Shown piece by piece: positions 1 through 64,000 of a DNA stretch of 64,000 nucleotides. The position numbers were made by a program, and so were the translations under genes. This DNA is from Streptomyces roseofulvus (lineage in GTDB: Bacteria > Actinomycetota > Actinomycetes > Streptomycetales > Streptomycetaceae). Numbering within the stretch: position 1 is the first letter of the stretch; each line of letters starts with the position of its first letter. Where the stretch lies: NCBI RefSeq assembly GCF_039534915.1, contig NZ_BAAAWE010000001.1, forward strand, positions 992,001-1,056,000, written 5' to 3'. The notes beneath the pieces were generated by a model, which saw nothing but the letters and a program-made list of their open reading frames with translations, had not been told where the DNA came from and did not search any database.

Positions 1-578
1 CCGGATCGCGTGCGGAGTTCCGCGGCGCGGGTGGCGTCCCACAGGTGCCGGTGGAGGTCCAGCCGGAAGCGGGGGCTCGGGTGCGGGTGGGGGTGGGCGG
101 TGGCGGGGGCGTACGCGCTCCGCCGGCGCGGGGGCGTCCCGGCGGGCGGGCCGTCCCAGAGGGCGAGCGAGATGCGCTGTCCGGCGTCCGCCCAGGCGGG
201 CGCGGTGCGGGCCACCAGGTGGACCGGTCGCGCCTGTCGGCCCCGGGGGCCCTCGTGGGCGGCGTAGACGGCCAGGGTGACGGTGAGTCCGGGGCGGAGC
301 AGGCCGTCGGGGGCGGTTCTCGGCAGGTGCCAGCGGAGCAGGTCGGGGGCGAGCCGTCGGAGGTCCGCACGCACGCGTGCGGCGAGTTCGGTGCCGTGGG
401 TCCGGGCCAGGGTCCGGGGGGTCAGGTCGAGGTCCACCCGCGCGGCGGCGCAGGCTCCGGCCCAGTCGCCGGCCAGGCGGCGGGCGGTGGCGGTCTCGAT
501 CATGGTGGGCGGTACGGCGTAGGCACGCACGCGCCGCCAGAGGGAGAGGCGGGTGTCCTCCCGCGCGGGCGTCCCCAT
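1..578 (-). CDS. Uncharacterised actinomycete protein, 3' end outside window
   Basis: The reading frame enters from the left window edge, so only the N-terminal 192 residues are visible. It starts at an ATG (578-576) and reads MGTPAREDTRLSLWRRVRAY, followed by a stretch rich in Ala, Arg, Leu and His. The only hint of internal order is the Ala/Arg-rich helix around residues 28-45 and a His-Pro repeat near residues 165-172. No signal peptide, membrane segment or known motif is visible. Codon use has the C/G third-position pattern of Streptomyces genes, and the competing plus-strand frames do not, which is why the minus strand is preferred. There is no clear Shine-Dalgarno sequence. Function is not recognised; the rest of the protein would be needed for any assignment. 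Confidence 0.6.
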   Translation of the reverse strand, partial: MGTPAREDTRLSLWRRVRAYAVPPTMIETATARRLAGDWAGACAAARVDLDLTPRTLARTHGTELAARVRADLRRLAPDLLRWHLPRTAPDGLLRPGLTVTLAVYAAHEGPRGRQARPVHLVARTAPAWADAGQRISLALWDGPPAGTPPRRRSAYAPATAHPHPHPSPRFRLDLHRHLWDATRAAELRTRS

Positions 579-791
579 CAGGACGCACCGTGCGTGGTGA
601 GGACCCCCCATCGGTGTGAGGAGTGAGTGATCATCGCGTGCACGCTAACGCCCCCGCTTCCGGTGGCGCCAGGGGTTTTCCGCCTCCTCCGGCGACCGGG
701 AAGCGGTTTCGTGCGATTTGACGGGATTTCACAGGGATGTCGGAATGGAAGCGTCGTTCTTCGTCCCCGCCACCGCACGACGGGAGCCGTC

Positions 792-1268
792 ATGACCGCT
801 GGACCCGAGCCCATGAGCGAGGGCGCCCGCTCGGCGCTGAACCGCGAGCTGGCCGCGCTGCGCACCGAGCGCGCGAACGTCGCCGCGACACTCGGCGACG
901 CCGACGAGCCGGGCGACCGGGCCGACCAGGCCGACGAGTTGAACCGCGCCACGGAGGCGGAGCGGCTGGACGCGCGGATCGAGGAGATCGAGGGCCGGCT
1001 GCGGGAGGCGTCGGCGGCCGGGCCGCCGTCCACCGGGACGGTCGGCGTGGGCAGCACGGTGCGCGTGCGGTTCGGCGACGGCAGCGAGTCGACCGTGCGC
1101 ATCGGCGAGCTGGCGGACGCGGACGACCCGGACCTGGTCACGGCGGCGAGCCCGCTCGGCCGGGCGCTGCTCGGGCACGCCGCCGGGGACAGCGTGGCGT
1201 ACGCGACGCCGCTGGGCCGGACCACCGCGGTCATCCTCTCGGTGGGGTCGCCGGGCGGCGGCTCCTGA
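792..1268 (+). CDS. GreA/GreB-family transcription elongation factor-like protein
   Basis: This 158-residue protein has the two-part shape of Gre factors. Residues about 8-80 form an N-terminal coiled coil (ALNRELAALRTERANVAATL, then an Ala/Glu/Arg-rich second helix). Residues about 85-155 form the C-terminal FKBP-like GreA/GreB domain, with the pattern VRFGDGSESTVRIGELADAD and TAASPLGRALLGHAAGDSV. True Gre factors enter the RNA polymerase secondary channel and stimulate cleavage of backtracked RNA through two acidic residues at the coiled-coil tip. Here the tip region reads LGDADEPGDRAD, which is acidic but not the classic spacing, so it may be a Gre-like paralogue rather than canonical GreA. 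The ATG at 792 follows GGGAG at 782-786, which decides this start over longer upstream options. Confidence 0.82.
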   Translation: MTAGPEPMSEGARSALNRELAALRTERANVAATLGDADEPGDRADQADELNRATEAERLDARIEEIEGRLREASAAGPPSTGTVGVGSTVRVRFGDGSESTVRIGELADADDPDLVTAASPLGRALLGHAAGDSVAYATPLGRTTAVILSVGSPGGGS

Positions 1269-1348
1269 CCGGCGCCGCCGACACCGCCTCCGACCGGGAC
1301 CTGGAGGAGGAGCGCCGGACCGACCGGAAGGGCGGCCCGGGGCACACC

Positions 1349-2098
1349 GTGCTCCTGGCGCTGGCGCTCGCCGTGCCGGTGGCCAAGGTCGCCTACACGG
1401 TGGGCGGCGGGAACGCGGTGCGGGACGTGTTCATGGGCATGGAGCCGGCGAACTGGCCGGACGTGCTGCTCGGCATGGTGATCACGGACCCGCTGCTCGG
1501 CTCGGTCCTCGCCGTGGTGATCTCCCGGGTCGTCTTCGCCGTCTTCGCGGGGCGCGGCGTCGTCCCCTCCGGCAGGGGGAGGGCGGCCAGGCTGCGCCGG
1601 ACCGGGATCACCGTCCTGAACCCGCTCGCGGCCGGCGTCATCGACGCCTGCCTCTTCGGGCCGTGGTGGGGGCTCGGGACCGCGCTCGCGGCGTACGCGC
1701 TCCGCAAGGGCGTGGTCGTGGAGTACCGGACGGGGCGGCGGCGTCCGCACCACGCGCACGGGGACCGCTCGCACGGCGCCTCGCACGACCCGGCGTACCG
1801 CCCGCCGGCGTGGCTGCGCCGGGCCGCGGCGGCGGAACAGGTCGTGGCCCTGCTCCTCACGGCCGTGGCGCTGCCCGTGCTGACCTTCGTGTCGGCGCTC
1901 GACGGGCAGGCGTGGACCTCGATCGTGGCCTGCCGGGTCACCGACGGCACCCGTGTCTCGGAGGCGCGGCTGATCGAGCTGAGCCGCAAGGGCGACGGCG
2001 TGGTCGGCTGGAACCTCGACGCGGAGGAGGTCTCCAACGGCGTGGCCTGTACCAGTACAGAGAGCCGTTACGTACGGGAGCCCTGGTGGCGGTCCTGA
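1349..2098 (+). CDS. Multi-pass membrane protein of unknown function
   Basis: About 249 residues with four hydrophobic blocks: LLALALAVPVAKVAY near the N terminus, a long block around residues 35-70 (LGMVITDPLLGSVLAVVIS), one near 95-125 (VLNPLAAGVIDACLFGPWW) and one near 170-195 (VVALLLTAVALPVLTFVSAL). A His-rich basic linker (RRRPHHAHGDRSHG) separates the third and fourth. The C-terminal 60 residues are soluble and polar. The start is uncertain: GTG 1349 places the first membrane helix at the N terminus, and a GGAAGGG stretch lies about 18 nt upstream; GTG 1379 is an alternative. It follows the Gre-like gene by 80 nt and may be cotranscribed with it. I do not recognise the family. A strong hairpin follows the stop. 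Confidence 0.7.
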   Translation: MLLALALAVPVAKVAYTVGGGNAVRDVFMGMEPANWPDVLLGMVITDPLLGSVLAVVISRVVFAVFAGRGVVPSGRGRAARLRRTGITVLNPLAAGVIDACLFGPWWGLGTALAAYALRKGVVVEYRTGRRRPHHAHGDRSHGASHDPAYRPPAWLRRAAAAEQVVALLLTAVALPVLTFVSALDGQAWTSIVACRVTDGTRVSEARLIELSRKGDGVVGWNLDAEEVSNGVACTSTESRYVREPWWRS

Positions 2099-2102
2099 AC
2101 CA

Positions 2103-2143
2103 CGCGTGTGTGGGGGGGCGGTGCCGGCTCCCCCGCACACGCG
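2103..2143. terminator. Bidirectional hairpin terminator
   Basis: CGCGTGTG (2103-2110) pairs with CACACGCG (2136-2143), and the stem continues as GGGGG (2112-2116) with CCCCC (2130-2134). It lies exactly between two convergent stop codons (2098 plus, 2148 minus), so it can serve both. There is no U-tract, as is common in Streptomyces. Confidence 0.75.
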
Positions 2144-2147
2144 CGGC

Positions 2148-2513
2148 TCAGCGCGCCGGCGGGACGAACTCCGGCTGGTCGAGGACCCGCAGCCAGCTGC
2201 CGTCGGGCTGACGGCGGACGACCTGCGCCCTGGCTCCGGTGCCGTCCTTCGGCGGCGTCGAGGTGAGGGCGATGTCGCCGTTCACCAGGGTGGGCAGCGG
2301 CTCCTCCGGCTCGAAGCGGGGGCGGTGGGCCAGCACCTTCTCCCACAGGACGCGGATCGCCTCCCGGCCCACCGTCACATGGCCGGGCGGGTAGGCCAGC
2401 ACGGCGTCCTCGGCGTACAGCGCGGCGACGCCGGCCGCGTCGCCCGCGTTGGACCGCTCGACGAACAGACGGGTGAGGTCCTCGGGGCGCATGGCCTTCT
2501 CGTACTCCGGCAT
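2148..2513 (-). CDS. SnoaL-like / NTF2-fold small protein
   Basis: A 121-residue protein of the SnoaL-like (NTF2 fold) type. It contains the typical pattern MRPEDLTRLFVERSNAGDAA, then VAALYAEDAVLAYPPGHVTV and a C-terminal strand region ending VLDQPEFVPPAR. Proteins of this fold are small barrels that act as isomerases, cyclases or ligand binders; no catalytic pair can be assigned here. The ATG at 2513 follows GAGGAGG at the correct distance, which rules out the longer frame upstream. It is divergently arranged with a LysR regulator starting at 2618, and an inverted repeat sits between them. This makes it a likely target of that regulator. Confidence 0.8.
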   Translation of the reverse strand: MPEYEKAMRPEDLTRLFVERSNAGDAAGVAALYAEDAVLAYPPGHVTVGREAIRVLWEKVLAHRPRFEPEEPLPTLVNGDIALTSTPPKDGTGARAQVVRRQPDGSWLRVLDQPEFVPPAR

Positions 2514-2572
2514 CGGTTCCTCCTCGGGACGGCTTCGGTGGTGCGGTGCCTCCAGGCTCGCCCCCCGGTGAT

Positions 2573-2595
2573 CAGAAGTCCAACAGATGGTTCTG
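2573..2595. promoter_or_regulatory. LysR-type operator candidate
   Basis: CAGAA (2573-2577) and TTCTG (2591-2595) form a dyad with a 13-nt spacer in the 104-bp divergent gap between the SnoaL-like gene and the LysR gene. This T-N11-A-like geometry is what LysR proteins bind. A -10-like TAGAAT (2604-2609) for the LysR gene lies immediately beyond it. Confidence 0.5.
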
Positions 2596-2617
2596 CTGGC
2601 CACTAGAATCTCCGGTT

Positions 2618-3508
2618 ATGGATCTGAGGCAGCTGGAGTACTTCGTCGCCGTCGCCGAGGAGCGGAACTTCACCCGGGCCGCCGAGCGGGTGCACATCAG
2701 CCAGTCCGGCGTGAGCGCGCAGATCCGACGGCTCGAACACGAGCTCGGCGCCGAGCTGTTCGACCGGTCGGCCCGGACGGTCACCCTCACCGTCGCCGGA
2801 GAGGCCGCCCTCGCGCACGCGCGCGCGGCGCTCGCGTCGGCCGAGGCGGTCGGGCGGGCGGTGGACGAGGTGACGGGTCTGGTGCGCGGCCGGCTGACCC
2901 TCGGGATGGTCGTCGGCTGCACGGTCACCCCACTCTTCGACGCGCTCGCCGCCTTCCGCACGGCCCATCCCGGCGTGGACGTCCGGCTCCGGGAGGACAA
3001 CTCCGACCGGCTCGTCGAGGGCGTCCGGAACGGCACCGTCGACCTGGCGCTCATCGGCGCCGCCACCGCGACCCCCGACGGCCTCGACGCGCTGACCCTG
3101 ATCCGCGAGCGGCTCGTCGCGGCCGTCCCGCCCGCGCACCCCCTGGCCGACCGGGACCGCCTCACCCTCCGCGAACTGACGGCCCACCCGCTCCTCTGCA
3201 TGCCGCGCGGCACCGGCCTGCGGGCGGTGCTCGACCAGGCGTGCGCGGACCAGGACCTCCGTCCGGCGATCCCCCTGGAGGCCGGCGCCGCCGACGCCCT
3301 CGCCGACCTCGCCGCGCGGGGCCTCGGCGTCGCCGTCCTGAGCGCGTCCATGGCCGCCGCCCACGCCGACCGCCTCGCCGTCCTCCCCCTCGACGACGTG
3401 GACGTCCCGGCCCTCCTCGCCCTCGTCTGGAGACCCGCGCGCCACCCGGCCGTCCACGCCTTCCTCACGCACGCGCGCCGGTCCTTCGGCGTACCCGGCG
3501 CGCCCTGA
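2618..3508 (+). CDS. LysR-family transcriptional regulator
   Basis: A 296-residue protein of standard LysR length. Residues 1-60 are the winged helix-turn-helix (MDLRQLEYFVAVAEERNFTR, then AAERVHISQSGVSAQIRRLE, then LGAELFDRSARTVTLT). Residues about 90-290 are the two-lobed effector-binding domain (GRLTLGMVVGCTVTPLFDAL and later GAADALADLAARGLGVAVLS). The effector cannot be inferred. TAGAAT (2604-2609) ends 8 nt before the ATG and there is no Shine-Dalgarno sequence, so the transcript may be leaderless. The divergent SnoaL-like gene at 2513 is the obvious candidate target, with autoregulation through the CAGAA/TTCTG dyad. Confidence 0.92.
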   Translation: MDLRQLEYFVAVAEERNFTRAAERVHISQSGVSAQIRRLEHELGAELFDRSARTVTLTVAGEAALAHARAALASAEAVGRAVDEVTGLVRGRLTLGMVVGCTVTPLFDALAAFRTAHPGVDVRLREDNSDRLVEGVRNGTVDLALIGAATATPDGLDALTLIRERLVAAVPPAHPLADRDRLTLRELTAHPLLCMPRGTGLRAVLDQACADQDLRPAIPLEAGAADALADLAARGLGVAVLSASMAAAHADRLAVLPLDDVDVPALLALVWRPARHPAVHAFLTHARRSFGVPGAP

Positions 3509-3531
3509 CGCAACCCGCCGAAACGATGGCC

Positions 3532-3548
3532 CGGGCGTCGCGCGCCCG
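3532..3548 (+). terminator. Possible hairpin terminator after LysR gene
   Basis: CGGGCG (3532-3537) pairs with CGCCCG (3543-3548) around a 5-nt loop, 23 nt after the LysR stop. It lies in the 137-bp gap before the convergent flavoprotein gene. No other feature is visible in that gap. Confidence 0.4.
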
Positions 3549-3645
3549 ACGGGCTGGCAGGCCGTCCGGGAGCGCGTACGCGGGTGGCTGGAGGTCGATG
3601 CGGGGCGTGCCGCGTGGGTCGTCGGGCCGGGGACGGGGTGACGTC

Positions 3646-5118
3646 CTAGCGCCAGGGCGGTCGGATGCCCAGGTGGCGGAGGGCCGCCACGGCGGCGCCC
3701 GCGCCGGACATGCCGTGGGCGCCGGGGCCCGGCGGGGTGGCGGCCGAGCAGAGATAGACGCCGGGGAGGCCGGTGGCGTACGGGTCGAGGGCGGGGCGCG
3801 CGCCGAGGACGAGCTGGGGGACGGTCTTGGCGCCGGTGAGGATGTCGCCGCCGGCGAAGTTCGGGTTGGCGGCGGCGAAGTCGGCGGGGCGGGTGACCCG
3901 CATGCCGACGATCCGGTCGCGGACGCCCGGGGCGAACTGTTCGAGGCGGGCCAGGATCACGTCGGTCGCGTCCCCGTCGTACCCGTGCGGCACGTGCGCG
4001 TACGTCCAGACCGGGTGGACGTCCCCCACCGAGCGGGAGGGGTCGGCGAGGTACTGCTGGCCCACCAGGACGAACGGCTGCTCCGGCATCCGGCCGTCCG
4101 TCACGTCCCGCTCGGCGCGGACCACCTCGGCGAGCGGTCCGCCCAGGTGGACGGTGCCGGCGCGGCGGGCCGGCTCCGCGCGCCAGGGCACGCCGCCCTC
4201 GACGGCGAGGTCCACCTTGAAGGCGCCGGGGCCGCGCCGGAAGCGGCGGTACGCGGCGGCCGTCCGGGGCGGCAGCAGGTCGCCGTAGACGCCGGCGACC
4301 TGCGCCGGGTCGAGGTCCAGCAGGGTGAGGTCGGCGGGCGGCAGCTGCGCGCGGTCGGTGATCCGGACGCCGGTCTCGATCCGGCCGCCGTGGGCGCGGA
4401 GCGCGGCCGCCAGGGCGTCGGTGATGGCCCGGGAGCCGCCCTCGGCGACGGCCCAGCCTGCGGCGTGCCCCGCGGTGAGGATGCCGAGCCCGATGGCGGA
4501 GCTGAACGGTTCGGTCAGCGGGCGGTACGCGTGGGCCGCGACGCCCGCCCACAGCGCGCGGGCGCCGGGGGTGCGGAAGAGCCGGGCCAGGGCCGCGGCG
4601 GGCAGCACGGTGGGCAGGCCGAAGCGGGCGAGCAGCAGAGGGTGGTCGGGGACGCGCAGCAGCGGGCCCATGACGTCCCCGGCGAGCGCCTCCCAGCGGC
4701 GTACGGAGGGGGCGAGCAGGGCCCGATAGCGGCCGGCGTCGGCGCCGAGGCCCTCGGCGGTCTCGTTGACCGAGCGGTGCAGGACGGCGGCGGTGCCGTC
4801 GTCGAGGGGGTGGGCGCAGTCGATCTCCGGGAGCCGCCAGCGCAGTCCGTACCGGTCCAGGCGGAGGTGACGGAGGGCGGGCGAGGCGACGGCGAGGGGG
4901 TGGACGGCCGAGCAGTGGTCGTGGAGCAGCCCGGGCAGGATCGCCTCGTCCGTGCGGGTGCCGCCGCCGATCCGGTCGGCGGCCTCCAGGACGGTGACCT
5001 CGACGCCGGCCTCGGCGAGCAGGGCGGCGGCCGCGAGCCCGTTGGGGCCCGCGCCGACGACGACGGCGGTCGGGGTGGTCCCGGCGGGGCGGGCGGGGCG
5101 CGGGCGCGTGCTGCTCAT
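3646..5118 (-). CDS. Phytoene-desaturase-like FAD-dependent oxidoreductase
   Basis: A 490-residue flavoprotein of the phytoene dehydrogenase / CrtI-like amine oxidase superfamily. The N-terminal dinucleotide-binding motif is AVVVGAGPNGLAAAALLAEA (residues about 18-37), followed by an acidic end of the second strand and IGGGTRTDE. The C-terminal FAD-contact segment is PGVYLCSAATPPGPGAHGMS (about 447-466). Members oxidise or isomerise hydrophobic substrates, but no other carotenoid gene (crtB, crtE) is nearby, so a carotenoid role is not supported. A second member of the same family lies at 41549-43114. The gene stands alone, convergent with LysR. The substrate is unknown. Confidence 0.85.
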   Translation of the reverse strand: MSSTRPRPARPAGTTPTAVVVGAGPNGLAAAALLAEAGVEVTVLEAADRIGGGTRTDEAILPGLLHDHCSAVHPLAVASPALRHLRLDRYGLRWRLPEIDCAHPLDDGTAAVLHRSVNETAEGLGADAGRYRALLAPSVRRWEALAGDVMGPLLRVPDHPLLLARFGLPTVLPAAALARLFRTPGARALWAGVAAHAYRPLTEPFSSAIGLGILTAGHAAGWAVAEGGSRAITDALAAALRAHGGRIETGVRITDRAQLPPADLTLLDLDPAQVAGVYGDLLPPRTAAAYRRFRRGPGAFKVDLAVEGGVPWRAEPARRAGTVHLGGPLAEVVRAERDVTDGRMPEQPFVLVGQQYLADPSRSVGDVHPVWTYAHVPHGYDGDATDVILARLEQFAPGVRDRIVGMRVTRPADFAAANPNFAGGDILTGAKTVPQLVLGARPALDPYATGLPGVYLCSAATPPGPGAHGMSGAGAAVAALRHLGIRPPWR

Positions 5119-5179
5119 GGGGCGAGTCTGCCGGGGCGGGCGCCGCGCCCGCGCACCGGGGCCCGCGACGGCGCGCCGG

Positions 5180-5812
5180 TCAGCCGGTGACGATGCCGGC
5201 CACCAGGTTGATCGCGGTGGCGAGGATGCTGGCGCCGAACACGTACGAGAGGAGGCAGTGGCGGAGGACGACGGCCCTGATCCCGGTGTCGGAGACGTTG
5301 GTGTCGGAGACCTGGTAGGTCATGCCGAGGTTGTAGGAGAAGTACAGGAAGTCGGTGTACCGGGGGCGGTCGCCGGAGTTGAAGTCGATGCCGCCCTCGG
5401 GCGGGCGGTAGTACAGGTACGCGTACCGGGTCGCGTACATGAGGTGGAGCGCCGCCCAGGCCATGAAGACGCCCCACAGGGCGGTCGCGGCGGCGGCGCG
5501 GCTGTAGCCGGAGTCGACGAGGAGCAGGGCGACGATGGCGACGAGTCCGCACAGGGCGGCCGTGACGACGGCCAGTTCCTCGACGACCGGCCGGAACTCC
5601 TCGCGCCGCAGGTTGCGGTGGGTGGTGGGCGCGTCCATCGGCCCCAGCACGATCCAGCCGGTGACGACGAAGACGGTCTCGGCGACGGCGATGCCGGAGA
5701 GGACGCCGAGGGCCGTGTCGGCGAGGGCGCCGGCGACGGCCCCGGCGGCGGCGCCGAGCAGGGCGGCGCCGGCGAGCCGGGGGACCGCGTACCGCCAGGA
5801 CCAGGTGGCCAT
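5180..5812 (-). CDS. DUF1345-family membrane protein
   Basis: A 210-residue integral membrane protein matching the DUF1345 pattern: about five hydrophobic helices plus the conserved segment around residues 140-170 ([40 protein letters not shown]). That segment is the family hallmark, with a YSYNLGxxYQ-like motif just before the last helices. It is the last gene of a tight minus-strand run after the DyP peroxidase and encapsulin genes, with a 4-nt gap to the encapsulin stop. That placement suggests co-expression and a possible membrane-side role for the compartment, but the function of DUF1345 proteins is not established. Confidence 0.85.
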
Positions 5813-5816
5813 GGCG

Positions 5817-6644
5817 TCATGCCTCCAGGACGACCACGGCCTCGTCGGTGTACGCGAAGAACGTCAGGGTCTCGTGGAGGTACAGCTCGACGGTGTCGGC
5901 GTCGTGCCGGGTGTAGCCGATGGCCACGTCCTGGCCGAGGTGCAGCGCGAAGTCGCCGCCGCGGGTGGAGAGGACGAAGCCGCCCCGGACGGCGGGGGCC
6001 CAGATCGGGGGGCCGTCGAGCATGCGGCCGAGGTGGGCGGCGATCGGATAGCCGTGGTCGGAGGTCTCGCTGACGGCCCGGTACTCGTCCGCGCCGAGGA
6101 GGAGCGCGTACGGGCCGTCCACGCCGGCCAGCCGCAGGGCGGTCAGGGCGCGGCTGACGGCGTCGGGGTAGTCGCGGGGTTCGGCGGGGAGCGCGACGGA
6201 CGGGTTGGAGGAGGCGGCGCGCAGGCCGCGGACGCCGGCGGCGTCGTAGCCGTCGAAGACGGTGCGGTCCTCGGCGAGGGCGAGGGTGCGGGCGGCGTCC
6301 TTGACGGGCTGCCAGTCGGAGTCCCTGGCGCCGCGTTCGACGTCGTCGACGGCGGAGCGGTCGACGGTGAAGGGGACGCGGAGCTCGACCAGCGGGCGGG
6401 CCTCGCGGAGCCGGGCGCGGACGCCGTGGACGGGTGCCTCGAGGTCGGTGAGGTGGCCGGTGCCGACGGCGGCGAGTCCGGCGCCGCCGGGGTCGGGCAT
6501 GTCCACGACGCGGCGGCCGGCGACGGTGCGGCGGAAGGTGCGGCGGGCCTCCTCCTCGATCTCGGCCCAGGCGGCGGGGGTGACGGGGGCGAGTTCGCGG
6601 TGCAGGTTGCCGGTGGTGGGGGGCGTGCCGGGGAGGCTGGTCAT
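5817..6644 (-). CDS. Family 1 encapsulin nanocompartment shell protein
   Basis: A 275-residue HK97-fold shell protein of the usual family 1 size. It shows the typical opening [20 protein letters not shown], the central segment [20 protein letters not shown], and a C-terminal shell segment [20 protein letters not shown]. Such proteins self-assemble into icosahedral cages of about 24 nm that load cargo through a short C-terminal peptide. The cargo is the gene immediately upstream, a DyP peroxidase carrying such a peptide. The start codon overlaps the peroxidase stop by ATGA (6641-6644), showing translational coupling. Role: sequestering peroxidase activity, probably for oxidative stress defence. 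Confidence 0.93.
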
Positions 6645-7684
6645 GACGCCGGTGCTCCTTTCAGGCTGCCGATGCCCAGGGAGATCGCGGGGCGGACGGC
6701 GTCGGCGGGGAGGAGGGCTTCGGGGGGTGCCGGTTCGGCCAGGGGTTCCTCGGCGGGGCCCGGGGCGGGGAGGTCGTCGAGCAGGTCGGCGCTCGGCGCG
6801 AAGAAGAGGCCGCCGGTGACGGCGGTGGAGAAGTCGAGGATGCGGTCGGTGTTGCCCGGCGGGTCGCCGAGGAACATGTTGCGGAGCATCCGCTCGGTGA
6901 CGGCGGGGGTGCGGGCGTAGCCGATGAAGTAGGTGCCGAACTCGGCGGTGCCGAGGCGTCCGAAGGGCATGTTCTGGCGGACGATCCGCAACTCCTCGCC
7001 GTCCGCGTCCTCGACGGTGGTGAGGGCGACGTGCGAGTCGGACGGCTGGACGCCGTCGGGGAGTTCGACGTTGTCGGCCTTGGAGCGGCCGATGACGCGC
7101 TCCTGCTCCTCGGTGGGGAGGGCGTTCCAGGCGGTCATGTCGTGCAGGTACTTCTGCGCGACGACGTAGCTGCCCCCGCGGAAGTCGGGGTCCTCGTCGG
7201 CGACGAGGACGGCCGCGGGGGCGGCCGGGCCGACGGGGTTCTCGCTGCCGTCGACGAAGCCGAGGAGGTCGCGGTCGTCGAAGTAGGTGAAGCCGTGCGT
7301 CTCGTCGACGACGGTGACGGCGTCCCCGAAGCGGTCCAGGACGACCCGGGCCAGTTCGAAGCAGAGGTCGGGGCGCCGGGCCCGCAGGTGGAGCAGCAGG
7401 TCGCCGGGGGTGGCAGGGGCCAGGTGCCGGGGCCCCTGGAGGGGGGTGAAGGGGTGCAGTTCGCGGGGGCGCGGGCCGCCGACGAGCCGGTCCCAGGCGT
7501 CGGAGGCGAGACCGGCGACACAGGCGAGGGCCTCGTCACGGGCGCGGAAGGCGACGGACCGGGTCAGTCCGGAGAGGTCCCGGAGGCCTTCGCGTACGTC
7601 GGTCTCCCGGCCGGGCGCGACGGTGAGGATGAGGAAGAGGGCGGCCTTGGCGGGCGGGCCGAGGACGGGCTGGGGGAAGGCCAT
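6641..7684 (-). CDS. DyP-type heme peroxidase with encapsulin targeting peptide
   Basis: A 347-residue dye-decolorising peroxidase. The family signature GFVDG is at residues 142-146, with Asp145 as the distal acid. His218 (in DSHVAL) is the likely proximal heme ligand and Arg236 (in LRIVRQNMPFG) the distal arginine. Residues about 302-333 form a Pro/Ala/Glu-rich flexible linker. The protein ends with ISLGIGSLKG (334-343), which closely matches the encapsulin cargo-loading consensus. It therefore encodes the cargo of the shell gene that follows with ATGA overlap. The chosen ATG at 7684 has GGGAG upstream; an ATC-preceded longer frame from 7714 lacks one. It oxidises substrates with H2O2; the physiological substrate is unknown. 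Confidence 0.95.
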   Translation of the reverse strand: MAFPQPVLGPPAKAALFLILTVAPGRETDVREGLRDLSGLTRSVAFRARDEALACVAGLASDAWDRLVGGPRPRELHPFTPLQGPRHLAPATPGDLLLHLRARRPDLCFELARVVLDRFGDAVTVVDETHGFTYFDDRDLLGFVDGSENPVGPAAPAAVLVADEDPDFRGGSYVVAQKYLHDMTAWNALPTEEQERVIGRSKADNVELPDGVQPSDSHVALTTVEDADGEELRIVRQNMPFGRLGTAEFGTYFIGYARTPAVTERMLRNMFLGDPPGNTDRILDFSTAVTGGLFFAPSADLLDDLPAPGPAEEPLAEPAPPEALLPADAVRPAISLGIGSLKGAPAS

Positions 7685-7765
7685 GCGACTCCCGTCGAGA
7701 GTGGTGCGGATCACGGCGGCGCGCCGGGAGCGGGGCCGGGCCTCCGCCCCCGGCGCGGCGGTGTC

Positions 7766-10279
7766 CTACGCGGCGGGTTCCGCGGCCCCGGGGGCCGCCT
7801 TGCGGACGGTGCAGTGGAGGGAGTCGTCGACGACGTCGGCGACGATCGTGTCGCCGGGGTCCGCCTCGCCGCTCAGGAGGAGGGAGGCGACGCGGTTGTC
7901 GAGCTCCGTCTGGATGGTGCGGCGCAGCGGGCGGGCGCCGAACTCCGGCTGGTGGCCGTGGGCGACGAGCAGCTTGGTCGCCGCCTCGGTGACCTCCAGG
8001 GTCATCCCCTGGGCGTGGACGCGGTGCTTGCTGCGGTCGAGGAGGTGCCCGACGATCTCGGTGAGGTCCTTCTCGGTGAGGCTGTGAAAGACGATGATGT
8101 CGTCGATGCGGTTGAGGAACTCGGGCAGGAACCGGCCGCGCAGGTCCTCCATCAGCTCGTCCTTCAGCTCGGCCGCGTCGCCCTGGTGGGCGAGGATCCG
8201 GTGGGCGCCGATGTTGGACGTCATGATGACCACGCAGTGGCGGAAGTCGACGGTGCGGCCCTGGCCGTCCGTCAGGCGCCCGTCGTCGAGGACCTGGAGC
8301 AGGGTGCTGAAGACGTCCTGGTGGGCCTTCTCGACCTCGTCGAAGAGGACCACGCTGTACGGCTGGCGGCGGACCTTCTCGGTGAGCTGGCCGGCCTCCT
8401 CGTAACCGACGTATCCGGGCGGGGCGCCGACGAGGCGGGCGACGGTGTGCTTCTCCTGAAACTCGCTCATGTCGAAGCGGATCATCCGGTCCTCGTCCCC
8501 GAAGAGCAGTTCGGCGAGGGTCTTGGCGAGCTCCGTCTTGCCGACGCCGGTGGGGCCGAGGAAGAGGAAGGAGCCGACGGGCCGGTCCGGGTCGCCCATG
8601 CCGGCGCGGTTGCGGCGGACGGCCTCGGAGACGGCGGTGACGGCCTCGTCCTGGCCGACGATCCGGGCGTGCATCTCCTCCTCCAGCTTGAGCAGGCGCT
8701 CCTTCTCGCTGGTGGTGAGCTGGGCGACGGGGATGCCGGTGCGGCGGGAGACGATGTCGGCGATGTCGGCGGCGGTGACGGAGACGACGCCCTCGCGGCG
8801 CTCCTCGACGCCGGCCAGCTCGCCCTCGACCTCGGCGATCTCGTCCTTGAGCCGCTTGGCCTTCTCGAAGTCCTCGGCGGTGACCGCCTGGTCCTTCTCG
8901 CGGCGCAGCTTGGCGAGCCGGTCCTCGCGGCTGATCACCTCGGTGGAGCGGCCCGCGCTGCGCAGCCGGACCCGGGCGCCGGCCTGGTCCATGAGGTCGA
9001 TGGCCTTGTCGGGGAGGAAGCGGTCGCTGATGTAGCGGTCGGAGAGTTCGGCGGCCGCGGCGAGGGCGCCGTCGGCGAACCGGACCTGGTGGTGGGCCTC
9101 GTACGCGTCCCGGAGCCCTTCGAGGATCTGGACGGTCTCCTCGACGGTCGGCTCGGGGATGAGGACGGGCTGGAAGCGGCGTTCGAGGGCGGCGTCCTTC
9201 TCGATGTAACGGCGGTACTCGTCGATGGTCGTCGCGCCGACGACGTGCAGCTCGCCGCGGGCGAGGGCGGGCTTCAGCATGTTGCCGGCGTCCATGGAGC
9301 CCTCGCCGGTGGCGCCCGCGCCGACGACGGTGTGCAGCTCGTCGATGAAGAGGACGATCTCCCCCTCGGACTTCTGCACGTCCTCGATGACCTTCTTGAG
9401 GCGTTCCTCGAACTGGCCGCGGTACTGGGCCCCGGCGACCATGCCGGAGAGGTCGAGGGAGACGACCCGCTTGTCCTTGAGGGTGTCGGGGACCTCCCCG
9501 GCGACGATCCGCTGGGCGAGGCCCTCGGCGATGGCGGTCTTGCCGACGCCGGGCTCGCCGATGAGGACGGGGTTGTTCTTGGAGCGGCGGGAGAGGATCT
9601 CGATGGTCTGCTCGATCTCCTCGGCGCGGCCGACGACCGGGTCGAGCTTCCCCGCCCTCGCCTCCTCGGTGAGGTCGCGGCCGAACTCGTCGAGGGTGGT
9701 GGCGGGCTGCCTGGGCGCGGTGGGCGCCGTGGCGTCGCCGCCGCGCGCGGCCTGGTCGGTCACGCCGCGCAGCCTGGAGACGTCGAGGTCCTCGGCGCGC
9801 AGGGAGCGGGAGGCGCCGGAGTCGGCGTCGCCGAGGAGGGCGCTGAGGATGTGCTCGGGCCCGATGTACGAGACGCCGGCGGCCTGCGAGGTGGCGTGGG
9901 CGAGCGCGAGGGTCCGCTTGGCGGCGGGGGTGAGGCCCGGCTCGGCGGAGGGCTCGGCGGCCTCGTGGGGCAGCACCTTGGCGATCCTGTCGGCGAGCGC
10001 GTCCGGGTCGACGCCGGAGCGGGCGAGCAGCCGGCGGGTGGGCTCGACCTGGGTGGCGGCCCACAGCAGGTGCTCGGTGTCGAGGTCGGTGGTGCCGTCC
10101 TCGACGGCCTTGCGCGTGGCCGTGTTGAGGAGTTCGTGGGAGGACTCGGTGAGGAGCCGGCCGATGGGGACCCGCTGGACGGCCGGTGGCGACGACGCCG
10201 GCGACATTCCGAAGAATCGGTTCAGCAGATCGCCGAAGGGGTCGGAGGGGCCGAACGAGGAACCGAACGCCATCGACAT
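7766..10279 (-). CDS. ClpC/ClpB-like AAA+ unfoldase lacking a visible ClpP loop
   Basis: An 837-residue Hsp100 protein. Order: a Gly/Phe-rich leader (1-30), double Clp-N repeat (about 38-160), AAA1 with Walker A GEPGVGKT (241-248) and Walker B VLFIDE, a short middle region with a UVR-like segment ([13 protein letters not shown]), and AAA2 with [19 protein letters not shown] and a C-terminal D2-small domain. The short middle region is ClpC-like, but the segment after [18 protein letters not shown] runs straight into the arginine-finger region without the LGF/IGF tripeptide that docks ClpP. It may therefore be a ClpP-independent remodelling ATPase. The ATG at 10279 has GGGAG 8 nt upstream. It sits 81 nt before the DyP-encapsulin operon on the same strand and may be cotranscribed. 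Confidence 0.9.
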
Positions 10280-10371
10280 GATGAGTGCTCCCGGAGGGCG
10301 TGGGGGGTCACCAGGGGGTCACCCACACTGAAACCCGGCCGCCAGGGCTCCGCAAACGGAGGGGGCGGGCC

Positions 10372-10634
10372 GGCCGGGCCCGGGGCGGACGGGCCGAGGG
10401 CTGGGCGGTTCCCTGATGGAGGCGCTGGTGGACGCCTGCTCGGCGGCGGGCGTCCACCGGATGATCGCCGTCATCGCGGACTCGGACACGGCCGCGTCGC
10501 TCGCCCTCCACCGGCGTCTCGGCTTCACGGAGGCGGGCCGGCTGACGGCCGTGGGCCACGAGCACGGGCGCTGGCTGGACACGGTCCTCCTGCAGCGGAC
10601 CCTGCGGGCGGCGGGTGGGGAGTCCGCCCTGTGA
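10372..10634 (+). pseudogene. N-terminally truncated GNAT acetyltransferase remnant
   Basis: The frame begins with the acetyl-CoA-binding motif A of GNAT enzymes, GRTGRGLGGSLMEALVDA, then IAVIADSDTAASLALHRRLG and FTEAGRLTAVGHEHGRWLDT. This is the C-terminal half of a phosphinothricin-acetyltransferase-like GNAT. The N-terminal half of the fold (first strands and helices, about 80-90 residues) is missing, since upstream sequence leads directly into the clpC-like promoter region. An ATG exists at 10416 but lies inside motif A, after the glycines that bind the pyrophosphate. A functional acetyltransferase is therefore unlikely, and a decayed gene or rearrangement scar is the best reading. Confidence 0.7.
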
Positions 10635-10664
10635 GAGGGCCGTCCGCCGGGCGGGCGGCGCGGC

Positions 10665-10670
10665 TAGGGT
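10665..10670 (+). promoter_or_regulatory. Candidate -10 element for ppnP
   Basis: TAGGGT matches the actinomycete TANNNT -10 pattern. It leaves an approximately 60-nt leader before the ppnP ATG. No convincing -35 hexamer is seen, so this is a weak call. Confidence 0.35.
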
Positions 10671-10738
10671 GACCCCGCCCGCCGCCGGCAGCCGAGCGGC
10701 CGGGCGCCTCCCGCCTTTCGACCTTCCCGAGGATGCCC

Positions 10739-11020
10739 ATGTTCACGGTCAACGAGTACTTCGACGGCACCGTCAAGTCCATCGCGTTCACCCAGGAGGG
10801 GGGCCGGGCCACCATCGGCGTCATGGCCCCCGGCTCCTACGAGTTCGGCACCGCCGCCCCCGAGACCATGCACGTGGTCAGCGGCGCCCTGACGGTCCTG
10901 CTGCCGGGCGCCGACGACTGGCGGACCTTCGCCGCCGGGGAGCGCTTCGAGGTGCCCGGTGACAGCGCCTTCCGGCTCACGGTCGAGGTGGACACGGCGT
11001 ACCTCTGCGAGTACCGCTGA
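10739..11020 (+). CDS. ppnP: Pyrimidine/purine nucleoside phosphorylase (DUF1255, YaiE-like)
   Basis: A 93-residue single-domain cupin, the same length as E. coli PpnP (94). It aligns along its whole length with the family pattern: [55 protein letters not shown] and a C-terminal TAYLCEYR. PpnP cleaves nucleosides with phosphate to give a free base and ribose-1-phosphate. GAGGA (10729-10733) with a 5-nt spacer favours the ATG at 10739 over the in-frame ATG at 10733, which overlaps that Shine-Dalgarno. It stands alone, 16 nt before a MITE, with the molybdate genes convergent beyond it. Confidence 0.92.
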
Positions 11021-11036
11021 CCCGAGTGTCTCCGGC

Positions 11037-11202
11037 CTAGGTCGTTTCTTTCGGATCAGGCCGGATCAGGGAGCGGCGTCTGGTGCGTGCGCTCGCAAGG
11101 CGGAGGAGGGAGACAACGCGGAGCGTTGGCGACCGACGACAACGCCGCGAGGGTGCGTGCCAGGCGTCGCGAGCCCGGCATGATCCGAAAGAGACGGCCT
11201 AG
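11037..11202. mobile_element. MITE copy 1 (158 bp, CTAG target duplication)
   Basis: A 158-bp non-coding element (11041-11198) flanked by CTAG direct repeats (11037-11040 and 11199-11202). Its ends are imperfect terminal inverted repeats. The left end starts GTCGTTTCTTTCGGATCA and the right end, read inversely, GCCGTCTCTTTCGGATCA. A copy differing at one base lies at 53715-53872. It encodes no transposase, so it must be moved in trans, probably by an IS5-type enzyme given the CTAG target; that family link is inference. The right CTAG supplies the TAG stop codon of the convergent modBC gene. Confidence 0.85.
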
Positions 11203-13148
11203 AGCGGGACGACCGTCGTCTCGGTCGCCTTCACGCTCGTCCACACGGGCACGCCGTCGGCCAGGCCGAGTTCCGCGGCGGCCTGCGGCGTGATCTCGGC
11301 GACCAGGTCCGGCGTCCGGCCGGAGCCGATGAGGACGCGGAGCCGGCTGCCGCTGCTGGTGATCTCGCGAACGGTTCCGGACCAGACGTTACGGGGGCTG
11401 CCCGCGGGCTTCTCGCGGTGGACCGAGACCGCCTCGGGCGCCACGACCGCCAGCGCGCGCGTGCCCGGCGGCGGGGGGTCGGCCGCGACCAGGACGCCCC
11501 CGGCGTCGAGCGCCAGACCCTCGCCGGTGGCCGTGCCCGGCCAGGCGTTGCGGCCCAGCATGCGGGCCACCCACGGCGAGCGGGGATGGCGGGTGACCTC
11601 GGCCGGAGCGGCGTCCTGCAGGGCCCGCCCCTCGTCGAGGACGAGCACCCGGTCCGCGAGCGAGACCGCCTCCACGGGGTCGTGCGTGACCATCAGGCAC
11701 ACGCCGCCGAACCCGGCCAGGTGGGTGCGGAGCGTGTGCCGCACCTGGGCCCGGGTCGTCTGGTCGAGGGCGGCGAGCGGTTCGTCGAGGACGAGGAGCC
11801 GGGGGCGGGCCGCCAGCGCGCGGGCCAGGGCCACCCGCCCGGCCTGGCCGCCGGACAGCTGGGGCGGCCTGCGGTGGGCCAGGTGGCCCACGCCGAGGCG
11901 GTCGAGCCAGCCCTGCGCCTCCCGCCGCGCCTCGGCCCGGGCGACGCCCTGCGCGCGCAGTCCGTACGCGGTGTTGGCGAGGGCCGTCATGTGGGGGAAG
12001 AGGGCGCCGTCCTGCGGGACCCAGGCGACCCGCCGCCGGTGCGGGGGCAGGGCGGTGACGTCCTCGTCGCCGAGCCGGAGGACCGCGTGGGCCCGGGGGG
12101 TCAGCCCGAGGAGGGCCCGCAGCAGGGTCGTCTTGCCGGCGCCGTTCGGTCCGACGACGGCGATGGTGGTGCCGGGGCCGGCGTCCAGGGTGAGCCGGGT
12201 GAAGCCGGTGACCTCGGCGTGCAGCCCCGAGCGTTCCTCGGAGGAGACCGGCGGGCCCGCCGGGGCCGGAGGCTCCCCACCGGGCTCCGCCCCCGGCTCC
12301 GCACCGGGTCCGGCGCCCCCGCTCGCGCGGACGCGGCGGTCTGCCGGGGTGCCCGTCCACCGTCCGCGCAGGGCGATCAGCACGCCCATCGCGATGGCCA
12401 GCAGGAGCAGGGAGACCGAGGTCGCGGCCTCCGGCTCGTCCTGGAGCAGCAGATAGACCTGGAGCGGCAGGGTCTGGGTGGTGCCCGGCAGGTTGCCGGC
12501 GAAGGTGATGGTGGCGCCGAACTCGCCGAGCGCCCGCGCCCAGGTCAGCGCCGCGCCCGCCAGGACGCCCGGCGCGACCATGGGCAGGGTCACGGTGAAG
12601 AAGACCTTGACCGGCGAGGCGCCGAGGGAGGCCGCCGTCTCCTCGTACCGGGGCCGCAGTCCGCCGAGCGCGCCCTCCAGGCTGATGACGAGGAAGGGCA
12701 TGGCGACGAAGGTCGCCGCGAGCACCGCCCCCGAGGTGTGGAAGGGGAGCGTGACGCCGAAGGTGTCCCGCAGCCAGGGGCCGAGGAGACCGCGCCGGCC
12801 GAAGGCGAGGAGCAGCGCCACTCCGCCGACGGTCGGCGGCAGCACCATCGGCAGCAGGACCAGCGAGCGGACGAACGCCTTGCCGGGGAAGGGCACGCGG
12901 GCCAGCAGCCAGGCCAGCGGGACGCCGAGCAGCAGCGAGAGGCCGAGCGCCCAGAAGGAGACGAGCAGCGAGAGCCTGAGCGCCTCGACGGTGCCGGGCG
13001 CGCTCAGGTGGTCCGCGAGCTCGCCCCACTCGGTGCGGACGAGGATGCCGAGCAGCGGCAGGGCCAGGAAGGCCACGGCCGCGAGCGCCGGCAGCGCCAG
13101 GGTGAGCGGGGGCCTGGCGCCGGAGGTGCGTACGCGCGCGCGGGTCAT
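11199..13148 (-). CDS. modBC: Molybdate ABC transporter: fused permease and ATPase (ModB-ModC)
   Basis: A 649-residue fusion. Residues about 10-270 are a ModB permease with five or six membrane helices and the EAA loop (LRPRYEETAASLGASPVKVF). A Pro/Gly/Glu-rich linker (about 275-305) leads to a ModC ATPase with Walker A VVGPNGAGKTT, signature LSGGQ, Walker B LLVLDEP and switch His in MVTHD. A C-terminal Mop/TOBE-like domain follows (about 560-649), which in ModC binds molybdate. It imports molybdate or tungstate delivered by ModA, using ATP. Its start overlaps the modA stop (ATGA, 13145-13148). The TAG stop is formed by the CTAG of the adjoining MITE. Confidence 0.94.
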   Translation of the reverse strand: MTRARVRTSGARPPLTLALPALAAVAFLALPLLGILVRTEWGELADHLSAPGTVEALRLSLLVSFWALGLSLLLGVPLAWLLARVPFPGKAFVRSLVLLPMVLPPTVGGVALLLAFGRRGLLGPWLRDTFGVTLPFHTSGAVLAATFVAMPFLVISLEGALGGLRPRYEETAASLGASPVKVFFTVTLPMVAPGVLAGAALTWARALGEFGATITFAGNLPGTTQTLPLQVYLLLQDEPEAATSVSLLLLAIAMGVLIALRGRWTGTPADRRVRASGGAGPGAEPGAEPGGEPPAPAGPPVSSEERSGLHAEVTGFTRLTLDAGPGTTIAVVGPNGAGKTTLLRALLGLTPRAHAVLRLGDEDVTALPPHRRRVAWVPQDGALFPHMTALANTAYGLRAQGVARAEARREAQGWLDRLGVGHLAHRRPPQLSGGQAGRVALARALAARPRLLVLDEPLAALDQTTRAQVRHTLRTHLAGFGGVCLMVTHDPVEAVSLADRVLVLDEGRALQDAAPAEVTRHPRSPWVARMLGRNAWPGTATGEGLALDAGGVLVAADPPPPGTRALAVVAPEAVSVHREKPAGSPRNVWSGTVREITSSGSRLRVLIGSGRTPDLVAEITPQAAAELGLADGVPVWTSVKATETTVVPL

Positions 13149-13942
13149 GGCTTCTGGAAGCCCGCGTCCTGGAGGATCTTCTGGCCTTTCGGAGCGGACA
13201 GCCAGGCGACGAACGCGGCGGCGGCCTCGGCGTGCTCCGAGTCCTTCAGCGTGGCGGCCGGGTACTCGGCGACGGCGTTCTGGGCGTCGGGGATCTCCAC
13301 GGCGTCGACCTTGTCCTTCGCGCTCTCGGCGTCGGTCCGGTAGACGAGACCGGCGTCGGCCTCGCCGAGTTCGACCTTGCTGAGCACGGAGCGCACGTTG
13401 GGCTCCTGGGAGACAGGGTTCACCGTGAGGTGCTGCCGGTCGAGGATCTGGCGGCTGTACTTGCCTGCCGGGACCTCCGGCGCGGCGAGGACGACCTTCA
13501 GCCCGGGATCGGCGAGGTCCGCCAGGGCGTCGACCTTGAAGGGGTTGCCCTCGGCGGTGGCGATGACGAGCCGGTTCCTGGCGATGATCGCCGGGGTGCC
13601 CGTGTCGGCCTTCACCTTGTCCATGCTCTTGGTGTCGGCGGTGACGAGGACGTCGGCGGGCGCGCCCTGCGACACCTGGGCGACCAGTTCCTGCGAACCG
13701 GCGAACGAGAAGGTGATCCTCGTCCCCGGGTGGGACTTCTCGTACGCGGCTCCCGCGGTCTCGAAGACGTCGGTCAGGGACGCGGCGGCGAGGACCGTGA
13801 GTCCGGCGCCCTCGGCGCCGGCGTCGTTCGCCGTGTCGTCGCCGGTGCCGCAGGCCGCGAGCGGCACGAGCAGGGCGGCGGTGAGCACGGCGGCGGCGGT
13901 GCGGCGCGCGGCGGCGGTGCGGGTGGCTGGGGTGAGGGACAT
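13145..13942 (-). CDS. modA: Molybdate-binding lipoprotein of ABC transporter
   Basis: A 265-residue periplasmic-type binding protein. The N terminus has a basic stretch, a hydrophobic core and a lipobox LAAC with Cys about residue 31, so it is predicted to be anchored by diacylglycerol on the outer membrane face. The mature part starts with LTVLAAASLTDVFETAGAAY, the ModA hallmark, followed by TFSFAGSQELVAQV and a hinge region. It captures molybdate and passes it to the ModBC fusion, with which it overlaps by 4 nt. The Mop-domain regulator lies directly upstream on the same strand with a 20-nt gap, so the three genes probably form one operon. Confidence 0.95.
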   Translation of the reverse strand: MSLTPATRTAAARRTAAAVLTAALLVPLAACGTGDDTANDAGAEGAGLTVLAAASLTDVFETAGAAYEKSHPGTRITFSFAGSQELVAQVSQGAPADVLVTADTKSMDKVKADTGTPAIIARNRLVIATAEGNPFKVDALADLADPGLKVVLAAPEVPAGKYSRQILDRQHLTVNPVSQEPNVRSVLSKVELGEADAGLVYRTDAESAKDKVDAVEIPDAQNAVAEYPAATLKDSEHAEAAAAFVAWLSAPKGQKILQDAGFQKP

Positions 13943-13962
13943 GGGCGTCGGGGCTCCCGGTG

Positions 13963-14358
13963 TCAGGCGCGGTCGATGTGCACGCTGGTGGACTTCACGC
14001 GGGCGGTGGCCCGCATGCCGACCTCCAGCCCCAGCTCCTCCACGGCCTCCCTGGTGAGCAGGGAGACGAGCCGGTGGGGACCGGCCTGGATGGTGACCTG
14101 GGCGGCGACGTCCCCGAGCTTGACCGCCGTGACGATCCCCGGGAAGGCGTTGCGGGCCGACGTGTACGACGGGTCGTCGTCCTCGCCTTCCCCCTGCGCG
14201 ATCTCCACGGCGAACGCGGCGAGCGACCTGCCGTCGATCACGCGCCGTCCGCTCTCGTCGCGGTGGGTGGCGACCCTGCCCGCGTCCGCCCAGCGGCGTG
14301 CCGTGTCGGGGCTGACGCCGAGGAGACGTGCTGCCTGTCCGATGGTGTAGGACTGCAT
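13963..14358 (-). CDS. HTH-Mop domain molybdate-responsive regulator
   Basis: A 131-residue protein with an excisionase/MerR-type helix-turn-helix at residues 1-45 (YTIGQAARLLGVSPDTARRW). The rest is a Mop/TOBE domain (about 65-130: NAFPGIVTAVKLGDVAAQVT ... ARVKSTSVHIDR) that binds molybdate. It is the first gene of the modABC operon and most likely represses it when molybdate is bound. Start choice: the ATG at 14358 lies 7 nt after TAACGT, with TTGCAG 18 nt before that, and no Shine-Dalgarno is present. This fits a leaderless transcript and argues against the GTG at 14367, which would overlap the -10 box. Confidence 0.9.
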   Translation of the reverse strand: MQSYTIGQAARLLGVSPDTARRWADAGRVATHRDESGRRVIDGRSLAAFAVEIAQGEGEDDDPSYTSARNAFPGIVTAVKLGDVAAQVTIQAGPHRLVSLLTREAVEELGLEVGMRATARVKSTSVHIDRA

Positions 14359-14365
14359 GTGCGTC

Positions 14366-14395
14366 ACGTTAGGCCGTTCGAGCTCTCATCTGCAA
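14366..14395 (-). promoter_or_regulatory. Promoter of the molybdate operon
   Basis: On the minus strand, TTGCAG (14390-14395) and TAACGT (14366-14371) are separated by 18 nt. The -10 ends 7 nt before the ATG of the regulator, so transcription should start at or next to the start codon. Confidence 0.55.
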
Positions 14396-14533
14396 CAAGA
14401 TCATGTGACCCTCCATCGCTGGTGCGAGGTGAGTCGTAGGAACCGACGAGAGGGGCGCCCGGCCCTCCCGTCCGGCCCCCTCTGGCCCCGATCCCTCTCC
14501 TCCCCGCGCTTCCGGCTCCTCGCGGGAAGACGT

Positions 14534-14545
14534 CGAAGCGCTTCG
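14534..14545. promoter_or_regulatory. LacI-like operator, distal copy
   Basis: Perfect palindrome CGAAGCGCTTCG, with the central CG typical of LacI/GalR-family operators. It lies 220 nt before the esterase start and 121 bp from an identical proximal copy. Confidence 0.6.
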
Positions 14546-14654
14546 CCCCCAAGGTCGGGCTCCCGAGAACGCTCCGGCGACGCAGGTCACCGGAAGGGGG
14601 GTGCGGCCTTGTCCCGCCGCCCCATTGACACCCGTTCCGGAGTGATGGGAGCGT

Positions 14655-14666
14655 CGAAGCGCTTCG
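14655..14666. promoter_or_regulatory. LacI-like operator, proximal copy
   Basis: Second perfect copy of CGAAGCGCTTCG. It lies 25 nt beyond the -35-like TTGACA (14625-14630), so a bound repressor would block the start region of the esterase promoter. Two spaced copies suggest repression by looping. Confidence 0.65.
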
Positions 14667-14764
14667 CTCAGACCTCCACGGCCCCACCGGCCTCAGCGCC
14701 TCCCCGCCGGTTCGACCGGCCGAACGTCAGCACCCGCCCCGCGTACTCCAGAAAGGACAGCGTC

Positions 14765-16111
14765 ATGCCCCGGACGTCGAAGAAGAGAAGCGTCAGGGAC
14801 GTACTCGTCGCCCTGCTTATGGGGATCGTGCCGCTCGTCGCGGCCCTCGGGCTCACCGGCGCCTCGGCCGGCCCCGCGTCGGCCGCGTCGCTGACCGAGG
14901 TGACCGGCTTCGGCAGCAACCCCGGAAACCTGCGGATGTACGTCTACAAGCCCGACAGCGCTCCGGCACGGGCGCCGGTGCTGGTGGCGGTGCACTACTG
15001 CACCGGCACGGCGCCCGCCTTCCACGCGAACACGGAGTTCGCCCGCCTGGCCGACCGGCACGGATTCATCGTCGTCTATCCGGACGCGAACGTCAGCGGG
15101 CAGTGCTTCGACGTCTCCTCCCCCCAGGCGCTCAAGCACGACGGGGGCAGCGACCCCACGAGCATCGTCCAGATGGTCCGGTACACCGTGCAGAACATGA
15201 ACGGCGACGCCGGCCGGGTCTACGTCACCGGCGCCTCGTCCGGCGCGATGACGACCAACGTCCTGCTCGGCGCCTACCCCGACGTGTTCCGGGCCGGCGC
15301 GGCGTTCTCGGGCGTCCCGTTCGGCTGCTTCGCCACCACCGACGGTTCCGGCTGGAACAGCGACTGCGCCAACGGCAGGATCACCAGGACCCCGCGGGAG
15401 TGGGGCGACCTCGTCCGGAACGCCTATCCGGGGTACACCGGCCCCCGGCCGCGGATGCAGCTGTGGCACGGCACCGAGGACGACGTGCTGCGCTACGCGA
15501 ACTTCGGCGAGGAGATCAAGCAGTGGACCGACGTCCTCGGGGTGAGCCGGACCCCGGTCCTCACCGACTCTCCGGAGCCCCACTGGACCCGCACCCGCTA
15601 CGGCTCCACCGGCACGCAGGCACCGGTCGAGGCGAACAGCTTCCAGGGCGTCGGGCACACGCTGCCCGCCGGCGGCATGGCGGCCCGGGCCATCGCCTTC
15701 TTCGGACTCGACGGCTCCGGCGGGGCCACCACGGGTCCGATCCGCGCCACCGCGTCGGGCAAGTGCCTGGACGTGCCCGGCTTTTCGCAGACCAACGGCG
15801 TCCAGACGCAGATCTGGGACTGCAGCGGCGGGACGAACCAGACGTGGACCCGGACGTCGGCCAGGCAGCTCACCGTCTACGGCGGCGCGAAGTGCCTCGC
15901 CGCGACCGGCACCGCGGCCGGCGCCGCGGCCGCGATCCGGGACTGCGACGGCGGCACCGACCAGCAGTGGAACCTCAACCCCGACGGCACCGTCACCAGC
16001 GTGCGGTCAGGTCTGTGCCTGGACGTGAGCGGTGCCTCCACCGCCAACGGCGCACGGGTCGGACTGTGGTCCTGCCACGGCGGCGGCAACCAGCAGTGGC
16101 GCCTCGGCTGA
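14765..16111 (+). CDS. Secreted PHB-depolymerase/feruloyl-type esterase with ricin-B lectin domain
   Basis: A 448-residue exported enzyme. Residues 1-42 form a signal peptide with basic N terminus, hydrophobic core and ASAAS cleavage region. Residues about 45-305 are an alpha/beta-hydrolase of the PHB depolymerase/CE1 type, with nucleophile motif VTGASSGAMTT, an early oxyanion segment VLVAVHYC, and a late catalytic His in GVGHTLPAGG. Residues about 320-448 are a ricin-B type lectin (CBM13) with QTW, QQW and QQW repeats. The probable role is hydrolysis of acetyl or feruloyl esters on plant polysaccharide while bound to it. AAAGGA upstream decides the ATG at 14765. Two LacI-like operators upstream suggest sugar-dependent induction. 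Confidence 0.9.
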   Translation: MPRTSKKRSVRDVLVALLMGIVPLVAALGLTGASAGPASAASLTEVTGFGSNPGNLRMYVYKPDSAPARAPVLVAVHYCTGTAPAFHANTEFARLADRHGFIVVYPDANVSGQCFDVSSPQALKHDGGSDPTSIVQMVRYTVQNMNGDAGRVYVTGASSGAMTTNVLLGAYPDVFRAGAAFSGVPFGCFATTDGSGWNSDCANGRITRTPREWGDLVRNAYPGYTGPRPRMQLWHGTEDDVLRYANFGEEIKQWTDVLGVSRTPVLTDSPEPHWTRTRYGSTGTQAPVEANSFQGVGHTLPAGGMAARAIAFFGLDGSGGATTGPIRATASGKCLDVPGFSQTNGVQTQIWDCSGGTNQTWTRTSARQLTVYGGAKCLAATGTAAGAAAAIRDCDGGTDQQWNLNPDGTVTSVRSGLCLDVSGASTANGARVGLWSCHGGGNQQWRLG

Positions 16112-16120
16112 CACCGCCGC

Positions 16121-17299
16121 TCAGCGGCGGACGCGGGGCATGCCCAGACCGATCCAGGAGATGATCTCGCGCTGGATCTCGTTGTTGCCGCCGCCGAAGG
16201 TGAAGATCACGGCGGAGCGGTAGCCGCGTTCGAGTTCGCCGTGGAGGACGGCGCCGGGGGAGCCCTCCTTGAGGGCGCCCGCGGCGCCGACGACCTCCAT
16301 GAGGGCGGCGTAGGCGTCGCGGCGGGCCTCGGAGCCGTAGACCTTGACGGCCGAGGCGTCCTGGGGGGTGAGCGTGCCGTGGTGGACGGCGTTCACCATC
16401 TGCCAGTTGAGGAGCCTCATCGCGTCGAGGCGGGTGTGGGTGCGGGCGAGGGTGCGGCGGACCCAGGGGAGGTCGAGGACCCGGCGGCCGTCGGAGAGGA
16501 GGGTGTCGGCGGCCCAGCGGCGCACGTCGTGGAGGGCGCGGATCGCCATGGTGCCGTGGGCGGCGAGGGTGACGCGCTCGTGGTTGAGCTGGTTGGTGAT
16601 GAGCCGCCAGCCCTTGTTCTCCTCGCCGACCCGGCGCGAGACGGGGACGCGGACGTCGTCGTAGTAGCTGGCGGTGGTGTCGTGCGAGGCGAGGGTGTTG
16701 ATCACCGTGCACGAGTAGCCGGGGTCGGTGGTCGGCACCAGGAGCATGGTGATGCCCTTGTGGGGGGCCGCGTCCGGGTCGGTGCGGACCGCGAGCCAGA
16801 CCCAGTCGGCGGTGTCGCCGTTGGTCGTCCAGATCTTCTGCCCGTTGACGACGTACGTGTCCCCCTCGCGCACCGCGCGGGTCTTCAGGGCCGCGAGGTC
16901 GGTGCCGGCGTCGGGTTCGCTGTAGCCGATGGCGAAGTCGATCTCGCCGGAGAGGACGCGGGGCAGGAAGTACGCCTTCTGTTCGTCGGTGCCGAACTGC
17001 ATGATCGTCGGGCCGACCGTGTTCAGCGCCATGAGCGGCAGCGGGACGCCCGCCTGGGCGGCCTCGTCGAAGAAGACGAACTGCTCCATCGGCGTGAGGC
17101 CGCGCCCGCCGTACTCGGTGGGCCAGCCGACGCCGAGCCAGCCGTCCGCGCCGAGGCGGCGGATCGTCTCGCGGTAGAAGCGCTTCTGGGCGGCCGGGTC
17201 CCCGTACCGGCTGTGCACGTCCTCGGGGACGAGCTCCGCGAAGTAGGCCCGCAGCTCGGCGCGCAGGCGGTTCTGTTCCGGCGTGTACTGCAGGTGCAT
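16121..17299 (-). CDS. Acyl-CoA dehydrogenase (FadE type)
   Basis: A 392-residue flavoprotein with full ACAD architecture: N-terminal helical domain (HLQYTPEQNRLRAELRAYFA), FAD signature FAIGYSEPDAGTDLAALKT and IWTTNGDTADWVWLAV, middle beta domain, and C-terminal helices ending GGGNNEIQREIISWIGLGMP. The segment pattern resembles FadE proteins of sterol or branched acyl-CoA catabolism. The usual catalytic Glu position near the end reads GGGNNEI, so the base cannot be assigned. GGGAGG with a 5-nt spacer fixes the ATG at 17299. The promoter region has a KstR-like operator and an overlapping palindrome. No partner FadE is adjacent, although heteromeric FadEs are often encoded in pairs. Confidence 0.9.
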   Translation of the reverse strand: MHLQYTPEQNRLRAELRAYFAELVPEDVHSRYGDPAAQKRFYRETIRRLGADGWLGVGWPTEYGGRGLTPMEQFVFFDEAAQAGVPLPLMALNTVGPTIMQFGTDEQKAYFLPRVLSGEIDFAIGYSEPDAGTDLAALKTRAVREGDTYVVNGQKIWTTNGDTADWVWLAVRTDPDAAPHKGITMLLVPTTDPGYSCTVINTLASHDTTASYYDDVRVPVSRRVGEENKGWRLITNQLNHERVTLAAHGTMAIRALHDVRRWAADTLLSDGRRVLDLPWVRRTLARTHTRLDAMRLLNWQMVNAVHHGTLTPQDASAVKVYGSEARRDAYAALMEVVGAAGALKEGSPGAVLHGELERGYRSAVIFTFGGGNNEIQREIISWIGLGMPRVRR

Positions 17300-17350
17300 C
17301 CCGGCCTCCCGTGGCGGCTCCGTCGTCACTGGGCACGACGGCCGTCACGG

Positions 17351-17375
17351 TAGAACGTGTTCCACAAATGTGGAA
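17351..17375. promoter_or_regulatory. Overlapping KstR-like operator and second palindrome
   Basis: TAGAACGTGTTCCA (17351-17364) fits the TNNAACNNGTTNNA pattern of KstR-type TetR operators. TTCCACA (17360-17366) and TGTGGAA (17369-17375) form a perfect 7-bp dyad that shares its left edge. Both lie 52-76 nt before the acyl-CoA dehydrogenase start, in a gap that serves only this gene. Confidence 0.6.
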
Positions 17376-17450
17376 GGCCCGGGGCGCGACTCGCGCCGGC
17401 CCCGGCCCCGCTACGCGCGCGTGCCCGGACCGGGGCGCGCGGGTCGGACC

Positions 17451-17651
17451 TTACGGAAGGAGTTCGTCCAGGGATGCGCGGCCCTTCTCCGCCATCCGGC
17501 GCTCGGCCCAGGCCAGGGTCTCCGGCGTCACGTCCCGGCCGGAGGCGAGCACCAGGTCCTCCGCCGTGAACTCGCCCTCCGCGCCGGAGTGCAGCAGCCG
17601 GTCGGGCGTCGGTACGTCCCCCCGGGACATCTCGTCGGGCTCAGCGTTCAT
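17451..17651 (-). CDS. Small acidic protein nested in-frame at the end of the BTAD regulator frame
   Basis: A 66-residue reading frame (MNAEPDEMSRGDVPTPDRLL ... RASLDELLP) that shares stop and frame with the long regulator. The ATG at 17651 is preceded by GGAGGAGA at ideal distance, a much stronger ribosome site than expected by chance inside a gene. The preceding 30 residues of the regulator frame are a low-complexity Gly/Arg/Ala tail that looks like the natural end of such regulators. It may be a separate small gene whose upstream stop was lost, or an internal start making a free C-terminal product. The composition is acidic, the repeated pattern DLVLASG/ETLAWAERRM suggests two helices, and the function is unknown. 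Confidence 0.5.
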   Translation of the reverse strand: MNAEPDEMSRGDVPTPDRLLHSGAEGEFTAEDLVLASGRDVTPETLAWAERRMAEKGRASLDELLP

Positions 17652-20600
17652 GCCGTCTCCTCCAAGCTTCTGCGGGTGGGTCCCGGCACTGGCCATTCTC
17701 GTGTCCGCTCCCCCGCCCCGCATCCGGGCGCCCCGCGCGGGCCCGGGGCGCGCCGCCCGCCGCAGCAGGCCGGCCGCCGCCGTCACCGCGAGCGCCGCGC
17801 CCGCCGCGTACTCCGCGTCGTACGCCTCCGGGGCCAGCGCGGTCCGCAGCACCGCCTCCGCGCGGCGCCGGATCAGGGCCTCCGTCCGCGCGGTGTACGG
17901 GCGGAAGCCGCCGCCCCCGGCCCCGCCGGCCTGGGCGTCGTACGCGCCGAGCAGCCGGGCCCCGGTGCGGGCGTCGCCGGCCCGGCCGCGCCCGCCGAGC
18001 GCCCACGCGCCCGTGGCGAACTGGGTGACCAGGAGGTACGGCGCCACCATCCGGGCCAGGGTCTCCAGGTCGTCGACCGCGCGGGCGAGCCGGTCCAGCG
18101 CCCGGTCGTACGCGCCGTCGAGGCAGTCCACCCAGGCCCGCATGCCGCCCACGAGCCCCCAGAACAGGGCCGGCGTGTGGTCGCCGAACTCCGTCTCCGC
18201 CCGGCCCAGCTGCTCCTGCGCGAGACCGGTGCGGCCGGTGTGCGCGTAGTGCTGGGCGAGCAGCAGCCGACCGCTGCCCGCCGCCTCGGCGCCCCACTGG
18301 GCGGCCTCCTCCGCGGCCTGGGCGAGCAGCCGCTCGGCCTCCGCGTCGCCGGGCCGCAGCCGGAGCCGTACGGCCGCGAGGCGGGCGGTGAAGACCGGCA
18401 CCTGGGAGCGGGCCCCGGCGTCCCCGGCCGCGGCGGCGGCCCGGCCGAAGTCGGCGGCGGCCTCGGCGAGCCGTCCGGCGCGCTCGTACGCCTCGCCGCG
18501 CGCCGCCAGGGACTCGGCGGTGCCCCAGGCGTCGCCGGCCTCCTCGAAGAGGGCCAGGGCCTCGGCGGCCTCCTCCGGCCCGTCGCCGGCCAGCCTGGCC
18601 CGCATGAGCAGCGCGAAGGCCAGGTCCCAGGGCTCGCCGTCGGCGCGGCAGGCGGCCACGAGGAGCGAGAGGGTCTCGTCGAGGCCGGTCAGCGCGCCCG
18701 TCATCAGCCGGGCGAAGAACCAGACGGTGCCGGGCTGGCGGCAGATCTGCGGCAGGCCGGGCCGGTAGGCGGCGACGATGCCGCCGAGCCGGGCCCGCAG
18801 CTCGGCCTCCCGTTCGAGGGCGGTGGCGCCCGATCCGCCCTGGGCGGCCAGCGCGTACAGGCGGACGCCGCGCCGGGCCTCGCGCAGCCGCTCCCCGGTC
18901 CACGGCGGCGGCACGTCGTGGCAGCGGCCGGGGAAGGGCTCGGCGGGCGGGGCGGTCGGGCCGAACGGATCGGGGCCGAAGGCGCCCGCGGCGGCGGACC
19001 AGGTGCGGGAGTCGTGCTGGTGGTTCCGGAGCTGCCAGAACCAGGAGAGGGAGTGGACCAGACACAGGAGCTCCTGCTCCGCCCCGGCCGCCTGCGCGGT
19101 GCGCAGGGCGGTGCTCAGGTTGTCGTGCTCGCGCTCGAAGAGGGCGAGCGTGACGGCCTGCCGGGGCCCGCGGAGGTCCGGGTCCCGGGTGCGGGCGAGT
19201 TCGCGGTAGTACGTCAGGTGGGCCCGTTCGACGGCCGCCCGCTCCCCCGCCTCGTCCAGCCGCTCACCCGCGTACTCCGCCACCGTCTCCAGCAGCCGGA
19301 ACCGCATCCCCGACTCCTCCGGCGCCGACACCACCAGCGACTTGTCCACCAGCGCACCCAGCACGTCCAGGACATCCACCCCCTCCGCACCCGCGCACAC
19401 CGCCTCCGCCGCCTCCAGATCACACCCGCCCGTGAACACCGCCAGCCGCCGCAGCACCGCCCGCTCCGGCCCCTCCAGCAACTCCCACGACCAGTCCACC
19501 ACCGCCCGCAGCGTCTGCTGCCGCGGCAACACCGTCCGCGCCCCCGACGACAACAACCGGAACCGGTCGTCCAGCCGCGCCGCGATCTGCCCCACCGACA
19601 ACACCCGCAACCGCGCCGCCGCCAGCTCGATCGCCAGCGGCAACCCGTCCAGCCGCCGCACCACCTCCCGCGCCGCCCCCAGGTCCTCCCCCACCACGAA
19701 CCCCGGCCGCGCCGCCGCACCCCGCTCCCCCAGCAACCGCAACGCCGTCCCCTCCGGCAACGGCCCCAACGGCCGCAACCGCTCCCCCGGCACCCCCAAC
19801 GGCTCCCGGCTCGTCGCCAGGATCCGCACCCCCGCACACCGCGCCAGCACCGACTCCGCCAACCGCGCCGCCGCCCCCACCACATGCTCACAGTTGTCCA
19901 GAAGCAACAGCATCCGCCGCCCCGCACAGAACTCCACCAGCCGGGAGAGCGCGTCGCCGCCGAGGAGTTCGCCGGCGCCGCGGAGCAGCGTCTCGCGGGC
20001 GCCGAGGGCGGTGAGGACGGCCTCGGGCACCTCGGACTCCTCGCGTACGGAGGCGAGTTCGGCGAGGTGCACGGCGCCGTCGCCGGGGTACGCCTCCGCC
20101 GCCTCCAGGGCGAGCCGGGTCTTGCCGACGCCGCCGGGTCCGAGCAGGGTCACCAGCCGGGCGGACGCCAACTCGGCGCCGAGAGCGGCCAGTTCCTCAT
20201 CGCGCCCGATGAAGGAGGTGAGGCGGGCGGGCAGCGGCGGGGCAGGCCGCCCGGCCGCCGGGGGCGGGGCCGCGCCGGCGAGCAGCTCCTCGTGGAGGGC
20301 GCGCAGTTCGGGGCCGGGGTCGGCGCCGAGCCGGTCGGCGAGGGTCCGGCGGACCTCCTCGTACGCGGCCAGCGCCTCGGCGGCCCGGCCGGTGTCCCGC
20401 AGCGCCCGGATCCGCAGGGCCTGCAACGGCTCGTCCAGCGGCCGCCCGGCACACAGCGCCGTGAGCGGGGCGAGGGCGTCGGCGGCCCGGCCGAGGGCGA
20501 GGTCGGCGGCGAGGCGGTCGCGGCGGGCCCCGGCGTGCCGCTGCTCGACGCGCAGGACCAGCGGGTCGGTCGCCCGGTCGGGCAGGTCGGCGAGGGCCGG

Positions 20601-21017
20601 CCCGGCCCACAGCCCCAGGGCCTCGTCGAGCAGCGCCGCAGCCCGCCCGGCGTCCCCGGCGGCCAGCGCCGCCGACCCGTCCGCCGCCAGCCGCTCGAAC
20701 CGGAACAGGTCGACGTCCTCCCGCTCCGCCCCCAGCCGGTACCCGCCCGGCACGGAGACGACCGTGCCGGTGCCGAGGGCCCTGCGGAGCCGGGCGACGA
20801 GGGCCTGGAGCGCGGCCGCGGGGTCCTCGGGGCCGGTGTCGTCCCCGGCCCACACCCGGTCGGCGAGGGCGGCCGGCGTGACGGGCCGGCCCCCGGCGGC
20901 GGCGAGGGCGGCGAAGAGGGCGGCGAGGCGGGCGCCGCGCACCGGGCCCTCCGTGCCGTCGGCGTGCGGGGCACGGCCGGGACCGAGGACGCGGTAGCGA
21001 GGCTGCACCCGCCCCAT
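17451..21017 (-). CDS. BTAD/NB-ARC transcriptional regulator (AfsR-like)
   Basis: An 1188-residue regulator. Residues about 1-95 are an OmpR-type DNA-binding domain (YRVLGPGRAPHADG ... TVVSVPGGYRLGAEREDVDL). Residues 100-245 are the bacterial transcriptional activation domain, 265-560 an NB-ARC ATPase with P-loop GPGGVGKTRLALEAAEA and LLLLDNCEH, and about 600-1110 TPR-like helical repeats. Such proteins activate secondary-metabolite or stress genes in response to signals sensed by the ATPase-TPR part. The start (MGRVQPRYRVLG) has only a weak GGGG upstream and lies 123 nt from the divergent phosphatase. Bases about 19235-19945 show a sharp change in synonymous codon choice. The C-terminal 66 residues may be a separate gene. 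Confidence 0.85.
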   Translation of the reverse strand: MGRVQPRYRVLGPGRAPHADGTEGPVRGARLAALFAALAAAGGRPVTPAALADRVWAGDDTGPEDPAAALQALVARLRRALGTGTVVSVPGGYRLGAEREDVDLFRFERLAADGSAALAAGDAGRAAALLDEALGLWAGPALADLPDRATDPLVLRVEQRHAGARRDRLAADLALGRAADALAPLTALCAGRPLDEPLQALRIRALRDTGRAAEALAAYEEVRRTLADRLGADPGPELRALHEELLAGAAPPPAAGRPAPPLPARLTSFIGRDEELAALGAELASARLVTLLGPGGVGKTRLALEAAEAYPGDGAVHLAELASVREESEVPEAVLTALGARETLLRGAGELLGGDALSRLVEFCAGRRMLLLLDNCEHVVGAAARLAESVLARCAGVRILATSREPLGVPGERLRPLGPLPEGTALRLLGERGAAARPGFVVGEDLGAAREVVRRLDGLPLAIELAAARLRVLSVGQIAARLDDRFRLLSSGARTVLPRQQTLRAVVDWSWELLEGPERAVLRRLAVFTGGCDLEAAEAVCAGAEGVDVLDVLGALVDKSLVVSAPEESGMRFRLLETVAEYAGERLDEAGERAAVERAHLTYYRELARTRDPDLRGPRQAVTLALFEREHDNLSTALRTAQAAGAEQELLCLVHSLSWFWQLRNHQHDSRTWSAAAGAFGPDPFGPTAPPAEPFPGRCHDVPPPWTGERLREARRGVRLYALAAQGGSGATALEREAELRARLGGIVAAYRPGLPQICRQPGTVWFFARLMTGALTGLDETLSLLVAACRADGEPWDLAFALLMRARLAGDGPEEAAEALALFEEAGDAWGTAESLAARGEAYERAGRLAEAAADFGRAAAAAGDAGARSQVPVFTARLAAVRLRLRPGDAEAERLLAQAAEEAAQWGAEAAGSGRLLLAQHYAHTGRTGLAQEQLGRAETEFGDHTPALFWGLVGGMRAWVDCLDGAYDRALDRLARAVDDLETLARMVAPYLLVTQFATGAWALGGRGRAGDARTGARLLGAYDAQAGGAGGGGFRPYTARTEALIRRRAEAVLRTALAPEAYDAEYAAGAALAVTAAAGLLRRAARPGPARGARMRGGGADTRMASAGTHPQKLGGDGMNAEPDEMSRGDVPTPDRLLHSGAEGEFTAEDLVLASGRDVTPETLAWAERRMAEKGRASLDELLP

Positions 21018-21139
21018 TCTGCCCCGGCCGCCGGCCCGCCCCGGTGCCGCTCCGGGGCACCTCCGGCAGGGCGGCGCGCGGGCGCCACGCCGTGCCGCAG
21101 CCATGGCGTCGGCGGGGTGCGGGTTCGACAATGGGGAGG

Positions 21140-23221
21140 ATGACCGACGACGATCCGCGAGGGCACGGTGGCGGGATCGGGCCCGCCGAGTGGCTCGCCA
21201 TGAACCGGACCGGCAGCTTCGACTGGGACCTCGACACGGGCACCATCGATGTCGACGCGTCCGGGCTGCTGGTCTTCGGCGTGTCCCCGGACGGGTTCGA
21301 CGGGCGGCCGGCGACCCTGGTGGAGCGGCTCGAACCGGCGGAGCGGACGCGTCTGGACCGGGTGGTGCGGGCGGCGGTGACCGGTGGTGACGCCTCGTAC
21401 AGCACTCATTTCCCGATCCCTCAGGACGACGGGACACCCCATTGGACGCATGTGCTGGCGCGGATCCTGCGGGACGGGGACGGGCGGGCGCACCGGATCG
21501 TGGGGGCGGTGCGGGACACCACGGCCGAGGTGGCGCACGCGGCCTTCGTGCAGCAGCTGGAGAAGCGCCGCGAGATGCAGACGAGCATCGTCGAACGGAC
21601 CACGCACGCGCTGTCGCGGGCCGTCACGGTGGACGACGTGACGGCCGCGCTCACCGGGCCGGGCGGGCTCGCGCGGCTCGGCGCGGACGGGCTGGCGCTG
21701 GGTCTGGTCGAGAACGGTTCGCTGAACGTGATCGCGCTGAGCGGCGACTCCCTGGACGTGCTGGACGGGCTGCGGACGCGGCGGCTCGACCACGGACTGC
21801 CGCTGGCGGACGCGGTGCTGAGCGGCCGGCCGCGGTTCGTGTCCTCCTTCGCCTCGCTGGGGCGGGACTTCCCGGAGCTGGCGCCGTATCTGGAGCGGCT
21901 GCCGTTCCGCGCGGCCTGCTATCTGCCGCTGGTGGCGCAGGCGCGTTCGCTGGGCGGGATGGCGCTGTTCTACCGGGGGCGCACGGCGTTCACGGCCGAC
22001 GAGCGGAACCTGGCCCTCGGCCTCGCGGCGATCGTCGCCCAGTCGCTCCAGCGGGCGATCCTCTTCGACGAGGAGCGGGAGCTGGCCACCGGCCTGCAGG
22101 CGACGATGCTGCCGCGCCGGATCCCGGAGATCTCCGGCGGGGAGATCGCGGTCCGCTACCACGCGGCGTGGAGCGGCAGGCAGGTCGGCGGGGACTGGTA
22201 CGACGTGATCGCGCTGCCGCGCGGCCGGGTGGGGATCGTCGTCGGCGACGTGCAGGGGCACGACACCCACGCGGCGGCGATCATGGGCCAGTTGCGGATC
22301 GCGCTGCGGGCGTACGCGGGTGAGGGCCACGCCCCGGCCACGGTGCTCGCCCGGGCCTCCCGCTTCCTCGCGGAGCTGGACACCAACCGCTTCGCGACCT
22401 GCACCTACGCACAGGTGGATCTGGCGAGCGGGACCGTGCGGGCGGTGCGGGCCGGGCATCTGGGGCCGCTGATCCGGCACACCGACGGGCGGGTGGGGCA
22501 GCCGAAGCTGCGCGGCGGGATGCCGCTCGGGCTGGCCACCGTGTTCGGCGAGGAGGAGTTCCCTGAGACCCGGCTCGACCTGGTGCCCGGCGAGACGCTG
22601 GTGCTGTGCACGGACGGTCTGGTGGAGCAGCCCGGCACCGACATCGAGGCGGGGCTCGCGGCCCTGTCGGAGGCGGTGGGCAGCGGGCCTCCGCAGGCGG
22701 AGGCGCTGGCCGACCACCTGTCGGAGCGGCTGTGGGAGCGGTGGGGGTCGGGGGACGACGTGGCGCTCCTGGTGCTGCGGCGGAGCCCGGACCCGGGGAC
22801 GCCGCGCGCGCCGCGCATCCACCAGTACATCCACCAGGCCGATCCGCAGGGGCTCTCGGACGCGCGGGCGGCGGTGGGGCAGGCGCTGCGGGACTGGGGG
22901 ATGCCGGAACTCGCCGACGACGCCGAGCTGTTGACGGGCGAGCTGCTGGTGAACGTGCTGCTGCACACCGAGGGCGGGGCGGTGCTCACCCTGGAGGTGC
23001 TGCCGGAGCCGGTGCGGCGGGTGCGGCTGTCGGTGCAGGACCGGTCGAGCGCGTGGCCCCGTCGGCGGACGCCGGGCGAGGCGGCGACGTCGGGCCGGGG
23101 GCTGCTCCTGATGGACGCGCTGGCGTCCCGCTGGGGGGTGGAGCCGCGCGGCGAGGGCAAGGCGGTGTGGTGCGAGATCGGTCCGGCGCCGGTGGGCGCG
23201 GACGCGTCGGGCGGCGGCTGA
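21140..23221 (+). CDS. PAS-GAF-PP2C(SpoIIE)-HATPase phosphatase
   Basis: A 693-residue signalling protein. Order: PAS-like domain (about 15-135, NRTGSFDWDLDTGTIDVDA), GAF-like domain (about 160-310), SpoIIE-type PP2C phosphatase (about 325-545) with metal-binding motifs VGGDWYD, VGDVQGHD and VLCTDGL, and an RsbW-like histidine-kinase-type ATPase (about 570-680, LLTGELLVNVLLHT and GRGLLLMDALA). Such proteins dephosphorylate anti-anti-sigma factors and may also bind them, controlling alternative sigma factors. The PAS and GAF domains presumably sense a small ligand. GACAAT (21127-21132) ends 7 nt before ATG 21140, fitting a leaderless start; ATG 21131 is an in-frame alternative. It is divergent from the BTAD regulator. 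Confidence 0.93.
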   Translation: MTDDDPRGHGGGIGPAEWLAMNRTGSFDWDLDTGTIDVDASGLLVFGVSPDGFDGRPATLVERLEPAERTRLDRVVRAAVTGGDASYSTHFPIPQDDGTPHWTHVLARILRDGDGRAHRIVGAVRDTTAEVAHAAFVQQLEKRREMQTSIVERTTHALSRAVTVDDVTAALTGPGGLARLGADGLALGLVENGSLNVIALSGDSLDVLDGLRTRRLDHGLPLADAVLSGRPRFVSSFASLGRDFPELAPYLERLPFRAACYLPLVAQARSLGGMALFYRGRTAFTADERNLALGLAAIVAQSLQRAILFDEERELATGLQATMLPRRIPEISGGEIAVRYHAAWSGRQVGGDWYDVIALPRGRVGIVVGDVQGHDTHAAAIMGQLRIALRAYAGEGHAPATVLARASRFLAELDTNRFATCTYAQVDLASGTVRAVRAGHLGPLIRHTDGRVGQPKLRGGMPLGLATVFGEEEFPETRLDLVPGETLVLCTDGLVEQPGTDIEAGLAALSEAVGSGPPQAEALADHLSERLWERWGSGDDVALLVLRRSPDPGTPRAPRIHQYIHQADPQGLSDARAAVGQALRDWGMPELADDAELLTGELLVNVLLHTEGGAVLTLEVLPEPVRRVRLSVQDRSSAWPRRRTPGEAATSGRGLLLMDALASRWGVEPRGEGKAVWCEIGPAPVGADASGGG

Positions 23222-23231
23222 GGAGCCGGTC

Positions 23232-24260
23232 ATGGACCCTGTGGCGGCGTTGAACCGGATCGCGTTCCTGCTGGAGCGCGGCGGCGGTCCGGCCTATCGG
23301 GCGCGGGCCTTCCGTACGGCCGCGGCGGCGGTGGAGGCGCTGCCGGCGGGCGAGGTCGAACGGCGGGCCGCGGCGGGCACGCTGGAGTCCCTGAAGGGGG
23401 TCGGGCCGAAGACGGCCGGGGTGGTGCGGGAGGCGCTGGAGGGCCGGGTGCCGGACTATCTGGCCGAACTGGAGAGGAGGCTGGCGGAGTCGCTGGAGGT
23501 GGAGCCGGCCGAACCGGGCGGCGGGCGGGAGCTGCGGGCGGCGCTGCGCGGCGACTGCCACCTCCACTCGGACTGGTCGGACGGCGGGGCCTCGATCGGG
23601 GCGATGGGGCGCGCGGCGATCGAGATGGGCCACGACTGGGCGGTGCTGACGGACCACTCGCCTCGGCTGACCGTGGCCCGCGGGCTGTCGCCGGAGCGGC
23701 TGCGCGAGCAACTGGACGTGGTGGCGGAGCTGAACGAGGAGTGGGCGCCCTTCCGGCTGCTCACCGGCATCGAGTGCGACATCCTCGACGACGGCTCGCT
23801 CGACCAGGAGCCCGAACTCCTCGACCGGCTCGATCTGGTGGTGGGGTCGGTCCATTCCAAGCTGCGGATGGACGCGCGGGCGATGACCCGGCGGATGGAG
23901 GCCGCGGTGCGGAACCCGCTGATGGACGTCCTCGGCCACTGCACCGGACGGCTGGTCGCGGGCGGGCGGCTGCGTCCCGAGTCGGAGTTCGACGCGGAGC
24001 GGGTGTTCGCGGCCTGCGCGGAGGCGGGGACGGCGGTGGAGATCAACAGCCGTCCGGAACGGCTCGACCCGCCGCGACGGCTGCTGCGGCTCGCCGTGGA
24101 GGCGGGGGCGTACCTGGCGGTCGACACGGACGCGCACGCGCCGGGTCAGCTGGCGTGGCAGATCATCGGCTGCGCGCGGGCGGAGGAGTGCGGCGTACCG
24201 GCGGAGCGGGTGATCAACACATGGGACGCGGACCGGCTGCTGGCGTGGACGCGGGAGTAG
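23232..24260 (+). CDS. PHP-domain phosphoesterase with helix-hairpin-helix N terminus
   Basis: A 342-residue protein resembling the C-terminal half of PolX. Residues 1-70 carry a helix-hairpin-helix DNA-binding segment (LESLKGVGPKTAGVVREALE). Residues about 105-335 are a PHP metal-dependent domain with motifs CHLHSDWSDG, LTDHS, GIECDIL, VVGSVHS, VLGHCTG and DTDAHAP, all carrying the expected His/Asp/Glu ligands. The polymerase part of PolX is absent, as in several actinobacterial homologues. It likely hydrolyses phosphodiester or histidinol-phosphate-like substrates, and a DNA repair role is plausible but unproven. GAGGAG lies 8 nt before the ATG; the gene follows the phosphatase stop by 10 nt, so they are probably cotranscribed. 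Confidence 0.9.
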   Translation: MDPVAALNRIAFLLERGGGPAYRARAFRTAAAAVEALPAGEVERRAAAGTLESLKGVGPKTAGVVREALEGRVPDYLAELERRLAESLEVEPAEPGGGRELRAALRGDCHLHSDWSDGGASIGAMGRAAIEMGHDWAVLTDHSPRLTVARGLSPERLREQLDVVAELNEEWAPFRLLTGIECDILDDGSLDQEPELLDRLDLVVGSVHSKLRMDARAMTRRMEAAVRNPLMDVLGHCTGRLVAGGRLRPESEFDAERVFAACAEAGTAVEINSRPERLDPPRRLLRLAVEAGAYLAVDTDAHAPGQLAWQIIGCARAEECGVPAERVINTWDADRLLAWTRE

Positions 24261-24284
24261 CCGGGCACGCGGCGGGGTCCGGCG

Positions 24285-25682
24285 TCAGGCGCGCTGCCAG
24301 ACCGTCGTGACGTTGCAGAACTCCCTGATGCCGTGGCCGGACAGCTCGCGCCCGTAGCCGGAGCGCTTGACGCCGCCGAAGGGCAGCGCCGGGTGGGAGG
24401 CGGTCATGCCGTTGACGAAGACGCCGCCGGCCTGGAGGTCGCGGACGAAGAAGTCGACGTCCTCGTCCCGGCGGGTCCACACGTTGGAACTGAGGCCGAA
24501 CGGCGAGTCGTTGGCGACCGCCACGGCCTCCTCGGCGTCCCGGACCGCGTAGACGGTCGCGACGGGGCCGAAGGTCTCCTCCTGGTGGATGCGCATGGCG
24601 GGGGTGATGCCGGTGAGGACGGTGGGCCGGTAGTACCAGCCGCGGGCCAGCTCCGGCTCCTCGGGGCGGTGGCCGCCGCACAGCGCGGTGGCGCCGAGCC
24701 GGACCGCGTCGTCGACGAGTTCCTCCAGGTCGGCGCGGCCCTTCTCGGTGGCGAGGGGACCGACGTCGGTGGACTCGTCGAGGGGGTCGCCGACGGTGAG
24801 GGCGTTCATGGCGGCGGTGAAGCGTTCGGTGAAGTCCTCGTACACGTCCTCGTGGACGATGAACCGCTTGGCGGCGATGCAGGACTGGCCGTTGTTCTGC
24901 ACGCGCGCGGTGACGGCGGTCTTCACGGCCCGGACGATGTCCGCGGAGGGCATCACGATGTACGGGTCGCTGCCGCCGAGTTCCAGGACGGTCTTCTTGA
25001 CGACGTCGCCGGCGACGGAGGCGACGGCCCGGCCGGCGGGTTCGCTGCCGGTGAGCGTGGCGGCGGCGACCCGGGGGTCGCGGAGCACCGCCTCGACGTC
25101 GCCGGAGCCGATCAGGAGGGTCTGGAAGCAGCCGTCGGGGTAGCCGGCGCGGCGGAACAGGTCGCCGAGGTAGAGCGCGGTCCTCGGCACGTTGGAGGCG
25201 TGCTTGAGGAGGCCGGTGTTGCCGGCCATGAGGGCGGGGGCGGCGAAGCGGATCACCTGCCAGAGGGGGAAGTTCCACGGCATGACGGCGAGCACCGGGC
25301 CGAGCGGCCGGTAGTGGACCCGGGCCCGGTCGGCGCCCGAGTCGCGGACGTCGCTCTCGGCGGGGTGCTCGTCGGCGAGCAGCTCCTCGGCGTGCTTGGC
25401 GTACCAGCGCATGGCCTTGGCGCACTTGCCGGCCTCGGCGCGGGAGGCGGTGAGCGGTTTGCCCATCTCCAGCGTCATGGTGCGGGCGATGTCCTCGGCG
25501 TCCTCGTCGAGGAGGGTGGCGGCGGCGCGCAGCAGTCGGGCCCTCTCGGCGAACGGCGTGGTGCGCCAGTGGCGGAACGCCTCGTGGGCGGCGGCGATGC
25601 GCCGCTCCACCTCGTCCGGTCCGTGCGCCTCGTAGGTGCGCAGCGTCTCGCCGGTGGCGGGGTTCACGGTGGCGATGGCCAT
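24285..25682 (-). CDS. NAD(P)-dependent aldehyde dehydrogenase (succinate-semialdehyde type)
   Basis: A 465-residue ALDH of the GabD-like subgroup. The catalytic Cys is in NNGQSCIAAKRF, the general-base Glu in LELGGSDPY, and the oxyanion Asn in VMPWNFPLWQ. The Rossmann segment GSEPAGRAVASVAGD and C-terminal GYGRELSGHGIREFCN are also present. It oxidises an aldehyde such as succinate semialdehyde to the acid with NAD(P)+; the exact substrate is not decided by the sequence. The gene is convergent with the PHP gene, leaving a 24-bp gap, and has no gabT partner nearby, which weakens a strict GABA-pathway assignment. Confidence 0.9.
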   Translation of the reverse strand: MAIATVNPATGETLRTYEAHGPDEVERRIAAAHEAFRHWRTTPFAERARLLRAAATLLDEDAEDIARTMTLEMGKPLTASRAEAGKCAKAMRWYAKHAEELLADEHPAESDVRDSGADRARVHYRPLGPVLAVMPWNFPLWQVIRFAAPALMAGNTGLLKHASNVPRTALYLGDLFRRAGYPDGCFQTLLIGSGDVEAVLRDPRVAAATLTGSEPAGRAVASVAGDVVKKTVLELGGSDPYIVMPSADIVRAVKTAVTARVQNNGQSCIAAKRFIVHEDVYEDFTERFTAAMNALTVGDPLDESTDVGPLATEKGRADLEELVDDAVRLGATALCGGHRPEEPELARGWYYRPTVLTGITPAMRIHQEETFGPVATVYAVRDAEEAVAVANDSPFGLSSNVWTRRDEDVDFFVRDLQAGGVFVNGMTASHPALPFGGVKRSGYGRELSGHGIREFCNVTTVWQRA

Positions 25683-25782
25683 GGCCTTCTCCTCCTGCGT
25701 CGGCCCCCACCGGAAACCTCCCGCTTCCGGCGCCGTGGCGCAAGGGGGGCGGGTGCGGTGGGGTGACGCACGCGCGCGTGCG

Positions 25783-26442
25783 TCAGCCGAGCAGCCAGGT
25801 CAGGGCCCCGTCGAGATGGGCGCGGAAGAGGGGGTCGCGGTACGCCTCCGGGGCGTGGCCGAGGGCCGTGAACAGGAAGCGGCCCGCGTCGACGGTCCGG
25901 CACCAGGCGATCGGATGGTCGTCGCCGAGCGTGCCGCCCTCGTACGCGGTCTCGTCGGCGCGCAGCAGGACGCGGACGCCCGCGGCGCGCGGGTGGGAGG
26001 CGTACTCGTACCACTCGTCCGTCCACTCCCAGCGGCCCGGCAGCGGCGCGCAGGCGGGGTGGCCGGCGTCCTCGACGAGGACGGCGCCGGGCTGGAGCGG
26101 GGGGTGCCCGGCGAAGCGGGTGCCGAGGAGGTCGCCGTAGAAGGGCCAGTCGGGTTCGGCGTTGGCGGCGGCGTGCACGGCGAGCAGCGCGCCGCCACCG
26201 CGCAGGTACGCCTCCAGGGCGGTGCGGCCGTCGGGGGTGAGGACGGTGCCGGTGGTGGAGAGCAGGACGACGAGCGCGCGGCCGGCGAGACCGTCGGCGG
26301 TGAACGCGGCGGGGTCCTCGGTGGCCTCGGCGGTGAGCCCCCGCCCGGCGGCGAGCGCGGCGAGGGCGGCGGCGGCGTCGGGGATGGAGTCGTGCCGGTA
26401 CCCGGCGGTGCGGGTGTAGACGAGGACGTCGGGGGTGGGCAC
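25783..26442 (-). CDS. ThuA-like domain protein
   Basis: A 219-residue glutamine-amidotransferase-like fold protein of the ThuA family: PDVLVYTRTAGYRHDSIPDA at the N terminus, ALVVLLSTTGTVLTPDGRTA in the centre, the GGALLAVHAAANAEPDWPFY loop and HPIAWCRTVDAGRFLFTALG near the end. ThuA proteins act in trehalose or other carbohydrate metabolism, but their chemistry is poorly defined. AGGAG with a 6-nt spacer selects the GTG at 26442 over the longer frame. A LacI-like operator (26507-26520) lies upstream in the divergent gap, suggesting sugar-responsive control. Confidence 0.88.
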   Translation of the reverse strand: MPTPDVLVYTRTAGYRHDSIPDAAAALAALAAGRGLTAEATEDPAAFTADGLAGRALVVLLSTTGTVLTPDGRTALEAYLRGGGALLAVHAAANAEPDWPFYGDLLGTRFAGHPPLQPGAVLVEDAGHPACAPLPGRWEWTDEWYEYASHPRAAGVRVLLRADETAYEGGTLGDDHPIAWCRTVDAGRFLFTALGHAPEAYRDPLFRAHLDGALTWLLG

Positions 26443-26506
26443 GGGGGGCTCCTGGTTGCGGTGCGGGCGAGCGGGGTGAGACGGGGAGAGGGCGGGGGCG
26501 CGGGGT

Positions 26507-26520
26507 GGCAAGCGCTTTCT
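26507..26520. promoter_or_regulatory. LacI-like operator between ThuA and DUF3626 genes
   Basis: GGCAAGCGCTTTCT contains AAGCGCTTT with the central CG of LacI-family operators. It lies 65 nt before the ThuA start and 72 nt before the DUF3626 start, so it could serve either gene. Confidence 0.5.
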
Positions 26521-26591
26521 ATCCCCTTCCCGTGACCGTAGCCAGCGAAAACCCCGTGCCGCAAGAGTGCCGGGTCGGGCAGACTCCCCGC

Positions 26592-27437
26592 ATGACGACG
26601 ACTTCCGCCTCCCGCACGTCCCCCTCTCCGCTGCACGACGCGGGCCTGCGGGCGCTGGCGCACGTGGAGGCGCGGTCGTCGGGGGCGCCCCTGGACCCGG
26701 CGCTGCGGGTCACGCTCAACTTCCACCCGCACTTCCTGGACGCGCTGGCCGACGACGGCGTCTACCGCTCGCAGTTCGTGACCGGCACCGGCAACGGCGG
26801 GCTCACCGCCCGGCCCGGCGGTGACCGGTGGCGCTGGGAGAGCCGGATCTTCGGCGGCGCGTACGACGAGGCGCCGGCCCACGAGCGCCCGGTCTACGGC
26901 GCCCTCGACTTCCGCCGCCGGCCCTACGGCGCCGCGCCCCGCTTCGGCTCCGCCCACCTCCGGCTGACGCCGGAGGCCACCGCCCGGACGAGCTTCTGCT
27001 ACCCCGACAGCTTCCTGGAGCCGACCGACTTCGGGGTGGCGTCCCGGATGAGCCTGGTGGCGCTGGCGGAGGCGGACGCGGCCGACCCGCTCGACGACTA
27101 CGTCGAGGCGCAGGTCCACGGCCCCGTCGAGATCGCGCGGGACGTGGAAGCGCTGGTCCTGGACCCGAGCCACCGCGGCACCGCCGTGGAGGCGGCGGCC
27201 CGCAGGCTGCCGTGCCCCGTCGAGTGGCACGGCGGCTTCCGCCTCACGGTCGCCGAACTCCGCCGGCACCCGGACTTCCGCGGCCCGGAGTACGTCGAGC
27301 TGGGCGCCCGCCTCGCCGTCGACGGCCTCCTCGACCCACGGATCGTCCAGGAGGCCTCCCTGTCCGGGGCGTACGACCCCCAGGACGTCAAAAAGGTCTG
27401 GCACTACCTGGCCCGCTTCGGCGCCCCCTCCTCCTGA
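26592..27437 (+). CDS. DUF3626 protein
   Basis: A 281-residue protein matching the DUF3626 pattern: HVEARSSGAPLDPALRVTLN at the N terminus, FHPHFLDALADDGVYRSQF, and conserved RPVYGALDFRRRPYGAAPRF in the middle, followed by DPLDDYVEAQVHGPVEIARD. The Tyr-Gly-Ala and Arg-rich core is shared within the family. No signal peptide or membrane segment is seen. Function is unknown; some relatives are called polymorphic-toxin-like, which this sequence cannot confirm. It has no clear Shine-Dalgarno. Its 3' end overlaps the convergent peptidase gene by 34 bp. Confidence 0.85.
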   Translation: MTTTSASRTSPSPLHDAGLRALAHVEARSSGAPLDPALRVTLNFHPHFLDALADDGVYRSQFVTGTGNGGLTARPGGDRWRWESRIFGGAYDEAPAHERPVYGALDFRRRPYGAAPRFGSAHLRLTPEATARTSFCYPDSFLEPTDFGVASRMSLVALAEADAADPLDDYVEAQVHGPVEIARDVEALVLDPSHRGTAVEAAARRLPCPVEWHGGFRLTVAELRRHPDFRGPEYVELGARLAVDGLLDPRIVQEASLSGAYDPQDVKKVWHYLARFGAPSS

Positions 27438-28147
27438 CGCAGCCGGCGCACGGGCACGGCCCGTTCCTGGACTCCCCCGCCGCCGTCGGGCTCCACCCGG
27501 TACAGCCCGGCCCCCTCCCGCCGGCTCACCACGTCCACGGGCCGCCCCCCGGCGAAGAGGGCGCCCACGCCGTCCTCGACGGCCCACCCGGCCGGCAGCG
27601 CGCCGCCCGCCACGGCGGCCCGGTACGAGGGGCGGCGGCCCGGCTCCCCGTCGTAGTGCGGGCAGACCGAGCCCGGCAGCAGCCCCAGGCCGTCCGGCAG
27701 GTGCGTCAGCGGCCCGAAGGAGTCGGTGTGCGAGCCCTCGGCCCAGCAGTTGGCGCCCGCGCTGATGCCGCTCAGCAGCGTCCCGCGCTCCAGTGCCTCG
27801 CCCAGGATCCGGTCCACGCCGTGCGCCCGCCAGACGGCAAGCAGGTTCGCGGTGTTGCCGCCGCCGACGTAGACGACGTCCTGCGCGAGGAGGAAGGCGC
27901 GCAGCTCCCGGTCGTCGGCGTCCCGGCGGAAGAGGTGCAGCACGGACGGGGTGCAGGCACGGCGCCGGAACGCGGCGAGGAACCGCTCGACGTACGCCGG
28001 GGCGTCACCGCTCGCGGTGGGGACGAAGCACACCCGGGGCCGCGCCACGCGCGCGTGGCCGAGCAGCCAGTCGTCCAGGAGCCCGTCGTCGTCGGTCGAG
28101 AAGCCGCCGCCGAGGAGGGCCAGCCGGGGCTCGGGGACGTCGGACAT
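27404..28147 (-). CDS. Peptidase E-like (S51) protein
   Basis: A 247-residue protein of the peptidase S51 / cyanophycinase type. The nucleophile elbow is LLSGISAGANCWAEG, with catalytic Ser in GISAGA. Other family marks are VCFVPTASGDAPAYVERFLA, VVYVGGGNTANLLAVWRAHG and GLGLLPGSVCPHYDGE, the last supplying a His. Peptidase E cleaves Asp-X dipeptides. AAGGAGAG with a 7-nt spacer fixes the ATG at 28147. The last 11 codons overlap the convergent DUF3626 gene. Confidence 0.9.
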   Translation of the reverse strand: MSDVPEPRLALLGGGFSTDDDGLLDDWLLGHARVARPRVCFVPTASGDAPAYVERFLAAFRRRACTPSVLHLFRRDADDRELRAFLLAQDVVYVGGGNTANLLAVWRAHGVDRILGEALERGTLLSGISAGANCWAEGSHTDSFGPLTHLPDGLGLLPGSVCPHYDGEPGRRPSYRAAVAGGALPAGWAVEDGVGALFAGGRPVDVVSRREGAGLYRVEPDGGGGVQERAVPVRRLRQEEGAPKRAR

Positions 28148-28261
28148 GGGCGGACTCTCCTTCGTGCGGGCACGTTCGCGTGCGACCACCCTGCCCGGCC
28201 CGCACGGCAAGGTGCCGGCGAATTGCGACCGGGCTCACAGAAGTCGGCGTCACAGCCGCTG

Positions 28262-28897
28262 TCAGTTCGTGGTGTGCGGCGGGGGCGGGGGTGTCGGGTG
28301 GGTGGAGAGTTCCAGGAGGGCGGGCAGGAACTGGCGCTCCAGGGTGCCCGGGGGGAGGGCTTCCGGCTCCACGTAGCTCTGGGCCAGGCCGCCCTCGCGC
28401 AGGGCGATGAGGAGGCGGGCGAACCGGTCGGCGTCCACGGTCAGTTCGCGGCCCGCCCGGTGCAGCACGAGGGTGAGGCCGCGGGCGATCTCGGCCCGCA
28501 GCCGCTCGTCGTGCCGGGCCAGCACCCAGGCCGCCTGGGGGTCGCGGATGGCGTGCAGGGTGAACTCGGTGGTGACGAGGTACCAGTCGCGCTCGTCCGG
28601 CTCGATGGTCGCGGCCAGTTCGGCGAGCCGGGCGAGGGTGTACTCCTCCGCGGTGAGCGCGTCGATGGACGCGGCGAGCCGGCGCACGGTCCGCTCGCTG
28701 TGCTCGTCGAAGAGGGCGAGGAAGAGCTCTTCCTTGCTGGCGAAGTTCGAGTAGTACGCGCCCCGGGTGTACCCGGCGCGCTCGCAGATCTGCTCGATGG
28801 TGGTGGCGTGGAAACCGTGCTCGGCGAAGGTCTCCAGGGCGGCCTTCAGCAGGGCCGCACGGGTGCGCGGCCGCCGTCTCGTGACACCCTTCGGCAC
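28262..28897 (-). CDS. TetR-family transcriptional regulator
   Basis: A 211-residue TetR protein. The helix-turn-helix is at residues about 10-58 (RTRAALLKAALETFAEHGFH, TTIEQICERAGYTRGAYYSN, FASKEELFLALFDEH). The ligand-binding helices carry the usual divergent C-terminal sequence and end in a Pro-rich tail (THPTPPPPPHTTN). GGGAGG about 8 nt upstream selects the GTG at 28897. It is divergent from the FHA-ABC transporter (gap 125 bp) and is a candidate repressor of that operon, although no clear dyad was found in the gap. Confidence 0.92.
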   Translation of the reverse strand: MPKGVTRRRPRTRAALLKAALETFAEHGFHATTIEQICERAGYTRGAYYSNFASKEELFLALFDEHSERTVRRLAASIDALTAEEYTLARLAELAATIEPDERDWYLVTTEFTLHAIRDPQAAWVLARHDERLRAEIARGLTLVLHRAGRELTVDADRFARLLIALREGGLAQSYVEPEALPPGTLERQFLPALLELSTHPTPPPPPHTTN

Positions 28898-29010
28898 GTC
28901 CGCGCCCTCCCGTCGCTCCGGCGCCGCTCCCCGCGGCCCGGCGCCCACCCTACCGGCGTGCCGCAGCCCGCCCCGGGCCCGGACGCCGGGCGGGCGCGGG
29001 CCCCGGCGGA

Positions 29011-29016
29011 TAGGAT
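29011..29016 (+). promoter_or_regulatory. -10 box giving a leaderless FHA-ABC transcript
   Basis: TAGGAT ends 6 nt before the ATG at 29023. No purine-rich Shine-Dalgarno precedes the ATG, so the transcript probably begins at the start codon. Confidence 0.5.
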
Positions 29017-29022
29017 TCACGC

Positions 29023-31512
29023 ATGGGAGAGCGGCCGGTCGCGCCCGCCGCACCCGGCCTGGTCCTGCTCGTCGACGGGGTGACGACGCGGATGGACCCG
29101 GGCCGCGTCTACCGCGTCGGGCGTGACCCCACCAGCGACGTCGTGCTCACGGACGCCCGGGCGTCCTGGCACCACGCGGTGCTGCGCGCCGACGGCGGCC
29201 AGTGGACGCTCGCCGACGAGGACAGCACCAACGGCACCTACGCCGACGGCGTCCGGGTGCGGCTGCCCCGGGTCGTCGGCCCGGGCACCGTGGTCCGCTT
29301 CGGGCACCCGCAGGACGGGCCCCGCGCGGTGCTCGCCGCACCCCCGGCCGAGCCCCCTCCCCCGCCGCCTCCCGAGCGCCGCCCCGCGGCCGGACGGGAC
29401 GCCGGCCCCCCACCCGGCTCCTCCGCGATCGCCGCCGACGCGGAGCTCGTACCAGAAGGTCGTCCGCACGCGGGTGCGGCGCGGCCCGCGGGGGTGTCGC
29501 GGCCGGGGGCCACCGGGACCTTCCGGCGGCCGACGGCGGTGCGGCCGCTGCCGGAGCACACCGTCCGGATCGGGCGGGCGCCGGACAACGACGTCGTCGT
29601 CGCCGATCTGGTGGTCTCCCGCCACCACGCGGAACTCGTCGCGCGCCCCGACGGCACCTACTGGATCCACGACCTCGGCAGCCACAACGGCACCTTCCTC
29701 AACGGGCGCCCCGTGGTCGAGCCGGTACGGGTCACGGCGGACGACATCGTCGGCATCGGCCGCAGCGCGTTCTGTCTGGCGGGCGGGCAGCTCGTCGAGT
29801 TCACCGACACCGGCGAGATCTCCCTCGACGTGCAGCAACTGGCCGTCACCGTCGACCACGGCCGCAAGACCCTCCTCGACGGGGTGTCCTTCCCCGTCGG
29901 CGAGAAGACGCTGCTCGCGGTCGTCGGCCCGTCGGGCGCCGGCAAGTCCACGCTGCTCGGCGCGCTCACCGGCCAGCGGCCCGCCGACCGGGGCACCGTC
30001 CTCTACGACGGCCGCGACCTCTACCGGGACTACGCCGAGCTGCGCCAGCGCATCGGGCTCGTCCCGCAGGACGACATCCTGCACCTGCAGCTGACCGTCC
30101 GGCGCGCCCTCTCGTACGCCGCCGAGCTCCGCTTCCCCGGCGACACCGCGGCCTCCGAGCGGCACGCGCGCGTGGCGGAGGTGATCGGCGAACTGGGGCT
30201 CACCGAGCGGGCCGACCAGCCGATCCACAGCCTGTCCGGCGGGCAGCGCAAGCGGGTCAGCGTCGCCCTCGAACTGCTGACGAAACCGTCCCTGCTCTTC
30301 CTCGACGAGCCGACCTCCGGCCTCGACCCGGGCATGGACCGCTCGGTGATGCACATGCTGCGCGGGCTCGCCGACGACGGCCGCACCGTCGTCGTGGTCA
30401 CCCACAGCGTGCTCAGCCTGGACGTGTGCGACCGGCTCCTCGTCCTCGCCCCGGGCGGCCGGGTCGCCTACTACGGGCCGCCCGGCGACACCCTGTCCTT
30501 CTTCGGCTTCGACCAGTGGCCGGAGGCGTTCGAGGCGTTCGAGACCGAACGGGACCGGGACTGGGCCGGGCAGTACCGGGACTCCCGCTTCCACCGGCGG
30601 TACATCGAGGACGCGACGGTCCGGCCGTACGCGCCCGGGGCCGGCGGCGACGGGGCCGCGGGAGCGCCCGCGTCCGCCCACGCGCCGCCGCCGAAGCCGC
30701 AGAGCTGGGGCGGGCAGCTGCGCACCCTGGTGCGGCGCTACTCCGCCGCGCTCGCCGCCGACCGCACCTTCCTCGCCATCATGGTCGCCCTGCCGTTCGT
30801 GATGGGCGCCATGGCCCGGGCCCTCTCCGAGGGCAGCCTGGGCCCCGAGTCCACCCTCAACGTGCTGCTGATCCTGTGCGTCGGCGGCGTCCTCACCGGC
30901 GCGGCCAACGCGGTCCGCGAGCTGGTGAAGGAGCGCTCGATCTACCGCCGGGAGAGAGCCGTCGGCCTGTCCCGCTCCGCCTACCTCGCCTCCAAGGTCG
31001 TCGTCCTCGGCACGGTGACCGTCGTCCAGGCGGTGGTGCTGACCCTGGTCGCCCTGGTCGGGGTGCCGCTGAACGTGCCCGACGGCAAGGGCGTGCTGAT
31101 GCCCCCGCTGATCGAGATCACGCTGGCGGTCGCCCTGCTGGCGTTCACCGCGATGATGCTCGGGCTGCTGGTGTCGGCGCTGGTCCGCAAGGAGGAGGTG
31201 ACGATGCCGCTGCTCGTCCTCCTCGCGATCGTCCAGGTGGTGTTCTGCGGGGCGCTGCTGAGCGTGCGCGGGACCCCGGTCCTGGAGCAGCTGGCCTGGC
31301 TGGTGCCGTCGCGGTGGGCGTTCGCCGCGATGGGCGCGACGATCGACATCGGGGCGGTGGCGCCGAGCGCGAAGACGGCCGATCCGCTGATGGACCACAC
31401 GGCGTCGGCCTGGCTCTTCGACATGGGCATGCTGGTCGTGCTCTGTCTGGCGCTCGGGCTGGCCGTGGCCCGGCTGCTGCGCCGCCACGAACCCGTCGTC
31501 ATGCGCCGCTGA
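29023..31512 (+). CDS. ABC transporter with two FHA domains (Rv1747-like)
   Basis: An 829-residue protein. FHA domain 1 is at about 25-100 (YRVGRDPTSDVVLTDARASWHH ... STNGTYADG). A Pro-rich linker follows, then FHA domain 2 at about 175-260 (VRIGRAPDNDVVVADLVVSR, HNGTFLNG). The ATPase spans about 275-500 with Walker A GPSGAGKS, signature LSGGQRKR and Walker B LLFLDEPTSG. Six ABCG-type membrane helices occupy about 575-820. The same order occurs in mycobacterial Rv1747, a lipid-associated exporter regulated by phosphothreonine binding. Here a Ser/Thr kinase gene follows in the same operon, supplying a likely phosphorylation partner. Transport substrate is unknown. Confidence 0.93.
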   Translation: MGERPVAPAAPGLVLLVDGVTTRMDPGRVYRVGRDPTSDVVLTDARASWHHAVLRADGGQWTLADEDSTNGTYADGVRVRLPRVVGPGTVVRFGHPQDGPRAVLAAPPAEPPPPPPPERRPAAGRDAGPPPGSSAIAADAELVPEGRPHAGAARPAGVSRPGATGTFRRPTAVRPLPEHTVRIGRAPDNDVVVADLVVSRHHAELVARPDGTYWIHDLGSHNGTFLNGRPVVEPVRVTADDIVGIGRSAFCLAGGQLVEFTDTGEISLDVQQLAVTVDHGRKTLLDGVSFPVGEKTLLAVVGPSGAGKSTLLGALTGQRPADRGTVLYDGRDLYRDYAELRQRIGLVPQDDILHLQLTVRRALSYAAELRFPGDTAASERHARVAEVIGELGLTERADQPIHSLSGGQRKRVSVALELLTKPSLLFLDEPTSGLDPGMDRSVMHMLRGLADDGRTVVVVTHSVLSLDVCDRLLVLAPGGRVAYYGPPGDTLSFFGFDQWPEAFEAFETERDRDWAGQYRDSRFHRRYIEDATVRPYAPGAGGDGAAGAPASAHAPPPKPQSWGGQLRTLVRRYSAALAADRTFLAIMVALPFVMGAMARALSEGSLGPESTLNVLLILCVGGVLTGAANAVRELVKERSIYRRERAVGLSRSAYLASKVVVLGTVTVVQAVVLTLVALVGVPLNVPDGKGVLMPPLIEITLAVALLAFTAMMLGLLVSALVRKEEVTMPLLVLLAIVQVVFCGALLSVRGTPVLEQLAWLVPSRWAFAAMGATIDIGAVAPSAKTADPLMDHTASAWLFDMGMLVVLCLALGLAVARLLRRHEPVVMRR

Positions 31513-31533
31513 CCGCGATCAGGAGGTGGGGCT

Positions 31534-32313
31534 GTGACCGTTCCCGACTCGGCATCGGATATCGGATCCGATGCCGGCTACGCGACCGACTTCCGGCCGA
31601 CCCACGTCGTGCCGCGCGGCGGGCTGTCCGCCTGGCAGGCGCCGGACCCGGGCTTCCCGACGGTCCCGCTGGACGCCTTCCTGCCGGTGCGGCTCGTGGA
31701 GCGCACGGGTGACTGGGGGCGGGTGCTGTGCTCCAACGGCTGGCAGGCGTGGGTGGACGCGCGCCTGCTCGTCGCGGTCCCCGACGATCCGCCGGCGGCC
31801 GGTTCCGCGCTCGCCCGGACGGCCGATCCGCGCCCCCTCATCGCGCGCGCGGAGGACGCCCTGGGCCGGTACCGGCGGGCGGTGGAGGAGCTGGCGGCGG
31901 GCCGGGCGGACGGCGAGACGTTCCGGCGGCGCACGCGCGGGCTGCGGGTCGGGATGGTCGTGGACGGCGAGTCGGTCTGGCTGTACGACGCGGAGCACGA
32001 GCGCTGGGTGTACTGCGACGGGGTGGGCCTGACGACGTACGCGGCCTCGTCGGGGCCCTCCCGGACGGCGGCGGGGGCCGGGACGCCGGAGGCCGAGGCG
32101 GAGCCCGTACCGGAGGATGCCGAGGCGGAGGCCGTGCCGGAAGAGGCCGAGACCGAGCCCGTGCCGGAGACCGAGCCCGTCCCCGAGGCGCGGCCGGCGC
32201 CCGTCGGGTACGAGCCGACGCAGGTGGTGCCGCAGGTCGATCCGGCGGTGGCGGCCGGGCCGCCACCGACCCGGGTCGTCGGCCTGCCGCCCGACGCCGA
32301 GGACGGACGCTGA
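31534..32313 (+). CDS. Accessory protein with SH3-like segment and acidic linker
   Basis: A 259-residue protein without recognised enzyme motifs. Residues about 35-80 look like a small SH3-like barrel (FLPVRLVERTGDWGRVLCSN, GWQAWVDARLL). Residues about 100-155 hold a predicted helix plus a second small domain (LRVGMVVDGESVWLYDAEHE). Residues about 165-225 are a Pro/Glu/Ala repeat region (EPVP and EAE units), and the tail has THVV/TQVV/TRVV motifs that could be kinase targets. AGGAGGT (31521-31527) precedes the GTG start. It sits between the FHA transporter and the kinase, with overlap of TGATG to the kinase, so it likely belongs to the same signalling unit. Confidence 0.75.
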   Translation: MTVPDSASDIGSDAGYATDFRPTHVVPRGGLSAWQAPDPGFPTVPLDAFLPVRLVERTGDWGRVLCSNGWQAWVDARLLVAVPDDPPAAGSALARTADPRPLIARAEDALGRYRRAVEELAAGRADGETFRRRTRGLRVGMVVDGESVWLYDAEHERWVYCDGVGLTTYAASSGPSRTAAGAGTPEAEAEPVPEDAEAEAVPEEAETEPVPETEPVPEARPAPVGYEPTQVVPQVDPAVAAGPPPTRVVGLPPDAEDGR

Positions 32314-33311
32314 TGGCGGGCGCGGGCGGGGCGCGGGAGACCGGCTTGCCGGCGGGGCGGCCGTCGGGGCTCGTCGGCAAGGAGATCGCGGGCTACCGGG
32401 TGGAGGCCGAGATCGGGCGCGGCGGGATGGCGGTCGTGTACCGGGCGCGGGACCTGCGGCTCGGCCGGACGGTGGCGCTGAAGCTGCTGGCCCCCGAGCT
32501 GGCCCGCAACGACACCTTCCGGAAGCGGTTCGCGCACGAGTCGCGGGTGGCGGCGTCGATCGACCACCCGCACATCGTGCCGGTCTTCGAGGCGGGCGAG
32601 ACGGAGGGGGTCCTGTACATCGCGATGCGGTACGTGGCGGGGCAGGACCTGGTGGCGCTGCTGGCCCGGGAGGGCCCGCTGCCGCCGGCGACGGCGGGCC
32701 GGATCGCGGCGCAGGTGGCGTCGGCGCTGGACGCGGCGCACGCGCACGACCTGGTGCACCGGGACGTGAAGCCGGGGAACATCCTGGTCGCGGAGGGCAC
32801 CGACAGGGAGCATCCGGAGCACGTCTACCTCACGGACTTCGGGCTGACGAAGAAGTCGCTGTCGCTGACCGGGTTCACGACGGTGGGCGAGTTCGTGGGG
32901 ACGCTGGACTACGTGGCGCCGGAGCAGATCTCGGGGAAGCCGGTGGACGGCCGCTGCGACGTGTACAGCCTCGCGTGCGTGGTCTTCGAGACGCTGTGCG
33001 GGGTGCCGCCGTTCCGCCGGGACACCGACTGGGCGGTGCTGTGGGCGCAGCAGTACGACCCTCCCCCGCCGCTGGCCGAGCACCGGCCGGGGCTGCCGGA
33101 GGCGGCGGACGCGGTCTTCGCGCGGGCGCTGGCGAAGACGCCGGAGGAGCGGTACGGGACGTGCCTGGAGTTCGTCGCGGAGCTGCGGGCGGCCCTCGCG
33201 CGCGTGCCGGGCGGTCCGGTCGCGGCCACGGGGACGGGACGGCGCGCGCCGGGTCCGCCGCCGGAGCCGCCGGGGTGGGCGCGGCCGGTGTTCCGGCGGC
33301 TCGGGGCGTAG
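32313..33311 (+). CDS. Soluble Hanks-type Ser/Thr protein kinase
   Basis: A 332-residue kinase. Motifs: glycine loop EIGRGGMAVVYRARD, catalytic Lys in VALKLL, HRDVKPGN, DFG, activation segment with several Ser/Thr (SLSLTGFTTVGEFVGT) and the APE-type APEQ. A Pro-rich C terminus follows the domain. Unlike PknB-type kinases there is no membrane helix or PASTA domain, so it is cytosolic. It is translationally coupled to the preceding accessory gene. Its likely targets are the FHA domains' partners in the operon. The TAG stop (33309-33311) abuts an internally deleted MITE. Confidence 0.93.
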   Translation: MAGAGGARETGLPAGRPSGLVGKEIAGYRVEAEIGRGGMAVVYRARDLRLGRTVALKLLAPELARNDTFRKRFAHESRVAASIDHPHIVPVFEAGETEGVLYIAMRYVAGQDLVALLAREGPLPPATAGRIAAQVASALDAAHAHDLVHRDVKPGNILVAEGTDREHPEHVYLTDFGLTKKSLSLTGFTTVGEFVGTLDYVAPEQISGKPVDGRCDVYSLACVVFETLCGVPPFRRDTDWAVLWAQQYDPPPPLAEHRPGLPEAADAVFARALAKTPEERYGTCLEFVAELRAALARVPGGPVAATGTGRRAPGPPPEPPGWARPVFRRLGA

Positions 33312-33378
33312 GTCGTCTCCTTCGGATCGGGCCGGATCAGGGGGCGGCGTCCGGTGCGTGCGCCCGCGAGGAGACGGC
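33312..33378. mobile_element. Internally deleted MITE copy (67 bp)
   Basis: The first approximately 58 bp match the left end of the 158-bp MITE at 11041 with several transitions (GTCGTCTCCTTCGGATCG start). The sequence then jumps to the right terminus GAGACGGC. The central 90 bp are missing. The left flank is the kinase stop TAG; no CTAG remains on the right, so this looks like an old, degraded copy. Confidence 0.65.
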
Positions 33379-33400
33379 CCACGGGGGACGCCGGACGGCT

Positions 33401-34750
33401 TCAGTCCTCGGACGGGAGCCGGCCGTGGTGGCGGGTGCGGGTGGCGAGGAGGCCGCCGAGGAAGCCGGCGACGAGACCCCAGAGGAGGGCGAGGCCGGCC
33501 GTCCGCCACACGTCGGGCCGGAGCACGACCTCGCCGCCCAGGGCCGCGAGGTCGCCGATGCCGAGGATCGAGAGGCCGAAGCGCGCCTCGACGAGGGTGA
33601 GGGGCGCGACGGCGAGCAGGGTGAGGGCGAAGGCGACGCCGACGTGCAGGGCGTGCTGCCAGGGCCGGACGCGGGCCGGGCTGCGTACGGCGGCGACGAA
33701 GGCCGCGGCGAGGACGAGGACGGCGGCGACGGGCAGCAGCCACCAGGCGCGTCCGTCCTCGGCGGCGAGCGAGGACAGGTCCACCGTGGACAGCCCGGTG
33801 CCGTCGCCGCCGCGCAGGACGGCGTCGAGGATCTGCGGCATGGGGAGGCCGAAGGGGCCCTCGACCGTGCCCTGCCAGGAGCCGCCGATGCCGACGCCGA
33901 GGGCGAGCCAGCTGACGTTGGGCAGGCCGAGGAGGAGGACGGCGAAGGTCTCGGCGGCGTGCCCCTTGGTGGCGGCGACGACCAGGCCGATGACGAGGCC
34001 GACGGCGACGTAGGCGAGGAGCAGCAGGAGCATCGCCGAGGCGGCGGGCCGGACGGCCTCCTGGTGGCGCAGCACGCGCGCGGGGAGGGCGCTGCCGCGG
34101 GAGACGAGGAGGGCGATCAGGAGGACGCCGAGGATCCACAGGAGGCCGTAGCCGAGGGTCGCTCCGACGACGGCGCGGAAGCCGACGGTGGGGTCGGTCG
34201 CGTCGAGGAGGTCGCCGAAGAGGTCGGTGAGGGGTTCCTGGGGGTCGCCGACGTCGAGGGTGAGGGGGAAGTCGTGGCGGGCGACGGCGCAGAGCCCGGC
34301 GAGCGCGGCCAGCCACAGCACGACGACGGCCGCGGCCCGGGCCGCGAGGTCGCCGGCCCGGGCCACCGCGTGGTGGCGGAGCGGGCGGAGGAAGACGGCG
34401 CCGGTGACGAGCGCGCCGACGAGGGTGACGGTGAGGGGCATCGCGGTCAGTTCGCCCTCGGTGCCGGCGAAGGCGCCGGCCGAGCCGGTGATCTCGACCT
34501 GGCCGCCGGCGGCCATGACCACGACGGCGGCGAGGACGGCGGCGAAGCCTCCGGGGAGGTCGGCGGCGCCGGCGGCCCAGAGGCCGAGGGCGGCGGTGAC
34601 GCCCATGGCGACGTAGCCGGCGACGACGGCGGCGAGGGCCTGGACGGCGATGCGGAGACCCGTCCGGGCGGGGGCGCCGCCCGGGGTGCCGGGGGTGCCC
34701 GGTCCGGCGGCGGGGGGCGGGGTGGGGAGCCGACTGCTCACGCTGCCCAC
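33401..34750 (-). CDS. Streptophobe-family integral membrane protein
   Basis: About 449 residues with roughly ten hydrophobic helices (for example LAAVVAGYVAMGVTAALGLW, LLLLLAYVAVGLVIGLVVAA and LPVAAVLVLAAAFVAAVRS). A soluble insert at about 155-185 carries DPQEPLTDLFGDLLDATDP. The organisation matches the streptophobe family, named for its restriction to streptomycetes; function is unknown. The N terminus is Pro/Gly-rich. Start is uncertain: GTG 34750 is used, with GTG 34741 as alternative, and neither has a good Shine-Dalgarno. It is convergent with the kinase gene. Confidence 0.8.
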   Translation of the reverse strand: MGSVSSRLPTPPPAAGPGTPGTPGGAPARTGLRIAVQALAAVVAGYVAMGVTAALGLWAAGAADLPGGFAAVLAAVVVMAAGGQVEITGSAGAFAGTEGELTAMPLTVTLVGALVTGAVFLRPLRHHAVARAGDLAARAAAVVVLWLAALAGLCAVARHDFPLTLDVGDPQEPLTDLFGDLLDATDPTVGFRAVVGATLGYGLLWILGVLLIALLVSRGSALPARVLRHQEAVRPAASAMLLLLLAYVAVGLVIGLVVAATKGHAAETFAVLLLGLPNVSWLALGVGIGGSWQGTVEGPFGLPMPQILDAVLRGGDGTGLSTVDLSSLAAEDGRAWWLLPVAAVLVLAAAFVAAVRSPARVRPWQHALHVGVAFALTLLAVAPLTLVEARFGLSILGIGDLAALGGEVVLRPDVWRTAGLALLWGLVAGFLGGLLATRTRHHGRLPSED

Positions 34751-35124
34751 GCTAGTCCGGCGCGGGCGGCTCCGCCTGCGGATGGCGGCCGTCCGGAGGG
34801 CCGGCGGCCGTCCGCCGCGGCACTGGTGACGCTGTGTGAACACGATCCCATAGGGGCATCCCTAACCGGTTCCGGCGCCCCCAAACGGGCTCCTGACCGG
34901 CGATCCGATAACGCTCCGACAGCCCCACGACACGGACCGAAGGTGTTACGTCGTCGTTATAAAAGAAACTTCTGTCCCGGTTTGATGTCTTTTTCACCCC
35001 CGCAATCTTCGGGATGATCGTCCGGCGGCCGGTCCATCGCCGGGCGGGCATAACACGGATCCGTCCCTTCCGGAACCCCTCCGGGCGAGGAAGTTCGCCG
35101 CTGCGCTGGGTAACTTCGGCGCCC
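34751..35124. other. 374-bp promoter region upstream of the ectoine operon
   Basis: An unusually AT-rich patch (34955-35000, containing TTATAAAAGAAACTTCTG) stands out from the GC-rich surroundings. GGAAC (35072-35076) and GTT (35093-35095), 16 nt apart, resemble an ECF-sigma promoter. TAACTT (35111-35116) ends 8 nt before the ectA ATG. No gene is seen here on either strand. Confidence 0.5.
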
Positions 35125-35673
35125 ATGACCCCAGCTCACACAGCACCGGAACACGTCCGGGACGCAGCGCCGGTCTCCGCCCGGGAATGGACCGTCGGGC
35201 GCCCCCGCGTCGGCGACGGCGCCCAACTCTGGCGGCTCGCACGGGCGTCCAGGACCCTCGACATCAACTCCTCCTACAGCTACCTGCTGTGGTGCCGCGA
35301 CTTCGCCGGGACGTCCGCCGTCGCCCGCGCCGCGGACGGGCGGCCGGTCGGCTTCGTCACCGGCTACCTGCGCCCCGACGCGCCGGGGACGCTGCTGGTC
35401 TGGCAGGTCGCCGTCGACGCCGCGCACCGCGGGCAGGGCATCGCCGGGGCGCTCCTCGACCACCTCTCCGAGCGCGTCGCCCGCACGGGCCCGCTCGACG
35501 CCGTCGAGACCACCATCACCCCCGGCAACCTCGCCTCGGAGCGCCTGTTCAGCGCCTACGCCCGGCGCCACGGCGCCCGCGTGCGCCGGACCGTCCTCTT
35601 CCCGTCCGCCGCCTTCCCGGCCCCCGGCCACGAGGCCGAGGTGCTGCACCGCATCGCGCCGCTGGCCTTCTGA
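35125..35673 (+). CDS. ectA: L-2,4-diaminobutyrate acetyltransferase
   Basis: A 182-residue GNAT enzyme with the EctA pattern: RASRTLDINSSYSYLLWCRD near residue 50, WQVAVDAAHRGQGIAGALLD with the acetyl-CoA motif RGQGIAG, and ETTITPGNLASERLFSAYA. It acetylates the gamma amino group of 2,4-diaminobutyrate, the second step of ectoine synthesis, in the cytosol. The ATG at 35125 lies 8 nt after TAACTT and lacks a Shine-Dalgarno, which fits a leaderless start. It is the first gene of the ectABCD-ehuBCDA operon, with ectB 52 nt downstream. Confidence 0.96.
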   Translation: MTPAHTAPEHVRDAAPVSAREWTVGRPRVGDGAQLWRLARASRTLDINSSYSYLLWCRDFAGTSAVARAADGRPVGFVTGYLRPDAPGTLLVWQVAVDAAHRGQGIAGALLDHLSERVARTGPLDAVETTITPGNLASERLFSAYARRHGARVRRTVLFPSAAFPAPGHEAEVLHRIAPLAF

Positions 35674-35725
35674 GCCGCCGGCCGCCCGCCCCCCACCGCC
35701 GCTCCCCCACGTACTGGAGTCCCGC

Positions 35726-36982
35726 ATGACGCTCATCGCCGACACCGAACCCACCGTCTTCGAGACCGTCGAGTCGGAGGTACGCAGCTACTGCCGCTCC
35801 TGGCCCACCGTCTTCGAACGCGCCTCCGGCAGCCGCCTGTTCGACGAGCACGGCCGCCCGTTCCTCGACTTCTTCGCCGGCGCCGGCTCGCTCAACTACG
35901 GCCACAACAACCCCGCCCTCAAGCGCCCCCTCCTCGACTACCTCGGCGGCGACGGCATCACCCACGGCCTCGACATGTCGACGACGGCGAAGCGACGCTT
36001 CCTGGAGACCTTCCGCTCCACCGTCCTCGCCCCGCGCGCCCTCCCCTACAAGGTGATGTTCCCGGGCCCGACCGGCACCAACGCCGTCGAGGCGGCGCTG
36101 AAGCTCGCCCGCAAGGTCACCGGCCGGACGACCGTCGTCTCCTTCACCAACGCCTTCCACGGCATGTCCCTGGGCTCGCTGGCGCTCACCGGCAACGCCG
36201 GCAAACGCGCCGGGGCCGGCGTGCCGCTCAGCCACACCGCGCAGATGCCGTACGACCACTACCTCGGCGGCCGGGTCCCGGACTTCCTCTGGTTCGAGCG
36301 GCTCCTGGAGGACTCCGGCTCCGGCCTCGACCACCCGGCCGCCGTCATCGTCGAGACGGTCCAGGGCGAGGGCGGCGTCAACGCGGCCCGCGCCGAGTGG
36401 CTGCGCGGCCTCGCCGACCTGTGCCGCCGCCGGGACATGCTCCTCATCGTCGACGACATCCAGATGGGCTGCGGGCGCACCGGCGAGTTCTTCTCCTTCG
36501 AGGAGGCCGGCATCACGCCGGACGTCGTCACCCTCTCCAAGTCCATCAGCGGCTACGGACTGCCCATGTCCCTCTGCCTGTTCCGCGACGAACTCGACGT
36601 CTGGGAGCCCGGCGAGCACAACGGCACCTTCCGCGGCAACAACCCCGCCTTCGTGACCGCCACCGCCGCCCTCGACACCTACTGGCGCGACACCGCGCTC
36701 CGCGACCGCACCCTCCGGCGGGCAGCCACCGTCGAGGCCGCCCTGGGCGAGCTCGGCGCCGGGACCGCCCCGCGCGGGCGCGGTCTCGTCTGGGGAGTGG
36801 AGTTCGCCGACGGCGAGCGTGCCCGGGCCGTCTGCCGGCGCGCCTTCGAACTCGGCCTTCTCGTGGAGACGTCCGGACCCGGCGACGAGGTCGTCAAGCT
36901 GCTGCCCCCGCTGACCGTCACCGACGACGAACTGGACGAGGGCCTCGGCATCCTCGCCCGCGCCGTCCGCCACACCGCCTGA
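35726..36982 (+). CDS. ectB: Diaminobutyrate-2-oxoglutarate aminotransferase
   Basis: A 418-residue class III PLP aminotransferase. Marks: FFAGAGSLNYGHNNPALKR, FPGPTGTNAVEAALKLARK, the Asp-containing VDDIQMGCGRTGEFF and PLP lysine in VTLSKSISGYG. It transfers an amino group to aspartate semialdehyde, forming 2,4-diaminobutyrate, the first committed step of ectoine synthesis. A GGAG ribosome site precedes the ATG. It sits between ectA and ectC with short gaps, as in most actinobacterial ectoine operons. Confidence 0.97.
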   Translation: MTLIADTEPTVFETVESEVRSYCRSWPTVFERASGSRLFDEHGRPFLDFFAGAGSLNYGHNNPALKRPLLDYLGGDGITHGLDMSTTAKRRFLETFRSTVLAPRALPYKVMFPGPTGTNAVEAALKLARKVTGRTTVVSFTNAFHGMSLGSLALTGNAGKRAGAGVPLSHTAQMPYDHYLGGRVPDFLWFERLLEDSGSGLDHPAAVIVETVQGEGGVNAARAEWLRGLADLCRRRDMLLIVDDIQMGCGRTGEFFSFEEAGITPDVVTLSKSISGYGLPMSLCLFRDELDVWEPGEHNGTFRGNNPAFVTATAALDTYWRDTALRDRTLRRAATVEAALGELGAGTAPRGRGLVWGVEFADGERARAVCRRAFELGLLVETSGPGDEVVKLLPPLTVTDDELDEGLGILARAVRHTA

Positions 36983-37015
36983 CCGCCTGACCGCCCCGCA
37001 CGAAAGGCCACCTCC

Positions 37016-37420
37016 GTGATCGTCCGCACCTTCGCCGAGCTGGAGAACACCGAACGGCACGTGCGCTCCGCCTCCGGCACCTGGGAGAGCAAGCGCATCG
37101 TCCTCGCCCGCGAACGCGTCGGCTTCTCCCTCCACGAGACCGTCCTGTACGCCGGGACCGAGACCGCCATGTGGTACGCCAACCACGTCGAGGCCGTCGT
37201 CTGCACCGAGGGCGAGGCCGAACTCACCGACCACGAGAGCGGGACGACGTACCCGATCGTCCCCGGGACCATGTACCTCCTCGACGGCCACGAACGGCAC
37301 ACCCTCCGGGTGAAGTCCGACTTCCGCTGCCTGTGCGTCTTCAACCCGCCGGTCACCGGCCGCGAGGACCACGACGAGAACGGCGTCTACCCGCTGCTCA
37401 CCGAACCCGGCGACGCCTGA
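37016..37420 (+). CDS. ectC: L-ectoine synthase
   Basis: A 134-residue cupin of the usual EctC size. Family marks: [40 protein letters not shown], the iron-ligand region [20 protein letters not shown] and [15 protein letters not shown]. It cyclises N-gamma-acetyl-diaminobutyrate to ectoine. GTG start with AAAGG upstream. It lies 33 nt after ectB. Confidence 0.97.
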
Positions 37421-37473
37421 CGCCCCCGCATCGACCGCACCTCCCCGTACGTACGAGAAAGGCCCGCACCGCG

Positions 37474-38373
37474 ATGACCACCGCTCCCGCCCGCCCCGTC
37501 GACCCGTACCCCACCCGCGGCACCGAGGAGGCCCTCGTCTTCCGCAAGGAGCCCGTCGTCTGGTCCGAACCGAACACGCCCGGGCCGTTCTGGCCGCGCG
37601 AGCTGGAGGAGTACGAGCGCAACGGGTTCTTCGCCGTGGACGCCCTCGTCACCCCCGACGAGGTGACCGAACTCCGCGCCGAACTCGACCGGCTGGTCAC
37701 CGACCCCCGGCTCCGCGAGGACGAGCGGGCGATCGTGGAACCCCGCTCCCAGGAGATCCGGTCCGTCTTCGAAGTGCACAGGATCAGCGAGGTGTTCGCC
37801 CGGCTCGCCGCCGACCCGCGGCTGGTGGACCGGGCCCGGCAGATCCTCGGCTCCGACGTCTACATCCACCAGTCCCGGATCAACGTCAAGCCCGGCTTCG
37901 GCGCCAGCGGCTTCTACTGGCACTCAGACTTCGAGACCTGGCACGCCGAGGACGGACTGCCCCTGATGCGGACCGTGTCGGTGTCGATCGCGCTGACCCC
38001 GAACTACACCACCAACGGCAGCCTCATGATCATGCCCGGCTCGCACCGCACCTTCCTCGCCTGCGCCGGCGCGACTCCGAAGGACAACTACAAGCAGTCG
38101 CTGCGCATGCAGGACGCCGGCACGCCCTCGCCGAAGGCGCTCACGACCTTCGCCGAGGCGTGCGGGATCCAGCACTTCACCGGCGACGCCGGGTCCGCCG
38201 TCTGGTTCGACTGCAACGCCCTGCACGGCTCCGGCGACAACATCACCCCCTTCCCCCGCAGCAACGTCTTCCTCGTCTTCAACAGCGTCGAGAACGCGCC
38301 GGAGCTGCCGTTTGCCGCGCCCGTCCGGCGCCCCTCGTTCATCGCCGCCCGGGACACCACCCCGATCGGCTGA
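37474..38373 (+). CDS. ectD: Ectoine 5-hydroxylase
   Basis: A 299-residue Fe(II)/2-oxoglutarate dioxygenase. The iron-binding HxD is in GFYWHSDFETWHAEDG, and the second His lies in FDCNALHGSGDN. The EctD signature also includes VDALVTPDEVTELRAEL near the N terminus and SRINVKPGFGASG. It converts ectoine to 5-hydroxyectoine with O2 and 2-oxoglutarate. It completes the ectABCD set; a GAGAAAGG-type site precedes the ATG. The ehu transporter genes follow after 37 nt. Confidence 0.97.
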   Translation: MTTAPARPVDPYPTRGTEEALVFRKEPVVWSEPNTPGPFWPRELEEYERNGFFAVDALVTPDEVTELRAELDRLVTDPRLREDERAIVEPRSQEIRSVFEVHRISEVFARLAADPRLVDRARQILGSDVYIHQSRINVKPGFGASGFYWHSDFETWHAEDGLPLMRTVSVSIALTPNYTTNGSLMIMPGSHRTFLACAGATPKDNYKQSLRMQDAGTPSPKALTTFAEACGIQHFTGDAGSAVWFDCNALHGSGDNITPFPRSNVFLVFNSVENAPELPFAAPVRRPSFIAARDTTPIG

Positions 38374-38410
38374 CCCGCCGCCCCGCCCCCTCCCCCGCGA
38401 AAGGACGCCC

Positions 38411-39304
38411 ATGACCCCGCACCTCTCCCGCAGACACCTCCTCGTCGGGGCCGTCGCCGTGCCCGGACTGCTCACCGCGTGCAGCCGGACGGAGGCCGGC
38501 ACCGGCGCCCCCGCCGGCGACGCGGACCTGCTGGAGCGGCTGCGGAAGCAGGGCCACGTCCGGGTGGGCTTCGCCGGCGAGGCGCCGTACGGCTTCCAGG
38601 ACGGCGGCGAACTCGCCGGAGAGGCGCCCACGCTGCACCGGGAGATCTTCACCGCCCTCGGCGTCCCCGAACTCCGGCCCACCCTCACCGACTTCGGCAC
38701 GCTGATCCCCGGACTGCTGGCCGGCCGGTTCGACGTGGTGAGCGCGGGCCTGGCCATCACACCCGAGCGCTGCGGCAAAGTCGCCTTCTCCGAGCCCGAG
38801 TTCGTGTCCCCCACCGCGCTCATGGTCCGCCGGGGCAACCCGAAGGGCCTCAGCGACCTGGAGTCGTGCGCGGGGAAGCGGGTCCGCGTGGGCGTCCTCA
38901 CCGCCGCGGTGGAGACGTCGTACGCGAAGGCGGCGGGCGTCCCGGACGGCTCCCTGGTGGCCGTGGCCAAGCAGCAGGACGGACTCGACGCCCTGCTCGC
39001 GGGCCGGATCGACGCCTTCGCCCTCACCGGCATCTCGCTGCGCTGGCTCGCCCGCACCAACGGGGACGCCGCCGTGGAGGTCCTGGAGCCGTTCGGGCCG
39101 GAGGTCGAGGGGGTGAAGCAGTACAGCGCCGGCGGCGCCGTCTTCCGGACCGGCGCCGTCTCTCTGCGGAAGGCGTTCGACGCCGAGCTCGCCCGGATCA
39201 CCGGCGACCCGGCCCGGTATGTCCGGCTGATCGGCCGGTACGGCTTCACCGAGCGCGAGGTGCCGCCGCGCACCCTGCGCACCGCGGACCTGTGCGCGGG
39301 GTGA
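38411..39304 (+). CDS. ehuB: Ectoine/hydroxyectoine-binding lipoprotein
   Basis: A 297-residue solute-binding protein of the amino-acid (family 3) type. The N terminus has twin arginines (SRRHLL), a hydrophobic core and lipobox LTAC, so it is an exported lipoprotein, perhaps through Tat. The mature part begins LLERLRKQGHVRVGFAGEAP and carries LVAVAKQQDGLDALLAGRID near residue 180. It is expected to bind ectoine or hydroxyectoine outside the cell. Position directly after ectD and before ehuC (GTGA overlap) supports the ehuB assignment. Confidence 0.9.
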   Translation: MTPHLSRRHLLVGAVAVPGLLTACSRTEAGTGAPAGDADLLERLRKQGHVRVGFAGEAPYGFQDGGELAGEAPTLHREIFTALGVPELRPTLTDFGTLIPGLLAGRFDVVSAGLAITPERCGKVAFSEPEFVSPTALMVRRGNPKGLSDLESCAGKRVRVGVLTAAVETSYAKAAGVPDGSLVAVAKQQDGLDALLAGRIDAFALTGISLRWLARTNGDAAVEVLEPFGPEVEGVKQYSAGGAVFRTGAVSLRKAFDAELARITGDPARYVRLIGRYGFTEREVPPRTLRTADLCAG

Positions 39305-39993
39305 CGGGCTCCGGCATGGCCGTCTTCCTCTCCGAGCTGGGCCGGTCCCTCCCGGCGATCGGCGAAGGGCTCCTGGTGACCCTGGAGGCCACCGCGCTCG
39401 GCGCGGCCGTCGCGCTGCTCGTCGCCTTCGCCCTGGGCCTGGCCGCCCGCTCCCGCCTCCTCGTCGTCCGCGGCGGCGCCCGTGCCGTCGTCGAGTTCCT
39501 GCGCGGCACCTCGCTGTACGTGCAGCTGTTCTGGCTGTTCTTCGCGCTGCCGATGCTCGGCTTCCGGCTGGAGCCGATGGCCTGCGGAGTGCTCGCCTTC
39601 GGCCTCAACTACGGGGCGTACGGGGCCGAGGTGGTGCGCGGCGCGATCGCCGCCGTCCCCGCCGCGCAGACCGAGGCCGCGATCGCGCTGGGCATGGGGC
39701 CGGGGCTCCGCCTCCGGCGGATCGTGCTGCCCCAGGCGTACCCGCTGATGATCCCGCCGTTCAAGAACCTGCTGATCCAGCTGCTCAAGGCGACACCGCT
39801 GCTGTCCCTGGTCACCGTCGCCGACCTCACCTTCCAGGTCGACCAGCTGCGCGCCGCGACGGGCGGCACGGCCGCCGCCCATCTGCTGCTGCTCCTGGTG
39901 TACTTCGCCGTCGCCGCGCTCCTCGGGGCGGGCATGAACGCGCTGGAGCGCCGGGCGAAGGCACGGCTCGGCACCGCGGGCGGTGGTGCGTGA
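39301..39993 (+). CDS. ehuC: Ectoine/hydroxyectoine ABC permease
   Basis: A 230-residue HAAT-type permease with about five membrane helices. It contains FLRGTSLYVQLFWLFFALPM and the EAA loop AAIALGMGPGLRLRRIVLPQ that contacts the ATPase. It forms the membrane channel with EhuD. The GTG at 39301 overlaps the ehuB stop (GTGA); ATG 39316 is a later alternative. Confidence 0.9.
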   Translation: MTGSGMAVFLSELGRSLPAIGEGLLVTLEATALGAAVALLVAFALGLAARSRLLVVRGGARAVVEFLRGTSLYVQLFWLFFALPMLGFRLEPMACGVLAFGLNYGAYGAEVVRGAIAAVPAAQTEAAIALGMGPGLRLRRIVLPQAYPLMIPPFKNLLIQLLKATPLLSLVTVADLTFQVDQLRAATGGTAAAHLLLLLVYFAVAALLGAGMNALERRAKARLGTAGGGA

Positions 39994-40628
39994 TGTGGGA
40001 CATGGACGCGGCGCGCGCCGCGCTGCCCGTCGTGCTGTCCGGGTTCGGCGTCACCCTGCTCGCCACGGTCCTGGGCTTCGCCGTGGCCGTGGTCGCCGGG
40101 CTCGGCGTCGCCCTGCTCCAGCGGTCCGGCGTCCGGTGGATCGCGCTGCCCGTGGGCGCGCTGGCCGCGTTCGTGCGCTCGACGCCGGTGCTGGTGCAGC
40201 TCTTCGCCGCCTGGGTGCTGGTGCCGGGCCTGGACGCGCTGACGCTCGGCGTCCTGGTCCTGGGCCTGCACTACGCGACGTACCTGTCCGAGGTGTACCG
40301 CGCCGGCATCGACGCCGTACCGAAGGGGCAGTGGGAGGCGTGCACGGCGCTGTCGCTGCCGCGGCGGCGGGTGTGGCGGGCCGTGATCCTGCCGCAGGCC
40401 GTACGGAAGGTGCTGCCGTCGCTCGGGAACTACGCGATCTCGATGTTCAAGGAGACGCCGTTCCTCTCGGTCGTCACGGTGGACGAGATGGTCCGCGAGG
40501 CGAGCACCTTCGGCAGCACCCACTTCGCCTATCTGGAGAGCTTCACCCTGGCCGCCGCCGTGTTCCTGCTCGCGAGCTGGCCGACGTCCCTGCTCGTCCG
40601 CCGAATGGAGGCCCGCCTTGCCCACTGA
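39990..40628 (+). CDS. ehuD: Ectoine/hydroxyectoine ABC permease
   Basis: A 212-residue permease paralogous to EhuC. It has FVRSTPVLVQLFAAWVLVPG and the EAA-loop ACTALSLPRRRVWRAVILPQ. The start is GTG 39990 or the adjacent ATG 39993, both overlapping the ehuC stop. It pairs with EhuC in the ectoine importer. Confidence 0.9.
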   Translation: MMWDMDAARAALPVVLSGFGVTLLATVLGFAVAVVAGLGVALLQRSGVRWIALPVGALAAFVRSTPVLVQLFAAWVLVPGLDALTLGVLVLGLHYATYLSEVYRAGIDAVPKGQWEACTALSLPRRRVWRAVILPQAVRKVLPSLGNYAISMFKETPFLSVVTVDEMVREASTFGSTHFAYLESFTLAAAVFLLASWPTSLLVRRMEARLAH

Positions 40629-41427
40629 TCCCACGCCCGGGGCGGTCGCCGGGAAGGCCGCGGAGAAGGTCCGGTTCGCCGGTGTGACGAAACGGTTCGG
40701 GGACCACACCGTCCTCGACGGCCTCGACCTCGCGGTCGCGCCGGGCGAGCGCGTCACCCTGATCGGGCCGAGCGGCTCCGGGAAGACCACCATCCTGCGG
40801 CTCCTCATGACCCTGGAGCGGGTCACGGACGGCGTGATCCACCTGGACGGGGAGCCGTTCTCGCACATGCCGTCCGGCCGCGGGGGCGCCCTCGTCCCGG
40901 CGGACGAGCGGCATCTCGCCCCGCGCCGCCGGCGCATCGGCATGGTGTTCCAGCAGTTCAACCTCTTCCCGCACATGAGCGTCCTGGCGAACGTCATGGA
41001 GGCGCCCCGGCACGTCCTGGGCCTCGACGCGGACGAGGCCGCCGCCCGCGCCCGGGACCTCCTCGGCCTCGTCGGGCTCGACGACAAGGAGGACGCCCAC
41101 CCCACCCGGCTCTCCGGCGGCCAGCAACAGCGCGTCGCCATCGCCCGCGCCCTCGCGATGCGCCCGGACCTCCTCCTGCTGGACGAGGTGACCTCGGCGC
41201 TCGACCCGGAACTGGTGGCGGAGGTCCTGGACGTGCTGCGGGACGTCGCCGCCGGCACCGACATCACGATGCTCTGCGTCACCCACGAGATGGGCTTCGC
41301 CCGCGACGTCTCCGACCGGATCCTGATGTTCGACCGCGGCCGCGTCCTCGAATCCGGCCCGTCCGCCGACCTCCTCGACGCACCGGAACACGAACGGACC
41401 CGCGCCTTCCTGCGATCGATCGGGTGA
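40618..41427 (+). CDS. ehuA: Ectoine/hydroxyectoine ABC transporter ATPase
   Basis: A 269-residue ATPase with Walker A GPSGSGKTT, signature LSGGQQQR, Walker B LLLLDE and switch His in CVTHEMGF. The start is a TTG at 40618 with GGAGG upstream, overlapping the ehuD end by 11 nt. It powers import through EhuCD. It is the last gene of the eight-gene ect-ehu run; a hairpin with a TTCG loop follows at 41515-41542. Confidence 0.92.
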   Translation: MPTDPTPGAVAGKAAEKVRFAGVTKRFGDHTVLDGLDLAVAPGERVTLIGPSGSGKTTILRLLMTLERVTDGVIHLDGEPFSHMPSGRGGALVPADERHLAPRRRRIGMVFQQFNLFPHMSVLANVMEAPRHVLGLDADEAAARARDLLGLVGLDDKEDAHPTRLSGGQQQRVAIARALAMRPDLLLLDEVTSALDPELVAEVLDVLRDVAAGTDITMLCVTHEMGFARDVSDRILMFDRGRVLESGPSADLLDAPEHERTRAFLRSIG

Positions 41428-41514
41428 CGGGCCCCGGAGCCGGGTCCGGCCGGAGTGTGGTACCAGGCCGCCGCCCACCCGGCACGTCAGCGCCTCGGCG
41501 GTCGGGACAGGGAC

Positions 41515-41542
41515 ACGGGTGGCACCCTTCGGGGGGACCCGT
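41515..41542. terminator. Hairpin between ehuA and convergent flavoprotein gene
   Basis: ACGGGT (41515-41520) pairs with ACCCGT (41537-41542), and an inner CCC/GGG helix closes on a TTCG loop. It lies between two convergent stop codons (41427 and 41549), the expected place for a shared terminator. Confidence 0.5.
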
Positions 41543-41548
41543 CGTCGG

Positions 41549-43114
41549 TCAGCGGCCGAGGGCGGCCATCGCCGCGTTGTGCCCCGGGATGCCGCTGACC
41601 CCGCCGCCGCGGACCGCCCCCGCGCCGCACAGCAGCACGTTCGGGTGCGCGGTCTCCACTCCCCAGCGTCCCGTCGTGCCGTCCGCGTACGGGAAGGACA
41701 GGTCGCGGTGGAAGATGTGGCCGCCGGGGAGGCGCAGTTCGCGCTCCAGGTCCAGCGGGGTCTTGGCCTCGACGCAGGGCCGCCCCTCGGCGTCGACCGC
41801 CAGGCAGTCGGCGATCGGTTCGTCGAGGTGGGCGTCGAGTTCGGCGAGGGTGGCCTTGAGGAGGGCGTCGCGGGTCGCGTCGTGGGCGGCGCCGGCGGGG
41901 AAGAGCCGGGCCGGGGTGTGGAGTCCGAAGAGGGTGAGGGTCTGGTAGCCCCGGGCGGCGAGTTCGGGGCCGAGGATCGACGGGTCGGCCAGGGAGTGGC
42001 AGTAGATCTCCGACGGCGGTGCGAGCGGGAGCCGGCCGGCCGCGGCCTGCTGGTGCGCGGCCTCCAGCTGGGCGTATCCCTCCGCGACATGGAAGGTCCC
42101 GGAGAACGCCTGCCGGGGGTCGACGGCCCGGTCGCGGAGCCGCGGCAGGCGGCGCAGCAGCATGTTGACCTTGAGCTGGGAGCCCTCCGCCGGGGCGGGG
42201 GGCGTGTCGCCGAGGAGGCCGGCGAGGGCCTGCGGCGAGGCGTTGACGAGCACCTGGCGGGCGGCGACCCTGCCCTCGCCGTCCCGGGTGCGGAAGGCGA
42301 CCTCGGCGGTCTCGCCGTCCGTGTCGATCCGGATCGCCTCGTGGCCGGTGACGAGTTCCGCGCCCGCGCCGCGCGCCGCGTCCGCGAGCGCGTCGGTCAG
42401 GGCGCCCATGCCGCCCACGGGCACGTCCCAGTCGCCGGTGCCGCCGCCGACGACGTGGTAGAGGAAGCAGCGGTTCTGCACCAGGGACGGATCGTGGGCG
42501 CCGGCGAAGGTGCCGATGAGGGCGTCGGTGAGGACGACCCCGCGGACCAGGTCGTCGGTGAAGTGCCGCTCGATCGCGGCGCCGATGGGCTCCTCGAACA
42601 GCATCCGCCAGGTGGCGTCGTCGGCGACCCTGGCCCGCAGTTCGGCCCGGGTCGGCAGCGGTCCGGTGAGCGTCGGGAAGATCCGCCCGGCCGCCGTCCG
42701 GATCCGGCCGTAGAACGCCTCCCACGCCGCGTGCTCGCGGTCCGATCCGGTCAGCGCCGCGAACGAGTCGCGGGTGCGGTCCCCGCCGACCAGCAGCCCG
42801 GTGGGCCGCCCGTCGCGCACGACCGGGGTGTACGAGGAGACGGTCCGCTTCCGCACGGCGAAGCGCAGTCCCAGCTCGCGGACGATGGTGTCGGGCAGCA
42901 GGGACACCAGGTACGAGTAGCGGGAGAGACGGGCGTCGACCCCGGCGAACGGCCGGGTGGAGATCGCCGCTCCCCCGGTGCGCCCGAGCCGTTCCAGGAC
43001 GAGGACGGAGCGGCCCGCGCGGGCCAGATAGGCGGCGGCGACGAGGCCGTTGTGGCCTCCGCCGACGACGACGGCGTCGTACACGTCCCGCGAGAACTCC
43101 AGAGCTGCCGGCAT
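41549..43114 (-). CDS. Phytoene-desaturase-like FAD-dependent oxidoreductase
   Basis: A 521-residue flavoprotein of the same superfamily as the 3646-5118 gene. The FAD motif is AVVVGGGHNGLVAAAYLARA near residue 15, then LVLERLGRTGGAAIST. The C-terminal FAD segment is VLLCGAGAVRGGGVSGIPGH. It is longer than its paralogue by an insert in the substrate-binding half (residues 150-230). No carotenoid genes are adjacent, so the substrate is unknown. The ATG at 43114 has AAGAGG very close to it, and GTG 43129 is an alternative. It is convergent with the ehu operon. Confidence 0.85.
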   Translation of the reverse strand: MPAALEFSRDVYDAVVVGGGHNGLVAAAYLARAGRSVLVLERLGRTGGAAISTRPFAGVDARLSRYSYLVSLLPDTIVRELGLRFAVRKRTVSSYTPVVRDGRPTGLLVGGDRTRDSFAALTGSDREHAAWEAFYGRIRTAAGRIFPTLTGPLPTRAELRARVADDATWRMLFEEPIGAAIERHFTDDLVRGVVLTDALIGTFAGAHDPSLVQNRCFLYHVVGGGTGDWDVPVGGMGALTDALADAARGAGAELVTGHEAIRIDTDGETAEVAFRTRDGEGRVAARQVLVNASPQALAGLLGDTPPAPAEGSQLKVNMLLRRLPRLRDRAVDPRQAFSGTFHVAEGYAQLEAAHQQAAAGRLPLAPPSEIYCHSLADPSILGPELAARGYQTLTLFGLHTPARLFPAGAAHDATRDALLKATLAELDAHLDEPIADCLAVDAEGRPCVEAKTPLDLERELRLPGGHIFHRDLSFPYADGTTGRWGVETAHPNVLLCGAGAVRGGGVSGIPGHNAAMAALGR

Positions 43115-43236
43115 GCCTCTTGGTAGCACGGCGCCGGGGGCGGGACCAGAGCGCGATCCGGCCCGACTCGCACCTCACCCCAGATCATCTGATACTTCCG
43201 GAAACGGACATCGGGCCGAGGTGAGCCGGAGGAGAC

Positions 43237-43632
43237 ATGGACGACTATCCGCTGCTGAATGTGTTCTGGACCATGTGCTGGTTCTTCCTGTGGATCATGT
43301 GGTTCTTCCTGCTGTTCAGGATCGTCACCGACATCTTCCGGGACCACGAGCTCAGCGGCTGGGGCAAGGCGGGCTGGCTGGCCTTCTGCATCCTGCTGCC
43401 CTTCCTCGGCGTGCTCGTGTACGTCATCGCGCGCGGCACCGGCATGACCCGGCGCGACGTCAGGCAGGCCGAGGAGTCCGAGGCCGCGTTCCAGGAGTAC
43501 GTCCGCAAGGCCGCCGGCACCTCCGGCGGGGGCGGCGGCGCCGCCGAACTCGCCCGGCTCGCCGAGCTGAAGGAGAAGGGCGCGCTCACCGACGCCGAGT
43601 ACGAGCGGGCCAAGGCGAAGCTGCTCGCCTGA
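43237..43632 (+). CDS. SHOCT-domain membrane protein
   Basis: A 131-residue protein. Two membrane helices occupy about residues 8-30 (FWTMCWFFLWIMWFFLLFRI) and 48-66 (LAFCILLPFLGVLVYVIAR). A Gly-rich linker follows, and the C terminus is a SHOCT motif (LARLAELKEKGALTDAEYER, AKAKLLA). SHOCT proteins are thought to oligomerise; function here is unknown. Its 16-nt gap to the DUF389 gene suggests cotranscription. Confidence 0.88.
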   Translation: MDDYPLLNVFWTMCWFFLWIMWFFLLFRIVTDIFRDHELSGWGKAGWLAFCILLPFLGVLVYVIARGTGMTRRDVRQAEESEAAFQEYVRKAAGTSGGGGGAAELARLAELKEKGALTDAEYERAKAKLLA

Positions 43633-43648
43633 CCGGCGTCCCGGACCG

Positions 43649-44698
43649 ATGACCACTCCTCGTCGAAAGGCCGCCGCAGTGGGGAAAGTCGACGCGGCGG
43701 CCGCCCGCCGGATGGCCGACTCGCTCTTCATCGCACGCGACTGGCGCAGCCCCGGTTCCACCCGGTTCTGGGTGCTGCTGGTGCTGGCCGCGGTCATCGC
43801 GGGCGCCGGCGTGGTCGGCGACTCCACGGCCACCGTCATCGGCGCGATGATCGTGGCCCCGCTGATGACGCCGATCCTCGGGACCGCGCTGGCGCTGGTC
43901 CTCGCGGACCGGGCCCATGTGGTGCGCAGCGCGCTGCTGGTGCTGGGCGGCGCGGTGGCGGTGGTGTGCATCGGGATGCTGCTGGGCTGGATCGTCTCGC
44001 CCCCGGACGCGTTCGCCACCAACAGCCAGGTGTCCTCCCGGATCAGCCCGCGCCTGATCGACCTCTTCGCGGCCCTGGCCACCGGGACGGTCGGCGCGTT
44101 CGCCCTCGTCCGTACCGACATCTCCGACGCCCTGCCGGGCGTCGCCATCGCCATCTCGCTGGTCCCGCCGCTGGCCGTGACGGGACTGCTGATCGCGGTG
44201 GAGCGCTACCACGACGCCGGGGAGTCCGCGCTGCTCTTCGCGACCAACGTGGCCGCGATCGTCGCCACCGGCACCCTCGTCTTCCTGGGCTACCGCGTCC
44301 GCGACGCGGCCCGCGAGGCCGGGCTGACGGTCGGGACGTTCCACGGCCGGACGGTCGTGGCGGTCGGGGCCGTGGTCCTGCTGGTAGCTGTCCCGCTCAC
44401 GACGGGGACGATCGCGGTCGCCCGCGACCGGGCGCTGGCCGCCGACGCGGGGCCCGTCGCCGAGCGCTGGGCCGCGTCCGGTGCCTGGCAGATCGCCTCG
44501 GTCGACGCCCGCAAGGGCGTCATCCTCATCGACGTCCTCGGGCTCCCTCCCCAGCCCGCCCCGGGCGAACTCCGCACCGCCCTCGACCGCGCCGGCATGG
44601 CCGACGCCGATCTCCAGCTCCGCCTCGTCGGAGGCCGCACCCACTGGTGCCCCGCGAACACCGCCACCTGCACGGTGGAGCACGCGCGGACCGACTGA
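43649..44698 (+). CDS. DUF389-family membrane protein
   Basis: A 349-residue membrane protein. The DUF389 core is at about residues 40-210: the motif GDSTATVIGAMIVAPLMTPI followed by four more helices (LPGVAIAISLVPPLAVTGLL is in the last part). A C-terminal soluble part (about 250-349) carries a DARKGVILIDVLGLPPQPA segment. The family is widespread but its transport or sensing role is not established. It probably forms an operon with the SHOCT gene. Confidence 0.9.
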   Translation: MTTPRRKAAAVGKVDAAAARRMADSLFIARDWRSPGSTRFWVLLVLAAVIAGAGVVGDSTATVIGAMIVAPLMTPILGTALALVLADRAHVVRSALLVLGGAVAVVCIGMLLGWIVSPPDAFATNSQVSSRISPRLIDLFAALATGTVGAFALVRTDISDALPGVAIAISLVPPLAVTGLLIAVERYHDAGESALLFATNVAAIVATGTLVFLGYRVRDAAREAGLTVGTFHGRTVVAVGAVVLLVAVPLTTGTIAVARDRALAADAGPVAERWAASGAWQIASVDARKGVILIDVLGLPPQPAPGELRTALDRAGMADADLQLRLVGGRTHWCPANTATCTVEHARTD

Positions 44699-44769
44699 GT
44701 CCGCGGGTGCGGGTGCGGGCCGCGCGTCCGGCGCCGAGAATGGCGCCGAACGGAAGAAAGGGACACAAC

Positions 44770-46218
44770 GTGACTTCCCCACCGCCGCCGTCCGGCCCGC
44801 CGTCGGTCCCTCCCGCCGGCCCGCCCACGGGACCGCCCTCGGGTCCGCTGTCCGGCCAGGCCACCCGCCCCGGAGTCGCCGGTCCTCCCTCCCCGCCGGA
44901 GCCGCCGCACGACGGCTCCGGCGGCGGGGGTGGCGGGGGTGGGGGCGGAGGCACCGGGGGCGGGCCCGGTGACGGGAAGGGCGGCGGGACGCCGTGGTGG
45001 CGTTCGGTGCCGAAGGTCGCCTCGCTCACCGCCGTCGTCGTCGCGGCCGCGGCGCTCACCGTGCTCCTTGTCGGCCGGTCGGACGACAAGGGCGACACCG
45101 CCGGCTCCGGCGGCAGCGGGGAGGTCTTCCTGCAGAACACCTCCGCCTCCGGCCCCGACCCCTTCACGGCCTCCACCGCCCGCGCGGACAGCGCGTCCGG
45201 GGCGGCCTCCCTGCCGCCGCGGACCGGTACGGCCGAGACCGCCACCCCGCGGGTCTCGGGTTCCACACCCGGGCTGTACGGCGGCACGCGCGCGTCGGCG
45301 AGCTGCGACGTCGAGAAGCAGATCCGCTACCTCGCCGCCGAACCCGCCAAGAACGCCGCCTTCGCGGAGGTCCTCGGCCTGGAGGCGGACGCGGTGCCGG
45401 GCTACCTCCGCTCCCTGACCCCGCTGCAGCTCCGGGTCGACACCCGGGTGACCAACCACGGCTACACGTCGGGGGGTGCCACCGCGTACCAGGCGGTCCT
45501 GCAGGCGGGGACCGCGGTCCTCGTCGACGGCCGGGGCGTGCCCCGCGTGCGGTGCGCCTGCGGCAACCCGCTGACCGAGCCGGTGGCGCAGAAGGACCCG
45601 CGCACCACGGGCACGCCCTGGCCGAACTACCAGGCCTCCCAGGTCGTGGTGGTGGCGCCGTCGGTGACGGTGGTGAACGTGTTCGTGGTGTACGACCCCG
45701 AGGACGAGGCGTGGTTCGCGCGGAAGCACGGCGACACCGGCCGGCACGACAAGCCGACCCCGCCGCCGCCCCGGCCGACGCCGACCACGACCTCCCCGTC
45801 CCCGTCGTCCACGTCGCCGTCGGTCACCCCGACCTCGCCGACGCCGTGCGTGACGGTGCCCGAGGGCGAGACGCCGACGCCGAGCGGCGGCGTGACGCCG
45901 TCCCCGTGCCCGTCCACGCTCTCGCCGACGGTGACGACGCCCACGCCGAGCCCGTCGACGGACACGTCGTCGCCGTCCGACACCCCGTCGGACTCCCCCT
46001 CCGACCCGACGTCCGACACTCCCTCGGACGCGCCGTCGGACTCCCCTTCGGACACGGACACGCCGTCCGATGCGGTGGACACCGCCACCGACGGCACGGA
46101 CGGGACCTCGGCGTCGGCCAGTTCGTCCTCCGGGCTGTCGCCGCTGAGCCCGTCCGGCTCCGGCTCCGGCACGGCCTCGCCGCCGGCCCCCGGCCCCGGG
46201 CGTCAGCCCGTGGCCTGA
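44770..46218 (+). CDS. DUF6777-type membrane-anchored protein with low-complexity tail
   Basis: A 482-residue protein. Residues 1-75 are Pro/Gly-rich (including an 11-Gly run), then a single membrane helix (about 84-102, LTAVVVAAAALTVLLVG). Residues about 115-330 are the conserved extracellular domain with SCDVEKQIRYLAAEPAKNAA, TRVTNHGYTSGGATAYQAVL, LVDGRGVPRVRCACGNPLTE and PNYQASQVVVVAPSVTVVNV. This is the DUF6777 pattern, with a Cys pair in CACG. Residues about 335-482 are Ser/Thr/Pro/Asp repeats (PSDT, PSDS, PSDA units). It is likely exposed on the cell surface. Start GTG 44770 has AGAAAGGGAC upstream. Function is unknown. Confidence 0.78.
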   Translation: MTSPPPPSGPPSVPPAGPPTGPPSGPLSGQATRPGVAGPPSPPEPPHDGSGGGGGGGGGGGTGGGPGDGKGGGTPWWRSVPKVASLTAVVVAAAALTVLLVGRSDDKGDTAGSGGSGEVFLQNTSASGPDPFTASTARADSASGAASLPPRTGTAETATPRVSGSTPGLYGGTRASASCDVEKQIRYLAAEPAKNAAFAEVLGLEADAVPGYLRSLTPLQLRVDTRVTNHGYTSGGATAYQAVLQAGTAVLVDGRGVPRVRCACGNPLTEPVAQKDPRTTGTPWPNYQASQVVVVAPSVTVVNVFVVYDPEDEAWFARKHGDTGRHDKPTPPPPRPTPTTTSPSPSSTSPSVTPTSPTPCVTVPEGETPTPSGGVTPSPCPSTLSPTVTTPTPSPSTDTSSPSDTPSDSPSDPTSDTPSDAPSDSPSDTDTPSDAVDTATDGTDGTSASASSSSGLSPLSPSGSGSGTASPPAPGPGRQPVA

Positions 46219-46237
46219 GGTCCCCGCTCCCCGCCGG

Positions 46238-46393
46238 TCAGGTGGCCTCCTCCGCGGTCCGGGGGTCGGACCGCCGGCTCCTGAGCGTGCCGCGCAGGGT
46301 GCGCAGCCAGGATCCCATCGGCAGCGGCCGGGCGGACTCCTCCGCGTGCCGCTGCCACAGGCGCTCGTCACGGTCGGTGAAGTGCGTGGTCAT
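46238..46393 (-). CDS. Small 51-residue protein divergent from MocR gene
   Basis: The frame MTTHFTDRDERLWQRHAEES ... GSWLRTLRGTLRSRRSDPRT has a good GAGAGGGG ribosome site before the ATG at 46393. It carries basic C-terminal residues and no membrane helix. It is divergent from the MocR gene (134-bp gap), and the MocR operators sit between the two starts. It is therefore a plausible regulated target. Function is unknown. Confidence 0.65.
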   Translation of the reverse strand: MTTHFTDRDERLWQRHAEESARPLPMGSWLRTLRGTLRSRRSDPRTAEEAT

Positions 46394-46489
46394 CGTCGTG
46401 CCCCTCTCGGTCCGGTCTGTCGGGAACGCGGCCGGTGGTGGGCCCCTCCGGCCACGCCACCAGGCCACTGACGGAGAGTCTGTAGCCTT

Positions 46490-46527
46490 ATTGGCCTGGA
46501 CAGCAGAGCCAATGAGGAGTGATTGGC
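46490..46527. promoter_or_regulatory. MocR operator set (three ATTGGC/GCCAAT sites)
   Basis: ATTGGC (46490-46495), GCCAAT (46508-46513) and ATTGGC (46522-46527). The two same-direction copies are 32 bp apart, three helical turns, a geometry typical of MocR regulators. The last copy touches the ATG of the regulator, indicating autoregulation. Confidence 0.65.
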
Positions 46528-47997
46528 ATGGCAGAGGGTCGCGTGGTCCACACCGCGGACCGGACCTTGTCGGGGCGGCAGCTCGCCTCGCTGCTCACGC
46601 CGCCGCCGGAGGGCCGCTTCGGCTACCGCGAGCTGGCGCGGGCGGTGCGCGAGGCGCTGCTCGACGGCCGGGTGGCGCTCCGGCTGCGGCTGCCCGCCGA
46701 GCGGGAGCTGGCGCAGGTCCTGGAGGTGAGCCGGACGACGGTGACGGGGGCGTACGACCTGCTGCGCGAGAGCGGCTACGCGCACAGCCGGCGGGGCGCG
46801 GGCACCTGGACCGCGCTGCCGGACGGGCAGGCGCCGACCGCGCTCGGCCCCTACCCGGCCCCGACGGACGAGGTGATCGACCTGGCCCTGGCGGCGCCGC
46901 ACGGGCCGGGGGCCGAGCTGGCGGAGGCGCTGGCGGAGGCTTCGGCGGAGCTGCCGCGGTTCGCGACCGCGCCGGGCTACCACCCGTACGGCCTGCCGGA
47001 GCTGCGGGCCGCGGTGGCGGAGCGGTACACCGCACGGGGCCTGCCGACCCGGCCCGAGCAGATCCTGGTGACGACCGGCGCGCAGCAGGCGCTGTCGCTG
47101 GTGCTCGCCCAGTTCGGGCGGCCGGGCGACCGGGTGCTGGCGGAGAACCCCTCGTACACCAACGCCCTGGACGCGATGCGGGGCCGGGGGATGCGGGTGA
47201 CGCCGGTGCCGGTCACCGAACACGGCTGGGACACGGGGCTGGTGGACGCGGCGCTGCGGCAGACCGCGCCGCGGCTGGCGTACCTGATCCCGGACTTCCA
47301 CAACCCGACGGGGCGGCTGATGCCGCGCGAGCAGGCGCGGGAGCTGGCGCGGGCGGCGCGGGCGACGGGGACGTGGCTGGTGGTGGACGAGACGCTCACC
47401 GACATGGCGCTGGACGTGCCGGCCCCGGCGCCGTTCGCGGCGGCGGCCGGGCCCGGTGGCGGCGAGCAGGTCGTGTCGGTGGGCTCGCTGAGCAAGAGCT
47501 GCTGGGGCGGGCTGCGGGTCGGCTGGGTGCGGGCGTCGGCGCGGGTGGTGACGGAGCTGACCCGGACCCGGGTCACGGCCGATCTGTCGGGTTCGGTGCT
47601 GGACCAGCTGGTGGCGGTGGCGCTGATGCGACGGCTGGATCCGATCGTGCACGCGCGCGTGGCGGAGCTGCGGCGGAACCGGGAGGCGCTGGGCCTCGCG
47701 CTGGCCCGGCACCTGCCGGAGTGGCGGTGGACGGTGCCGCCGGGCGGGATGTGCCTCTGGATCGACCTCGGGCGGCCGGTGGCGACGCAGTTGGCGGCGC
47801 GGGCGCTGCGGCACGGGGTGCGGGTGGAGGGCGGGGCCCGGTTCGGGGTGGATCCCGGGACGCACGAGCACCGGCTGCGGATCCCGTACACCCTGCCCGA
47901 GGAGCGGTACGACACGGCGGCGGAGCGGCTCGCGGCGGCCCTGGAGGGGGCGCCGGGACGGTTCACGGATCCGGCGCTGCCGGAGTGGGTGGCGTAG
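46528..47997 (+). CDS. MocR/PdxR-type regulator (GntR HTH fused to aminotransferase fold)
   Basis: A 489-residue regulator. The N-terminal winged HTH is at about residues 30-100 (YRELARAVREALLDGRVALR, LRLPAERELAQVLEVSRTTV). The C-terminal domain (about 120-485) has a class I aminotransferase fold, with the PLP lysine in VGSLSKSCWGG and the substrate loop LIPDFHNPTGRLMP. Such proteins sense PLP or amino-acid-linked ligands and control neighbouring genes. GAGGAG precedes the ATG at 46528. Three ATTGGC-type sites directly upstream suggest both autoregulation and control of the divergent 51-residue gene. Confidence 0.93.
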   Translation: MAEGRVVHTADRTLSGRQLASLLTPPPEGRFGYRELARAVREALLDGRVALRLRLPAERELAQVLEVSRTTVTGAYDLLRESGYAHSRRGAGTWTALPDGQAPTALGPYPAPTDEVIDLALAAPHGPGAELAEALAEASAELPRFATAPGYHPYGLPELRAAVAERYTARGLPTRPEQILVTTGAQQALSLVLAQFGRPGDRVLAENPSYTNALDAMRGRGMRVTPVPVTEHGWDTGLVDAALRQTAPRLAYLIPDFHNPTGRLMPREQARELARAARATGTWLVVDETLTDMALDVPAPAPFAAAAGPGGGEQVVSVGSLSKSCWGGLRVGWVRASARVVTELTRTRVTADLSGSVLDQLVAVALMRRLDPIVHARVAELRRNREALGLALARHLPEWRWTVPPGGMCLWIDLGRPVATQLAARALRHGVRVEGGARFGVDPGTHEHRLRIPYTLPEERYDTAAERLAAALEGAPGRFTDPALPEWVA

Positions 47998-48084
47998 GCC
48001 CGGGCGGCCGACGCGGGGGGCCTGGCGAGGCGGCCGGAGATATCCGGATGCCCGGCCCCCGGAACTGCCTGTACGGTCCAACGA

Positions 48085-48588
48085 GTGGAACCGTTGACTG
48101 AGAAAGAGATCCGTTCGTCGTTCGTGAACGCGACGAAGGGGGACGCCGCGCGGCTGAAGCTGCCGCTGGACTTCGCCGAGACGCCCTGGGAGGACCTGGA
48201 CTTCTTGGGGTGGGTGGATCCGGGGGCGCCGCTGCGGGCCCATCTGGTGGTGCGCCGGGAGGACGGCCCCGTGGGGGTGTCCCTGCGGGTGCCGGCGACG
48301 GGCCGGACGAGCGCCGTGAAGACGAGCCTGTGCCAGATCTGCCTGACCGGGCACGCCTCTTCGGGCGTGACGCTGCTCGCTGCCCCGCTGGCCGGGGCGC
48401 GCGGCCGGGAGGGGAACACGGTCGGCGTCTACATCTGTGCCGACCTGGCGTGCTCCCTCTACCTGCGCGGCAAGCGCGTCCCCAGGCTGCGCGGACTGCG
48501 CCACGAGGAGACCCTGTCCGTGCCCGACCGGGTGGCGCGTGCCATGGGGAACCTGGACGCGTTCCTGGCGCGCGTCACCGAGGGCTGA
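48085..48588 (+). CDS. FBP-domain (FusB-like zinc finger) protein
   Basis: A 167-residue protein of the FBP domain type, related to the C-terminal domain of FusB. It has LPLDFAETPWEDLDFLGWVD, the Cys pair CQICLTGHASSGV, and a second pair in VYICADLACSLYLRGKR. The four cysteines probably bind zinc in a treble clef. FusB-type proteins bind elongation factor G. TACGGT (48072-48077) ends 7 nt before the GTG at 48085, suggesting a leaderless transcript. A strong terminator follows. Confidence 0.88.
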   Translation: MEPLTEKEIRSSFVNATKGDAARLKLPLDFAETPWEDLDFLGWVDPGAPLRAHLVVRREDGPVGVSLRVPATGRTSAVKTSLCQICLTGHASSGVTLLAAPLAGARGREGNTVGVYICADLACSLYLRGKRVPRLRGLRHEETLSVPDRVARAMGNLDAFLARVTEG

Positions 48589-48595
48589 GAGGCCC

Positions 48596-48619
48596 GGGGC
48601 GGCCCGGCCGGGCCGCCCC
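48596..48619. terminator. Strong hairpin terminator after FBP gene
   Basis: GGGGCGGCCC (48596-48605) and GGGCCGCCCC (48610-48619) form a perfect 10-bp stem around a 4-nt loop. It begins 8 nt after the FBP stop, in the gap to the convergent dehydrogenase. Confidence 0.8.
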
Positions 48620-48639
48620 TTCCGCCTGGCCCGGCCGGG

Positions 48640-49824
<1,185 letters not shown>

Positions 49825-49889
49825 GGGCGGCCTCCTGGCGGCTGTGACGAGGGTCGTGCTCGGCGTGGCGTGCCGAAGCGTAGCCGCAG

Positions 49890-49954
49890 ATTGGATTTTG
49901 GATCCAGTATTGAGATTCCGGTCCCCGCCCGCTACGGTCCCGATTGGATCCAAT
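49890..49954. promoter_or_regulatory. Repeated TTGGATCCA operators in a divergent promoter
   Basis: ATTGGAT (49890-49896) followed by TTGGATCCA (49898-49906), and a perfect palindrome ATTGGATCCAAT (49943-49954). They lie between the glutaryl-CoA dehydrogenase-like gene and the CoA-transferase gene. They are the natural target for the GntR regulator encoded at 51268. Confidence 0.65.
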
Positions 49955-50006
49955 CTCCGATCTCCTGGATCCCCTGCCACCGGCCCGCCCACCGAGGGAG
50001 CGCGGA

Positions 50007-51191
50007 ATGCACACGGACCACCCCCGGGAGCCCGGCCCCGGCGCCCTCTCCGGCGTCGTCGTCGCCGACTTCGGCCGCGTCCTCGCGGGCCCGTACATGA
50101 CCATGCTCCTTGCCGACCTCGGCGCGGACGTGATCAAGATCGAGCGGCCGGACGGGGGTGACGACACCCGCGCCTGGGGCCCGCCGTTCGCCGACGGGCA
50201 GGCCACGTACTTCCTCGGGGTCAACCGCAACAAGCGGTCCGTGGCGCTCGATCTCACCGATCCGGACGGCCTGGCCGCGGCGCGGGCGATCGTCGACCGG
50301 GCGGACGTCCTCGTGGAGAACTTCCGCCCGGGCACGATGGAGCGGCTGGGCCTCGGCTTCGAGGAGGTCCGCCGCACCAACCCGGAGCTCGTGTACTGCT
50401 CGGTGACCGGATTCGGCACCGACGGGGGTGCGGCGCTGCCGGGGTACGACCTCCTCGTGCAGGCCATGGGCGGCCTGATGAGCGTCACCGGCGAGCCCGG
50501 CGGACAGGGGACGAAGGCGGGGGTCGCGCTCGTCGACGTCATCACCGGACTGCACGCCGGACTCGGGGTGCTCGCCGCGCTGCGCCACCGCGAGCGCACC
50601 GGCGAGGGGCAGCACGTCGAGGTCTCGCTCCTCGGCTCGCTGCTCTCCGCCCTCACCAACCAGGCCGCCGCGCACCTCGGCGCCGGGGTCGTCCCACGCG
50701 CCATGGGCAACCGGCACCCGAGCATCACTCCGTACGAGGTCTTCGAGGCGCGGGACCGCCCGCTGGTCCTCGCGGTCGGCAACGACCGCCAGTTCCGGGC
50801 GCTGTGCGCGCGGATCGACCGGCCCGGGCTGGCCGAGGACCCGCGGTTCGCCACCAACACGGCCCGCGTCGCCCACCGCGAGGCGCTGACCGCGGAGCTC
50901 GCCGGCCCGCTCGCGGCCCGCACGGCCGACGCCTGGTTCGAGGAGCTGACCGCGGCCGGCGTGCCGTGCGGGCCCATCAACGACCTGGCGGGGGCCTTCG
51001 CGCTGGCCGACCGGCTCGGCCTCGGGGCCCGGCTCCCCGAGGAGGCCGCCGGCCCCGGCCAGGTCGCCCACCCGGTCCGCCTCGGCGCCACCCCGCCCTC
51101 GTACCGCTCCGCTCCCCCGCGGCTCGGCGAGCACACCGCCGAGGTGGTGGCCGGAATCCCGCCTGTGGACAACCCGGCGGCGGGCCGCTGA
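50007..51191 (+). CDS. CaiB/BaiF family (type III) CoA-transferase
   Basis: A 394-residue enzyme. The family marks are VVADFGRVLAGPYMTMLLAD at the N terminus, the active-site Asp in GYDLLVQAMGGLMSVTGEPG, and GVALVDVITGLHAGLGVLAA. It transfers CoA between acids. Its position opposite a glutaryl-CoA dehydrogenase-like gene and before GntR suggests activation of glutarate or a similar dicarboxylate. GAGGGAG precedes the ATG at 50007. Confidence 0.93.
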   Translation: MHTDHPREPGPGALSGVVVADFGRVLAGPYMTMLLADLGADVIKIERPDGGDDTRAWGPPFADGQATYFLGVNRNKRSVALDLTDPDGLAAARAIVDRADVLVENFRPGTMERLGLGFEEVRRTNPELVYCSVTGFGTDGGAALPGYDLLVQAMGGLMSVTGEPGGQGTKAGVALVDVITGLHAGLGVLAALRHRERTGEGQHVEVSLLGSLLSALTNQAAAHLGAGVVPRAMGNRHPSITPYEVFEARDRPLVLAVGNDRQFRALCARIDRPGLAEDPRFATNTARVAHREALTAELAGPLAARTADAWFEELTAAGVPCGPINDLAGAFALADRLGLGARLPEEAAGPGQVAHPVRLGATPPSYRSAPPRLGEHTAEVVAGIPPVDNPAAGR

Positions 51192-51267
51192 TCCATAGGA
51201 AGATGACGGTCACCGACGGCCACCGGGGTCGCCGGCGCGCAGGTGGCGTGGAGGGAAGGTCGGATCG

Positions 51268-51939
51268 ATGAGCGGCGCGGTGGAGAGGCGACGGCCCCGG
51301 ACGGCCCAGCAGTTCGTCCTGGAGGAGCTGCGGAGTGCCATCACCAGTGGAGAGCTCCGCCCGGGCGCGCCCATCCGCCAGGACGCGCTCGCCGCCCGTC
51401 TCGAAGTCAGCCGGGTCCCGCTCCGGGAGGCGCTCAAGACCCTGGAGGCCGAGGGCCTGGTCGTCCACCACGTGCACCGCGGCTACTTCGTCGCCGAGCT
51501 CTCCCTGGCCGACCTGGAGGAGGTCTACCGGATCCGCACCCTCCTGGAGACCGAGGCGGTCGTCCGGGCCGTGGCGCTCGCACCGGACGGCCTCACCGCG
51601 ACCCTGGAGGACATCCAGGACGAGGTCGAACGGGCCGCCCGGGCGGGCGACGTGACGGCCATGGCCGAGGCCAACCGGCGCTTCCACCTCACGCTCGTCG
51701 AGGCATCCGGCATGCCCCGCCTGATCCGGATGATCACCACGCTCTGGGACGCCACGGACGCCTACCGCTCCCTCTACTACACCGACCCGGACCATCGCGA
51801 CCAGGCCCTCCACGAACACCGCGCCGTCCTCTCCGCCCTCCGCGCGTACGACACGGACGCCGCCGTCCGATGGCTCGACGACCACCGCGCCCACGCGGTG
51901 GCGGCCCTGCGCGCGGTGCTGGCGCCGCACGAGGACTGA
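51268..51939 (+). CDS. GntR (FadR/FCD subfamily) regulator
   Basis: A 223-residue regulator. The winged HTH is at about 10-75 (AQQFVLEELRSAITSGELRP, ARLEVSRVPLREALKTLEAE). The C-terminal FCD domain has the pattern EEVYRIRTLLETEAVVRAVA, MAEANRRFHLTLVEASGMPR and ending HEHRAVLSALRAYDTDAAVR, with the His and Asp residues that bind a metal and carboxylate ligand. It lies after the CoA-transferase and likely regulates the divergent glutarate-type operon. Confidence 0.92.
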   Translation: MSGAVERRRPRTAQQFVLEELRSAITSGELRPGAPIRQDALAARLEVSRVPLREALKTLEAEGLVVHHVHRGYFVAELSLADLEEVYRIRTLLETEAVVRAVALAPDGLTATLEDIQDEVERAARAGDVTAMAEANRRFHLTLVEASGMPRLIRMITTLWDATDAYRSLYYTDPDHRDQALHEHRAVLSALRAYDTDAAVRWLDDHRAHAVAALRAVLAPHED

Positions 51940-51999
51940 GACTCCGGCCGACCACCGTGACGGAGCCGTCGGCGCGGGGGACCGGATCGGACGGCGGGA

Positions 52000-52021
52000 A
52001 CGCGCCGTTCGGCGGGCGCGT
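52000..52021 (+). terminator. Possible hairpin terminator after GntR gene
   Basis: ACGCGCC (52000-52006) pairs with GGCGCGT (52015-52021) around an 8-nt loop, 61 nt after the GntR stop. Confidence 0.4.
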
Positions 52022-52075
52022 CGCGCGGGAAGGCCGCTAGGGGGCCGACCGTCGTGTCCCGACCGACCTCAGGGG

Positions 52076-52834
52076 GTGCCGGTGGAGGAGCGCTGGAACG
52101 GCTCGGTCGTGCTGGAAGCCGGGCGGCTGCGGTTCCGGGGAAGGCTGGGGACGACACACGCCCACGCCCACGCGGCGGTGCAGCTGGTGATCGTACGGTC
52201 CGGCACCGTGGAACTGGCCGACCGCTACGGCGGGAGGCTCGCCGTCTCGGCGGCCGTCATCCCGTCCCGGGCCACACACTCCCTGCACGCCGAGGACGCC
52301 CAGGGGACGGTGGTCTACTACGACTCCGATTCGCGCTCGGGGCGGGCCCTGCGGTCACGCTTTCCCTGCGCGCCGGGCGATCGCGTCACGGACTGGGTGT
52401 CCGCCGCCGGGGCCGGGTGGTCGCCGGACGCGCCGGCCGGAGGGCGTACGGCCGCGGCTCCCCATCCGGCGGTCGGCCGCGCCGTCGACCGGGTCCGCTC
52501 CCGTCTCCACGGGCCGGTCTCCCTGGAGGAGGTGGCGACGGCGCTGCACCTCTCGCCCAGCCGGCTCGGGCACCTCTTCGCCGAGGAACTCGGGCTGCCC
52601 TTCCCGGCCTACGTGCGCTGGGCCCGGATCCGGCGGGCGATCGAGCTCGTGCGCGCGGGGGCGACGCTGACCCAGGCGGCGTGCGGTGCGGGCTTCTGCG
52701 ACAGCTCGCACCTCACGCGGGTCGTCCACGAGATGTTCGGCATGGCTCCCTCGCAGCTCCTCCGTGACGTCCGGTGGGAGCCGAGTCCGCAGCGGATCCG
52801 TCCAAGCGGCCCGGGGCGCGCGGGCGCACCCTGA
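52076..52834 (+). CDS. AraC-family transcriptional regulator
   Basis: A 252-residue protein. The N-terminal half is a cupin-like effector domain (HAHAHAAVQLVIVRSGTVEL). The C-terminal half (about 140-235) has the two HTHs of AraC regulators: RVRSRLHGPVSLEEVATALH, LSPSRLGHLFAEELGLPFPA, and AACGAGFCDSSHLTRVVHEM. GTG 52076 is chosen, with weak upstream purines, and GTG 52082 is possible. The membrane hydroxylase gene starts 4 nt after its stop and is likely cotranscribed. Confidence 0.9.
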   Translation: MPVEERWNGSVVLEAGRLRFRGRLGTTHAHAHAAVQLVIVRSGTVELADRYGGRLAVSAAVIPSRATHSLHAEDAQGTVVYYDSDSRSGRALRSRFPCAPGDRVTDWVSAAGAGWSPDAPAGGRTAAAPHPAVGRAVDRVRSRLHGPVSLEEVATALHLSPSRLGHLFAEELGLPFPAYVRWARIRRAIELVRAGATLTQAACGAGFCDSSHLTRVVHEMFGMAPSQLLRDVRWEPSPQRIRPSGPGRAGAP

Positions 52835-52838
52835 CGCC

Positions 52839-53714
52839 ATGGTCGGCAACCTCATCCGCTATGGATACGTCCCCTTTCTGCTGGTCGGCGTGAACGGCGC
52901 GGGGATCGCGCTCGTGGCCGCCGGCGCGTCGAAGGTGTGGCTGCTCGCCCTGCTCGGCGCCGCCGTGGCGGCGTCGTTCGCGGCCGAGCGCCTCCTTCCC
53001 TATGCCGTGGAGTGGAACGACCCCCTGGCCGATCGCCGGAGGGACGTCGTCCACGCGGTCGTGAACGAGGCGCTGATCCTCGGGAGCGTCGCGGCCCTGC
53101 CGGTGCTCGCCTCCGTCGTGACGGTCGTGGACGTGTGGCCCTCCTCGTGGCCGTTCGCCCTGCAGGTGCTGTCGGCGGTGCTGGTGGCCGATGCCGGGAT
53201 CACCCTGGTCCATTTCGCGAGCCACAAGGTGGGCCTGCTGTGGCGGTTCCACGCCGTGCACCACTCGGTGAAACGCTTCTACGGCTTCAACGGGCTGATG
53301 AAGCATCCGCTGCACCAGAGCGTGGAACTGGCCGCGGGTGTCGCTCCGCTGCTGGTCGCCGGCATGCCGGTGGACGTCGCGGCGGCCCTGTCCCTGGCGG
53401 TGGCCGTCCAGCTGCTCCTGCAGCACTCCAACGCCGACTACCGGGTCGGGCCCTTGCGGTACGTGCTGTCGCTCAACGAGGGTCACCGCTTCCACCACCT
53501 GAAGTGGGCCGGTGTCGGCGACGTCAACTTCGGTCTGTTCACGCTGGTGTGGGACCGGATGCTCGGCACGTACTGCTTCGACCCCGGCCGGCGCTTCTCC
53601 AGCGCGGATCTGGGCATCGCGGCCAAGCCCGGCTATCCGTCGGGCTATCTGGCCCAGTTGTCGGAACCGTTCCGCGCGCGGGGCGCGTGCGCCTCCGGAA
53701 CCGACGACGGCTAG
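52839..53714 (+). CDS. Sterol-desaturase/fatty-acid-hydroxylase superfamily membrane protein
   Basis: A 291-residue membrane protein with about four hydrophobic helices in the first 130 residues. It carries the three histidine boxes of the superfamily: HFASH, WRFHAVHHS and HRFHHLKW, which bind a diiron centre. Members hydroxylate or desaturate lipids or sterols. It is coupled to the AraC regulator. The TAG stop (53712-53714) lies within the CTAG of the MITE copy 2. Substrate is unknown. Confidence 0.9.
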   Translation: MVGNLIRYGYVPFLLVGVNGAGIALVAAGASKVWLLALLGAAVAASFAAERLLPYAVEWNDPLADRRRDVVHAVVNEALILGSVAALPVLASVVTVVDVWPSSWPFALQVLSAVLVADAGITLVHFASHKVGLLWRFHAVHHSVKRFYGFNGLMKHPLHQSVELAAGVAPLLVAGMPVDVAAALSLAVAVQLLLQHSNADYRVGPLRYVLSLNEGHRFHHLKWAGVGDVNFGLFTLVWDRMLGTYCFDPGRRFSSADLGIAAKPGYPSGYLAQLSEPFRARGACASGTDDG

Positions 53715-53876
53715 GTCGTTTCTTTCGGATCAGGCCGGATCAGGGAGCGGCGTCTGGTGCGTGCGCTCGCAAGGCGGAGGAGGGAGACAACGCGGAGCGT
53801 TGGCGACTGACGACAACGCCGCGAGGGTGCGTGCCAGGCGTCGCGAGCCCGGCATGATCCGAAAGAGACGGCCTAG
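53711..53876. mobile_element. MITE copy 2 (158 bp, CTAG target duplication)
   Basis: Element 53715-53872, flanked by CTAG (53711-53714 and 53873-53876). It differs from copy 1 (11041-11198) at a single position (GACTGACG instead of GACCGACG). Both terminal inverted repeats are conserved. It sits between the stop of the membrane hydroxylase and the stop of the NO synthase gene. No coding capacity. Confidence 0.88.
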
Positions 53877-55100
53877 TCAGCCGTGTCCGAAGGGGCAGCC
53901 GCCCCTGCCGCGGGCCCTGGCGTCGTCGTCGAGGTAGAAGTTCGGACGCTGGTCGGCGTCCTCGTAGTAGCGGTGGAAGACCGGGGTGATGCCGCCGGAG
54001 ACGGGGGGCACGATCCACGTCCAGTCGGCGGGGACGCCTCGGCCCTGCTTCTCCTCCCTGGCCAGGTGGGTCATGAAGTGCCGGGACTCGGTGTGGTGGT
54101 CGCTGATCCTGACGCCGGCCTCGGTGAACGAGTGCAGGACGGCGACGTTGAGTTCGACCAGGGCGCGGTCCCGCCAGAGGGTGGCCTCGCTGCCGGTGTC
54201 GAGGCCGAGGTGGTCGGCGATGACGGGCAGCAGGTCGTACCGGTCGGTGTCGACGAGGTTGCGGGCGCCGATCTCGGTGCCCATGTACCAGCCGTTGAAG
54301 GGCGCGAGGGGGTAGTCGACGCCGCCGATCCGCAGCCGCATGTTCGAGATCGCCGGGACGGCGTGCCAGCGGAGGCCGAGGTCGGCGAAGTCCGGGCGGT
54401 CGGGGTGCGTGAGGGGGACTTCGAGGACGAGGTCCCGGGGAACGTCGAACAGCCGGGGCCCGTCCCGGTCGGTCTCGATGACCCACGGCAGGACGTCCCA
54501 GGCCCCTCCGGGCGCCTGCCAGCCGAGGCGCTTCACGGCCTCCGTGAAGTCCGCGTACGCGGGGTCGCCGACGAGGGCTCCGTCGTCCTGCCGGTGACCG
54601 GCGTAGCGGATGAGCTGGTCGTTCCACACCCGCGGGGCCCGGCCGGCGGGAGTGTCGGGGGCGAAGACGGAGATGACCGGCCGGATGCGACCGCCGTTGG
54701 TGGCCTGGCGGAGGTGGTCGCACAGGTGCCGGTGCAGCTCGTCGGCGGTGGTGGCCCCGCGGCGGTCCAGGACGCGCAGGCTCTTCCAGTACAGCCGGCC
54801 GATGCACCGGCTGGAATTGCGCCAGGCGACGCGGGCGCCGAAGACGAGCTCGTCGGAGGTGTGGGTGTAGGTCCCGGTCTCGTCGATCTCCTCGCGTATC
54901 CGCCGCAGCCGTGTCGTGAGGTGGACGGGCTGGTCCGGATGCTCGCCGTGGTGGAGGCGTACGAACTCCTCCGCTTCGTCCGCGTCGGCCGCGCGGGGGT
55001 GCGGTCCGCCGGGCGGCTCGGGAAGGGGAGCCGGCAGGGCCGGGGCGCCGGCTGTGGTGTCGAGGCTGTAGATGCGCGCCAGAAGCGTTTCGGAGTTCAT
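53877..55100 (-). CDS. nos: Bacterial nitric oxide synthase (oxygenase domain)
   Basis: A 407-residue oxygenase-only NO synthase. The heme-ligand cysteine is Cys99 in WRNSSRCIGR. The arginine-binding Glu276 lies in NGWYMGTEIGARN, and other family marks are FAPDTPAGRAPRVWNDQLIR and WTWIVPPVSGGITPVFHRYY. There is no attached reductase domain, so a separate electron donor is required, as usual for bacteria. It converts arginine to citrulline and NO. The N terminus (residues 1-40) is a Pro/Ala-rich extension. A GAGGAAC site precedes the ATG at 55100. It is the last gene of a minus-strand run of lipid and amine-type enzymes. Confidence 0.96.
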   Translation of the reverse strand: MNSETLLARIYSLDTTAGAPALPAPLPEPPGGPHPRAADADEAEEFVRLHHGEHPDQPVHLTTRLRRIREEIDETGTYTHTSDELVFGARVAWRNSSRCIGRLYWKSLRVLDRRGATTADELHRHLCDHLRQATNGGRIRPVISVFAPDTPAGRAPRVWNDQLIRYAGHRQDDGALVGDPAYADFTEAVKRLGWQAPGGAWDVLPWVIETDRDGPRLFDVPRDLVLEVPLTHPDRPDFADLGLRWHAVPAISNMRLRIGGVDYPLAPFNGWYMGTEIGARNLVDTDRYDLLPVIADHLGLDTGSEATLWRDRALVELNVAVLHSFTEAGVRISDHHTESRHFMTHLAREEKQGRGVPADWTWIVPPVSGGITPVFHRYYEDADQRPNFYLDDDARARGRGGCPFGHG

Positions 55101-55288
55101 GGGTTCCTCGCGGGTGGTGCTCGGCTCCGTCAGCGGGCCGTGCGCAGGCGGGCTGGTGCGGGTGAGCGGTGAGCGTGACGCGATGGGGGACGCGGGCGCC
55201 CGGGCGGAGGGCATCGACGACGCCGGGGTGAGGTCGTCTGCCGCGCGGGCGCCCGCGCCGGCGGAGGGGGCCGGGCCGGCGGTGCCGG

Positions 55289-55948
55289 TCAGGCGACCGG
55301 TTCGCCGGACCGCGCCTGCCGGGCGATGGAGGTTCCGAACAGCTCGTCCCAGTACGGGGCCGAGATGCCGAAGCCCTTGGTGTCGTCGCGGAAGTGGTGG
55401 CGCATGTGGAGTGAGCGCAGGTGCCGCATGAGGCGGCTCCTGGGGGTGGCGAGGTGGAGGTAGAGGTGGAACAGGTCGTAGGTGAGGTAGCCGAAGGTGT
55501 AACCGGCGCCGAAGATCAGCGGCAGCGAACCGAGGCCGGAGGAGAGGTAGATCGTTCCCCCGACCATCGGGATGCTGAGGAGCGGGCTCAGGATGGAGCG
55601 GCGCGGGTCCGTCGGGTAGTCGTGGTGGATGCCGTGCAGGATGTAGTGCAGGCGTGCCCCGAAGCCCTTCTCGGGCTCGTAGTGGAGCACGATGCGGTGT
55701 CCCCAGTACTCCGACAGCGTCCACGTCACGTAGCCGGCGGCCGCCCATCCGGCCAGCTGCCAGCCGCCGGCCTCCCCGAGGGAGAGCCAGACGCAGACGG
55801 CGATGACCGGGGTGAACATCGCGACGGTGGTGACCGGGTGCACGTGGATCAGGTGATCGAGCCAGCGCGGACCGACGACGGCGGGCGCGGTGCCCCGCCG
55901 GACGGCGCCCTTGGAGGTGCCGGGGCGGGCGGGTGTCTCGGAGCTCAC
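55289..55948 (-). CDS. Fatty-acid hydroxylase-type membrane protein
   Basis: A 219-residue membrane protein of the sterol-desaturase/fatty-acid-hydroxylase superfamily. It has three or four hydrophobic helices and histidine boxes in WGHRIVLH, LHYILHGIHHDYP and LHMRHH, expected to bind diiron. It closely resembles fatty-acid 2-hydroxylase proteins by the HGIHHDYP motif. GTG 55948 has AAGGAG upstream and overlaps the preceding SDR stop (GTGA). It is separated from the downstream nos gene by 188 bp, a stretch with no other feature seen. Confidence 0.9.
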   Translation of the reverse strand: MSSETPARPGTSKGAVRRGTAPAVVGPRWLDHLIHVHPVTTVAMFTPVIAVCVWLSLGEAGGWQLAGWAAAGYVTWTLSEYWGHRIVLHYEPEKGFGARLHYILHGIHHDYPTDPRRSILSPLLSIPMVGGTIYLSSGLGSLPLIFGAGYTFGYLTYDLFHLYLHLATPRSRLMRHLRSLHMRHHFRDDTKGFGISAPYWDELFGTSIARQARSGEPVA

Positions 55949-56787
55949 GCCCCGGCTCCTTCCACGGTGGGTGCCTTCACCCGCGTCTCGTAGGCGACGC
56001 GGGCCTGGTAGTCGGTGGTGCGCAGCAGCTGGTCCGCCTTGAGGAAGCGGCCCATCGCGTCCCGCCAGGGCTGGGGCAGCAGGAACAGGGAGCGGGTGAC
56101 GGGGTTGGTCCAGCCGGGCACGTACCGGTTGTAGACGGGGCGACGGGCCGTGCGGAGGACGGACCGGGCGATGTCGTCCGGGGTGAGCAGCGGGACGAAG
56201 CGGCCCTTGCCGACGCCGGAGGTGAGTTCCGTCTGGGCGGGGATGGGCAGGATGATCGACAGGTCCACGCCGGACCCGCGCAGTTCGGCACGGACGCCCT
56301 CGGAGAGGCCGACGACGCCGTGCTTGGCGGCGGAGTAGGTGGCGCAGCCGGGCAGGCCGATCATGCCCACGGCGGAGACCATGTTGATGATGTGGCCCCG
56401 TCCGCGCCGGCGCATCGGGCCGATGGCGGTCTTCATGCCGTTGAGGGTGCCGAGGAGGTTGACGCCCAGCTGGTGGGCGGTGTCCTCGTCGGACTCCTTC
56501 TCGAAGGGGCCGACGATCATCTCGCCCGCGTTGTTGACGAAGACGTCGATCTCGCCGAGGTCGGCCTCGACCGCCTTCCAGAACGCCTGGACGCTGGCCG
56601 GGTCGGTGACGTCCAGCGGGTAGGCGCGGGCGCCGATGGCGGCGGCGGTCTTGGCGGCGAACTCGTGGTCGCGGGCGCCGATGGCCACCTTGGCGCCGGC
56701 GGCGACGAACTGCTCGGCGGTGGCGCGGCCGATGCCGCGGCTGCCGCCGGTGATGGCGACGATCTTGTTGCGCAGGTCCCTGGGCAC
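55945..56787 (-). CDS. Short-chain dehydrogenase/reductase
   Basis: A 280-residue classical SDR. Cofactor motif AITGGSRGIGRATAEQFVAA, NNAG in VNNAGEMIVG, catalytic Ser in NMVSAVG and YxxxK in YSAAKHG. A C-terminal extension with LPQPWRDAMGRFLKADQLLR could embed in the membrane. GGAGG precedes the GTG at 56787. It lies in the nos-linked run. Confidence 0.92.
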   Translation of the reverse strand: MPRDLRNKIVAITGGSRGIGRATAEQFVAAGAKVAIGARDHEFAAKTAAAIGARAYPLDVTDPASVQAFWKAVEADLGEIDVFVNNAGEMIVGPFEKESDEDTAHQLGVNLLGTLNGMKTAIGPMRRRGRGHIINMVSAVGMIGLPGCATYSAAKHGVVGLSEGVRAELRGSGVDLSIILPIPAQTELTSGVGKGRFVPLLTPDDIARSVLRTARRPVYNRYVPGWTNPVTRSLFLLPQPWRDAMGRFLKADQLLRTTDYQARVAYETRVKAPTVEGAGA

Positions 56788-56854
56788 GGTGGAAGCCTCC
56801 AGAAGGGGTGGTGGTTTCGGGCTGTGTCGGACGAGGACGCGGAAGGCGCGGTCG

Positions 56855-57349
56855 TCAGCGTGCGTCCGCCGCCGCCGACGCGCCCACCGGTTCGGCCTCG
56901 GACGCGGTGAGGGTGATGTGCTCACCCAGCAGACCGCGCAGGATGAGGCTGATCGCCTCGATGAGCGCCTGGCAGGCGATCGGGTCGATGATCGCGGCGA
57001 GGCTGGGCATGCCGAGGTCGAAGCGGGCGGTGAACCGGACGGTGACCGCGTCGTCGTCGTGGCTGTGGACGGTCCAGGCGCCGTCGAACTGGTCGAAGTC
57101 GCCGTCGGTCTGGGTGAATTCGATGGTCAGAGCGGCCGCGTCGACGCGGTCGCGTTCGGACCAGCACAGGATGCCGTTGCGGAAGTTCACCGACCAGTCC
57201 GAGTCCAGGGTGTCGCCGCCGGTGTCGGTGACCTTCACCTCGCGCACGGCGTCGGTGTACTGGGGGTAGGCGGCGAAGTCCCGCAGCCGTTCGAAGACGG
57301 CCGGGGCGGTCGCGTCGGGTACGAGGGCGTCGAGGGTCACCTCGGGCAT
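56855..57349 (-). CDS. SRPBCC (polyketide-cyclase/START-like) protein
   Basis: A 164-residue helix-grip fold protein: [39 protein letters not shown] and [20 protein letters not shown]. This is the coenzyme Q-binding/aromatase-type pattern. Members bind hydrophobic molecules or catalyse cyclisation or dehydration. It starts 1 nt after the aminotransferase stop, showing tight coupling. Confidence 0.88.
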
Positions 57350-57350
57350 G

Positions 57351-58661
57351 TCAGCATCTCCCCTTCGTGGAGGCGGTGGTGCGGGCCAGGGCGGTGGCCG
57401 CGGTGGTGAAGGCGCGGGTGATCCAGTCCAGGTCGGCGGGCGTGAGCACGGCCGGCGGGGTCAGGCGTACGACGCGGTGGGCGTTCAGGGAGTGGTTGAC
57501 CAGCAGCCCCGACTCCAGGAGGCGCAGGACGAGTTCGCCGGCGGCGCCCTCGTCGCACAGCTCGATGCCGAGCAGCAGGCCGCGACCCCGGATGTCGACC
57601 ACCGCCCCTCCGAGCAGCGGCGCCAGCGCCGAGCGGAGGCGGTCCATCAGGTCCTCGCCGAGGGTGCGGGCCCGCTCCACCAGGTCCTCGTCCCGGATCG
57701 CGGCGACGGCGGCCGCGGCGGCGGCCATCGCGACGGGAGAGGCGGCGAAGGTGGAGGTGTGCAGGAACGGGTCCTTGTCGAACGGCGCGTACGCCTGCGG
57801 GGTGGCGACCGCGGCGGCGACCGGGATCACGCCGCCGCTGAGGTTCTTGCCGACCAGCAGCACGTCCGGCCGCACGTCCTCGGTGTCGGCGCCCCACCAG
57901 GTGCCGAGACGGCCGAGGCCGGTCTGGATCTCGTCGAGGACGAACATCGCCCCGTGTTCGGCGCACAGCCGCTGCACGTGTGCGAGGTAGCCGGGCGGTG
58001 GCAGGACCACGCCGCCCTCGCCCTGCACCGGTTCGAGGATGACGCAGGCCGGAGCGCCGCCGGCGAGTGCCCGCTCGAGGGCGTCGGCGTCGCCGTAGGG
58101 AACGTGTTCGGCGGGCAGCAACGGCCGGAACGGGTCCTGGTAGAGGGGTTTGGCGGTGACGGCGAGCGCGCCGGTGGTCTTGCCGTGGTAGCCGCCGGTC
58201 GCGGAGATCAGCCGGTGCCTGCCGTGCGCGCGGGCCAGTTTGATCGCGGTCTCGGTCGCCTCGGCGCCGGAGTTGACGAAGTGGACCCGTTCCAGGCCGG
58301 GAGGCGTGACGGCGGCGAGCGCGGCCGCCGCGGTGGCAGCGACCGGCTCCAGGAGCAGCCGGGTGGCCATCGGATGGCGGCGGATCTGCTCGACGACGGC
58401 GTCCACCACGCGGGGGTGGCGGTGGCCGAGGAGGAAGACCCCGTACCCGCCACAGTCCAGGTACTCCTTCCCGTCCGCGTCCCACACCCGGCTGCCCTCG
58501 GAGGCGACCTCCATGGCGGCGCCGGTCAGCGAGGCCAGGCGGGCCCGGCCCTTGCTCAGGTGGCGGCGGTAGACGCCCAGCACCTCGGCGGCCGACGCGG
58601 CGGCGGCGGCCGGGGACGCGGTGGTGGCGGGGGGCGGGGCCGGGATCGTCAGCTCGCTCAT
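57351..58661 (-). CDS. Class III PLP-dependent aminotransferase
   Basis: A 436-residue enzyme. It has [40 protein letters not shown], the Asp of [12 protein letters not shown] and the PLP lysine in [14 protein letters not shown]. The pattern is ornithine/acetylornithine or omega-amine type. It could convert a terminal aldehyde into a primary amine. It overlaps the upstream thioester-reductase-like gene by ATGA (58658-58661), which fits a paired reductase and transaminase reaction. Confidence 0.93.
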
Positions 58662-59734
58662 GCGGGCACCTGCTCCGCCGCGCGCACCGGCTGCGCGGCG
58701 CGGCGGACCATGCCCCTGGTGCGGGCCATGTAGGCGACCGACGCCCGCAGCGCGGACTCCAGCTCGCCGGCGCTCAGGGCTTCCGGTATCCCGTCGATGT
58801 GGCCGAGGCTGGTGGGGAACACATGGCCGTGGGCGAACAGCGCCGTCATCGCGAGCATGTCGTCGAAGCGGCGGCGCGCCCGGGGGTGCAGGTTGGCGAT
58901 GAAGACCGGCCGGATCAGCCGGTCGACCATCTCCGGGCCGACGATGCGGGGACGCGCCGCCGTCAGGCCCAGTTCGTCGGCGGTGTCGTGGATGACCCGC
59001 AGCGTGCACTCGGTCCGCAGGGCGCTGTCGCCCGCGGTGACCCAGACCTCGCCGTCCCGCCGGCCCTGACGGACGAGGCCGGCGATGGTGGCGGCCACGA
59101 CGTCCTGCGGGACGAAGTCGACGGGCGAGTCGGCCGGCACCGGGACCAGCGGAAGGAGCCCGCGCAGCAGTCCGTGGATGACGCCGTGCATGCCCTGGAA
59201 CGCGGAGATCGCACCGGTGACGGCGTCCCCGATCACCACCGACGGCCGGACGATCACCGCGGGTACGCCCGACGACCGGACGACGTCCTCCCCGGCGCGC
59301 TTGGAGTCCAGGTAGTCCTCCGGCCGCGCGGTGGCGTCCCCGTGGTCCTGGCCGAGCTGCGCCCGCGTCAGGTCGGTGCGGTCCACGAAGGCGGTGGACA
59401 CGTGGTACAGCACGGCGTCCGCGTCGGCGGCGAGCCGGGTCATCTGCCGGGTGCCCGCCGTGTTGAGCGCGTGGGCGGCCTCCGCGCCGCTGGAGAAGCC
59501 CGTGAGGGCCGCGCAGTGCACGATCGCGTCGACCCGCGCGGCGAGGCGCCGGTACGTGTCGGCGTCCAGACCGAGGCGCGGCGCGGTCAGGTCGCCGGCC
59601 AGCTGCTCGTCGGCGCCGGCCACCGGCGTGCGGTGGGTCAGGGCGATGGTGCGGCAGTCGGTCAGCCGGGGCAGCAGCGCGCTGCCCACGACACCGGACG
59701 CGCCGGTGAGAAGGACGGTGGGATGGCTGGGCAC
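58658..59734 (-). CDS. Thioester-reductase-like NAD(P)-dependent SDR
   Basis: A 358-residue extended SDR with cofactor motif VLLTGASGVVGSALLPRL, VDAIVHCAALTGFSSGA, STAFVD and an active YLDSK. The pattern resembles the terminal reductase (NAD_binding_4) domain that releases acyl thioesters as aldehydes. AGAGGTG precedes the GTG at 59734. It directly precedes the class III aminotransferase with overlapping codons. Together they could form an amine from an acyl-CoA or acyl-ACP, as in TamH of tambjamine synthesis, where both functions are in one protein. Confidence 0.85.
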   Translation of the reverse strand: MPSHPTVLLTGASGVVGSALLPRLTDCRTIALTHRTPVAGADEQLAGDLTAPRLGLDADTYRRLAARVDAIVHCAALTGFSSGAEAAHALNTAGTRQMTRLAADADAVLYHVSTAFVDRTDLTRAQLGQDHGDATARPEDYLDSKRAGEDVVRSSGVPAVIVRPSVVIGDAVTGAISAFQGMHGVIHGLLRGLLPLVPVPADSPVDFVPQDVVAATIAGLVRQGRRDGEVWVTAGDSALRTECTLRVIHDTADELGLTAARPRIVGPEMVDRLIRPVFIANLHPRARRRFDDMLAMTALFAHGHVFPTSLGHIDGIPEALSAGELESALRASVAYMARTRGMVRRAAQPVRAAEQVPA

Positions 59735-59832
59735 AGTCGAGCACCTCTCGAACAGGTCAGCGGGCGTATGGGGGTCGAAGGCGGGCGGCAGCCGTGGGGA
59801 ACGGCATGGCACGGCCGGGCGCCTCGAAGCCC

Positions 59833-60966
59833 CTAGGGGATGCGCAGGGGGGCGCGGCCGCTGAAGTACTCGGCCAGCGGGGCCGCCATGCGCGTCCGGG
59901 ACGGCGGGTGGAACGCCAGGGCGCGGCAGGCGGAGTTGAGGTACGCGATGTCGCCGGAGCCGATGAACGCCATGCCGCCCAGCGCTTCCACGCACAGCGA
60001 CAGGACCCGGTTGATCGCGTCCTGTGCGGCGTACCGACAGATCAGGGACCGCGACAGGGTGTCCTGCGTGACGCCGGCCGTCGCCACGTCCGCGGCGAGA
60101 CCTTCCAGCGCGAGGGCGACGGATTCGACGCAGGCCACCGCTTCGGCGGCGACGGCGCTGTCCGCGTGGGGGTTGCCCAGCGTGCGCTCGACCAGGGCGG
60201 AGGCGGCGCCGAGGTAGCCGGCCGTCATCAGACCCTCGAACCACACGAAGCCGACGGTCTGCAGCTGGTCCAGGCGCCCGTCCGCGGTGACGTCCGTGCG
60301 CACCAGCAGTTCGGCCGGCACCTCGACGTCGTCCAGGACGACCTCGTCGCTCTCGGCGCCCGCCAGGATCGGGCTGCCCCAGAACGGCCTGACGGACAGC
60401 CCCGGCGCCTCGGCGGGGATCAGGGCGATGGCCAGCCGGTCCTTTCCGTCCGGGCCGGGCAGGGGCAGGGAGGCGGTGAGCAGGTTCATGGAGCGGGCGA
60501 GGCTGCACGGCTTCTTGGAACCGCTCAGGAACACCTTGTCGCCCTCGGTGCGGGCGGTCAGGGACGGATGGAGGATGCCCTGGCCGGTGCGCCCCTCGGC
60601 GAAGCCCGAGGCGAGCAGCAGATCGTCCTTGGCGATGGCGGCGAGGAGCAGCCACTCCATGCCGCCGCCGGTGGCCGCCGCCTCGACCAGGGACGCCACC
60701 GAGAAGTGGTGCATGGTGGTCGCCACGGCCAGGGACGGGGAGCGCGAGCCGATCGCCCGCTGCACCCGCAGGGCGGTCAGCAGATCCGCGCCGCGGCCGC
60801 CGTGCTCGGCGGGCACCAGGAGGCCGGGACCGCCGGCGTCGCGGAACAGCCGCACCCCCGGGCTGTCGACGGCCTCCAGATCGGCCAGCGGCAGCCCGGC
60901 CAGGCGCTGGTCCAGGCCCGGCAGCACTTCCTCGACGACGGTACGTTCACGCTCCAGAAACCGCAT
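59833..60966 (-). CDS. Divergent acyl-CoA-dehydrogenase-fold flavoprotein
   Basis: A 377-residue ACAD-fold protein. N-terminal part: FLERERTVVEEVLPGLDQRL, GLLVPAEHGGRGADLLTALR. FAD region: LLASGFAEGRTGQGILHPSL, then DKVFLSGSKKPCSLARSMN. C-terminal helices end GDIAYLNSACRALAFHPPSR. The usual TxPxxGSD and EGTxxI segments are not present, so the catalytic Glu cannot be placed. It may act as an acyl-ACP dehydrogenase or as a flavin monooxygenase-like member of the fold. The ATG at 60966 follows a GGGGGGAC stretch. It opens the run of cluster genes. Confidence 0.82.
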   Translation of the reverse strand: MRFLERERTVVEEVLPGLDQRLAGLPLADLEAVDSPGVRLFRDAGGPGLLVPAEHGGRGADLLTALRVQRAIGSRSPSLAVATTMHHFSVASLVEAAATGGGMEWLLLAAIAKDDLLLASGFAEGRTGQGILHPSLTARTEGDKVFLSGSKKPCSLARSMNLLTASLPLPGPDGKDRLAIALIPAEAPGLSVRPFWGSPILAGAESDEVVLDDVEVPAELLVRTDVTADGRLDQLQTVGFVWFEGLMTAGYLGAASALVERTLGNPHADSAVAAEAVACVESVALALEGLAADVATAGVTQDTLSRSLICRYAAQDAINRVLSLCVEALGGMAFIGSGDIAYLNSACRALAFHPPSRTRMAAPLAEYFSGRAPLRIP

Positions 60967-61071
60967 GGACGGGTCCCCCCACCTGGTAGCTCGACACATG
61001 TCGCGCGCTCGGGGCGCCGGGCGGATCTCCGCCCGGCGCCCCGACGGCACGGCAACACGCTATGAGCCGGT

Positions 61072-61100
61072 GATGCAGCGCCCGTGCAGTGGACCGTCAA
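61072..61100 (-). promoter_or_regulatory. Candidate promoter of the nos-linked run
   Basis: On the minus strand TTGACG (61095-61100) and TGCATC (61072-61077) are separated by 17 nt, about 110 nt before the ACAD-fold gene. The -10 match is weak. Confidence 0.35.
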
Positions 61101-61140
61101 GTTCCGCTCATGAGTTCGACATGATCCCCCTGGGGGTGCG

Positions 61141-63402
61141 TCAGTCGTCGAGACCGATCTTCCGGTGCAGGCGCGCGAGCGGTCGTGGCGCCCACCAGTT
61201 GGCACGGCCGGCCAGGCGCATGAACGCCGGGACCAGGATGCCGCGCACCAGGGTGGCGTCGACGATCACGGCGAGCGCGAGGCCGACGCCGAGGAGCTTG
61301 AGCGGGGTCAGGGACGAGGTGGCGAAGGCCAGCAGCACGGTCGCGACGAGCGCGGCGGCCGCGGTGACGAGCCGGCCGGTCCGCTCCAGGCCCCAGGCGA
61401 CGGCGGAGACGTTGTCGCCGGTGCGGTGGTACTCCTCCTTGATCCTCGACAGGAGGAAGACCTCGTAGTCCATGGACAGTCCGAAGGCGACGCAGAACAT
61501 CAGGATCGGTGTGTCGATGTCGAGCATGCCGGTGACGGTGAAGTCGCCGACCAGCCAGCGCAGGTGCCCGTCCTGGAAGACGTACACCATCGCCCCGAAC
61601 GTCGCGGTGAGACTGAGCAGGTTCAGCACGATCGCCTTGACCGGGATGAGGAGGCTGCCGGTGAACAGGAAGAGCAGCACCGTCGTGGACAGGGCGATGA
61701 TGCCGAGCGCCCAGGGCAGCTTGTCCCCGAGGGTGGCCTTGGAGTCCACCAGGAGCGCCGCCTGTCCGCCGACGAGCACGGTGTCCGGCGCGGGCTCCGC
61801 GCGCAGCGTCTCGACGAGGTCCATGCCCCGCTCGGAGTAGGGCTCGGTGTCGGAGACCACCGACAGCCAGGTGCCCTTGTCCGCCTTGAACCGCTCGCTG
61901 GCGGGGCCGGGCGGGGCGATCCGGGCGCCTTCGCTGTACGAGCCGGTCAGCGCGTCGACGCGGGTGATGCCGGGGACGGTGGACAGCTGCTCGGCGTACT
62001 CGGCCACCTTGCCCGCCGACGCGGCCGGGTCGATGTCCGGCAGGACCACGTTCAGCGGTGAGCCCTCCCGGTTGTCGAACTCCTCGCGCAGCACCTGGGC
62101 ACCCTGGTACGCCGGGGAGGAGGCGGGCAGGACCCGGTCGTCGCTGTCGCCGAACTCGGCCCGCAGGAAGGGCAGTCCGAGCGCCACCAGGACGGCCGCG
62201 ACCGTGAGGGCGAACGGCAGCGGCCGACGCATGACCGCCATGGCCAGCTTGTGCCAGAAGCCCTCCGTGTCGGTGCGCGCCGCGGTCGCCCTGCGGCCGC
62301 GGCGGAAGAGGCGCCGGACGTCGAGGGCGTCGACGCGGTGGCCGAGCACGGCCAGCAGCGCCGGCAGCACGATGACCGATCCGAGTGCGGCGAGGACCAC
62401 GACGGCGATGCCGGAGTAGGCGAAGGACCGCAGGTGGTACATGGGGAAGACGAGCATCGCCGAGAGCGACAGGGCGACGGTCAGGGCCGAGAACAGCACG
62501 GTGCGCCCGGCGGTGCGCACGGACTCGCCGACGGCCTCGTGGACGGTGCGGCCCCGGGCCAGTTCCTCGCGGTAGCGCGTGACGATGAACAGGCTGTAGT
62601 CGATCGCGAGACCGAGGCCGAGGGCGGTGGTGATGTTGACGGAGAACACCGAGACCTGGACGACCATGTCCAGCAGCCGCAGGACGACGAACGAGCCGAT
62701 CACCGCGAGGATGCCGACGGCGAGCGGGGTGCTCGCCGCGACCACGCTGCCGAACACCAGCAGCAGAATGATCAGTACGAGCGGTCCGGACAGCAGCTCG
62801 GCCCTGGTGAGGTCTTCCTCGCTGCGCTTCTCGATCTCCATGCGCACGGCGGTCACGCCGGTCGCGGTCACCTTCAGCGCACCCTGCTCGCCGACCACGT
62901 CGGGCACGATCCGTGCCGCGGCCTTGCGGACCTCGTCCTCGTCACCGGCGAGGCGGACCATGATCAGGCCGGTGCGCCCGTCCTTGGAGCGCAGCGTGGG
63001 CGGCTTGTCCAGCGTCCAGTAGGACGCCGCCTGCACCACGCCCGGCTCCTTGGCGAGGCGGTCGGTCAGCGCGGTGGCGTCGGCGCCGACATCGGGGCTG
63101 TCGATGCTCCTGCCGGCGGCGGCGATGAACACCAGGTGGGGGGAGCCGCCTTCGAAGCGGTTGTTGAGCAGTTCGTCCGCGCGGGCCGACTCGGAGGCCG
63201 GGACGGTGATGCCGCCCTCCGACAGGCGGCTCTCCACGTCGGAGCCGAACGGCACCGCGACGATCAGCGCCACCATGGTGACCAACAGGACGGCCAGTCG
63301 GCGCTTCGCCAGCCAGCGGCCCAGTGCGGCCAGACCCTTCGGCGGAGCGGGTGGTGCGGCTTGCGGCGGCGTCTGGCTGCGGACGGTGGACTGGGAAGCC
63401 AC
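61141..63402 (-). CDS. MMPL/RND-family lipid transporter
   Basis: A 753-residue RND-type transporter with twelve predicted helices. Two repeated halves each have a large extracellular loop (about 60-205 and 440-560) followed by clustered helices. The signature ALGLGLAIDYSLFIVTRYRE in the first half and CVAFGLSMDYEVFLLSRIKE in the second carry the conserved Asp-Tyr pair used for proton coupling. MMPL proteins export lipids and small hydrophobic compounds. AGGAGG lies before the GTG at 63402. Placed upstream of the cluster, it is a candidate exporter for its product. Confidence 0.93.
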   Translation of the reverse strand: MASQSTVRSQTPPQAAPPAPPKGLAALGRWLAKRRLAVLLVTMVALIVAVPFGSDVESRLSEGGITVPASESARADELLNNRFEGGSPHLVFIAAAGRSIDSPDVGADATALTDRLAKEPGVVQAASYWTLDKPPTLRSKDGRTGLIMVRLAGDEDEVRKAAARIVPDVVGEQGALKVTATGVTAVRMEIEKRSEEDLTRAELLSGPLVLIILLLVFGSVVAASTPLAVGILAVIGSFVVLRLLDMVVQVSVFSVNITTALGLGLAIDYSLFIVTRYREELARGRTVHEAVGESVRTAGRTVLFSALTVALSLSAMLVFPMYHLRSFAYSGIAVVVLAALGSVIVLPALLAVLGHRVDALDVRRLFRRGRRATAARTDTEGFWHKLAMAVMRRPLPFALTVAAVLVALGLPFLRAEFGDSDDRVLPASSPAYQGAQVLREEFDNREGSPLNVVLPDIDPAASAGKVAEYAEQLSTVPGITRVDALTGSYSEGARIAPPGPASERFKADKGTWLSVVSDTEPYSERGMDLVETLRAEPAPDTVLVGGQAALLVDSKATLGDKLPWALGIIALSTTVLLFLFTGSLLIPVKAIVLNLLSLTATFGAMVYVFQDGHLRWLVGDFTVTGMLDIDTPILMFCVAFGLSMDYEVFLLSRIKEEYHRTGDNVSAVAWGLERTGRLVTAAAALVATVLLAFATSSLTPLKLLGVGLALAVIVDATLVRGILVPAFMRLAGRANWWAPRPLARLHRKIGLDD

Positions 63403-63583
63403 GCCTCCTCCTAGGAGGTGAGTTGAGGGAAGCGGCCCGGTGGGCGCGCACGAAAGGGATCGAGGGACGGGGGAAAGAGGGGCCGGGGCGCCGCACAGGG
63501 CGGTGCCGGGCGTCAGCGTAGGAACGGCCGCTGCAACAGCCCGGCAGGGCAGATGCAGGGGACATGCAGGTGCGGCGCCGAGT

Positions 63584-64000
63584 TCACCGCAGGCTCTCCT
63601 TCAGAGCGGCCGGGGCGTGGTGCTCGTCCTGAGAGGGTGGCCGGGCCGGGAGGCGTACCTCGGCGTGGAGTCCGCCGCCGGGAGCCTCCTGGAGCAGGAT
63701 GTCGCCGTCGTTGACCCGCGCCAGGCTGGCGGCGATGGCCAGGCCCAGGCCGGAGCCCTCCCCGGTGGCGGCGTTGGCCCCGCGCCAGAACCGGTCGCAC
63801 GCGCGGGCCCGTTCGGCGGCGGTCATGCCGGGGCCGGAGTCGGCGCACTGCACGGCCACCATCGCGGCGTCCTCGACGAGGCGGACGCGGACGGCCGTGC
63901 CGGCCGGCGCCGCGCGCACCGCGTTGTCGAGGAACACGTCGAGGATCTGGTCCACGGTGCCGGCGACCGCCGACGCCACGAGCTCCTCCTCGCCCTCGAC
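63584..64000 (-). CDS. Sensor histidine kinase, C-terminal part
   Basis: The frame enters from the right edge, and only 138 residues are visible. They form the HATPase_c domain: N-box VDQILDVFLDNAVRAAPAGT, G1 box DSGPGMTAAERARACDRFWR and G2 box GSGLGLAIAASLARVNDGDI. The end is Pro/Ser-rich. A two-component regulator gene is expected just outside the window. It is 181 bp upstream of the MMPL gene on the same strand; that gap shows a GCAGATGCAGGGGACATGCAG repeat but no gene. Confidence 0.9.
   Translation of the reverse strand, partial: VEGEEELVASAVAGTVDQILDVFLDNAVRAAPAGTAVRVRLVEDAAMVAVQCADSGPGMTAAERARACDRFWRGANAATGEGSGLGLAIAASLARVNDGDILLQEAPGGGLHAEVRLPARPPSQDEHHAPAALKESLR

Follow-up and report, generated by a model that had tools for sequence, protein, structure and literature searches.

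A Streptomyces gene run that combines an azoxy-type core with a nitric oxide synthase and may produce a lipid N-nitrosohydroxylamine

Organization of the locus

The window, a stretch of 64,000 nucleotides from Streptomyces roseofulvus, contains a run of eight minus-strand genes extending from position 63402 down to 53877. The sequence-only reading gave their order and coordinates correctly, and all eight are intact, with no internal stops. The first gene encodes an MMPL transporter (61141..63402; Pfam MMPL, 252.7 bits) and is followed, 174 nt on, by the gene of an ACAD-fold flavoprotein (59833..60966), whose two Pfam matches, at 24.1 and 22.5 bits, fall short of their curated thresholds (33.3 and 22.9). 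A gap of 98 nt (all distances in this paragraph were taken from the coordinates) leads to a thioester-reductase-like NAD_binding_4 protein (58658..59734; Pfam, 131.6 bits, also NCBIfam), the gene of which overlaps by 4 nt that of a class III aminotransferase (57351..58661; Pfam, 296.7 bits). One nucleotide separates the aminotransferase from an SRPBCC protein (56855..57349; Pfam Polyketide_cyc, 70.6 bits), and 67 nt separate the latter from the short-chain dehydrogenase SDR2 (55945..56787; Pfam adh_short, 155.9 bits). SDR2 in turn overlaps by 4 nt the gene of an FA_hydroxylase protein (FAH; 55289..55948; Pfam, 61.2 bits), which belongs to what is presumably a membrane di-iron family. The last gene, 188 nt further on, encodes the oxygenase domain of a nitric oxide synthase (NOS; 53877..55100; Pfam NO_synthase, 513.6 bits). 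The "several overlapping codons" reported earlier amount to two 4-nt overlaps, which makes "several" slightly generous, and the NOS stands apart.

The 67-bp interval at 56788..56854 on the minus strand is a deletion scar. Six NOS-type relatives (L037, L038, L040, L041, L069 and L155) carry a flavin reductase gene next to the core. The window and L151 have lost this gene by deletion; in an alignment with L151, L037 and L040, the scar still matches the last bases of that gene. Purifying selection acts on the run, with dN/dS values of 0.12-0.37 against L036/L151 for the six of the eight genes compared. Because the same gene order occurs in other Streptomyces, the order is not due to chance. A simple scan of 53600-64000, of a kind that is uninformative in GC-rich DNA, returned no terminator-like sites (1.2 expected in shuffles) and no promoters. 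As had been stated from the letters alone, no NRPS, PKS or acyl-CoA ligase was noticed when the raw gene calls for the window plus 20 kb of upstream sequence were inspected by eye.

Upstream of the run, a sensor histidine kinase gene reaches into the window with its 3′ part (63584..64000, minus strand; Pfam HATPase_c) and continues beyond it, and upstream of this, just past the window edge, is a response regulator gene (in L004). A homologue of the kinase is likewise upstream in L036-L039 and L041, and the two proteins are likely the control pair of the run. At the other end, an OlsE-like hydroxylase gene (52836-53714, plus strand) lies beside the NOS. We considered it as a part of the cluster and rejected it: it faces the NOS in L151, is apart from it in L069, and has no match in L037-L041.

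Among the other genes, the MMPL transporter is 88-97% identical in L036-L039 and L041 and was not found in L069 and L155. The best solved matches of the reductase are PKS/NRPS-type reductase domains, and the closest solved chains of the aminotransferase are putrescine aminotransferases. A match to the SRPBCC protein occurs in 41 of 51 classified ACAD loci and is also present in most azoxy-type loci. Among the same classified loci, SDR2 at more than 60% identity over 150 residues is confined to NOS-type loci. Relatives of FAH (72-96%) occur in 7 other genomes of 392.

The nitric oxide synthase and its link to the run

The window NOS covers positions 7-359 of the 362 in the NO_synthase profile, that is, the whole oxygenase domain, and the conserved NOS motifs are present in an alignment with solved NOS chains. 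The proposed link between NOS and the run held: in all eight fetched stretches that contain FAH together with SDR2 aligned over at least 150 residues, a NOS follows FAH. A further case, L153, has FAH and NOS at a contig end, which brings to nine the stretches in which the two adjoin.

It had been suggested that the link would lose support if the run occurred elsewhere without nos, or nos without the run. Two loci, in genomes G096 and G286, do have FAH and the ACAD-fold gene without a NOS, and none was found anywhere in these two genomes; core genes are lost or rearranged there. Approximately 57 residues of the window-type reductase remain, an SDR2 fragment is present in L070 and was not found in L154, and the nearby aminotransferase and SRPBCC genes are distant copies (33-38%). 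We read these loci as probably decayed versions of the cluster, although a working variant is possible because both genomes have the same arrangement. A NOS without the run is common, with NOS in 48 of 199 genomes and the run in few of these, and this holds true of any NOS.

A tree of 37 NOS rows comprised the 29 fetched NOS loci minus the duplicates L110, L112 and L115, the two NOSs of the window genome, eight NOSs from the other clusters and L162; NOSs lacking a fetched locus were omitted. The cluster NOSs form one group with moderate support (91/85; 92% of bootstrap trees). The second NOS of the window genome is distant and placed elsewhere. A P450 lies near the sister NOSs, whereas none was noticed in the run. 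Neither the Pfam matches of the eight genes and the kinase nor an inspection by eye of the wider surroundings revealed a P450. We consider it very probable that the NOS is dedicated to the pathway.

The ACAD-fold flavoprotein and Vlm-type loci

By sequence, the ACAD-fold protein stands between monooxygenases and dehydrogenases. Its profile matches include structures of DszC, a glutaryl-CoA dehydrogenase, DnmZ and a protein that we take to be KijD3. An AlphaFold model from a seven-row alignment had a mean pLDDT of 62.4, too poor for use.

The 51 classified loci of this family are the window, L036-L042, L069-L108 and L154-L156, with L037 and L038 identical in the cluster; 40 ACAD places were fetched as 12-20 kb stretches, weaker places being left out. 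The ACAD tree has 50 rows, without L038, and alignment A2 has 25. In the tree, the window protein falls in the same family as the proteins of Vlm-type loci; L036 and L039 are labelled as NOS loci there because their NOS probably lies on a separate contig (L151 and L153) belonging to the same genome. Genes of the VlmA, VlmO or VlmB type are nearby in 30 of the 51 loci when at least one gene is counted and in 29 when at least two are, and no locus combines them with a NOS. Fourteen loci, of which two are truncated at a contig end, have neither, which shows that other products, too, can be built on the core. Genome G373 has a NOS cluster and, on a different contig, VlmO- and VlmB-like genes, and the exclusivity is therefore true per locus, not per genome. 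No VlmA-type (PF09924) match was found by tblastn (E<=1e-5) in the 20-kb stretch of the window or in any NOS-type locus, and one query protein each for VlmO and VlmB had no match near the cluster or elsewhere in the window genome.

Since this ACAD-fold family accompanies azoxy-type genes and flavin reductases, we propose from gene context that the protein is an amine N-hydroxylase of the VlmH/Ady3 kind rather than an acyl desaturase. The catalytic glutamate was tried as an arbiter between dehydrogenase and N-hydroxylase and is not decisive: at residue 244, which we take to be the base position of some dehydrogenases, the 50 relatives have Glu (37), Gln (12) or Gly (1), and the window protein has Glu244.

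In limited samples, no window-type cluster was seen beyond Streptomyces. At E<=1e-60, the ACAD-fold protein was matched in 3 of 296 phylum genomes, namely the window genome, another Streptomyces and G661, the last with no other cluster genes within 20 kb. The aminotransferase at E<=1e-120 was matched in 7 of 296 class genomes, of which the neighbourhood was read for G133 alone. In the Nonomuraea locus L042, the core is accompanied by a flavin reductase, and FAH, SDR2 and NOS have no match.

Discussion

From the gene content, order, conservation, clades and purifying selection described above, we infer the product and every chemical step. An alkylhydroxylamine core is probable. That the operon product is an alkyl N-nitrosohydroxylamine, a lipid diazeniumdiolate resembling the nitrosoxacins, is a reading on which we are evenly balanced. 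The nitrosoxacins are long-chain N-nitrosohydroxylamine inhibitors of 5-lipoxygenase and belong to the same class as the predicted product; we know of no gene cluster for them.

The reductase would convert a fatty acyl thioester of primary metabolism to an aldehyde, and the aminotransferase would convert the aldehyde to an alkylamine; this fatty-amine logic, recognized in the sequence-only reading, agrees with the two Pfam families standing in sequence. The ACAD-fold flavoprotein would then form the alkylhydroxylamine together with a flavin reductase, encoded in the cluster in relatives and presumably replaced by another cellular one in the window genome. An oxidised form of the NO that the NOS would make from arginine would nitrosate the hydroxylamine nitrogen, either unaided or with the help of some further protein, NOS-derived NO taking the place of the aminoacyl-tRNA branch; N-nitrosation, as suggested earlier, is the likely use of NO. 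Chain oxidation by FAH (hydroxylation) and SDR2 would follow, and finally export by the MMPL protein, likely the product exporter.

According to the azodyrecin proposal, aldehyde, amine and hydroxylamine steps proceed with a two-component flavin monooxygenase (PMC9379638). Among aliphatic azoxy clusters (valanimycin vlm, azodyrecin ady, KA57-A azx), Vlm-type loci share ACAD-fold, aminotransferase, SRPBCC and flavin reductase genes with NOS-type loci, whereas the window run has NOS, SDR2 and FAH, has its flavin reductase deleted and is without VlmA-, VlmO- and VlmB-type genes. L-alanosine (aln), compared by description and not by sequence, is similar in its ACAD-like hydroxylamine formation, ascribed to AlnG (PMC7347517), and in its diazeniumdiolate, for which NO is the precursor (PMC10831120). 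In alanosine, however, the substrate is a carrier-bound amino acid, not a fatty amine as proposed here, and the NO comes from nitrate/nitrite-type reductases instead of a NOS. A dedicated NOS in the biosynthetic locus, as proposed here, is a feature of the thaxtomin, rufomycin, lajollamycin and 8-azaguanine clusters. In 8-azaguanine biosynthesis, NO from a bacterial NOS serves N-nitrosation with formation of an N-N bond (PMC7109123), on a pyrimidine amine rather than a hydroxylamine.

It is unlikely, though the evidence for core and NOS would be identical, that the core yields an alkylhydroxylamine or a derived nitroso, nitro or oxime compound while NO goes into C-nitrosation, nitration or the nitrosation of a different amine. 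Known clusters do use NO for nitration (PMC10831120); nitration clusters, however, carry a P450 and NRPS or PKS genes, none of which was noticed with the window run, and the hydroxylamine nitrogen would be a strong nucleophile close by.

We regard as improbable a tambjamine-like pathway, with desaturation of an acyl chain by the ACAD-fold protein, formation of an unsaturated alkylamine by the reductase and aminotransferase, and a nitrosating or regulatory role for NO. The fold itself, the retained Glu244 and the presence of RedW and PigA among weak NCBIfam matches agree with it, and the alkylamine genes of tambjamines and prodiginines also have a thioester reductase and a class III aminotransferase in sequence. 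The match to tambjamine logic drawn in the sequence-only reading is nevertheless not supported: TamH is a transaminase-reductase fusion (PMC9594044), whereas separate genes with a 4-nt overlap are found here; no pyrrole genes were noticed, residue 244 is Gln in 12 of the 50 relatives, and the family is found with Vlm-type genes and flavin reductases. Less probable still is an operon that makes a lipid alkylamine or hydroxylamine independently of NO, the NOS behind it being a bystander or serving in stress or signalling. The 188-nt gap before the NOS, the frequency of NOS in the genus and the lack of P450 or NRPS (by eye) around five of the eight further NOSs of the wider clade might suggest this, but the genome has a second, distant NOS, and the cluster NOSs group together and adjoin FAH.

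Returning to the N-nitrosohydroxylamine reading, we suggest, a shade more tentatively than for the product itself, a NOS-dependent branch in which the core shared with azoxy pathways is kept and NOS, FAH and SDR2 replace the tRNA-dependent N-N genes, giving chain-oxidised lipid N-nitrosohydroxylamines. Among the matches listed in the open-licence PMC literature, subscription journals being outside the scope, there was no description of a NOS combined with a VlmH-type core. If the reading is true, this would be a NOS function not encountered in the literature surveyed, linking the enzyme to nitrosation of a hydroxylamine as a new route to metal-binding N-nitroso compounds, and a lipid class would be added to the few metabolites built from NO. 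It would also provide a genetic handle on long-chain N-nitrosohydroxylamines, which are metal chelators, and a gene basis for nitrosoxacin-like compounds. Furthermore, a single alkylhydroxylamine core would be seen to carry different N-N endings.

Results

Eight minus-strand genes had been described at 53877-63402, in a window that spans 992001-1056000 of a genome assembled as one contig of 8.2 Mb, and their order, strand and intact frames were confirmed: MMPL, ACAD-fold protein, NAD_binding_4 reductase, class III aminotransferase, SRPBCC protein, second SDR, FA_hydroxylase and nitric oxide synthase (NOS), with zero internal stops. The genes of the NAD_binding_4 reductase and aminotransferase overlap by 4 nt, as do those of the second SDR and FA_hydroxylase; the gap from FA_hydroxylase to NOS is 188 nt, and a histidine kinase and a response regulator sit upstream. 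Because dN/dS is 0.15-0.33 against loci L036 and L151 (six genes; L151 likewise lacks the flavin reductase gene discussed below) and 0.12-0.37 against L037 and L041, the genes look still constrained.

Two 166-bp MITE-like elements (53711-53876 and 11037-11202) have near-perfect inverted ends of 22 bases, CTAGG[CT]CGT[CT]TCTTTCGGATCA; position 33308 has a third end, which is weaker. The former element starts immediately past the NOS stop codon and is missing at the same place in L151. An OlsE-like fatty acid hydroxylase gene (52836-53714, plus strand; NCBIfam OlsE match below its cut-off) faces NOS and is preceded by an AraC-like regulator gene, assigned by eye (52076-52834, plus strand).

The closest named cluster relatives are Streptomyces. 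Six close loci in Streptomyces (L036-L041) came from a search of genome contigs with the NAD_binding_4 reductase, along with one in Nonomuraea (L042) that is more distant. The order from ACAD to NOS is the same in L037, L038, L040 and L041, with NOS identities of 75-83%; in L036 and L039 the contig edge is reached after the reductase gene or inside the aminotransferase gene. ACAD homologues occur in 56, and NOS in 48, of 199 sampled genomes of the genus. FA_hydroxylase at an identity of at least 72% was found in 8 of 392 genomes, being followed by NOS in six (G000, the window's own, G238, G017, G157, G164 and G373) and present also in G096 and G286; four more matches have identities of 40-41%. 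G157 is apparently the genome that carries L040, and G017 the one that carries L039; G238, judged by identity, is probably the L036 genome.

The proposed link between NOS and the run was borne out: NOS is present in all eight stretches that hold both FA_hydroxylase and the second SDR (at least 150 aligned residues at more than 60% identity), to which L153 adds FA_hydroxylase and NOS at a contig end, and the cluster NOSs group together. Independent cases are fewer than eight because L037 and L038 are identical in the cluster. In G096 and G286 a NOS match is absent genome-wide; beside ACAD, the NAD_binding_4 reductase is reduced to about 57 residues, the second SDR is a fragment in one genome and had no match in the other; aminotransferase and SRPBCC genes nearby are distant copies. 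These loci (L070 and L154), which are probably decayed or rearranged, retain ACAD, flavin reductase and FA_hydroxylase, adjoined by distant aminotransferase, reductase and SRPBCC copies. ACAD relatives also occur on the Nostoc plasmids NZ_CP040277.1 (50% identity) and NZ_CP117766.1 (44%).

The run's NOS can be aligned along solved NOS chains, with RCIGR and WYMGTEIG retained. The nine cluster NOSs group together with 91/85 support, and do so in 92% of bootstrap trees. In the next group (G026, G003 and G138) a P450 gene lies beside each NOS, with very large NRPS-like frames (NRPS by eye) nearby in G003 and G138; by eye, L163-L167, which are five further members of the wider clade, have no P450 or NRPS-like neighbours. 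The window's genome carries a second NOS (L005, G000:C1:7574998-7576047) in another clade and another setting, and the natural reading is that the run's NOS is a dedicated biosynthetic copy. NOS matches split into two pieces, at G109:C1:9088379-9089521 and G113:C126:4881-5941, are possibly frameshifted.

Discussion

With a single-sequence query, the top solved match of the ACAD-fold protein is 3m9v, which we take to be KijD3; a 25-row profile ranks DszC first, ahead of a glutaryl-CoA dehydrogenase, 3m9v/4kcf, further dehydrogenases and DnmZ. Because matches of both kinds are mixed, the sequence does not decide between monooxygenase and dehydrogenase. At residue 244, where IVD- and PigA-type dehydrogenases have their base, 37 of 50 relatives carry Glu, 12 carry Gln and one carries Gly; Gln would not be expected in place of a base that is needed. 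A flavin reductase gene lies between the SRPBCC and second SDR genes in L037, L038, L040, L041, L069 and L155 (Pfam on the L038 copy), and a partner of this kind fits a monooxygenase more readily than a dehydrogenase. The window and L151 have lost this gene, but the 67-bp spacer in its place retains a match to the final bases of the gene; six Flavin_Reduct matches elsewhere in the window's genome could substitute.

Among 51 ACAD loci including the window, core-gene calls (tblastn, E<=1e-5, some to distant copies) gave aminotransferase in 45, SRPBCC in 41, flavin reductase in 34 and NAD_binding_4 reductase in 30. At least one VlmA-, VlmO- or VlmB-type gene, the N-N bond genes of azoxy clusters, lies in the fetched stretch of 30 loci (at least two in 29, all three in 12); the VlmA-type query carries PF09924, the domain used by the azodyrecin authors, and VlmO and VlmB queries, without a Pfam match, were labelled by place and description. 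NOS occurs in seven loci, never with Vlm-type genes, and 14 have neither, including L036 and L039, where the contig ends. With one query protein each, no VlmO- or VlmB-like match was found anywhere in the window's genome. Because G373 has both VlmO-like and VlmB-like genes on a contig other than that of its NOS cluster, this exclusivity holds per locus and not per genome. A single clade (100/100) unites the NOS-type ACADs with those of the two NOS-less loci, and Vlm-type loci occupy several other branches; on this unrooted tree, the simplest account is descent from an ancestor that was either of azoxy type or a shared one forming hydroxylamines.

According to passages of the azodyrecin report (PMC9379638), the Ady2 dehydrogenase is proposed to yield the aldehyde, Ady4 the amine and Ady3/Ady10 (VlmH/VlmR-like) the hydroxylamine, to which Ady7 (VlmA-like) adds tRNA-borne alanine; VlmO then forms a hydrazine that VlmB oxidises, as parts of PMC11705231 describe. 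The first three steps serve as our model: the NAD_binding_4 reductase would convert a fatty acyl thioester to an aldehyde, the aminotransferase would form the amine, and the ACAD-fold protein with a flavin reductase would form the hydroxylamine, which NOS-derived NO may then N-nitrosate. FA_hydroxylase and the second SDR might oxidise the chain and MMPL would export the product; these two oxidative roles and that of SRPBCC are guessed. The sequence-only reading keeps its fatty-amine logic, its NOS link and N-nitrosation as the likely use of NO, whereas its tambjamine-like ACAD role is replaced by that of a proposed N-hydroxylase, and its nearest known system by the azoxy clusters.

Counted against this mechanism are Glu244 in the window's ACAD, loss of the flavin reductase gene, moderate support for the NOS group and the two NOS-less relatives. 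Moreover, L072 combines this core with a gene encoding a formyltransferase domain (5084-5974, minus strand), its own MMPL and two-component genes, and perhaps makes an N-formyl-N-hydroxy lipid, and in L071 and L077 another gene set accompanies the core; therefore, the product is not fixed by the core alone. By eye, an ACAD family member lies downstream of a P450-like gene in L071, L077 and L089, a further use of this family; L071 and L077 also carry ketosynthase-like genes (by eye) and distant aminotransferase and NAD_binding_4 reductase copies.

In the open-licence literature, no paper combining NOS with the hydroxylamine core was found among the matches listed, and the accessible passages of a NOS-guided mining paper do not mention it. 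Nitrosoxacins have a long-chain structure, and the product of this run would resemble them. Parts of two reports describe nitrosoxacins as 5-lipoxygenase inhibitors (PMC5878181, PMC7898861).
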